64,000 bases of DNA from Liolophura sinensis (Eukaryota > Mollusca > Polyplacophora > Chitonida > Chitonidae), in the NCBI RefSeq assembly GCF_032854445.1, contig NC_088305.1, positions 2,113,001 through 2,177,000 on the forward strand. Direction: 5' to 3'. The notes under the pieces were generated by a model. It saw nothing but the letters and a program-made list of their open reading frames with translations. It ran no database searches and was not told the origin of the DNA. The position numbers and the translations under genes were made by a program. Of the stretch, positions 1 to 64,000 are shown piece after piece; within the stretch, counting starts at the first letter, position 1; every line of letters begins with the position of its first letter.

Positions 1-2798
1 CCCACATGTATGATTAACAAGAGGATCATTATATATACCCACATGTATGATTAACAAGAGGATCATTATATATACCCACATACATGATTAACAAGAGGAT
101 CATTATATATACCCACATGTATGATTAACAAGAGGATCATTATATACACCCACATGTATGATTAACAAGATGATCATTATATACACCCACATGTATGATT
201 AACAAGAGGATCATTATATACACCCACATGTATGATTAACAAGAGGGTCATTATATATACCCACATGTATGATTAACAAGAGGATCATTATATATACCCA
301 CATGTATGATTAACAAGATGATCATTATATACACCCACATGTATGATTAACAAGAGGATCATTATATATACCCACATGTATGATTAACAAGATGATCATT
401 ATATACACCCACATGTATGATTAACAAGAGGGTCATTATATATACCCACATGTATGATTAACAAGAGGATCATTATATATACCCACATGTATGATTAACA
501 AGAGGATCATTATATATACCCACATGTATGATTAACAAGATGATCATTATATACACCCACATGTATGATTAACAAGATGATCATTATATACACCCACATG
601 TATGATTAACAAGAGGATCATTATATATACCCACATGTATGATTAACAAGATGATCATTATATACACCCACATGTATGATTAACAAGAGGGTCATTATAT
701 ATACCCACATGTATGATTAACAAGAGGATCATTATATATACCCACATGTATGATTAACAAGAGGATCATTATATATACCCACATGTATGATTAACAAGAG
801 GATCATTATATATACCCACATGTATGATTAACAAGAGGGTCATTATATACACCCACATGTATGATTAACAAGAGGATCATTATATATACCCACATACATG
901 ATTAACAAGAGGGTCATTATATATACCCACATGTATGATTAACAAGAGGATCATTATATATACCCACATGTATGATTAACAAGAGGATCATTATATATAC
1001 CCACATGTATGATTAACAAGAGGATCATTATATATACCCACATGTATGATAAACAAGAGGATCATTATATATACCCACATGTATGATTAACAAGAGGATC
1101 ATTATATACACCCACATGTGTGATAAACAAGAGGATCATTATATATACCCACATGTATGATTAACAAGAGGATCATTATATACACCCACATGTATGATTA
1201 ACAGAGGATCATTATATATACCCACATGTATGATTAACAAGAGGATCATTATATATACCCACATACATGATTAACAAGAGGATCATTATATATACCCACA
1301 TGTATGATTAACTAGACGATCATTATATATACCCACATGTATGATAAACAAGAGGATCATTATATACACCCACATGTATGATTAACAAGAGGATCATTAT
1401 ATACACCCACATGTATGATTAACAAGAGGATCATTATATATACCCACATGTATGATTAACAAGAGGATCATTATATATACTCACATGTATGATTAACAAG
1501 AGGATCATTATATATACCCACATGTATGATTAACAAGAGGATCATTATATATACCCACATGTATGATTAACAAGATGATCATTATATATACCCACATGTA
1601 TGATTAACAAGAGGATCATTATATATACCCACATGTATGATAAACAAGAGGATCATTATATATACCCACATGTATGATTAACAAGAGGATCATTACATAC
1701 ACCCACATGTATGATTAACAAGAGGATCATTATATACACCCACATGTATGATTAACAAGAGGATCATTATATACACTCACATGTATGATTAACAAGAGGA
1801 TCATTATATACACTCACATGTATGATTAACAAGGGGATCATTGTATACACCCACATGTATGATTAACAAGAGGATCATTATATATACCCACAAGTGTGTT
1901 AAACAAGGGGATCATTATATATACCCACATGTATGATTAACAAGAGGATCATTACATACACCCACATGTATGATTAACAAGAGGATCATTATATACACCC
2001 ACATGTATGATTAACAAGAGGATCATTATATACACTCACATGTATGATTAACAAGAGGATCATTATATATACCCACAAGTGTGTTAAACAAGGGGATCAT
2101 TATATATACCCACATGTATGATTAACAAGAGGATCATTATATACACTCACATGTATGATTAACAAGGGGATCATTATATACACCCACATATATGATTAAC
2201 AAGAGGATCATTATATATACCCACAAGTGTGTTAAACAAGGGGATCATTATATACACTCACATGTATGATTAACAAGAGGATCATTATATACACCCACAT
2301 ATATGATTAACAAGAGGATCATTATATATACCCACAAGTGTGTTAAACAAGGGGATCATTATATATACCCACATGTATGATTAACAAGAGGATCATTATA
2401 TACACTCACATGTATGATTAGCAAGAGGATCATTATATACACCCACATATATGATTAACAAGAGGATCATTATATATACCCACATGTATGATTAACAAGA
2501 GGATCATTATATACACTCACATGTATGATTAACAAGAGGATCATTATATACACCCACATATATGATTAACAAGAGGATCATTATATATACCCACAAGTGT
2601 GTTAAACAAGGGGATCATTATATATACCCACATGTATGATTAACAAGAGGATCATTATATACACTCACATGTATGATTAACAAGAGGATCATTATATACA
2701 CCCACATGTATGATTAACAAGAGGATCATTATATATACCCACAAGTGTGTTAAACAAGGGGATCATTATATACACCCACATGTATGATTAACAAGAGG
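1..2798. repeat. 37-bp minisatellite, about 75 copies
   Basis: The unit reads roughly CCCACATGTATGATTAACAA followed by GAGGATCATTATATATA. It repeats head to tail from base 1, so the array continues to the left of the window. Variants are not random: GAGG/GATG/GGGG and TATATA/TACACA alternate. A diverged unit (ACAAGTGTGTTAAACAAGGGG) appears only right of about 1890, at spacings that are multiples of 37 bp. All frames are quickly stopped, so it is not coding. Confidence 0.97.
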
Positions 2799-3093
2799 AT
2801 TTCATGTTAGAGTTTTGACAGAAAAAATGTGGGCATTGGATCCGGCCTGCTGCAAGGAGACATTGTCGTATCACATGACTGAAATGATGGTGAATGCGAT
2901 GTTAAGCCACAATCAAGCAAATAATCAACACCAAACTTTCTGCGCGTTTCAAAGTACACCTTAGTCCACTGTTCAATTACTGATATTACTAATATCATTC
3001 TCTTGACCCTCATAATTTTTCGGGCACACAAAAATAATTACGCATAAAATGCATTTGAGATGTTTAGCATTTTAAAATATACTTGTATTTTGT
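2799..3093. other. Unique sequence after the minisatellite, no assigned gene
   Basis: Non-repetitive stretch. The plus strand is open from about 2786 to a TAG at 2962-2964 and the minus strand is open over 2807-3031. Neither resembles a known protein and no convincing donor/acceptor pair frames them, so no gene is called. Confidence 0.5.
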
Positions 3094-3275
3094 TTGAGTG
3101 AGTGAGTGAGTGCTTGGGGTTTAACGTCGTACTCAACAATTTTTCAGTCATATGACGACGAAGGAATCCTTAGGGTGCATGTACGTGTAATGTGCCTCCT
3201 TGTTGCAGGACGGATTTCCACCGCTCTTTTATTTAGTGCTACATCACTGAGACGACTTACCGAAGGTAAGTAAGC
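3094..3275 (-). repeat. Interspersed mollusc-type short element (fragment)
   Basis: Starts with (GAGT)n, then GCTTGGGGTTTAACGTCGTACTC and the CAGTCATATGACGACGA segment. It ends in a GACGACTTACCGAAGGTAAGTAAGCCGCC segment. The same GTACGACGTTAA... end recurs in opposite orientation at 13240-13262, and the CAGTCATATGA segment also near 12930 and 30375, so this is a dispersed family in the window. Confidence 0.7.
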
Positions 3276-3314
3276 CGCCCCGCCCCGCCCCGCCCCGCCC
3301 CGCCCCTCCCCGCC
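3275..3314. repeat. (CCCCG)n microsatellite
   Basis: About eight 5-bp CCCCG/CCGCC units in a row. This is a sharp GC island inside AT-rich sequence, directly at the end of the short interspersed element. Confidence 0.95.
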
Positions 3315-3349
3315 AAGTACGTAAATAACTAAAGGCCTTGATTTTTCAG

Positions 3350-3522
3350 CCCATCACCAGTTGAACAAATTGGAGAAGGTTTTGCAGAGTGGTCTCCCTT
3401 CAGCGAAGCGCTATTCAGGAGGACCTGCCTCCAAACTTCAGAACCATGAACCTGCCGAGCCTAAACCCCCAAGACCTGTGCTCCGTGATCAAAATGTGAT
3501 CAGTCCTACGAGATTTCAGTGA
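3350..3522 (+). CDS. Possible last coding exon of an unidentified gene
   Basis: A polypyrimidine tract and CAG acceptor end at 3349. The following frame is open for 56 codons to TGA at 3520-3522, with two leading bases finishing a split codon. The peptide is polar and proline-rich: it starts HHQLNKLEKVLQSG, has a PKPPRP stretch in the middle and ends NVISPTRFQ. An AATAAA lies at 3903-3908, about 380 nt after the stop, which fits a 3' UTR. Earlier exons would lie left of the window or beyond the minisatellite. I do not recognise the family. It could also be a chance open frame of modest length; the acceptor, amino-acid composition and poly(A) signal together favour a real exon. Confidence 0.4.
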
Positions 3523-3639
3523 CCTTGTGCTGTTCAGCTTGGTTTAGAGTTTTATGTAGATCATGCATATCTCTCTGTTCTAACTGTCCTATAAACCTAT
3601 CTGGTTTATGTTTTACTGCTGTCTTATTTTGGGGATTCC

Positions 3640-3830
3640 AACACCATATTGTGTCAGCACGCTGAGACTAGGTGTATAGCTGTCCAATCCGGTGTCAGCA
3701 CACTGACTGAGACTGGGTGTCATGCCTAGTGTCAGCACACTGAAACTGGGTGTCTGATGTGAAGTCAGGACAATGAGACTGGATGCATGGGTGTCATATC
3801 CGGTGTCTTTGGTATGATACTAAATGAACT
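3640..3830. repeat. Degenerate GTGTCAGCACACTGAGACTGG repeats
   Basis: Four to five imperfect copies of a 35-50 bp unit around GTGTCAGCACACTGAGACTG, interspersed with TGTCATATCCGGTGTC. The last motif also occurs inside the interspersed element at 13110, so this is probably an internally amplified, decayed copy of that element. Confidence 0.6.
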
Positions 3831-4154
3831 TCAGTGTAGCAACACTATAAAGTAGTTAAGGTGTAGAGAGGTGCCTTTTACCTTAAATTATAATTTATTC
3901 TTAATAAAATTAAGTTGAGTGCAAGATAAAGTTTAACAAATATATTAAAAAATATAACTATAATTGCATAAAACTGCTGAGCACATTTTTTAACCTGTGT
4001 AGAAAGGCACATCTGTTGTAGGATTTACAGGCATGTGTTCCTTACGGACATGCAGTTAACGTGTTACCTACGAGTACAGTAAAATAAGGTACCACATAAA
4101 TAAATGGTATATTGTATACAATTTTTATGTAATTATATCTGAAGTCATAAGTAA

Positions 4155-4418
4155 TACACAATTGTACATTCACATACATGTATATCATGTTGACGAGTTT
4201 GTTACAAAGTCCCAGGGCAGGCACTGAATGTTTGATAAGGAGTACACAATTGTACATTCACATACATGTATATCATGTTGACGAGTTTGTTACAAAGCCC
4301 CAGGGCAGGCACTGAATGTTTGATAGCTAGTATACAATTATACATTCACATACATGTATATCATGTTGACGAGTTTGTTACAAAGCCCCAGGGCAGGCAC
4401 TGAATATTTGATGAGATC
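4155..4418. repeat. 88-bp tandem repeat, three copies
   Basis: The block beginning TACACAATTGTACATTCACA recurs at 4155, 4243 and 4331, an exact 88-bp period with few substitutions. Open frames over this stretch are by-products of the repeat. Confidence 0.95.
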
Positions 4419-4419
4419 A

Positions 4420-5735
4420 GTTAAGTCTGCCACAGTTAATCACTATTTCCTATCCTCTGGAAAGGTAACATATTTGATTGAGGCTATAACATATACTCTA
4501 ACTACCTTCATGATAAAACAGAAAAAAGTTCATTTAGCGGCATTACCTGTTTTATGTCAAGGTATACTGTATTTCACCTAAACTTTGGTAAGTAAAAGTG
4601 CACTTCCAGATACACACTGTAGATGCTCACACTTTTTTTTCTAATAAGAAATTAATCAAACTTCACAATTCAAACAATTCTTTGGTGGCCCTGTAAGATG
4701 GATGTAAGAATAAAGCAATATGTGTCACGCAAACAGTGCTAAACATAGGTGAAATACAGTCGTATATTCTATTACAAAATGACAATAGTTTGTGCACACA
4801 AGATTTATTTCTATCAAAAAGTCCCAGACGTTGTTGCAGGTAGCAATGTTCTATCTCCATTCGTGCAAATGTGTTTATATTGAAGAATTTTTTATGGAAA
4901 AAAAAAAAAACATTACAGATTTAGTACTTTTATGTTTTAAGAGGTATTTTTTGTTGTTGTTATTATAACGGTTTCCTAGAATGTATGTTATTGCAATGTT
5001 GATCACATATACGTTTTGTGTATTTTTTGTTTAACTTACAATGGACTGTGTTTGCCTATTGTATTATATACATTCTTTTTGCTATCATTTTGTGCATTTG
5101 CTGATTGTTTAAGAGGCTGTACCGGATATTTTGGGCAAAAATTCCATCAGCCCAAATTTTACTGTTATATTAGAATGATCCGAATAATTACATTTTACAA
5201 AATATCAGCTTATGCCCCTTTTGTTGAAAATCAGTAATAGAGTTTCTAAACTTTATAAAGTGGGCCTCTTAACTTTTTCAGACTTTCAAATTGTTTGAAG
5301 GCTATAAACAGAACAAGTACAAGTCTCATACTTACTGAAGGCTATAATTTGACCTATTCTTGGTAAGTAAAGAAAATTAATTTGATTAGCAAATGATTTT
5401 TTGTTGCTTTGTTTTTTATGGGGTTTTTTTTTGTTTTTGTTTGTTTTTTGAAAAACCTCTCCGGTAGATAGCTTCTTTAAACACTTACGACATTGTTGAA
5501 GTGATGTAGTTCACGTATACAATATAGTGCTAGATCGTAAGCGTTGTACGACTAGAAAACTTCTATACTGATTCAAGGTGAAGTCAGGTGTATTTACATG
5601 TGCATTATTTGCTTACGAGTGCTCTCCTGTAATAATTTACTGGTACAGTAATTTATCTTTTGTCAGTTACATCATTTAAACAAATGTGAAAAACTTTCTG
5701 AAATAAATGTATTCAAAACTGGAGTAATTGCTTGT
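4420..5735. other. AT-rich sequence without recognisable genes
   Basis: About 1.3 kb of AT-rich DNA with poly-A/T runs and only short open frames without family resemblance or splice context. I see nothing functional in it. Confidence 0.6.
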
Positions 5736-5737
5736 AT

Positions 5738-5782
5738 GTCTGTTCGCGTGTGCTTAAGGCACCTGTAAACCCAATAGTAGGT
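5738..5782 (+). pseudogene. Truncated ISG12-like signal-peptide exon (copy A remnant)
   Basis: Only the last 45 bp of the 79-bp signal-peptide exon remain, followed by the conserved GTAGGTGCATG donor. In the ancestral frame a CAA codon has become TAA at about 5754, and the ATG and hydrophobic core are missing. It cannot encode the signal peptide for the downstream exon at 9320. Confidence 0.75.
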
Positions 5783-5857
5783 GCATGATGACAAATATTG
5801 CTGGTATATTGGCTCACAGCAATTATCTCTCATGCAGTTTACACCATCACAATATGT

Positions 5858-7740
5858 TTGACACGTGTTATTCATGTAGGGACACCATCACAATATGTTT
5901 GACATGTGTTATTCATGTAGGGACACCACAATATGTTTGACATGTGTTATTCATGTAGGGACACCATCACAATATGTTTGACACGTGTTATTCATGTAGG
6001 GACACCATCACAATATGTTTGACACATGTTATTCATGTAGGGACACCATCACAATATGTTTGACACGTGTTATTCATGTAGGGACACCATCACAATATGT
6101 TTGACATGTGTTATTCATGTAGGGACACCATCACAATATGTTTGATGTGTTATTCATGTAGGGACACCATCACAATATGTTTGACATGTGTTATTCATGT
6201 AGGGACACCATCACAATATGTTTGACATGTGTTATTCATGTAGGGACACCACAATATGTTTGACATGTGTTATTCATGTAGGGACACCATCACAATATGT
6301 TTGACATGTGTTATTCATGTAGGGACACCATCACAATATGTTTCACATGCGTTATTCATGTAGGGACACCATCACAATATGTTTGACGTGTTATTCATGT
6401 AGGGACACCATGACAATATGTTTGACATGTGTTATTCATGTAGGGACACCATCACAATATGTTTGACATGTGTTATTCATGTAGGGACACCACAATATGT
6501 TTGACATGTGTTATTCATGTAGGGACACCATCACAATATGTTTGACATGTGTTATTCATGTAGGGACACCATCACAATATGTCTGACATGTATTATTCAT
6601 GTAGGGACACCATCACAATATGTTTCACATGCGTTATTCATGTAGGGACACCATCACAATATGTTTGACATGTGTTATTCATGTAGGGACACCATCACAA
6701 TATGTCTGACATGTGTTATTCATGTAGGGACACCATCACAATATGTTTCACATGCGTTATTCATGTGGGGACACCATCACAATATGTTTGACGTGTTATT
6801 CATGTAGGGACACCATCACAATATGTTTGACATGTGTTATTCATGTAGGGACACCATCACAATATGTTTGACATGTGTTATTCATGTAGGGACACCACAA
6901 TATGTTTGACATGTGTTATTCATGTAGGGACACCATCACAATATGTTTGACATGTGTTATTCATGTAGGGACACCATCACAATATGTTTGACATGTATTA
7001 TTCATGTAGGGACACCATGACAATATGTTTGACATGTGTTATTCATGTAGGGACACCATCACAATATGTTTGACACATGTTATTCACGTACGGACACCAT
7101 CACAATATGTTTGACATGTGTTATTCATGTAGGGACACCATGACAATATGTTTGACATGTGTTATTCATGTAGGGACACCACAATATGTTTGACATGTGT
7201 TATTCATGTAGGGATACCATCACAATATGTTTGACACGTTATTCATGCAGGGACACCATCACAATATGTCTGACATGTATTATTCATGTAGGGACACCAT
7301 CACAATATGTTTCACATGCGTTATTCATGTAGGGACACCATCACAATATGTTTGACGTGTTATTCATGTAGGGACACCATCACAATATGTTTGACATGTG
7401 TTATTCATGTAGGGACACCATCACAATATGTTTGACATGTGTTATTCATGTAGGGACACCATCACAATATGTATGACACATGTTATTCATGTAGGGACAC
7501 CATCACAATATGTATGACACATGTTATTCATGTAGGGACACCATCACAATTTGTTTGACATGTGTTATTCATGTAGGGACACCATCACAATATGTTTGAC
7601 GTGTTATTCATGTAGGGACACCATCACAATATGTTTGACGTGTTATTCATGTAGGGACACCATCACAATATGTTTGACATGTGTTATTCATGTAGGGACA
7701 CCATCACAATATGTTTGACACGTGTTATTCATGTAGGGAC
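5858..7740. repeat. 41-bp minisatellite inside the copy-A ISG12 intron
   Basis: About 45 head-to-tail copies of a unit running CACCATCACAATATGTTTGA, CATGTGTTATTCATGTAGGGA. Some copies lose 2-5 bp. The unit is part of the single-copy intron sequence that follows ISG12 exon 1 elsewhere in the window (for example 17216-17235), so the array grew in situ from intronic DNA. Confidence 0.95.
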
Positions 7741-9055
7741 ATGTGGGTCTAATTTCGGTGTGATTATCTCTCATGCAGTTTACACCATGACAATATGTTT
7801 GACACGTGTTATTCATGTAGGGACATGTGGGTCTAATTTCGGTGTGATTATCTCTCATGCAGTTTACACCATGACGATATGTTTGACATGTGTTATTCAT
7901 GTAGGGACATGTGGGTCTAATTTCGGTGTGATTATCTCTCATGCAGTTTACACCATGACAATATGTTTGACATGTGTTATTCATGTAGGGACATGTGGGT
8001 CTAATTTCGGTGTGATTATCTCTCATGCAGTTTACACCATCACAATATGTTTGACACATGTTATTCATGTAGGGACATGTGGGTCTAATTTCGGTGTGAT
8101 TATCTCTCATGCAGTTTACACCATCACAATATGTTTGACATGTGTTATTCATGTAGGGACATGTGGGTCTAATTTCGGTGTGATTATCTCTCATGCAGTT
8201 TACACCATGACAATATGTTTGATGTGTTATTCATGTAGGGACATGTGGGTCTAATTTCGGTGTGATTATCTCTCATGCAGTTTACACCATCACAATATGT
8301 TTGACATGTGTTATTCATGTAGGGACATGTGGGTCTAATTTCGGTGTGATTATCTCTCATGCAGTTTACACCATCACAATATGTTTGACATGTGTTATTC
8401 ATGTAGGAACACCATCACAATATGTTTGACATGTGTTATTCATGTAGGGACATGTGGGTCTAATTTTGGTGTGGTTATCTCTCATGCAGTTTACACCATC
8501 ACAATATGTTTGACATGTGTTATTCATGTAGGGACACCATCACAATATGTTTGACACGTGTTATTCATGTAGGAACACCATCACAATATGTTTGACATGT
8601 GTTATTCATGTAGGGACATGTGGGTCTAATTTTGGTGTGATTATCTCTCATGCAGTTTACACCATCACAATATGTTTGACATGTGTTATTCATGTAGGGA
8701 CATGTGGGTCTAATTTTGGTGTGATTATCTCTCATGCAGTTTACACCATCACAATATGTTTGACATGTGTTATTCATGTAGGGACATGTGGGTCTAATTT
8801 TGGTGTGATTATCTCTCATGCAGTTTACACCATCACAATATGTTTGACGTGTTATTCATGTAGGGACGCCATCACAATATGTTTGACACGTGTTATTCAT
8901 GTAGGAACACCATCACAATATGTTTGACATGTGTTATTCATGTAGGGACATGTGGGTCTAATTTTGGTGTGATTATCTCTCATGCAGTTTACACCATGAC
9001 AATATGTTTGACATGTGTTATTCATGTAGGGACATGTGGGTCTAATTTCGGTGTG
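7740..9055. repeat. 84-bp minisatellite inside the copy-A ISG12 intron
   Basis: The unit is the 41-bp repeat plus a 43-bp segment with GTGGGTCTAATTTCGGTGTG and ATCTCTCATGCAG, repeated about 13-15 times and mixed with some 41-bp units. Because 84 is divisible by 3 and no frame carries a stop in the unit, open frames run on both strands (7670-8254 plus, 7688-8194 minus). This is a property of the period, not evidence of a protein. Confidence 0.95.
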
Positions 9056-9319
9056 ATGTGGGCCTCCTCAACCTTTACCCACCTCTAATAGCGAAAACAA
9101 AACACAGCAAATAAAAAAATAAAAACAAAGGATCTGTATACGTGACCCAGGCACACACTAGCGCTCTGCTTCCATGGTTCTCTGTAAGTCTTGAAATGTG
9201 ACGGGGTTCTATTTTGGCGCTTCTTTCTAATAATCAAGTCTTCCGTAAACATAAGCGAATGAATAAACACCTTTCTGACTATATCCTTTAAAATTGCCCC
9301 CATGAAACATTGTTTTCAG

Positions 9320-9798
9320 GCTGGGACATTTTGTGGGGCGCTGCTATTGGAGGCGGGAAAGCAGCTGCAACTCCCCTGACACTCGGTGCGCTTGCTTTTA
9401 CCACTGGTGTAGTTGCCGTTGGATCCGTCGCAGCTGCCATCCAGTCCAGCGTGTACGGAGGTACGGTGAATGCCGGAAGTTTGTTTGCTGCGGCACAATC
9501 TGCAGGGGCTGTTGGATTCACAAGAGACGCTGTAATCAAAGGTGCAGTTGCTGGCGCCAAGAAAGCATGGGATTTCAGTCTTAGACTTGTTTCTGTCGTA
9601 TGCTATAATAAAGTACGCCAATCTTTCTGTGATGTTTGGTTAGCATATCTTCTACAAGTGAGCGGTTGCCGTTCCGCAGTATATCTCTTGCCGCCCTGTT
9701 TTGCAGCTTTTGTGGTTGTTCTTTATTTTCTTGTTGTAGTTCGACGAAATAACACATCAATAGGCGAAGTGAGGCAGTATGATACTGCTATAAAATAG
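9320..9798 (+). CDS. IFI6/IFI27 (ISG12)-like membrane-domain exon, copy A
   Basis: An intact acceptor (TTGTTTTCAG) precedes a frame starting WDILWGAAIGG and continuing with the Gly/Ala-rich hydrophobic repeats of the interferon-induced 6-16 family (Ifi-6-16): ALAFTTGVVAVGSVAAAIQS, then AGSLFAAAQSAGAVGF. Known members are small membrane proteins of mitochondria or ER linked to apoptosis and antiviral responses; a role here is inference. The family-like part ends near 9575 at AGAKKAW. The remaining roughly 70 codons read into an antisense LINE fragment and add a second hydrophobic stretch (FVVVLYFLVVV). In the intact minus-strand gene the protein instead stops after KKASDDSD. No usable signal-peptide exon lies just upstream, so this is an orphan exon unless it is spliced from elsewhere. 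Confidence 0.6.
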
Positions 9799-9840
9799 TT
9801 AAGACGATAAGATATCGTCGACCACGAGAGAGCACAGAGA
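9600..9840 (-). mobile_element. LINE reverse-transcriptase fragment (copy A)
   Basis: Antisense counterpart of the better preserved fragment at 23664-23891. Read on the minus strand it matches the C-terminal tail of non-LTR reverse transcriptases but carries disruptions. It abuts the ISG12-like exon and supplies that exon's extra C-terminal codons. Confidence 0.6.
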
Positions 9841-10384
9841 TATTAATTTAACCAAGTAAACTTACCTTAGCTTTGGACCGAACCAAACCCATAATAGTCT
9901 GATGTTTGAAGGAGTTCTTAGTTCACTGGTGCATCGAGCATATGGTCCGGAGTAGAAAAGAAAGTCTTTTACATGTTCCAAAAGCCATAATTTTTGTATG
10001 CATTACATTTAGATCCAGCTTGGTTAGGGTAAGCCATCGACATTCTTACTTCCTGAAAAGAGCCGTGTCGTCGGCGTATACGACAATTTTGAGTTGTCAG
10101 TCAGGTGCATTACTAACTGCTTTCCAAAATGGATCCTTGGAACTTCATATGTAACGGTATGGCGACTAGAATTGTGGCACGTGTTTTATTTTTTTTATTA
10201 GAAAACCAGTACCAAAACAACGAAGTTTTTGTTTACTTATTCATTTATTTGGGGTTTTGCGCAGTACTCAAGAACATTTCACTTATAGGACACCGAAATT
10301 TTGTGTTTGGATAGTGACAAATCATGGTCCACAATGCATAAGTCAAGAAGAACTACACCAAAAAACTGGCTGCTAATCATGTTC
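9840..10384. other. Duplicated non-coding sequence, copy A
   Basis: Near-identical to 23890-24476, including the GAAGGAGTTCTTAGTTCACT and GGTCCGGAGTAGAAAAG stretches. The open frame of about 80 codons at 9906-10154 is kept in the second copy (23995-24243), but the two copies are so similar that this says little about coding. No family is recognised. Confidence 0.5.
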
Positions 10385-10622
10385 CCTATTTATCTATTTA
10401 CTCAAGAACATTTCACTTATGCCACGGCGACAAGCAATATAATGGAAGGAAACTCACCAGATCCCGGGGAAACCCCCCACGACCACCCGCAGACCTTCCC
10501 ATGAACGTCCGGAGAGGAAGACTGCACCAGTTCGACTTGAACTCACAGCTATTACATTAGTGAGAGGCTCCTGGGTATTGTGTTGCAATAGCATGCTAAC
10601 CACATGGCCATGGAGGTTACCC
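10385..10622 (-). mobile_element. tRNA-headed SINE, minus orientation
   Basis: Contains, in reverse, the family landmarks: ACTCAAGAACATTTCACTTAT tail region, CCCGGGGAAACCCCCCACGA core, GGAGAGGAAG, CTTGAACTCACAG (box B-like) and a degenerate box A-like head ending CATGGCCATGGAGG. More than ten copies lie in the window. This one is duplicated, in shortened form, at 24477-24692. Confidence 0.8.
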
Positions 10623-11135
10623 CCCACCCACATTAGTCAAGAACTGGTCAAATACTGCAACAACAAGGCTTTAACTCCACGAGCTTCTGTAAACCCTTCC
10701 ACTAGCTTGACAGTTTTTGAATTGAGCTGTTGCTACTTCAGAAACCCCAAATGCAAAAATGAAAACTTGAGGTCTTTTGTTGCCAAAAGTTTCAGAATTA
10801 CACAAATTTCAGATGTCGTACAGGCTTCTGACCTCCGCAAACCTATAAAAGTGTACAGATACATGTAATGCACTTGCTGGACAATAGTACCTTTTACGAT
10901 CTGCCGACAATAATAATATTCACTTTTCAAAACTGAACTTGTTTTTGTCTCATTGTCTAAAGTGTTATGTTATGGAAATCATGTATCGATTTCAAATTCT
11001 GCCATGCTGACTGGTACCTTGCTCTCATAACACGTCCTCTCCCCTGACTACAAATGAGATGTTTTACAACAGCAAAAGTTCAATGATGACCGACAGATCC
11101 TTCCACAAATGCAATGGGATGATCCTTTTTGTTAA

Positions 11136-11189
11136 TTACTTCCATAGTTTCTTTATAGACATGTTCTTTTCTGAATCCTTCTGCATAAC
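11136..11189 (-). pseudogene. Extra copy of PSMC5 last coding exon
   Basis: On the minus strand this 54-bp segment encodes VMQKDSEKNMSIKKLWK plus a stop, identical in protein to the genuine last exon at 25107-25160, with an intact CAG acceptor. It lies in duplication copy A, about 14 kb beyond the true end of PSMC5. It could only serve as an alternative last exon if splicing skipped that far, which would give the same peptide. Confidence 0.85.
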
Positions 11190-11639
11190 CTGTGTACAGA
11201 AAAAAACACACATGTAGAAATTACATTTTCGTACAGCTAGAATGCAAACCAAATAAAATATTTTCAACGATGCTTTCAAGGCCAGTAAAAAACATGTCAC
11301 AACGGCATGGCGTGGTGTCAAGTCTGTTCAGTATTGCAAAGGAATTGTTCAGAGAGGAGTTATGATATGTCAGGTAAATGGCACCTCAGTGTGGTAGTGA
11401 AAAGTTACTCAGCCAATGGTGGTAAGCCATAAGCAAGCAAGATTTGATCATTAACATACTACAAAATTCAATTGTTTTTTTCCCCTTTCTTCTGTCATTT
11501 TGTCGAAGTAGATGTCTTTTAAAAATGAGGCCTTCGAATTTGACTTGTGCAATAACACATGGCTGGCTTAATCAAAACTTTAGGAAGGCTACCAAAGAGG
11601 TCGCCTGTAGGCGGAACATGAATGCAAAACTTCAGCTCA

Positions 11640-12005
11640 GTAAATAATTACTGAAATCGAGAATTTGGTTATTTACAGTAATTAGCATGCACCCAGAACA
11701 TCAACTATGGAGTATCACCTGGTATCATTGTCCTTTATATGCATGTAAAACTTCAGGTCAATACATGCAGTACTTTTTAAGATACCACCCCAAACATTTT
11801 GTTTAAAACTGATTCAAATACACAATGATGACAATACATTTAGTCATAAATTTTGTCATTTACTGTATTTAATATGTTCACACCGAATCAACGATGGAAT
11901 GTCCTCATCGTGTTATTCTGCCCTACATGTGTGCACATTTTGAGGTCAATAAATGCAGTGCTTTCAGAGATTCCACTCCTAACATTTTGTGTAATATTGA
12001 TTTCC
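11640..12005. repeat. Dispersed repeat family 1 (unclassified)
   Basis: Shared landmarks are GGTAATTTACAGTAATTAGCA, CATCAGCGATGGAA, GCATGTAAAACTTCAGGTCA and CCACCCCTAACATTTTG. Related copies lie near 25620-25970, 29120-29400, 41110-41560 and, inverted, 59725-60080. It is AT-rich and non-coding, with no terminal structure that I can define. Confidence 0.7.
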
Positions 12006-12272
12006 CTGCTGACGCTCGAGGTATGACACAGGCACTGGCGAGTTAACCGTGGCCTGCCAGAAACTGAAAGTAGGCAGCACGATAGAGATTATTGGATAAC
12101 TGGATTTATTTATTTGATTGGAGTTTTAGATTATTAGTTACATGGTTACTCAGTGATAGGATACACAAATACATGAATATAGTGTCAATAATCCTCGGCC
12201 CAATATGAGGATTATGGACACCTTATATTTACGTACCCTATCACTGAGTCACTACGTAACAAATTTATCCTA

Positions 12273-12605
<333 letters not shown>

Positions 12606-12689
12606 TCACAGACTGTCATTTATTCATCTTATTTATGTCTGACACTGTACTCGTGAATGTTCCACTTCCATGACTGCAGAGTACCTGAC

Positions 12690-12845
12690 AAACGTCCAGA
12701 TTTATTTATTTTTTATTGTTGTTTAATTTATTTATTTATTTAATTCTTCTTCAATTTATTGATTTATTTAATTGTTCTTTATTTTATTTATTTACCTGAT
12801 TAGTGTTTAATTGATTTATTTATTTGATTGGCGTTTAATGTCATA
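12690..12845. repeat. TTTATTTA low-complexity tract
   Basis: Dense TTTA/TTTATT repeats shared with 26698-26840, at the right end of the segmental duplication. Confidence 0.85.
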
Positions 12846-12896
12846 CCCTTACTGGACAGTAGTAAGATTTATGGGTGGGTGTCCAGATTTAACCAT

Positions 12897-13265
12897 AATC
12901 CTTTGGGTACTTAACAATATTTTAGTCATATGACGAGGGAGTCCCTAGAGTTCATGTAGTCATGGAATCAAACCCGTGTTGAGATCATATCAAAGACCAA
13001 AACCGGTACTTGTTGGTGTCTCACTTGGCGCTGAGCGCAGAAAGGTAAGAGCAAGGAAACAGGACAGGTTGGCCAGGCGTCAGTATAATGTGACTGGGCA
13101 GGGTGTCATGTCTGGTGTCTTCGTCGATACTTCAGTGGCGGCAGCGCTTAGGCGAATGGACTCGCCCTGCCACAAGAAGACACAATATTTATATATATAC
13201 ATACATACACCTAATGACTTCTCGTCTTCACGACTGAAATATTGGTAAGTACGACGTTAATCCCC
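12897..13265 (+). mobile_element. Interspersed short element, near full length
   Basis: Runs from TTTTAGTCATATGACGAGGG through GGTGTCATGTCTGGTGTCTTCGTCGATACTTCAGTGGCGGC to GGTAAGTACGACGTTAATCCCCAAGC. The same central TGTC/GGTGTCTT and CACTGAAGTATCATG motif occurs inverted at 30440-30560 and is the seed of the 62-bp array at 42505-44805. An internal open frame (12976-13248) has no family match. Confidence 0.75.
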
Positions 13266-13289
13266 AAGCCTTCATTCATCCATTGGAAA

Positions 13290-14890
13290 AAAACCTTTTA
13301 TCGGAACCTTTTATTTCAGCTGTTCGTCTGAAGAAAACCTTACTTCATTTTGTCACCTTTCTTTTACTTCAAATGTAATGTTCGGCATACACGCGAGAGT
13401 TTAAGACACAACTCGACTCAACTTGGCCATCAGTGACTGGGATTAACTCCTTACGACCAGCTGAGTTGATTCGCTTCCTAAGCTCTTGTGTGTGAGGAGT
13501 TTTACACCTGCACAATGGAGGTTAGGTACCGTATTGTTCGAGTTAGAGATGGAAATGCATACACGTCGTCAACTGTCCAATATTCGTATTTTGGAGAAAT
13601 ATCAGCATGAACTGGAATACCCCAGTGACATTAGAACACATGCACTATGTTTTATGTCACGAGTTCGTGAGAAAAAATATAGGAGAGAGGCAATTTAACG
13701 CTGGACTAGCATTCGGTAAATCTACACACACAAGCTATATCTAGTTCACAGAACCGAATATGAAACAAGCTTTGTTAAGAAAAACACTACATTGTATATG
13801 TACATTATACATATATTGATGGCAGTTCACATTGTATGGCGTTGTCAAGTGATGCGCGCTGACGTAGCAAAACAATAAAGATCCACATAGACTGCGAGGC
13901 AATTAACATATCAGGTGACAGGCCCTTCGCTTCTCTGTTTGAAATTTCTATGCAGAATATTATGGGCGTGTAACTCAGACACACATGAGCTATATCTAGT
14001 TCACAGAACAAGCTGTCAAAAAAACCCTAAAAAACTCCGTACATCATACATATACTGACGACCGTTTACACTGTATGGCGTTGTCAAGTGACGCGTGCTG
14101 ACTTCGCACATCAGGTGATCGACACCATTGCGCCTGTTACGTAAGCGTATGTAGTTGTACAGAGGTCCACATAACTGTGTGCATTCTTAAACTACCGATC
14201 CATGTCTAAAAGCGTATTTTTTATTCTTTTTCAGTTATAGGCTAAGTATTATATGGAACTGATTAGGAGACCATGCATGCCTTTCGGGTTTTATTTAAGA
14301 GACCATCAAAAACATGCCAAATGATACCCTAAAAAAATCTGTAAAATTTAAAGGAAAGACTGTTGTCTGAAAGATGCCGGACTGTGTTCTGTTATTAAAA
14401 CATAACATTCTGTCCTATTCAACTAATATTCTGTTAGTCTAATAGAATATTTACGTTGGAGTGATAGAATATGTGTGTTATATTTAACAGAACTGTCCGC
14501 TGCAGTCTCGCCATTTACTGAAGTCTGACAATCATCGCTATATGAATATTTCGACTGTGGTCATTTAAACCTCAGTTTTAAAGTTTTAAATGTGGTCAGT
14601 TTTATGTGTGGAGGAAACCTGGGTACCAGATGTAATCCACCGACCTTTGGTAAGTTACTGACGAACTTTTCCACAAGCCATATACACACCGTATTGGGGG
14701 AAATATTTTTTGGCGGTATATTTTTTCATCCCATGAGGTGGCGTTAGTGTGAAGCAGGGCCTCAAGCCATTATTACGTCAAAAGTGGATTGTAGCGCACG
14801 TCTAAAGTGTTACAATGTATCAGTTTCTATTGTAACGTCGTACTGTCTGTTATGTGATGCCATCATGATGAGCTGAGAAGGGAACATTTT
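13290..14890. repeat. Repeat-rich region with copies at 18.6-20.6 kb
   Basis: Segments such as GACGCGTGCTGACTTCGCA, GAGACCATGCATGCCTTTC, TTATAGGCTAAGTATTATA and ATTGTAACGTCGTACTGTCTG recur directly at 19520-19850 and 20260-20600, and inverted at 18790-19150. No coding sequence is recognised here. The open frame at 13486-13698 has no family resemblance. Confidence 0.7.
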
Positions 14891-15485
14891 ATTACCCTTC
14901 GATTCCTTTTTATTACATACAACGCACTGCTTGGCTCTGTGCTAAGTGTATCTCAGTCGTTACATACCCCGATCACGAGACAGAAGCGTTTGACTTCTGG
15001 ACGGGTCTATTGTAGTTCTATGGGTGGATAGAGGTTGTTGTTTACATTGAATAAAGCAGACGACAAATATAAACAAAGAAACAAAATGGCGATTTTTTTC
15101 GGAGCGAACATTTATTTTAAAGGAGAAAAGTATCAAGTTACAGATGTTTTTAAGCCCATAGGGACGTTTGAATGTTACATATTCTATTACCTTTCGATTC
15201 CTTTTTATTACATACAACCCACTGTTTGGCAATATGCCAAGTGCACATTATCTGAGTCGTTAGATACCCCGATCACGAGACAGAAGCGTTTGACTTCTGG
15301 ACGGGTCTATTGTAGAAATATGGGTGGATAGAGGTTCTTGTTTACATTGAATAAAGCAGACGACAAATATAAACAAAGAAACAAAATGACTTTTTTTTCT
15401 GTCGGAGAGAACGTTTATTTTAAAGAAGAAAAGTATCAGGCTACAGATAATTTAAAGCCCATAGGGACGTTTGAATGCTACACAA
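14891..15485. repeat. Tandem duplication of a 295-bp block
   Basis: The block beginning ATTACC(C/T)TTCGATTCC occurs at 14891 and again at 15186. Both copies carry CGATCACGAGACAGAAGCG and a short open frame reading LNKADDKYKQRNKM and ending KPIGTFECY. Frame conservation between the copies is suggestive but they are recent duplicates. No family is recognised. Confidence 0.85.
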
Positions 15486-15560
15486 AAAAAGATAATAATT
15501 GTTTCACGAAATTTTTTTTTTTTTACATACTGACCTGATCATTCTTCCTGCGAGTATTTC

Positions 15561-15896
15561 TTTCAGCGGCCTCTCCTAAACGTCCGAGTTGACCACAAAC
15601 CATGGTATGGCAATCAACCAATGGGTCTAAAAAAGATCGGATACATGATGTCTGATATTTCCCGCGATGCAAAACTTAGCCGCCGGTACACGAATCACTG
15701 CGTCCGGGCTACGACAGCCACAGTCCTTGCTGATGTCGGTGTTTCTGTTATGTCTGTGACAGGCCCTCACAGTGAATCCAGTGTAGGGAGTTATGTCACC
15801 AAACCTTCCGTTTCAAAACGCCGTGAAATCAGCATTATCCTGCATGCTTCAAGTGTGTTATCAAAAAATGTTGAAAGTGAAAATGCCGTTGAGTGA
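15561..15896 (+). mobile_element. Crypton-like tyrosine recombinase C-terminal fragment
   Basis: The frame is open from 15561 and reads WYGNQPMGLKKIGYMMSDIS, then YTNHCVRATTATVL, VMSVTGPHSE and VGSYV. This matches the C-terminal half of eukaryotic tyrosine recombinases of the Crypton / DUF3504 type found in Cryptons and in Crypton-derived genes. The HxxR (NHCVR), second His region and Tyr (GSYV) are present. Normally a GH pair precedes the K/SE; here the motif is GPH, probably degenerate. The N-terminal half is missing and the frame ends about 35 residues after the Tyr. Likely a truncated, inactive copy. Confidence 0.7.
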
Positions 15897-15899
15897 AAA

Positions 15900-16626
15900 T
15901 ACTCCCATGTCAGTCACGCCACTCCCAGTGCAAATGCCCGACGCTGAGTCACGCCTCAAAGTTTTGGAGGGCTATGCATGAGTGTGACGCGTATATTTTA
16001 TGTAACTGGTACGGCGCACTGAGTGAAACATGTGTATGCGGCTGGTTTAATGTACATATAACTTTGTACTGATTGCGTCATTACAAATTTAAATTGTGAT
16101 AGCCACCCATTGTATTTCACAATACTATAAACGCAAATCATTTTTACCCTCATCATACCTTGAACGTATAAATTAAAATATATTTATTTGCTTACTTATA
16201 ATAAGCATAAACACACATCTATGATGTTATTGTTTTGTTATTTATCAACATGTTGAGAAATTAATATTGAAGTGAAAATGTGAACTGAAGTGTTCCATTA
16301 TTTCAACATTCGTTACCCGATGTTTATCAATTTGTTACAGAATGCAACACGACAGCAAAGCATTTACACAAGCAAACCAAATAAAATTCAGTATCAAACT
16401 ATTGTTAACCTAATTTTGTGTGTATCAGTTATTTTTTTTTTCGTTCGTAAGTCAAACTTTAATTACGTTTAAACAGTTGAACTCCCCATTTGTGTTGTCG
16501 TTTTGCTGATGCCAGAGGTTTCCAGCTCCTTTAGCTCTGTCAGACATCGATGTGGAAGAGTTTACAAATTTTAGGTCGAAGGCAAAGCCAATGTCTGTCA
16601 GAGGCCGGACGTTTGACAAAGAGGTC
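15900..16626. other. AT-rich flank, no gene seen
   Basis: Sequence after the recombinase fragment is AT-rich, with only short open frames. From about 16545 it enters a segment with inverted TGTGGAAGA / TCTTCCACA motifs, also present at 20690-20705. Confidence 0.5.
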
Positions 16627-16702
16627 CCCCTATGATGTTCAACAAACGAGCGTCTTCCACATCACTAATTAAGATGCTAAGGAATACGCAAATTCCTTAT
16701 CC

Positions 16703-16776
16703 AAGGCCGGATTTGAACCCGCACGTCATGTGTTGCACCGATTGAAAGCCAAGCGCCTTAACCACTAGACTACAGC
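16703..16776 (-). mobile_element. tRNA-derived SINE head (tRNA pseudogene-like)
   Basis: On the minus strand it reads CTGTAGTCTAGTGGTTAAGGCG (box A-like), an anticodon-arm-sized stretch, a longer variable region and CGGGTTCAAATCCGGCC (box B-like). The acceptor ends do not pair well and the same head with flanks recurs at 20743-20816. This is a SINE or tRNA pseudogene rather than a working tRNA. Confidence 0.7.
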
Positions 16777-16873
16777 AAACTTTATTAGCGGAGGGTTTAG
16801 AACAGTCAAAATTTTGAAATGCTGTTTTAGAGCTAAAACCGTATATTTAGACACTATAAATCAAAACCTGATC

Positions 16874-16883
16874 AAAAGAGAAA
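16874..16883. promoter_or_regulatory. IRF/ISRE-like AAAAGAGAAA motif upstream of ISG12 exon
   Basis: AAAAGAGAAA resembles the GAAANNGAAA binding core of interferon regulatory factors with one mismatch. It lies 197 bp before the ATG at 17071, exactly the same offset as the copy at 20915-20924 before the ATG at 21112. The two upstream regions are recent duplicates, so conservation is weak evidence. Confidence 0.25.
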
Positions 16884-17010
16884 TGTGTCCAAATTTCAGC
16901 GCTTAGCACCAAAAACTAAGCACTGTGACAAGGTTTTATATATTGATTTAATTCAGGTATTGTAACCTGATCAACCTGATCATGCTTTTTTTGCTGAATT
17001 ACAGCCATAT

Positions 17011-17025
17011 AATATTTAAATCGTT
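17011..17025 (+). promoter_or_regulatory. TATA-like box upstream of ISG12-type exon 1
   Basis: ATATAATATTTAAA lies about 50-60 bp before the ATG. The same element precedes the exons at 21112 (plus) and 18560 (minus). Position and sequence fit a TATA element; this is inference without transcript data. Confidence 0.35.
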
Positions 17026-17070
17026 AGACTTGCAGTGTCGATTCCGCTAGCAGAGACCACTGAATTCAAG

Positions 17071-17149
17071 ATGGGAGAGTCCAAGAAGGTGACATCTGTG
17101 CCTTTGGTGTTTCTGTTCCCGTGTCCTCAAAGCACCTGGGCAGATCATG
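17071..17149 (+). CDS. ISG12-like signal-peptide exon, orphan copy
   Basis: The 79-bp exon begins ATGGGAGAGTCC and encodes MGESKKVTSVPLVFLFPCPQ, ending with a split Gly codon at the GTAGGTGTATG donor. It is a typical short signal peptide, but prolines now interrupt the hydrophobic core (SVPLVFLFPCP), which should weaken it. The intron start is followed within 700 bp by opposite-strand sequence. The next plus-strand membrane exon is 6 kb away (23381) and is broken. Probably a non-functional fragment. Confidence 0.5.
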
Positions 17150-17514
17150 GTAGGTGTATGATGACAAATAATCCTGGTTCTTTGGCTCACTGCAATTATC
17201 TCTCATGCAATTTACACCATCACAATATGTTTGATGTTTAGGAATGAAGGTTTTCAGGCATCCAGGTAAGTAAACTATAAAAAATAACACTATAAAACTC
17301 TTCTTCTGGACAATGTATAATATTTACTGACGTTGCGGCGACAACTGGACCTGGTATATAGTGACAGAATTTGAATATAGTACAGTTTTACACGAGTGAA
17401 CAAATTTTACCATGTTGAGGTACATTTACACGAGCTAATTAACATTTTTTCGATACTATGTCCCAGATGTGATAAGTTAAACCTGGGTCCTCCATTGCAG
17501 TTTAGGGTGGGATT

Positions 17515-17738
17515 TTAAACCTTGACGAAAATGGCTTCCTTAACCCTTCTCTCAAACCAGTGGGGCTCCTTAGATAAAATATTTACGTTATACCCATTAA
17601 AACTGTGACCTGAATTACATATATGTTGGAAGGCAGCAGAATCAAAGCCACTAGGTGCCGGTGTTTGATGTTGTTTAACACGGTTACTTAGTAGCTGTTG
17701 TGTTTCACCAATATATGAGTCCCTGCATGTATCTGTTA
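17515..17738 (-). mobile_element. GIY-YIG endonuclease fragment (Penelope-like element)
   Basis: On the minus strand the frame reads CRDSYIGETQQLLSNRVKQH, then FQHICNSGHSF and EPHWFERRVKEAIFV. This is the pattern of GIY-YIG endonuclease domains carried by Penelope-like retroelements. The YIG half, the conserved Arg region (SNR) and the Glu of RRVKEA are visible. The upstream GIY half is missing; the frame instead continues into an unrelated segment (17739-17844) that also occurs alone at 19786-19968. A 5'-truncated insertion next to the intact ISG12-like gene. Confidence 0.7.
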
Positions 17739-17850
17739 CAATGGCAGAATACATTCTAGCATCATTCAGAGTGTATATTTGTGTGGTGCAAAATGTTGTG
17801 GTGTATACTTGTATGTCTGGCAACAACATATTGATGTCTAGCATCTAAAA

Positions 17851-18560
17851 TCAGTCTGAGTCATCCGATGCTTTCTTGGCGGCGCCAGCAACTGCACCTA
17901 AGACGACGGCGCTTGTTGTGACTCCAACAGCCCCTACAGATTGTGCCGTAGCGAACAAACTCCCGGCTGTCACCGTACCTCCGTACACGCTGGACTGGAT
18001 AGCAGCTGCGACGGATCCAGCGGCAACTCCACCGGTGGTAAAACCAAGCGCACCGAGTGCCAGGGGAGCTGCAGCTACAGACACACCTCCTATAGCAGCG
18101 CCCTTCAAAATGTCCCAACCTGAAGACAATGTTTCATAGGGGCAATTTAAAAGCATAAAGTCAGGAAGGTGTTTATTCATTCGCGCATGTTTACTGAAAA
18201 CTTGATTACTTGAAAGAAGCGCCAAATTAGAACTCCGTCACATTTCACGTTTTAATGAGAACCATGGAAGCAGAGCAATAGTGTGTGCCTGGGTTTTGCT
18301 TTTGCTATTAGAGCTGGATAAAGCTTGAGGAGGCTCTAACACATCACACTGATATCAGACCTACATGTACAGTACTTCTTTCTTCCTCATGAGTAACAAA
18401 TATCAAACATATTGTGATGGTGTAAATTGCATGAGAGATAATTGGAGTGAGCCAATATACCAGGAATATTTATACACCTACCATCGACTGCCGAGGTGCC
18501 TTGAGGACACACGAACAGAAACACCAAAAGCACAGCTGTAACCTTCTTGGACTCTCCCAT
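17851..18560 (-). CDS. IFI6/IFI27 (ISG12)-like small membrane protein, complete two-exon gene
   Basis: Exon 1 is 18560-18482 and encodes MGESKKVTAVLLVFLFVCPQ... with a clear signal peptide and likely cleavage near GTSA. A GTAGGTGTA donor splits a Gly codon. Exon 2 is 18119-17851, with a CAG acceptor, and continues WDILKGAAIGG through the Gly/Ala-rich Ifi-6-16 domain (ALGFTTGGVAAGSVAAAIQS, AGSLFATAQSVGAVGV, AVVLGAVAGAAKKA) to DDSD and a stop. Total 115 aa, normal for the family. Known relatives in vertebrates are interferon-induced membrane proteins of mitochondria or ER that influence apoptosis; an immune role here is inference. The intron is only 362 bp and lacks the minisatellites seen in copies A and B. 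A TATA-like element precedes the ATG. This is the only copy in the window with every part intact. Confidence 0.82.
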
Positions 18561-18639
18561 CTTGAATTCAGTGGTCTCTGCTTGGGGAATCGACACTGCA
18601 AGTCTAACGATTTAAATATTATATGGCTGTAATTCAGCA

Positions 18640-19310
18640 ACAAAAGCATGATCAGGTTGATCAGGTTACAATACCTGAATTGTCAAACTTTGATCAATGG
18701 CGAGACCGCTCTCACAATAGATATCAATGTTCTTACCAGACATACAAACATACACCACACCATTATACACCACAAAAACATACACTCAAAAAGCTAATCT
18801 GTTAATTTTAACAGAAAGTCTTTTGTCTGAATGATGCTAAAATGTATTCTGCTATTCTAACAGATAGATCTGTTTACAATAACACATATATTCTATTAAT
18901 CCAACGTAAATATTCTATTAGACTAACAGGATTTTATGTTGAATATGACGGAATATTATGTTTCATTAACAGAATACATTCCAGCATCACTCAGACAACT
19001 GACTTTCCTTTAAATTTAACAGTTTTTTTAACAATTTTTAGTGTATCATTTTGGCATGTTTTTGATGATCTCTTAAATGAAACCCGAAAGGCATGCATGG
19101 TCTACTAATTAGTTGCTTATAATACTTAGCCTATAACTGATATGGATCGGTAGTTTAAGAATGCTTACCTGTTGTTCAATGCGCTACAAGCTAGAGAATG
19201 ACACAAAGTCATGTGGGCCTCTGTATAAATTCTGAGATCTAACTACCTACGTCTAAGTAACAAATGCAACTTTATCTATTACCTGATCTGCGTGCGTCAC
19301 GTCATACAGT
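18640..19310. repeat. Inverted copy of the 13.9-14.5 / 19.5-19.85 kb repeat
   Basis: Reads as the reverse complement of 19520-19850 and of about 14040-14480: GGCATGCATGGTCT, TATAATACTTAGCCTATAA and TTTTTGATGATCTCTTAAAT are reversed landmarks. With 19520-19850 it forms a large imperfect inverted repeat around 19.3 kb. Confidence 0.75.
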
Positions 19311-19311
19311 G

Positions 19312-19360
19312 TGAATGGCAGTGAGCCAATATACCAGGAATGTTGGCTCACTGCCATTCA
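19312..19360. repeat. Perfect hairpin palindrome, 17-bp arms
   Basis: TGAATGGCAGTGAGCCA (19312-19328) is the exact reverse complement of TGGCTCACTGCCATTCA (19344-19360), with a 15-nt loop. It sits at the centre of the large inverted duplication and contains the GTGAGCCAATAT motif of the ISG12 intron. Confidence 0.95.
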
Positions 19361-19378
19361 TTGTTATTATGCACCTAC

Positions 19379-19457
19379 CATTGGGTTTACAGTTGCCTTG
19401 ACGAGACACAAACATAAACACCAAAAGCACAGCTGTCACCTTCTTGGACCCTTCCAT
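19379..19457 (-). pseudogene. ISG12-like signal-peptide exon, second minus-strand copy
   Basis: A 79-bp exon on the minus strand starts at 19457, reads MEGSKKVTAVLLVFMFVSRQ and ends in a split Gly codon at a GTAGGTGC donor. The open frame and donor are intact. The promoter region is cut off at about 19470 by a LINE-like segment, and no matching membrane exon follows in this orientation before the complete gene's own exon 1. Probably a fragment; an alternative first exon of the gene at 17851-18560 is possible. Confidence 0.5.
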
Positions 19458-19469
19458 CTTGAATTCGCT

Positions 19470-19520
19470 GTGTAACTCTTGCTGCCCTGTTCTGCAGCTT
19501 TTGTGGTTTGCTTTTTATTT
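19470..19520 (-). mobile_element. Short LINE fragment
   Basis: CTTGCTGCCCTGTTCTGCAGC and TTTTGTGGTTTGC match, in the same orientation, the LINE fragments at about 9690-9720 and 23750-23780. It truncates the neighbouring ISG12-like exon's promoter. Confidence 0.5.
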
Positions 19521-19974
19521 TATTGATGACCATTCACACTGTATGACGTGACGCGTGCTGACTTCGCATATCAGGTGATCGACACCACTTGTACCTGTGA
19601 CGAAGGCATATGTAGTTGTACAGAGGTCAACATGACTTTGTGTCATTCTGTAGTTTGTTGCGCAATTTTCAAGTATTCTTAAACTATCGATCGAAATTTA
19701 GAAGCGTATTTTTATTCCTTTTTAGTTATAGGCTAAGTATTATAAGGAACCTATTAGGAGACCATGCATGCCTTTCTGGTTTTATTTAAGAGATCATCAA
19801 AAACATGCCAAAATGATACACTAAAAACTTAATGTGTAAAATCTGTAAAACAGAACTATCTGTTACAATGGCAGAATACATTCTAGCATCATTCAGAGTG
19901 TATATTTGTGTGGTGCAAAATGTTGTGGTGTATACTTGTATGTCTGGCAACAACATACTGATGTCCATTGTGAG

Positions 19975-20227
19975 AGGGGCCTCCGTGGCTCAATCGGTTA
20001 ACGGGGTGACCCAGAAGCCTCTCACCAATGCGGTCGCTGTGAGTTCAAGACCAGCTCATGCTGGCTTCCTCTCCGGCCGTACGTGGGAAGGTCTGCCAGC
20101 AACCTGCGGATGGTCGTGGGTTTCCCCCGGGCTCTGCCCGGTTTCCACCCACCATAATGCTGGCTGCCGTCGTATAAGTGAAATATTCTTGAGTACGGCG
20201 TAAAAACACCAATCCAAAAAAAAAAAT
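19975..20227 (+). mobile_element. tRNA-headed SINE, near full length
   Basis: Begins GGGGCCTCCGTGGCTCAATCG (box A-like), then GTTCAAGACCAGC (box B-like), the GGTCGTGGGTTTCCCCCGGGC core, TGAAATATTCTTGAGTACGG and a poly(A) end. Family consensus is visible by comparison with 50288-50556 and 63630-63895. Confidence 0.88.
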
Positions 20228-20259
20228 CTATTGTGAGAGCGGTCTCGCAATTGATCGAA

Positions 20260-20735
20260 GTCTGACAATCATCGCTATATAAATATTAGACTGTGGCCAT
20301 TTAAACCTTAGTTTTAAAATTTTAAAGGTTGTCAGTTTTATGTGTGGAGGAAACCTGAGTACCAGATGTAATCCACCGACCTTTGGTAAGTTACTGACGA
20401 ACTTTTGCACAAGCCGCGTACACACCGTATTGGTGGAAGCCAATAGGAAAGCGGTATATTTTGTCATCCCGTGATGTGGCGCTAGTGTGAAAATTGATCT
20501 CAAGCCCTTGTTACGTGGATTGTAGCGCAAGTCTACAGTGTTATCGGTTTCTATTGTAACGTCGTACTGTCTGTTATGTGATGCCATCACGATGGGCTGG
20601 GAAAGGAACATTAAACCTCAACAAAATAACGCCAACGTCCTGCTGCCGGGCTTTTGAGAGACAGGTCCCCAATAGTGTTCAACAAACGAGCGTCTTCCAC
20701 ATCACCAATTAAGGTGCTAAATAATATGCAAATTC
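20260..20735. repeat. Second copy of the 14.5-14.9 kb dispersed segment
   Basis: Matches 14525-14880 closely (GAAGTCTGACAATCATCGC, CAGATGTAATCCACCGACC, ATTGTAACGTCGTACTGTC). The minus-strand open frame 20228-20611 is a by-product with no family match. Confidence 0.75.
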
Positions 20736-20742
20736 CTTGTCC

Positions 20743-20816
20743 AAGGCCGAGTTTGAACCCGCACTTCATGTGTTCCAGCGGTTGAAAGACAAACGCCTTA
20801 ACCACTAGACCACAGC
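20743..20816 (-). mobile_element. tRNA-derived SINE head, second copy
   Basis: Same structure as 16703-16776: minus-strand TGTGGTCTAGTGGTTAAGGCG and GCGGGTTCAAACTCGGCC, again directly upstream of an ISG12-like promoter and exon 1. The head, promoter and exon were copied as one block. Confidence 0.7.
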
Positions 20817-20914
20817 AAACTTTATTAGCCGAAGGTTTAGAATAGTCAAAATTTTGAAATGCTGTTTTAGCGCTAAGGCCCTATATTTAAACACTAGAAA
20901 TCAAAAAACTGATC

Positions 20915-20924
20915 AAAAGAGAAA
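20915..20924. promoter_or_regulatory. IRF/ISRE-like AAAAGAGAAA motif, copy B
   Basis: Same motif and same 197-bp distance to the ATG (21112) as at 16874-16883. One mismatch to the GAAANNGAAA core. Confidence 0.25.
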
Positions 20925-21111
20925 TGTGTCCAAATTTCAGCGCCTAGCACCAAAAACTAAGCACTGTGACAAGGTTTTATATATTGATTTAATTCAGGTA
21001 TTGTAACCTGATCAACCTGATCATGCTTTTGTTGCTGAATTACAGCCATATAATATTTAAATCGTTAGACTTGCAGTGTCGATTCCGCAAGCAGAGACCA
21101 CTGAATTCAAG

Positions 21112-21190
21112 ATGAAAGGGTCCAAGAAGGTTACAGCTGTGCTTTTGGTGTTTCTGTTCGTGTGTGCTCAAGGCACCTGTAAACCCAGTG
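21112..21190 (+). pseudogene. ISG12-like signal-peptide exon, copy B
   Basis: An intact 79-bp exon begins ATGAAAGGGTCC and encodes MKGSKKVTAVLLVFLFVCAQ..., ending in a split Gly codon at GTAGGTGCATG. Promoter-proximal sequence and the TATA-like box are present. Its partner exon at 23381 has lost the acceptor and has an in-frame stop, so the gene as a whole looks inactivated even though exon 1 could still be transcribed. Reading through the donor stays open for about 55 codons. Confidence 0.6.
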
Positions 21191-21301
21191 GTAGGTGCAT
21201 GATGACAAATATTCCTGGTATATTGGCTCACTGCAATTATCTCTCATGCAGTTTACACCATCACAATATGTTTGACATGTGTTATTCATGTAGGGACAGG
21301 T

Positions 21302-21410
21302 GGGTCTGTTCGTGTGTGCTCAAGGCACCTGTAAACCCAGTGGTAGATGCATGATGACATGACGACATATTCCTGGTATATTGGCTCACTGCAGTTATCT
21401 CTCATGCAGT
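21302..21410 (+). repeat. Partial tandem copy of ISG12 exon-1 tail plus donor
   Basis: GTCTGTTCGTGTGTGCTCAAGG... and AAACCCAGTGGTAGATGCATG repeat the end of exon 1 and the start of its intron about 145 bp downstream of the original. Its left edge (GTCTGTTCG) is the same point where copy A of the large duplication begins, suggesting that this partial copy seeded that boundary. Confidence 0.7.
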
Positions 21411-21459
21411 TTACACCACCATAATATGTTTAACGTGTGTTATTAATGTAGGGACATGT

Positions 21460-23110
21460 GGGTCTAATTTCAGTGTGATTATCTCTCATGCAGTTTACCC
21501 CATCACAATATGTTTGACGTGCGTTATTCATGTAGGGACACCATGACAATATGTTTGACATGTGTTATTCATGTAGGGACATGTGGGTCTAATTTCGGTG
21601 TGATTATCTCTCATGCAGTTTACACCATCACAATATGTTTGACACATGTTATTCATGTTGGGACATGTGGGTCTAATTTCAGTGTGATTATCTCTCATGC
21701 AGTTTACACCATGACAATATGTTTGACATGTGTTATTCATGTAGGGACATGTGAGTCTAATTTCGGTGTGATTATCTCTCATGCAGTTTACACCATCACA
21801 ATATGTTTGACACGTGTTATTCATGTAGGGACATGTGGGTCTAATTTTGGTGTGATTATCTCTCATGCATTTACCCCATCACAATATGTTTGACATGTGT
21901 TTTTTATGTAGGGGCATGTGGGTCTAATTTCGGTGTGATTATCTCTCACGCAGTTTACACCATGACAATATGTTTAACATGTGTTATTCATGTAGGGACA
22001 TGTGGGTCTAATTTTGGTGTGATTATCTCTCATGCAGTTTACACCATGACAATATGTTTGACATGTGTTATTAATGTAGGGACATGTGGGTCTAATTTCA
22101 GTGTGATTATCTCTCATGCAGTTTACATCATCACAATATGTTTGACACGTGTTATTAATGTAGGGACGCCATCACAATATGTTTGACACGTGCTATTCAT
22201 GTAGGGACACCATGACAATATGTTTGACATGTGTTATTCATGTAGGGACACCATCACAATATGTTTGACACGTGTTATTCATGTAGGGACACCATCACAA
22301 TATGTTTGACACGTATTATTCATGTAGGGACATGTGGGTCTAATTTCGGTGTGATTATCTCTCATGCAGTTTACACCATGACAATATGTTTGACACGTGT
22401 TATTCATGTAGGGACATGTTGGTCTAATTTCGGTGTGATTATCTCTCATGCAGTTTACACCATGACAATATGTTTGACATGTGTTATTCATGTAGGGACA
22501 TGTGGGTGTAATTTCGGTGTGATTATCTCTCATGCAGTTTACACCATCACAATATGTTTGATATGTGTTATTCATGTAGGGACATGTGGGTCTAATTTCA
22601 GTGTGATTATCTCTCATGCAGTTTACACCATCATAATGTGTTTGACATGTGTTATTCATGTAGGGATATGTGGGTCTAATTTCGGTGTGATTATCAATCA
22701 TGCAGTTTACACCATGACAATATGTTTGACACATGTTATTCATGTAGGGACATGTGGGTCTAATTTCAGTGTGATTATCTTTCATGCAGTTTACACCATC
22801 ACAATATATTTGAAATGTGTTATTCATGTTGGGACATGTGGGTCTAATTTCGGTGTGATTATCTCTCATGCAGTTTACACCATGACAATATGTCTGACAT
22901 GTGTTATTCATGTAGGGACATGTGGGTCTAATTTCGGTGTGATTATCTCTCATGCAGTTTACACCATTACAATATGTTTGACACATGTTATTCATGTAGG
23001 GACATGTGGGTCTAATTTCGGTGTGATTATCTCTCATGCAGTTTACACCATGACAATATGTTTGACATGTGTTATTCATGTAGGGACATGTGGGTCTAAT
23101 TTCGGTGTGA
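21460..23110. repeat. 84-bp minisatellite inside the copy-B ISG12 intron
   Basis: About 18 units of the same 84-bp repeat as at 7740-9055, with a short run of 41-bp units near 22165-22310. Both strands are open for long stretches (22261-23115 plus, 22279-23079 minus) only because the period is a multiple of three. The array ends at the same GTGTGATGTG(A/G)GCCTCC junction as copy A. Confidence 0.95.
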
Positions 23111-23380
23111 TGTGAGCCTCCTCAACCTTTACCCACCTCTAATAGCGAAAACAAAACACAGCAAAAAAAAAAAAAATCAAAAAAAAAAGAGGATCTTTTT
23201 ACGTGACCCAGACATACACTAGCGCTCTGCTTCAATGGTTCTCTGTAAGTCTTGAAATGTGACGGGGTTCTATTTTGGCGCTTCTTTCTAATAATCAAAT
23301 CTTCCGTAAACATAAGCGAATGAACAAACACCTTTCTGACTATATATTTTAAAATTGCCCCCATGAAACATTGTTTTCAT

Positions 23381-23660
23381 GTTAGGACATTTTGTGGGGC
23401 GCTGCTATTGGAGGCGCGAAAGCAGCTGCAGCTCCCCTGGCACTCGGTGCAATTGGTTTTACCACCAGTGGAGTTGCCGCTGGATCCATCGCAGCCGCCA
23501 TCCAGTCCACCGTGTGCGGAGGTACGGTGAAAGCCGGAAGTTTGCTTGCTGCGGCACAATCTGTAGGGGCTGTTGGAGTCACAAGAGACGCTGTCATCAA
23601 AGGTGCAGTTGCTGGCGCCAAGAAAACAAGGGATTTCAGTCTTAGGCCTGTTTCTTTCGT
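23381..23660 (+). pseudogene. ISG12-like membrane-domain exon, copy B (broken)
   Basis: The Gly/Ala-rich domain is well kept (ALGAIGFTTSGVAAGSIAAA, AGSLLAAAQSVGAVGV, AVIKGAVAGAKK). The acceptor that reads TTTTCAG in copy A reads TTTTCAT here, and the first Trp codon (TGG in the other copies) is TAG at 23383-23385. Neither splice entry nor the frame start works, so this copy is a pseudogene as drawn. The frame then runs into the antisense LINE, as in copy A. Confidence 0.8.
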
Positions 23661-23663
23661 ATG

Positions 23664-23891
23664 CTATAATAAATTACGCCAAAATCTTTTTGTGATCTTT
23701 TTGGTTAGCATATCTTCTACAAGTGAGCGGTTGCCGTTCCGCAGTATATCTCTTGCCGCCCTGTTTTGCACCTTTTGTGGTTTGTTGTTTATTTTCTTGT
23801 TGCAGTTCGACGAAATAACACAATAGGCGAAGTGAGGGAGGTTGATACTGTTATAAATAGTTAACAGAGATGATGAGATATCGTCAACCAC
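23664..23891 (-). mobile_element. LINE reverse-transcriptase C-terminal fragment
   Basis: A minus-strand frame reads INLPHFAYCVISSNCNKKIN, then KPQKVQNRAARDIL. The L-P-H-F-x-Y-C, N-C-N-K and Q-K-x-Q-N-R-A-A-R blocks are typical of the reverse-transcriptase tail of CR1/Jockey-like non-LTR elements. It is a short truncated piece, antisense and directly 3' of the ISG12-like exon; the same arrangement in copy A shows the insertion predates the duplication. Confidence 0.75.
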
Positions 23892-24476
23892 GAGAGAGCA
23901 CAGAGTTATTCAATTTAACCAAGTAAACTTACCAGGAAAGCTTTGGACCGAACCAAACCCATAATAGTTTAACGAGTCTGATGTTTGAAGGAGTTTGAAG
24001 GAGTTCTTAGTTCACTGGTGCATCGAGCATATGGTCCGGAGTAGAAAAGAAAGTCTTTTACATGTTCCAAAAGCTATAATTTTTGTATGCATTACATTTA
24101 GATCCAGCTTGGTTAGGGTAAGCCATCGACATTCTTACTTCCTGAAAAGAGCCGTGTCGTCGGCGTATACGACAATTTTGAGTTGTCAGTCAGGTGCATT
24201 ACTAACTGCTTTCCAAAATCGATCCTTGGAACTTCATATGTAACAGTATGGCGGCTAGAATTGTGGCACGTGTTTTATTTTTTTTTATTAGAAAACCAGT
24301 ACCAAAACAACGAAGTTTTTGTTTACTTATTTATTTATTTGGGGTTTTGCGCAGTACTCAAGAACATTTCACTTATACGACACCGAAATTTTGTGTTTGG
24401 ATAGTGACAAATCATGGTCCACAATGCATAAGTCAAGAGGAAGTACACCAACAAACTGGCTGCTAATCATGTTCCC
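23892..24476. other. Duplicated non-coding sequence, copy B
   Basis: Near-identical to 9840-10384. It carries no recognised gene. Confidence 0.5.
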
Positions 24477-24692
24477 TATTTATCTATTTATTTGATTGGT
24501 GTTTTACGCCGTACTCAAGAATATTTCACTTATGCGACGGCGACCAGCATTATGATGGAAGGAAACCCAGCAGATCCCGGGGGAAACCCCCCACGACCAC
24601 CCGCAGACCTTCCCATGAACATTCGGAGAGGAAGACCGGACGAGTTGGACTTGAACTCTTAGCTATTACATTAGTGAGAGGCTCCTGGGCAT
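24477..24692 (-). mobile_element. tRNA-headed SINE, minus orientation, head missing
   Basis: TTTATTTGATTGGTGTTTTACGCC start, CCCGGGGGAAACCCCCCACG core and GGACTTGAACTCTTAGC. Same insertion as 10385-10622 in copy A. The tRNA-like head is replaced after about 24690 by the following sequence, a deletion private to this copy. Confidence 0.8.
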
Positions 24693-25106
24693 TGACAGTT
24701 TTTGCTACTTTAGAAACGCCAAAGGCAAAAATGAAAACTTGAGGTCTTTTATTGCCAAAAGTTTTAGAATTACACAAATTTCACATGTCGTACAGGCTTC
24801 TGACCTCTGCAAACTTATAAAAGTGTTCAGATACATGTAATGCACTTGCTGGACAATAGTACCTTTTATCATCTGATGACAATAATAATATTCACTTTTC
24901 AAAACTGAACTTGTTTTTGTCTCATTGTCTAAAGTGTTATGTTATGGAAATCATGTATCGATTCCAAATTCTGCCCTGCTGACTGGTACCTTGCTCTCAT
25001 AACACAACCTCTCCCTAACTACAAATGAGATGTTTTACAACAGCAAAAGTTCAATGATGACCGATAGATCCTTCCACAAATGCAATGGGATGATCCTTTT
25101 TGTTAA

Positions 25107-46021
<20,915 letters not shown>

Positions 46022-46078
46022 CTTCTGATTGAGAGAGAACAACAATACATATGTATAAATTCTGTACTTGTATTTCAT

Positions 46079-46460
46079 TAGAACTTTTTCATGTTTTCAC
46101 TCGATTCTATCATTAAAGTTGTTGTTTTTTTCTAGGACACAGGTGGTGCACGTTCAAATCTGATGGACNNNNNNNNNNNNNNNNNNNNNNNNNNNNNNNN
46201 NNNNNNNNNNNNNNNNNNNNNNNNNNNNNNNNNNNNNNNNNNNNNNNNNNNNNNNNNNNNNNNNNNNNNNNNNNNNNNNNNNNNNNNNNNNNNNNNNNNN
46301 NNNNNNNNNNNNNNNNNNNNNNNNNNNNNNNNNNNNNNNNNNNNNNNNNNNNNNNNNNNNNNNNNNNNAGAACTTTTTCATGTTTTCACTCGATTCTATC
46401 ATTAAAGTTGTTGTTTTTTTCTAGGACACAGGTGGTGCACGTTCAAAATCTGATGGACAG
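46079..46460. repeat. Same 90 bp on both sides of the assembly gap
   Basis: 46082-46168 (AGAACTTTTTCATGTTTTCA... to CTGATGGAC) recurs at 46369-46457, with one extra A in an A run (GTTCAAATC versus GTTCAAAATC). The N run starts exactly where the left copy ends and stops exactly where the right copy begins. This is the signature of two overlapping contig ends that were joined with a gap instead of being merged. Confidence 0.93.
46169..46368. other. Assembly gap, 200 N
   Basis: Exactly 200 unknown bases, a placeholder length. The identical flanks suggest that no sequence is really missing here. Confidence 0.99.
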
Positions 46461-47298
46461 GGAAATTGTAGATTTTACCGGACATGGCGTGAATCGGTGT
46501 AATGGTTTACCACTGCTTCCCCTGTGGCTACGATACTCCATCAGCCCAACATAAATAAAGGAGTTGAAGTAGCCACCTAGGGCTAAGCAAGCTTTTATGT
46601 TTTAATACGTGTAGTTGTTGACGGACCTTTCTCTGCTGTGCACGGCGTATCTAGTCCTAGCAAAATAACAATACTCTTTTCATAGAACAATGTAACTTTA
46701 AATCACTCCCAAATTCCAGGATCATACTGTACATGGTTAGAAATAGTTTATGACATTCGAAATTTGGTATCTGAGCTATGTCTGCTAACGCAGTCAAAGG
46801 TTCATTTTATCACTGATATGGTTAACCAATACACCATATATCTGAGATTTCTTGGTCGCCAAATGTCTCTACTTGAGCCTTAACATACAAAGTGAGACAC
46901 CGATTTAAACTTTAGAGCATGTTTAATGTTTCTCGAGATTTTGCTAATCATCGTCGTTTACCTTTTCCGCCTATTGTCTGTTCGAAATCCCGTTAAATTA
47001 GCGAATTCACGCGAGATTATCTTGTTTACTCTTGTTCTCATAGTTCTGCATAGTGAGGGAGAATTCGTTGCGAAGGGTGGGCTGTACAGATACGCTTTTC
47101 TTGAAGGTGCTTGAGAATTTGGTAAAGGTGAAAGGTCAGTCAGCGGGCGAAACGACCCAGTGGAAACAAGTGTGAAAATTGTCGGGGACGTGAACAAACG
47201 TGAGGTTGTTTTGCTGTCAGTCCACTCGCGGTTTAACGAGTTCAGGGAGAAGTTAATGATTATGATTTTATGTGTGTAAAACTGTTGGACTTAGGGGA

Positions 47299-50200
47299 AT
47301 GGGGCGGCCCAGCTGGCTTGTTTTCTCGGACGGGCACTTCAACTGCGATAGGAGTTTGTCTCGGAATAAGTTTAGAGCATCATTTTCGCTCCGTTCATCG
47401 ACGAAAGTTGTCATGATAATATTGACGTTGAGCCGATGCAGCCAAATTTGATCAAAGCTAGGAAGACAAACTCTGTGAATGAACCCAGGAAGTCAGATTA
47501 GATGTGAAGGAGAAATCGGAAAATGAGGTCGAAGTTCCCCCTGCCCTCCCCTCAAAAAGGTGAAACGTGGGCCAGGGGGAAAGCCCATCCGACCAAGGTA
47601 TGCCTCCACAGAATTGGGTATTCGGGAAAAGTTATTTGTAGCAGTGATAACATCTAAAGGTACTGTGGACACAGCAGGTGCGTCTTTAAACAGAACATTG
47701 GCTCACTATGTTACCAAAATCACATTCTTCATGGAAGCCAAAGGGACTGTACCCCCGGGCATGGGAGTGGTGAGCTTCAGTGACAAGTCTCGCCCATCTT
47801 CTACCTTTGCACATCCTAAAGTACATCTCGGATCACTATGCCCAGGTGTTTGACTATTACCTGTTTGTGTCTGATCTGACGTACCTGCGAGGAGAAAAGG
47901 TGTTTGACTTTGTCAGCGGTATAAGTGTGAGTCAGGACGTTTCATATCGGTGCTCCTAACCGGTATACAGAAACAGAGTTCTGCGGGCTGGATGGTGGGG
48001 TCATTTTGTCACAGGTAAATCATACTTTAGGGAGCGGGCTGTGGTACACTGTAGTCGTTAAAGTGCTTGAGTCTAAATTGTTGATACACGCCAGGTGTGG
48101 GTTCAAAACCGGCTTTGGGTATAGAATTTCAGTAGATTTCCTAGCTCTGTAGGGCTGATGCGATAACATATACCATCACAAACCAGTCACGTTCCATAAA
48201 CTTACACCTCCCATGTTGTCTGGGATATACTAATGCTGTCTGCCAAATAATGTGTCGGTCCGTTCTCCTAGTCGTCTCCACTGTCAATTCCAGGGTAAGT
48301 GTACTCATGTGTCATCTCTAGTAAATCCTCAAAATGGTGGAAATTCAACAAATTTTCACACCAAATGCCATATTTAGATGCACACTTTTCACAGTTAGCT
48401 TGTGATCATAGTACTGTAATTTTCAATTTTTCAATTTTTTCACATGTTCGCAAGATGTTAATTCAAGTACTGTATATTCAGGGTTTTTGTGAAGCCCTAA
48501 AATCTGCAGACACAACCAATATAGTTTTGTCTCCAAAATCAAATGGAAAAGGTGCATAAATTTTGGGCTAAAAAGTTGCTCTTTTACATGCTGAAAGTTA
48601 GAAGATTTAAAGTATACCTAATCACAACCCTTCAGAGCTACCAGGTATAGACTCTCACTGGTTGTGGGGTCTTTGTGATAACTGGTCGCAGACTAACTAC
48701 CTTTTTGTGTATGAATGAGCAACTTTCAGTGCAGTTTTTGCTCATTTTAAGTTTGATTTTGGAGACAAATGTACACTGGTTGGATAGGCCAATTTCAGGG
48801 CTTCACAAAGAATATAATTTTACTGTGCAGCATGTAAACACCTTGCAAACATGCGTAAAGGTGAAGATTTACATTACATGTCTTTGTTACATGTGGAAAG
48901 TTTATCAGTAACATGCCAAAGGTCAGTGGTTTATTTCAGGCACTGGTTTCCTCCACCATAATACTCACGCCATCATAATCATTACAGTGGAAAATTCTTC
49001 AGTGTGGCATATACGTGTAACTAAATATTTGTTTGACTATAAGCCGTACTAGTCCGAAGTTTATACCAGAAGCTATAAAGTGTGTGCGCTGTTCTGGTCA
49101 GGTGGTACAGGATATGATAGCCAGTTTGTAGAAAACTCTGCATTCCACAATGAACAATTGAGATCCAGTTCAATGACAAATAAATGCAGCACCATAAACT
49201 TTACCTCTCCTGATTACAACTGGGTATAAAATTTGGTGCTAAGGAGAGAACAGTTGGTTACTTGAACATCTTGAACTGATGACAGCATGGGATATCATCG
49301 TGTGGTTCCAGAGTAAAGTTGTGCTAACTGGCTGTGTTTATCTTAGTCTCAGGAGTGATCATCTGTCCATTGTGAATTTGTGACATGCTCAATAAGTTTG
49401 ACCCTAGGCTGTGCTCTTAATGGCATTAATATAAATGCTATAAGATGTTACTTTTTGTGCTTAAGCTTAGATATTTCCAGCAGGGTATCATCCTGACTTA
49501 TGCTTATACATGTACCATAAGACCTCTCAGAATCATACAAAATGTGCAACTTTGTGATGGGTGAAACTTAAGGTCATTAACCACGTCAAACCTTTTCAAA
49601 TGCTGTTGTTGTGGACCCTCCCCCCCCCAAAAAATTCTGGCACTTATATCCTTCTTTGAAATAATATTTTACCCTTGTGGCAAGTTTGTGTAAAGGTTGG
49701 AAGAAATTGAAGCTTTTTTACTACTGGAGGAGCAGGGCATAAATGTAGCTCAGTGAGAAATCCAAGGACTGCCAACTTTGTCTATTTATAGTCCATTCCA
49801 TCGCCACCTATAAAAAAAATCAAGGCACATTTCTGTACTCCAACTCGATAGAGACAACTTCAGTGAAGTCTGTGCTGGTGGCCACCAAACTAACTGCACG
49901 TGCACTAAAAATACAAGCCATTTTTTGGGCTCTTTTTCCTTGAATTAAGAAGATTGAAGTTGCTCTTACAGACAGCGATAGAAATATAATAGTTTTCTGA
50001 AGGATTTCAATGTCATAGCCACATATACTAGTAGGTCATTTGACACTGGTCACCGCTCAGTACCGCCACAGTTCCTAGCAGTCAATGTGACCACAAGGCA
50101 GTGAGTTAATTTGCTGTAACATTGCAAGCCATTTTTACATTGTGCCTAATCACACACACATTTGTGTATGCACACATCTTTGGAGACAGTATCTTTGAGG

Positions 50201-53200
50201 ATACTAAATTACACTACACGTATAGAAATGAAGGGAGGAAGTGAGTTAGACTGTCAGGATCTTTATAGGTACATTTAAAGATGTGCTAGTGGGGGCCTCT
50301 GTGGCTCAGTTGGTTAGCGCGCCAGCGCAACGTAATGGCCCAGAAGCCTCTCACCAATTCGGTCGCTGTTAGTTCAAGTCCAGCTCATGCTGGCTTCCTC
50401 TCCGGCCATAAGTGGGAAGGTCTGCCAGCAACCTGCGGATGGTCGTGGGTTTTCCCCCGGGCTCTGCCCGGTTTCCTCCCACCATAATGCTGGCCGCCGT
50501 CGTATAAATGAAATATTCTTGAGTACGGCATAAAACACCAATCAAATAAATAAATAAAGATGTGCTAGTCGTTGTACACATTTTAACATGTGAATAGGTT
50601 CATCAGCAGTTTACCAAAGGTCCATGATTCGCCCCACACACTCCACATTCTACTTCTCACAAACTGACCGCCATTAGAAAGTAAATATAAGTCTTATGCC
50701 AAATTGTTGTTTTGTTTTCAAATTGGGAGATGAGACTTCCATGACAGAAGTGGCTGAGGCTGTTATACTGTAGTTCTTCAACTTTTCCGCATGTTCACAA
50801 AGTGTTTATTCAAGCATATTCTGAAGACGTTATTCTGTGTTGACTGTTAAAATTATGGTTTTTGTGAAGCCCAGAGACTGGCCAATTCAGCCAATGATAG
50901 CTTTGTTGCCAAAATGAAATTAAAAATGTGCATAAATTGCACTGAAAGTTGGTCTTTGATATGAGAAAGGTTGAGGAACTAGGGTAAATTACAGCATGCT
51001 AACAATGCGTACATGTATTAAAAAGAGATGAAGTCCTCATGGGTGTTACCAGAAGCTGAGATGTCTTGTTTTGATCTCCACAACCTGTAACAGGTGCTCA
51101 TTTCAGTGAGATTTTAGGTGTGTACATGTATATGCTTTGCTCATACATTTAGTAGTCCTTCTGTAACTCTTCAACCTTTTCACATGTTTGCAAGGTGTTT
51201 ATTTAAGCATATTGTGAGGACATCATTCTCTGTAGATTGATAAAATTATACTTTTTGCGAAGCCCTGAAATTGGCCAACCCAACCAATGTGTTTTGTATC
51301 CAAAATGAAATGAAAAAAGTGGATAAATTGCACTGACCGTCGCTCCTTTGTATGTGAAAAGAGCGAGGAAATAGGACTGCAGATGACAAGGCATATCATT
51401 AAAAATATATTTGCTTCCTCCAGAAGGGCTCTACATGTGATTTTATTGAGGTTTTTATTTTATATGTCTCTCTGAAGATTCATTTCTTTTAAATCCCTAT
51501 CAGTTTGATTTAGTCAGAATACAACCCCCTTTTCCCCACTATGAACAAAAGAGAAAGACTTCTGTAGCCATTGACACTTTATTTTCTGATGGTCAGATTA
51601 CACTCAAGGAGGAATGGTTAAGAATGGCCCAGTAGAAACCCGTAATAATGTACAATACCATAGCATTTCTCCACATTATACCTTACTCACTGACAATACT
51701 CTGTATCCTGCCTTAAACCCTATTTTGTTAACCACTTTTAAGAAAAGGGAGCTGTGTTTTGCAGGACAGCCAGAGAGCAGCATGAGACTGTGAAGGAACT
51801 TGTAGTGCTGTATGCACATGTGTAAGGTCATTCAGACAATGGGTGCATTGTGTCGGCAGGAGACTGTTACGAATCATTGACACAGTACACTATACAGTAT
51901 TGTGTTTGCCTAATGACTCCGTTGTTGTGTGTCTAAACATTATAAAGGGAGCCTTAAGCACATGTGCCAATGTGTCTTCAGGTATTGAATTCGATGGCTT
52001 CCTGCACATGTGGTACAAGTTCACTGCAAATTATGACGCAGAGTGCTGTTTAGCATCAAAATCTGCCAGTCCTCCAAAAAATGACCCTGTTTAAGTTTAG
52101 GTGTTGTAAGTTTGGAGCATTTGATAGGACTTTCTTTAAAATGTCTACTATTTTCATTAAGAAATATTAAGTTTATAATGTGTTTTACAGGCTCATGAAC
52201 TCTTTACAGGCTAGTGATCTCTTTACAGGCTCGTGAACTCTTTACAGGCTCGTGAACTCTTTACAGGCTATTGAACTCTTTACAGGCTATTGAACTCTTT
52301 ACAGGCTAGTGAACTCTTTACAGGCTCGTGAACTCTTTACAGGCTAGTGAACTCTTTACAGACTCGTGAACTCTTTACAGGCTCGTGAACTCTTTACAGG
52401 CTCGTGAACTCTTTACAGGCTAGGAATAAAAATAATTCTGACAAGAAACACAAAAAAAAGCAAACAAATGTTTGACTCCCTTTAAGGCCCTAGTCCTCAT
52501 GGGGGTGTGGCCGGCTTCCTCATGGGGGTGTGGCCGGCTTCCTCATGGGGGTGTGGCTGGCTTCCTCAGTCCTACATGTATATAAGTGAAATATTCTTGA
52601 ATATGGCGTAAACCTCCAGGCAAATAAATAGATAAATCGTTGAGGTGTGGCCTGAATGTCAAATGGTCACAAAGCTGAAGGACAATGTTTGTCGATTTGT
52701 CTGCCCATTGTCCCACCACAATGCTGGTCGCCATCATATAAGTGAAATATTCTTGAGGACGGCGTAAAGCACCGATCAAATAAAATAAGTAAATCAAGTA
52801 TACATGTAAAATATGGACATAAAATATCTTCTAGATTGTATGTCGTTATAGATGTCTTTACATCGTGAGTGATGTCACGCTATTGCATGAGTATGTATCT
52901 CTGCCAGATTACATGTAAATTTTCAAAATGTTATAAGTTTGCTAGTGTACACTACTCATACCTGTGTATGGCCATCTTTCAGGGCCATTTACTGAATACA
53001 TTTCCGGTGAAATACAGGCAAGACTTTGTCATTGTTGATTATTTCCTGACCTTGCTACTTTCATTTTTCCAGTCCGTCCTGTCGCGGACGGTTCAGGACC
53101 TAGACTGGTGTATGACAAACGCCCACTCCAACAACCCCAGTGTAAACTTCGGCAGATGTGTGCTCCATGGGTCAGGTGTGGGCTGCTCGGCTACTGTGGG

Positions 53201-56200
53201 GGTAAGTACACAGGATGCCATTGATTGTGTTTATGACCTCAGGGTTACAAAACGACTCCTAAAGTGCTTATGGTCATAAAGTACAAGTGCTTTAAAACCC
53301 CACATTGAGAAGAGGAAAGAGCTCAAATTGTGGTTAATACATTGTTCTGCAGTAAAGAATCAGTGTACAAATTTTAAACTTCCTAGAGTAAAACATATTT
53401 TTTGTAGTACTGTTGTGTTTGAATTTTTGGCTTTTAAGTCTGAATAAGGTGTTTGATAAATACTGGTTCTGTACTTGACTTCCGTCTTAACTTGTGCTTT
53501 TATTCCTGAATATGGATTTGAATTAAAATTTTGTCATTATAAAGGTTTGTACAGTATTGAAAACTTTTCAAAGCCTGGAACATCGAGGTTTGGGGTTGAG
53601 AGGTTGGGGGGGGGGGGTTGAGGTTTTTGGGTCTGGAAAAGCTTTGAAACTGAGAACCCACACATACTGTACATGTACATTGGGCTGACCTATAAGGCTT
53701 CAGCACCTTACCAGCCTGAGCTGTCCTTTATGCAGGGTTTATGAAGGGTCATGAGAAACCTGGAAAGTGACCATATAACTTTTCCAGGCCTTGAGAGACT
53801 TGGAATATTACAATAACTTTTCCAGGCCTTGAGAAACTTGGAATATTACAATAACTTTTCCAGGCCTTGAGAAACTTGGAATATTACAATAACTTTTCCA
53901 GGCCTTGAGAAACTTGGAATATTACAATAACTTTTCCAGGCCTTGAGAAACCAGGAAAGACAGAGGTTTTTTTCTTTTTCTTTTTGGGCCTAGAAAAAAG
54001 TTGAAATGGGGATTCCTTGGGTACATGTAGCCTGTAAAAAAATAATTACAGAACCTTACAAGCCTGAACTATTGTTTATGCAGGGTTTGTGCAAGGCTTT
54101 GGGAAACCTGGAAAATGGGAATAATTTCTCCAGGCATTGAGAAATCAGGTTTTTTAAAAGCCTTGAAGGACCAGTTGAGGACCAGTTGGCACACGTCCCA
54201 TGGGCTGATCTGTATATTGATTACAGAAATAACCTAAGCTAATATATACAATGCTGACATTCTCTGGAAAAAATTTGTTTTCCAGCAGCTTTGAAATTGT
54301 TTGATATACTGAGCAGTCATTCGTTCTACATTGCTTTAAGCTTGTATGAATATAGAACAGTTATTCCAGGCGGCCAGGAAAATTTGAACTCTGGGCCTGA
54401 AAAACAGAGGAGAAGGCCTTAAATTCGAAATTGTAAGGTGTATGCATGCTGGAGGCAAAGGTCAAAGACAACTCTTAGTGTCATTTGAAATGAGAATTCA
54501 TAAAGTAGGGCATGTTATAATTTTAAGACAGTAAACTGTACATAATACAGAATAATACAGTTGGGCTTATGATAGCCAGTTCCATTTTGTTTTTATCGGG
54601 GCTTTGAAAGTGTGTGTACATTTATAGTTAGAATACCTGTATATCTGGTATTTACATGTATCTGCACATTGGTCTGTCAGCAACCTGCGGATGGTCGTGG
54701 GTTCCCCTCGGGGCTCTGCCCATATTCCTCCCACCATAATGCTGGCCTGTGAAATATACAATGTAAATCAAATATTCTTGAGGTTATCATGAATCCTCAA
54801 CTTGTCATGTGTCACACAGTGTGCTGTCTCTGCTGATCACCTCTACATGCATCTGTCTGTGTGTCTGTTTTTGTCATTATTAGGGTCATGAGTACAGGAA
54901 TTATCGACTGAACGACTTCCACTTTGACGAGGACATCAGCACCCTGCAAACCCAGCCTCAGTTCCGTGAAGCTCTGGCCATTCACCCCATGCCTAATGAC
55001 CTGACTGTTTACAAACTTCACAGGTGATCACATGGCTGTTCTCAGTGAACAGTCACTTGTCATGCTGAGTGTCTACATAATGAGTTTAGCTACAATGTTA
55101 CCACTAGTCGGAATTCTTCAACCTTTACACATGTTTGTCCCCCGGGCTCTGCCCAATTTCCTCTTACCATAATGCTCGTTGCTGTCGTATAAGTGAAATA
55201 TTCTTGAGTACGGCGTGAAACATCAATCAAATAAATAAATAAATTAATTTTCACATGTTTGTAAGGTTTTTTAAACTAAAATATATATATATACATTTGC
55301 TTTTTGTATGTTTTTTTTTGTTTGTTTATGCTTATATGTATTATTGTAGCAGACCTTTTTATAAGGCTAGGTCCCTGTAACACTCTTGCACACATGCATT
55401 GTTCAAACCAGACGGGATGGGAAAGGGGCCATCTCCCACTCACTTGGTTTGTCCTGTGTACATGTGTGTAGGGGATTTCAGCCAACAGGGGGCCAGGAAG
55501 GGATCGGTAATGGGCCTTCCCCAACTACCCTGCTTCTCCTGTTGGTTGGAACAACAACAAGCAAACAAATAAATAAACTCACCAGAATCCAGGTGCCTTT
55601 TAACTTGACCAATGTTATCACATTAGTGAAAATGAGAAACTTGTTCTGGCCATGGTATGACTGAAATATTGAGGAAGTGGCCAGCATGAAGCCATAATCG
55701 TTCATTCCTTTATTCAGTCATTCAGAGACCTAAATATGTTCTCATCACGATATGACTGCAATATTGAGGAAGTGGCCAGCGTGAAGCCATAATCGTTCAT
55801 TCCTTTATTCAGTCATTCAGAGACCTAAATATGTTCTCATCACGATATGGCCGCAATATTGAGGAAGTGGCCAGCATGAAGCCATAATCGTTCATTCCTT
55901 TATTCAGTCATTCAGAGACCTAAATATGTTCTCATCACGATATGACTGAAATATTGAGGAAGTGGCCAGCATGAAGCCATAGTCGTTCATTCCTTTATTC
56001 AGTCATTCAGAGACCTAAATATGTTCTCATCACGATATGACTGAAATATTGAGGAAGTGGCCAGCATGAAGCCGTAATCGTTCATTCCTTTATTCAGTCA
56101 TTCAGAGACCTAAATATGTTCTCATCACGATATGACTGAAATATTGAGGAAGTGGCCAGCATGAAGCCATAATCGTTCATTCCTTTATTCGGTCATTCAG

Positions 56201-59200
56201 AGACCTAAATATGTTCTCATCACGATATGACTGCAATATTGAGGAAGTGGCCAGCATGAAGCCATAATCGTTCATTCCTGTATTCAGTCATTCAGAGACC
56301 TAAATATGTTCTCATCACGATATGTCTGCAATATTGAGGAAGTGGCCAGCATGAAGCTATAATCGTTCATTCCTTTATTCAGTCATTCAGAGACCTAAAT
56401 ATGTTCTCATCACGATATGACTGAAATATTGAGGAAGTGGCCAGCATGAAGCCGTAATCGTTCATTCCTTTATTCGGTCATTCAGAGACCTAAATATGTT
56501 CTCATCACGATATGACTGAAATATTGAGGAAGTGGCCAGCATGAAGCCGTAATCGTTCATTCCTGTATTCAGTCATTCAGAGACCTAAATATGTTCTCAT
56601 CACGATATGTCTGCAATATTGAGGAAGTGGCCAGCATGAAGCTATAATCGTTCATTCCTTTATTCAATCATTCAGAGACATAAATATGTTCTCATCACGA
56701 TATGACTGAAATATTGAGGAAGTGGCCAGCATGAAGCCGTAATCGTTTATTCCTTTATTCAGTCATTCAGAGACCTAAATATGTTCTCATCACGATATGA
56801 CTGAAATATTGAGGAAGTGGCCAGCATGAAGCCGTAATCGTTCATTCCTTTATTCAGTCATTCAGAGACCTAAATATGTTCTCATCATGATATGACTGCA
56901 ATATTGAGGAAGTGGCCAGCATGAAGCCATAATCGTTCATTCCTTTATTCAGTCATTCAGAGACCTAAATATGTTCTCATCACGATATGACTGAAATATT
57001 GAGGAAGTGGCCAGCATGAAGCCATAATCGTTCATTCCTTTATTCAGTCATTCAGAGACCTAAATATGTTCTCATCACGATATGACTGAAATATTGAGGA
57101 AGTGGCCAGCATGAAGCCATAATCGTTCATTCCTTTATTCAGTCATTCAGAGACCTAAATATGTTCTCATCACGATATGACTGAAATATTGAGGAAGTGG
57201 CCAGCATGAAGCCGTAATCGTTCATTCCTTTATTCAGTCATTCAGAGACCTAAATATGTTCTCATCACGATATGACTGAAATATTGATGAAATCGTGTTA
57301 ATGTAAATCTTCTACTTTTTCAACCTCTTCAAAAAACACTGAAGCACTTTTTTTAATGAAATTTATGCATTCAATTATTCTGAAAACGATAGCTTTGTGC
57401 CACTAAAGATGCAAGCTTCCTAAAACTGCACATTATTTCTCTGCACTCCAGCTCATGCTGGATTCCTCTCCAGCCGTACATGGAAGGGTCTGGCAGCAAT
57501 GACCCTGTGGAGGATCATGGGTTCCCCTCCGGACTCTGCCCAGTTTCCTCCAACCATAATGCTGTGCTGCTATTGAATAAGTGAAATAAGTACGGCGACC
57601 AAATAAATATTTCTCTACACCTCATAGTTCTCTCAGAATGTTTTCAAAAATTGGTAACAGTGCTTGAAAAGGTCGAATAATTAGGGTAAGCCAAAATCAT
57701 TCATTGATTTATTCATTCATTCAGAGGCCTGAACGTGTTCTCGCCAGGATATGACTGCAGTATTGTCGATGTGATGTTCAGCTTCCTGAATTTTTTCACA
57801 TGTATAAGAGCAACTTTAAATAAGATTTATACACACTTTTCAGGCTTCACAAAATGTGTAATTTTACCATTCTACTCAGAATAATGCCCTCAGAGTATGC
57901 TGGAATAAATGCCGCGCAAACAGGTTAGAGAATTACAGTACACTCCTATCAATCAGCTTTTACCACAGGTAGTATAAAACTTGTCAGTGACATTTTTTCA
58001 CATAGTAACATATAGTGTAAAAAAAGTGAATTTTATAAACTGAAAAAACAATATTGTGTTGCAGATACTATTGTCAGGTGGAGTTGAATGATACTCAGCA
58101 TCAGATTGCCGAGCTTAAGGACAATATAATACATCTGAGCAAATACACCCCAGGTGGTAAAGAGAGTCTCTCATGGCCTATAGGTGAGTTTGCAGGCAGT
58201 AAGCGAGATCAATTCCTTTGCCCGGGTAATTTTGTCTTTTCCTTAGTTGAATAATGGGAACAAAGAACCAGGCCTTGGGATCACGAAGTTGTCTGAGACT
58301 TAAGTCAGACTCTTGAATTGACTGCTCTAAAATTGTTACTGAGGAATTTGTATTTTAAGCCTGACTTTCATGAGTTAAGTTAAAAGTTAGAACTATAGGT
58401 TCAGGTATTATAAAACAAATTAAAACACAAGTTTCTGACACAAGTTTCCAACTGCTTTGTGATCGTGGAGCCTGGCCTTATCCCTCAGTAGCTTTGCCAC
58501 GCTTTGGTCTGTGGTCGGGTCAAGGTCATGACAGAGTACTGTATAGCTGTATGAAGTAAGGCACGTGTACATCTTAATGATGTTGTAGGTTCCAGTCCAG
58601 GTGAGGGCTCAGTTGTATTTTGGCACTATTTTGACATCTGGCACTATAAATAGTCTGGAATCCAGGTCGAGTGGTTAGCCTGCCAGCACAGCGCAGTCAT
58701 GCAGGAGCCTCTCACAAATGCTGTTGCTGTGAGTTCAAATCCAACTTATGCTGGCTTCCTCTCCGGTTGTACGTGGAAAGGTCTGCATGTAATGGTCATG
58801 GATTTCCCCCGAGCACTGCCTGGTTTTCTCTCATCATAATACTGGTCACTGCCATATAAGTGAAAAACTAAGAATACAGCGTAAAACACCAATCAAAAAT
58901 AAATAAATAAGTGTAATAGTTTGTTGCCATGGCGATGAAACAGTTTGACATTTTATCGTTGTATGGAAAGGTGAATGTATTTAAGTATTGATCCTCTATA
59001 CCTAGGTGTGCCGGAGCCGTTCAAGCCCAAGAATAAGTTTGATGTGATAAGGTGGGACTACTTTACGGAGGAGAATATTTACTTTGAGGATGACTTTACC
59101 AATGTTAACAAACTTTCAGGTGAGTGTTTTAAAAGACAAATTTTCCCAGGTTAAGGTAGAAATGAAAGGCCTTAAAAAGCACAGATCACCCTTGAATGAA

Positions 59201-61318
59201 GGTATGCACCTTCTGTTAATTAGGTAATTTTGTCCTAATATGGTTGTCAGGGTTTTTTTTTACTGCGATTAAAGGCAAATGATAAAGGTTGTACTGTAGA
59301 CCTTAGGAACCATATTGAAAATTAAGGTGAGGAACAGTGACGTGACAAGCTGCTAAACATTGTCTGACTGCTGTATTTCTGTGTTCTTTTGTGAATATAC
59401 CCCTACATCAACATAAAAAATGGAAATAGTTCTGTTATTCCACTGTGGCAACTACAAAAAGAATCTGCGATTTCATTGAGCTTGTCAGTGGATGTAATAT
59501 GGCTCAAAAATCCACTGTTAAACCTCAATGCTGTATTGCATTTTGTTCACCCGAAAAAAACAAAATGTAACAAAAAGATAGAACGGTAAAATATACTGGA
59601 GTAAACATTTTTCATACATTCTCTTTAAAAAAAAAAAGTCTTTAGCCTTTCATTTGATGCATACTTTATTACAGGTGGTCATAATCATGTATTTTGTGTG
59701 TGTGTGTGTTGAGTAGCTTATGTCGCAGCGTGGGTGTCCATGTCAGCGTCCAATAACAGGAAAAGCAATGTTAAAATGTTAGGGGTGGTATCTTAAAAAG
59801 TACTGCAGGAATTGAGACCGGGGTTTGCACACATTTAGAGCACAATAACATGAGGGGGATATTCCATCATTGATTGGATGTGTGAATATTAAATTACTGA
59901 ATTCCTGATTTAGTGTATTATGTATTAGAATCAGTGTTGAACAGAATGATAGGGGTGGTATCTCCAAAAGTGCAGCCTGAAGTATTACATACACATAAAG
60001 CACAATGACACAAGGAGGATGTCTCATCACTGATGCTATGTGCTCATATTAATGACCATAAATTCACAATTTCAGTACCCTGTGGATTGAGCTGAAGGTT
60101 GACATTCATGTGCCTTCTACTGACGAGCTCTTTGGTAACCTTCCTACCATTTCTAAGTGTTTGTTCAAACATACACTCAGCTATTGATTCATTCAATATT
60201 CTTGATTAAGAGTTCTCTCCCTTGCAGGTGTAAATAAGCTTGATGTGGAGGAAGTTCTGGCCACAGCAAAGCAGAAGCTAGAGAAGAAACACCGAGCCGT
60301 TTACAAGACGGTCAAGCTGGTAAACGGTTATCGGAGGTTTGACCCGACACGAGGCATGGAGTACACGCTGGATCTGCGCGTGTCAGAAGGGGGCACCCTC
60401 AGTGCGTTCAACACCCGGGTGCACCTGGTGAGACCCCTAGGCTTTGTGGAAATCATCCCGCTGCCGTACGTGACAGAGAACACGCGGCTGACGTTAGTCC
60501 TGCCGGTCCGTGCCCAGGACAAGAAGGGCGTGGTCGGCTTCCTCGACTCGTACGCTCATGTCTGTCTTGACTCCGGGGACAACACTAATCTCTTCATCGT
60601 GTTTGTGTACGAGGAGAACCGGCCAGCTGAGGAGGACATATTCTCCTCATTGAAGTCCATGATTTCATACTATGAGAATAAGTACCAGAATGGTGCAAAG
60701 ATTGCCTGGAGCAGCCTCACTCTGACAGGGTCGTACTTGTCAGAAATCACTCTGATGGACACCATTTCTAAACAGTTCAATCTGGATTCACTTCTCGTCC
60801 TGTGCACGGTGGGGATTGAACTGTCCAGTGAGTACCTGAACAGAGTTCGCATGAACACTATTGCTCGGTGGCAGGTGTTTTTCCCGATTGGCTTCTGGCA
60901 GTATGTCCCTCATATCATCTATGAGGAAAAGCCGTACCCGACCACCATAGAAATCAGCCGCTACTCTGGACACTTCGATATCAATGCCTATGATCACAGC
61001 AGCTTCTACAACTCCGATTACATGGTGGCACGAAAAGCTTTGGCACCAGGTGAAGAGCTGACTAGTGATCTGTTCTCCATGTTTGTGAACTACAAAAAAA
61101 TCCACATATTTCGAGCTGTAGAACCATATCTCCGGCACAAGTTCACGAACATCGAGTGTCCGATGGAAATGCCAAAAAGGCTGTATGATCAGTGCTTAGT
61201 GCGAAAGATGGAGAGTTATGCGACCCGTGCACAGTTAGCCATGCTGGTGTTTGAACATAAACAGAAACAAGAACAAGAGGCCAAAGATCTGCAGGAAAAT
61301 AAAAAAGAGGATTACTGA
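47299..61318 (+). CDS. CHPF: Chondroitin polymerizing factor (chondroitin sulfate synthase 2 family), six exons
   Basis: A Golgi type II membrane protein that partners with chondroitin synthases to build the GlcA-GalNAc backbone. Exons: 47299-48014, 53073-53201, 54884-55023, 58065-58183, 59006-59119, 60228-61318, with GT/AG borders and matching phases. About 768 aa, against 775 in human CHPF. Landmarks: an N-terminal membrane anchor region (STAIGVCLGISL), RYASTELGIREKL, DWCMTNAHSN and FGRCVLHGSGVGC, RWDYFTEEN, LVNGYRRFDPTRGMEYTLDL, RMNTIARWQVFFP, FYNSDYMVARK and FRAVEPYLRHKF. The first glycosyltransferase domain has SDLTY where active synthases carry DDD. The second has LCTVGIEL where they carry a DVD-type motif. 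Lack of both fits CHPF rather than CHSY1/3. Exon 1 needs about five single-base frame corrections (near 47373, 47498, 47555, 47795, 47940). The remaining exons are clean, including a 363-codon last exon. The first exon lies beside the assembly gap, so consensus error is likelier than pseudogenisation. Start at 47299 is tentative. Confidence 0.93.
48415..48870. repeat. Dispersed repeat family 2, two opposed copies
   Basis: The first copy reads AATTTTTTCACATGTTCGCA, GTTTTTGTGAAGCCCTAAA, CCAATATAGTTTTGTCTCCA. The second (48710-48870) is its reverse: TTGGAGACAAATGTACACTGG, AGGGCTTCACAAAG. CHPF intron 1. Confidence 0.6.
48871..50285. other. CHPF intron 1 sequence without recognised features
   Basis: Unique AT-rich DNA with only short open frames. 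Nothing recognisable. Confidence 0.5.
50288..50556 (+). mobile_element. tRNA-headed SINE, full length reference copy
   Basis: Head GGGGGCCTCTGTGGCTCAGT, TGGTTAGCGC (box A-like), GTTAGTTCAAGTCCAGC (box B-like), core GCTGGCTTCCTCTCCGGCC and GGTCGTGGGTTTTCCCCCGG, then TGAAATATTCTTGAGTACGG and an (AAATA)n tail. This copy shows all family parts in order: a Pol III tRNA-like head, a conserved body and a simple-repeat tail. Confidence 0.92.
50770..51385. repeat. Dispersed repeat family 2, two copies
   Basis: TTCTTCAACTTTTCCGCATGTT and AACTCTTCAACCTTTTCACAT begin two direct copies, at about 50775 and 51165, both with the CATATTCTGAAGAC/CATATTGTGAGGAC and GCCAATTCAGCC/GCCAACCCAACC landmarks. Confidence 0.65.
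51386..52187. other. CHPF intron 1 sequence without recognised features
   Basis: Unique DNA. The open frame 51843-52094 (83 codons) has no family match and no clear acceptor, so it is not called. Confidence 0.45.
52188..52425. repeat. 19-bp minisatellite, about 12 copies
   Basis: The unit GCTCGTGAACTCTTTACAG repeats with CTCG/CTAG/CTATT variants. Each unit ends in TTTACAG, a splice-acceptor-like motif, inside CHPF intron 1. Confidence 0.95.
52497..52566. repeat. 23-bp tandem repeat, three copies
   Basis: CTCATGGGGGTGTGGCCGGC plus TTC, three times in a row. Confidence 0.93.
52566..52795 (+). mobile_element. Two SINE tail fragments
   Basis: ATAAGTGAAATATTCTTGAATATGG...AAATAAATAG (52572-52635) and CCACCACAATGCTGGTCGCC...ATCAAATAAAATAAG (52708-52793) are 3' parts of the tRNA-headed SINE. 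Confidence 0.8.
53778..53960. repeat. 38-bp tandem repeat, about five copies
   Basis: The unit ATAACTTTTCCAGGCCTTGA, GAAACTTGGAATATTACA repeats almost perfectly in CHPF intron 2. A further degenerate AAACCTGGAAA-type series continues to 54170. Confidence 0.93.
54672..54785 (+). mobile_element. SINE body fragment
   Basis: GTCTGTCAGCAACCTGCGGAT, GGTCGTGGGTTCCCCTCGGGG, CCACCATAATGCTGGCC, ATATTCTTGAGG. Confidence 0.8.
55138..55245 (+). mobile_element. SINE 3' fragment
   Basis: CCCCCGGGCTCTGCCCAATTTCC through AATATTCTTGAGTACGGCG to (AAATA)n. CHPF intron 3. Confidence 0.85.
55655..57290. repeat. 95-bp minisatellite, about 17 copies
   Basis: The unit is ATGACTGAAATATTGAGGAA, GTGGCCAGCATGAAGCCATA, ATCGTTCATTCCTTTATTCA, GTCATTCAGAGACCTAAATA, TGTTCTCATCACGAT. 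Units differ by few substitutions (ACTGAA/TCTGCA, CCATAA/CCGTAA), and neighbouring pairs share variants, as expected from recent block duplication. A degenerate single unit remains at 57690-57770. CHPF intron 3. Confidence 0.96.
57295..57950. repeat. Dispersed repeat family 2 copies and a SINE fragment
   Basis: Family 2 pieces at 57300-57420, 57615-57685 and 57785-57950 surround a SINE 3' part (57450-57610: CTCATGCTGGATTCCTCTCC, CCATAATGCTG, CAAATAAATA). Confidence 0.65.
58655..58908 (+). mobile_element. tRNA-headed SINE, diverged
   Basis: GGTCGAGTGGTTAGCCTGCC, GAGCCTCTCACAAATGCTGT, GTGAGTTCAAATCCAAC and ACAGCGTAAAACACCAATCA plus an AAATA tail. CHPF intron 4. Confidence 0.85.
59200..59700. 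other. CHPF intron 5 sequence, mostly unremarkable
   Basis: Parts near 59280-59350 (ACCTTAGGAACCATATTG, ACGTGACA) resemble 29995-30055, so another low-copy dispersed family is present. A short (GT)n lies at 59694-59712. Confidence 0.4.
59725..60080. repeat. Dispersed repeat family 1, inverted copy
   Basis: Reverse-oriented landmarks: AAAATGTTAGGGGTGGTATC, TTAAAAAGTACTGCAGG and ATTCCATCATTGATTGGATG, with a second partial unit (AGAATGATAGGGGTGGTATC). Confidence 0.7.
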
Positions 61319-61900
61319 GATGATGAAAACACGAAATATTCCACAAAAGCCATTTTTGATTTAGCAGGATACAGAATCGTTTCTGATTGGATAATGATGA
61401 TTGGATAATGATAATGATAGGATAAACTGAATTTTAGGTTGTGTGTTGAATTATTCAAAGCTGCTGGGGATCTTGTCGGCACTGTAAGCCAATCAGTGTC
61501 GATTCTGCATAGCCAATCAGTGTCGATTCTGCAGTCCTTCAAGCCAATATTTAAATAACGATTTTAAAGCTTATTTTGGGGGGCACTGAAGGTTAAATAA
61601 GCATCTAGAATATTCAGTTGTTAACATACAACGTGCCTTTTATTAGACTGACCATTGACTTGTCACAGTTTACATGCTTATGTGGCTTATCCAAAGTATA
61701 CTCCGTACCCTTTATATATGACAGGTCTTTTGATTACATGTCTGGCGCTCCGTGTGGAGTTTTTCCTGCCTGAAGTACTGTCTACTATATTGCTTTTTCC
61801 AGCCCTTTTCAATGACGGTTTTTGGATCGGAAAAATGGTTACATGGAATGGGTATCTTTAGGTAACAAAGATCTGAGAAATAACCCCATTATCCAGGTAT
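61319..61900. other. CHPF 3' flank / probable 3' UTR
   Basis: Follows the CHPF stop. Contains GATAATGATGATTGGATAAT and a duplicated CCAATCAGTGTCGATTCTGCA block (61490-61533). No canonical AATAAA was found within the first 300 bases. Confidence 0.4.
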
Positions 61901-62470
61901 TTAGCACAAAGCTACATGTAAGTATTACTGAAGGAAAAGTTAATCTGTGTGTAATCACATTCTCATTTAACATCTGACATGAAGGTAGATCTACACATAT
62001 GTCCATTATCCAGGTATTTAGCACAGTCCATTAGTGTCCGCATTAACATTTGACATCTGACATGAAGGTAGATCTACACATATGTCCATTATCCAGGTAT
62101 TTAGCACAGTCCATTAATGTCCTCATTAACATTTAACATCTGACATGAAGGTAGATCTACACATATGTCCATTATCCTGGTATTTAGCACAGTCCATTAA
62201 TGTCCTCATTAACATTTAACATCTGACATGAAGGTAGATCTACACATATGTCCATTATCCAGGTATTTAGCACAGTCCATTAATGTCTGCATTAACATTT
62301 GACATAAAATGAAGATCTGCAGGCATGCATTATCTAGGTACCTGTATTTTATAGCACAATTTATTAATGTTCTTATTAATAGCTGACTTAAATGTAGATC
62401 TATGTCCATTATCCTGGTAAATGTGTTTAGCACAGTCCATATATGTCCTCATTAACATGTGACATAAAAT
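61900..62470. repeat. 83-bp tandem repeat, about five to six copies
   Basis: GAAGGTAGATCTACACATATG recurs at 61981, 62064, 62147 and 62230 (83-bp steps), together with GTCCATTATCCAGGTATTTA and GCACAGTCCATTAATGTCC. Outer copies are degenerate. Confidence 0.93.
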
Positions 62471-63628
62471 GGAGATGTACAGCATCCTACATTGCTGAGT
62501 CATTCTGTCATGACAATCACGATTTGCAGCGCTGGAAGTATGTCCAGATGTAGGTCATACAAGAACATGATCTGAGCTCATTGTATATGTAGTTCAGAAT
62601 GGGAGGGAGGCCAGACATCTACTTAATAAAACCCTATCAGATCGACTTTGCTTTCTCACTTGATGTGAACAGACATGTAGTTCTGGACTATGACATGCGA
62701 TGTCTCATCTCATTCCAACTCTACCTATTGCTCTGTCGTCACATCTTTAGACGGTATTACCCACTGAAGTTTGAATATATTTTATTTGGGTAAAAGATGG
62801 TGAAAGGCAGCCTGCTAATTGTGAAATTCCCAGTAGGTTACCCTTATTCACCTTTATTTATAGTCTTCACATTTTTTGTGCAATATTCAGTACATGGTTT
62901 TTAAGTTTAATACATCAACAACAGAGTAACATCATGGGCCTGGCTACTTACCTATTGTATACCTTCCAGGATAGCGCAGTGTTTAATTGTAATGGTTAAA
63001 ACCACCAATGGAATATTACATGTATTTTTACAGTATTTGACACGACCCCATCCAGGAACATAAATCTCTTGTAAGATTAACTAGTTTTCTATATTTTATA
63101 TATGCATGTACAAACCTATGCTAAGTTTAGTGAATTAACCCCACCGTACTGCAAAGCAGCAATATCAGTTAGTGAGACATTCTGCTCAGCCAAAAATATG
63201 TGTACTGGTATGAAAAAATAGTCTTAGAAGCTCTCTGTCTACAGTTACCCAAATCTATCAAACCTTGCATGTGAAAGAGTTACTTAAATTTCAGTGAAGA
63301 CCTGTCCACCTGTTTAAATTGATTTTGGAGGCAAAACTATTTTGATTCACTTGCCTAATTTCAGAGCTGCCAAAAAAAAAAGTATAATATTAACAAGCTA
63401 CACAGAATATGTTTGAATATTTTTGCAAACATGTGAAAAGCTTGAAGAATTGAAGTTATATCTGAATGGGCCAGTGCCTCGATATTACAAGTCTTTAGTC
63501 ATTAGACTTTAGTTTGTGTCACTACCCTTCCCTAGTCAACGTTCAGTGGGCTGGCACATGCATGTTGGTTCAGTCATTGTTATGGTGGTGATTTACACGT
63601 GATCAGTTTTTTGATTGCCTTTGAAAGA
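62471..63628. other. Intergenic AT-rich sequence
   Basis: No gene recognised. The open frame 62599-62793 has no family match. A family 2 dispersed repeat lies at about 63290-63460. Confidence 0.5.
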
Positions 63629-63629
63629 A

Positions 63630-63895
63630 TCAACTCAGTCGGTTAAAGCGCTAGCGCAGCGTAATGACCCAGGAGTCTCTCACCAATGCGGTCGCTGTGA
63701 GTTCAAGTCCAGCTCATGCTGGCTTCCTCTCCGGCCGTACGTGAGAAGGTCTGTCAGCAACCTGCGGATGGTCGTGGGTTTCCTCCGGGCTCTGCCCGGT
63801 TTCCACCCACCATAATGCTGGCCGCCGTCGTATAAGTGAAATATTCTTGAGTACGGCGTAAAACACCAATCAAAAAAAAAAAAAAAAAAAAAAAA
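63630..63895 (+). mobile_element. tRNA-headed SINE, near full length
   Basis: CAACTCAGTCGGTTAAAGCG head, GCTGTGAGTTCAAGTCCAGC, GGTCGTGGGTTTCCTCCGGG, AATATTCTTGAGTACGGCG and a long poly(A) run at 63872-63896 suggesting a fairly young insertion. Confidence 0.9.
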
Positions 63896-64000
63896 AGAAT
63901 CAAATAATATATTATATTTGCCACAGAAAGAAGTCTCATTTCATTTACATTTACATTACGCATGTTATGTACACATGTTTTCTATATTGCAATTTCATTT

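Follow-up and report, generated by a model that had tools for sequence, protein, structure and literature searches.

The 64,000-nucleotide stretch of the Liolophura sinensis genome analysed here (the window) contains several copies of two exons resembling those of ISG12 genes, and raises the question of which of these copies, if any, can still encode a protein. The features of the cluster are listed in Table 1.

Table 1. Features of the Ifi-6-16 cluster, with positions counted from the first nucleotide of the window
Feature	Position	Strand	Description
Copy A exon-1 remnant	5739-5840	+	Second half, with in-frame TAA, and start of intron 1
Copy A intron minisatellite	5841-9057	+	41/84-bp units, 3.2 kb
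A/E segmental duplication, 3' part	9058-12880	+	From sequence comparison
Copy A exon 2	9320-9579	+	Acceptor CAG/G kept; Ifi-6-16 domain open
Copy B upstream DNA	16604-17070	+	92% identity to 20645-21111; part closest to the ATG nearly unchanged
Copy B exon 1, orphan	17071-17149	+	79 bp, open, donor kept; faces copy C
Copy C exon 2	17851-18119	-	Ifi-6-16 domain and stop; acceptor TCTTCAG/GT; everything open in this copy only
Copy C exon 1	18482-18560	-	79 bp; putative signal peptide MGESKKVTAVLLVFLFVCPQGTSAVD and first Gly base; donor GTAGGT
Copy C promoter-like block	18561-18681	-	TATTTAAAT 58 nt before the ATG (by eye)
Copy D exon 1, orphan	19379-19457	-	79 bp, open, donor kept
Copy E upstream DNA with promoter-like block	20645-21111	+	From sequence comparison
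Copy E exon 1	21112-21190	+	79 bp, open, donor kept
Second partial copy of exon 1 end	21299-21330	+	In the 158-bp tandem duplication that starts the E array
Copy E intron minisatellite	21538-23111	+	84-bp, about 19 units
Copy E exon 2	23386-23640	+	Ifi-6-16 domain; copy named by position 23381

A preliminary description had proposed an ISG12/Ifi-6-16 cluster with three membrane-domain exons in a probable mollusc, and had suggested a Pfam comparison of the 115-aa product of copy C. The source is indeed a mollusc, the chiton L. sinensis, and all three membrane exons exceeded the curated Pfam cut-off for Ifi-6-16 (29.1 bits), with scores of 60.1 bits for the 115-aa product and of 43.2 and 55.2 bits for the whole open frames of copies A and E, respectively. 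In a sequence search, human IFI27L1 (FAM14B; PDB 2LOQ) matched residues 23-108 of the 115-residue product at an E-value of 2.7e-8, which became 7.3e-11 with a profile built from seven chiton sequences. IFI27L1 thus has the same domain as copy C. The copy C product has a hydrophobic segment at its N-terminus and a membrane-type domain rich in Gly and Ala; its putative signal peptide and transmembrane character were assigned from hydropathy, which over 19 residues peaks at residues 7-25 (1.92), 34-52 (1.73) and 88-106 (1.80). An AlphaFold2 model of the 88-aa domain, built from three sequences only, was all helix and was set aside for its mean pLDDT of 44.4. The Pfam and 2LOQ matches support the assignment of the cluster to a small local FAM14/ISG12 (Ifi-6-16) family in this chiton.

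The signal-peptide exons starting at 17071 and 21112 on the plus strand and at 18560 and 19457 on the minus strand are each exactly 79 bp long, begin with ATG and are followed by GTAGGT, and all four stop after the first base of a Gly codon (the same split Gly, phase 1). Five such exons had been described; the fifth, the 5739 remnant, departs from this pattern in its missing first half and in-frame stop, and is secured as a copy because 5739-5840 aligns with 21153-21254 over 102 bp (94%, E 2e-39). In BLAST comparisons between copies in the window, the full exons gave E-values of 1.2e-92 to 8e-27, the fragment at 21299 gave 2.8e-7 and the remnant at 5739 gave 5e-4. The fragment at 21299-21330, a sixth piece of exon 1, lies in the first repeat after copy E exon 1. 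An exon-1 query of the 609-Mb genome matched four places, all inside the window, in a search that misses short pieces, since the two short fragments were not among its matches.

Copy C alone combines an ATG, a donor, an acceptor, an open frame and a stop codon (115 aa), with exons 1 and 2 joining in frame, and promoter-like DNA occurs together with both splice sites and an open frame in 18560-17851 only, which bears out the earlier view of this stretch as the sole intact copy. By known splice rules, copy C is the only copy predicted to yield a full-length protein. The exon architecture had been described as common to all three membrane-domain copies; copies A (9320) and C (18119) do retain the CAG/G acceptor, but this is not fully true of copy E (23381), where CAT replaces CAG and a TAG immediately precedes the open frame. 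The exon-2 frame of copy E continues beyond an AATAAA at 23668, and that of copy A, which keeps only the remnant of exon 1, reads through an AATAAA at 9607 until a stop at 9796. Judging from the sequence, these lesions would be expected to block a normal product, and both copies look dead. Copies B and D are orphan first exons; homology of copy B stops inside the intron at 17239, and copy D is homologous to copy C only as far as 9 bp upstream of the ATG. Copy D is flanked by a pair of local inverted repeats, at 19035-19318 and 19530-19827. Transposon capture of this exon was considered but is not supported, since the flanking inverted-repeat arm matches only three places, all in the window, which makes a local inverted duplication likelier.

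These arrangements would fit an ancestral gene with a promoter, a 79-bp signal-peptide exon, an intron, a membrane-domain exon and an AATAAA, duplicated repeatedly into direct and inverted copies; comparison of the copies suggests that a segment of the intron then expanded into an 84-bp minisatellite in the A/E lineage. The A/E duplication is 90.5% identical between 9058-10580 and 23112-24694 and 84.1% identical between 10730-12880 and 24702-26883. Overall, the duplicated blocks in the window diverge by about 5 to 16%, far above the 1.24% heterozygosity given for the L. sinensis assembly (PMC11068029), and the duplications therefore did not happen very recently. The minisatellite in the introns appears younger than these blocks: its full-length units, averaged with shorter units left out, have mean identities to one consensus of 98.4% (copy A, 13 units) and 96.2% (copy E, 17 units). 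The cluster had been called actively rearranging, which does not suit the diverged blocks and agrees better with the minisatellite. In a genome search, matches to the 84-bp array were restricted to the window; a single-unit sequence is present in the copy C intron and, partly, in the copy B intron, and the minisatellite was apparently born from the intron-1 sequence itself.

With moderate confidence, we interpret the cluster as a local FAM14/ISG12 family in which copy C is intact and protein-capable and the other copies have decayed. Less confidently, we infer that copy C remains a transcribed and useful gene and not a relic left open by chance. It is possible, though we doubt it, that the entire cluster, copy C included, is a pseudogene graveyard, and that the working members of the family are three tandem genes at another locus of the same genome (C5), all of which have open frames and score 65.6-67.4 bits for Ifi-6-16. 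Consistent with such decay, dN/dS for exon 2 between copies A, C and E was near 1 in all three comparisons (0.96-1.60), the changes were spread evenly over codon positions, and by this measure purifying selection was detected in no copy, C included. However, the intervals were wide (0.44-2.65 for C/A), and the same test revealed no significant constraint in the C5 copies, which makes it a weak test. Between copies, exon 2 and the adjoining intron had similar identities (C/A, 87.0 vs 88.0%; C/E, 84.3 vs 84.0%; A/E, 91.1 vs 94.3%), which, with dN/dS near 1, fits the decay of A and E. Copy C itself no longer has its native 3' end or poly(A) signal and stops next to a repeat fragment. Since its homology to A and E breaks off at 17863, 9 nt short of the stop codon, and neither AATAAA nor ATTAAA occurs within 850 nt after it, copy C too may be decaying. 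Against a graveyard stand the ATG, splice sites, frame and stop that copy C retains, and a promoter-like block with 97.5-99% identity to those of B and E.

This block, termed promoter-like by eye, is identical between copy C and copy E at 120 of 121 positions and between copy C and copy B at 118 of 121. Between B and E, with gap columns scored as differences, 2 of 160 columns differ in the conserved block versus 35 of 280 farther upstream, a contrast whose p value of 9e-6 is optimistic because the bin limits were set after seeing the divergence profile. Near-constancy of the block in B, C and E is unlike dead copies, unless gene conversion explains it. The ISRE, GAS and kB consensus sequences were found in none of the four 500-bp regions upstream of B, C, E and D, and the IRF core AANNGAAA occurred in them at chance level (1, 2, 1 and 0 times, respectively); IRF- and STAT-type motifs were thus not above chance upstream of the copies. 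The chiton genome contains IRF DNA-binding domains and STAT domains, and chitons are not known to have a type I interferon.

The shared structure of the first exons would also suit an alternative-first-exon cassette, in which B and E on the plus strand, or D and C on the minus strand, give different in-phase N-termini to one membrane exon; we regard this as improbable. The four full exon-1 copies agree in length, donor and phase; D and C share a strand, with D upstream; and in B, C and E the promoter-like blocks hardly differ, yet exon 1 has diverged more than the sequence on either side (B/E, 18/76 vs 11/211 differences, p 2e-5; C/E, 12/76 vs 6/205, p 3e-4; B/C, 10/76 vs 9/205, p 0.015). However, the shared plus-strand acceptor, that of copy E, is no longer present, splicing to the following AG would not keep the frame, and copy D has no homologous promoter. 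Moreover, the excess of exon 1 over the intron alone was weak (p 0.02 for B/E, 0.07 for C/E and 0.29 for B/C, with the copy C intron differences counted from a hand alignment); against far upstream DNA, p was 0.03. Replacement changes exceeded silent ones in exon 1 with nominal significance in one of six pairs (C/E, p 0.03), and strong positive selection on exon 1, being only partly supported by these comparisons, was not retained. Also improbable is a live diversifying unit, in which the conserved promoter block would drive first exons with targeting peptides that evolve faster than the neutral sequence around them, D could supply a second in-phase N-terminus for the copy C membrane exon and inverted B would run antisense across C; if true, ISG12 protein targeting would thereby vary in a manner specific to chitons.

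Beyond the window, the C5 and C12 loci carry the same Ifi-6-16 domain at 36-41% identity to copy C. As in the cluster, a phase-1 split Gly precedes the membrane exon in the DNA of one C5 gene, and reading frames suggest that the other C5 and C12 genes share this junction; in contrast, their domain is preceded by an exon of about 100 aa, whereas the window copies have a signal-peptide exon. None of the three C5 upstream exons matched Pfam at E up to 10, longer frames gave sub-threshold chance matches only, and a PDB match was likewise absent. Against a profile of eight chiton CARD exons (those with loci among 20 CARD matches), the C5 exon gave an E-value of 0.011 but a probability of 3.8%, and a CARD identity would be tentative at most. 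Viral carriage of the Ifi-6-16 domain was discarded, as none of 78 peptide-pattern stretches in viral contigs was confirmed.

The cluster had been thought notable since invertebrates lack classical type I interferon. This argument is weak in view of the published mollusc and shrimp members, including mussel hemocyte expression and an antiviral effect in shrimp. LvIFI6-16 of Litopenaeus vannamei is induced by poly(I:C) and WSSV, and its silencing leads to higher mortality and virus load (PMC9144789); 25 IFI27 transcripts occur in the oyster Saccostrea glomerata (PMC4892480), and IFI27/ISG12 is expressed in hemocytes of Mytilus galloprovincialis (PMC4581086). LvIFI6-16 resembles copy C in being short, with a signal peptide, a transmembrane stretch and a C-terminal Ifi-6-16 domain, but it was cloned and tested in shrimp (PMC9144789), whereas the chiton copy is known from genomic sequence alone. 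The bivalve genes share family name and phylum with the chiton cluster and are multi-copy in the oyster; however, genomic layout, decayed copies and an intronic minisatellite are not described in the available text of those accounts (PMC4892480, PMC4581086). Our literature search, which covered molluscs and invertebrates at large, listed papers for ISG12 in molluscs and for IFI27 in oysters and gastropods, and one for interferon alpha-inducible protein in Crassostrea gigas; it listed none for expansion of the ISG12/IFI27 family in invertebrates or, under the name Ifi-6-16, for molluscs.

If copy C is the intact member that we favour, its protein would enter the membrane of the ER or another organelle and, by analogy with FAM14 proteins elsewhere, may shift the apoptosis threshold in infection or stress. 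The find is modest and mostly ordinary, since relatives of IFI6/IFI27, which belong to the human antiviral response, are already known in molluscs, and the general picture of the Ifi-6-16 family, known outside vertebrates before, is unchanged. What the locus contributes is a chiton with several Ifi-6-16 gene copies in two architectures, a signal peptide plus domain in the window and an exon of about 100 aa plus domain at C5 and C12, whose intron position and phase appear to be the same. A further contribution is a clean example of a minisatellite that seemingly arose from one intron segment and remained confined to one locus.

The spliced 115-aa product of copy C (18560-17851), one of the whole or partial ISG12-like gene copies A to E in the window, matched the Pfam Ifi-6-16 domain at 60.1 bits in the search proposed by the preliminary description, and copies A and E scored 43.2 and 55.2 bits, respectively, against a cut-off of 29.1 bits. 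Human IFI27L1 (2LOQ) was the sole significant relative in a PDB search; the other match, a chloroplast protein, was not significant (E 0.35). The proposed ISG12/Ifi-6-16 assignment is therefore borne out and no longer based on composition alone. The Pfam search of the genome (632 contigs; 609,464,459 bases) gave at least seven Ifi-6-16 places (seven candidates, seven scored; the counts are lower bounds), three in the window, three on contig C5 and one on contig C12. The suspected mollusc origin agrees with eight tandem mollusc-type hemocyanin beta-sandwich matches on one strand of a further contig (C8:37880506-37891931), arranged as in an eight-functional-unit hemocyanin gene.

Positions and strands of the ISG12-like copies and of the exon coding about 100 residues on contigs C5 and C12 (L001 and L002, stretches of C5)
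Feature	Position	Strand
Copy A	5739-12880	+
Copy B	16604-17239	+
Copy C	18681-17851	-
Copy D	19457-19379	-
Copy E	20645-26883	+
About 100-aa exon	C5:7050673-7051080 (L001 5174-5581)	-
About 100-aa exon	C5:7064883-7065290 (L002 4384-4791)	-
About 100-aa exon	C5:7069901-7070308 (L002 9402-9809)	-
About 100-aa exon	C12:19724368-19724744	

The alignments show copies A and E to be direct duplicates of a single larger segment (90.5% identity between 9058-10580 and 23112-24694; 84.1% between 10730-12880 and 24702-26883). Copy B aligned with the upstream part of copy E over 632 bp (90.2%) and, in inverted orientation, with copy C over 290 bp (91.4%). A common 79-bp first exon with a split Gly codon had been described for five copies, one of them a remnant; in four, the exon is indeed 79 bp, open, ends one base into the Gly codon and is followed by GTAGGT, and in copy A the second half alone remains, with an in-frame TAA. 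An exon-1 query found four genome places, all within the window, in a search that did not list the two short exon-1 fragments. Local duplications, some inverted and some direct and 77-85% similar, were seen at 18863-20612 and 14053-14888, and the inverted-repeat arm at 19530-19827 was found at three genome places only, all within the window.

Copy C, reported as the complete copy at 17851-18560, indeed contains every part of the gene, and its exons 1 and 2 join in frame. Copy A has an exon-2 acceptor without a first exon. Copy E has exon 1 and its donor; its acceptor reads CAT, not CAG, and the next AG sits inside the TAG closing the exon-2 frame, where splicing, by reading the sequence, would shift the frame. 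The C-terminal frames of A and E are unlike that of C and continue through AATAAA (at 9607 in A, with the first stop only at 9796; at 23668 in E, with a stop at 23824), so that a message ended there would be without a stop codon. The homology of copy C to A and E does not extend past 17863, which lies 9 nt short of the stop codon of C, a repeat shared with 19857-19965 starts at 17838, beside its 3' end, and neither AATAAA nor ATTAAA was found within 850 nt downstream. On this comparison with A and E, the native 3' end of copy C has probably been lost; the alternative is that A and E changed instead. One AATATA lies in the first 400 nt downstream. The 3' end lands in a 109-aa open frame directly downstream on the same strand (17515-17844, -), which gave no Pfam match at E 0.01 and looks like part of a retroelement protein, its GIY-YIG end. 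A 120-aa open frame (15534-15896, +), also with no Pfam match at E 0.01, is one that we take to resemble a recombinase-related repeat protein, and a 370-aa open frame (60206-61318, +) matched Pfam CHGN (chondroitin N-acetylgalactosaminyltransferase; 319.7 bits) and represents an exon of an unremarkable gene nearby.

Arrays of 41/84-bp units make up the introns of A (3.2 kb) and E (1.6 kb). The intron of C contains parts of one unit, each a single time and in order, and the intron of B contains a shorter part; we read this single-unit sequence as the putative precursor of the array. A two-unit query found at least 41 genome places, all within the window, in a search that passes over very frequent words and whose counts are lower bounds. 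Given the single-unit parts and the confinement of the matches to the window, the array seems to have arisen from the intron of this Ifi-6-16 gene and to have remained at the locus. Since 84 is divisible by 3, long open frames (up to 289 and 280 aa) run through both strands of the array; they should not be taken as genes. A separate tandem repeat of 37 bp occupies 1-2800, with about 76 copies in which adjacent units match at 93%.

Over 82 codons of exon 2, excluding one C-only codon, the diverged tail and the first codon of E (a stop), dN/dS was 0.96 for C/A (bootstrap range 0.44-2.65), 1.03 for C/E (0.45-2.65) and 1.60 for A/E (0.60-8.5), and the differences at the three codon positions numbered 9, 12 and 10; 11, 11 and 9; and 8, 8 and 5, respectively. 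Exon 2 was about as alike between copies as the adjoining intron, or less so (C/A, 87.0 versus 88.0%; C/E, 84.3 versus 84.0%; A/E, 91.1 versus 94.3%). Unconstrained copies would show this pattern, though the power is low, since the C5 genes likewise gave no significant result (dN/dS 1.0-1.6 among the C5 copies and 0.53-0.56 against C12).

For the pairs C/E, B/E and B/C, the 121 bp before the ATG differed at 1, 2 and 3 positions, exon 1 after the ATG at 12, 18 and 10 of 76, and the intron, over its first 84-90 bp, at 5, 9 and 6, respectively. The corresponding p values were 3e-4, 2e-5 and 0.015 for exon 1 against both flanks and 0.07, 0.02 and 0.29 against the intron alone. The copies are thus most similar in the upstream block, through function or gene conversion, and exon 1 differs somewhat more than its flanks. 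Of the 12 exon-1 changes between C and E, 11.5 are replacements (p 0.03, silent versus replacement); this test gave p < 0.05 in one of six pairs, and the replacement excess should be seen as a lead rather than a result. No ISRE, GAS or kB consensus was present in the 500 bp upstream of B, C, D and E, where IRF cores occurred at chance level. IRF-type domains (six exon matches, three loci) and STAT (two exon matches, one locus) are encoded in the genome, which makes IRF/STAT wiring of the Ifi-6-16 copies possible.

In the three tandem genes on C5 and in the C12 copy, the Ifi-6-16 exon is preceded by an exon coding about 100 residues. This exon was found at no fewer than four genome places (150 of 182 candidates scored), each approximately 1.0-1.1 kb upstream of an Ifi-6-16 match, and among the matches scored it was seen only upstream of the C5 and C12 Ifi-6-16 exons. 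In one of the C5 genes, splicing from its donor to the Ifi acceptor keeps the frame, with the split Gly of the window copies at the junction; together with the distance, this junction makes it very likely that the two exons belong to one gene. The exon had no significant Pfam or PDB match; it looks CARD-like by eye, and a profile test against CARD was weak. The C12 copy looks broken, because a TAG interrupts its copy of this exon and the Ifi exon shifts between two overlapping frames. Open frames lying between the C5 genes (L002 115-1231, +) look like an LTR-retrotransposon integrase region.

Twenty-five IFI27-type transcripts are described in Saccostrea glomerata (PMC4892480), and in Mytilus galloprovincialis an IFI27-type gene is among the top 25 hemocyte transcripts, in a report in which hemocytes were stimulated and other tissues were not (PMC4581086). 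Poly(I:C) and WSSV both induce a shrimp member of the family, and mortality and virus load are higher when it is silenced (PMC9144789). IFI27-type genes are already known in molluscs, and the chiton cluster adds a member to the family.
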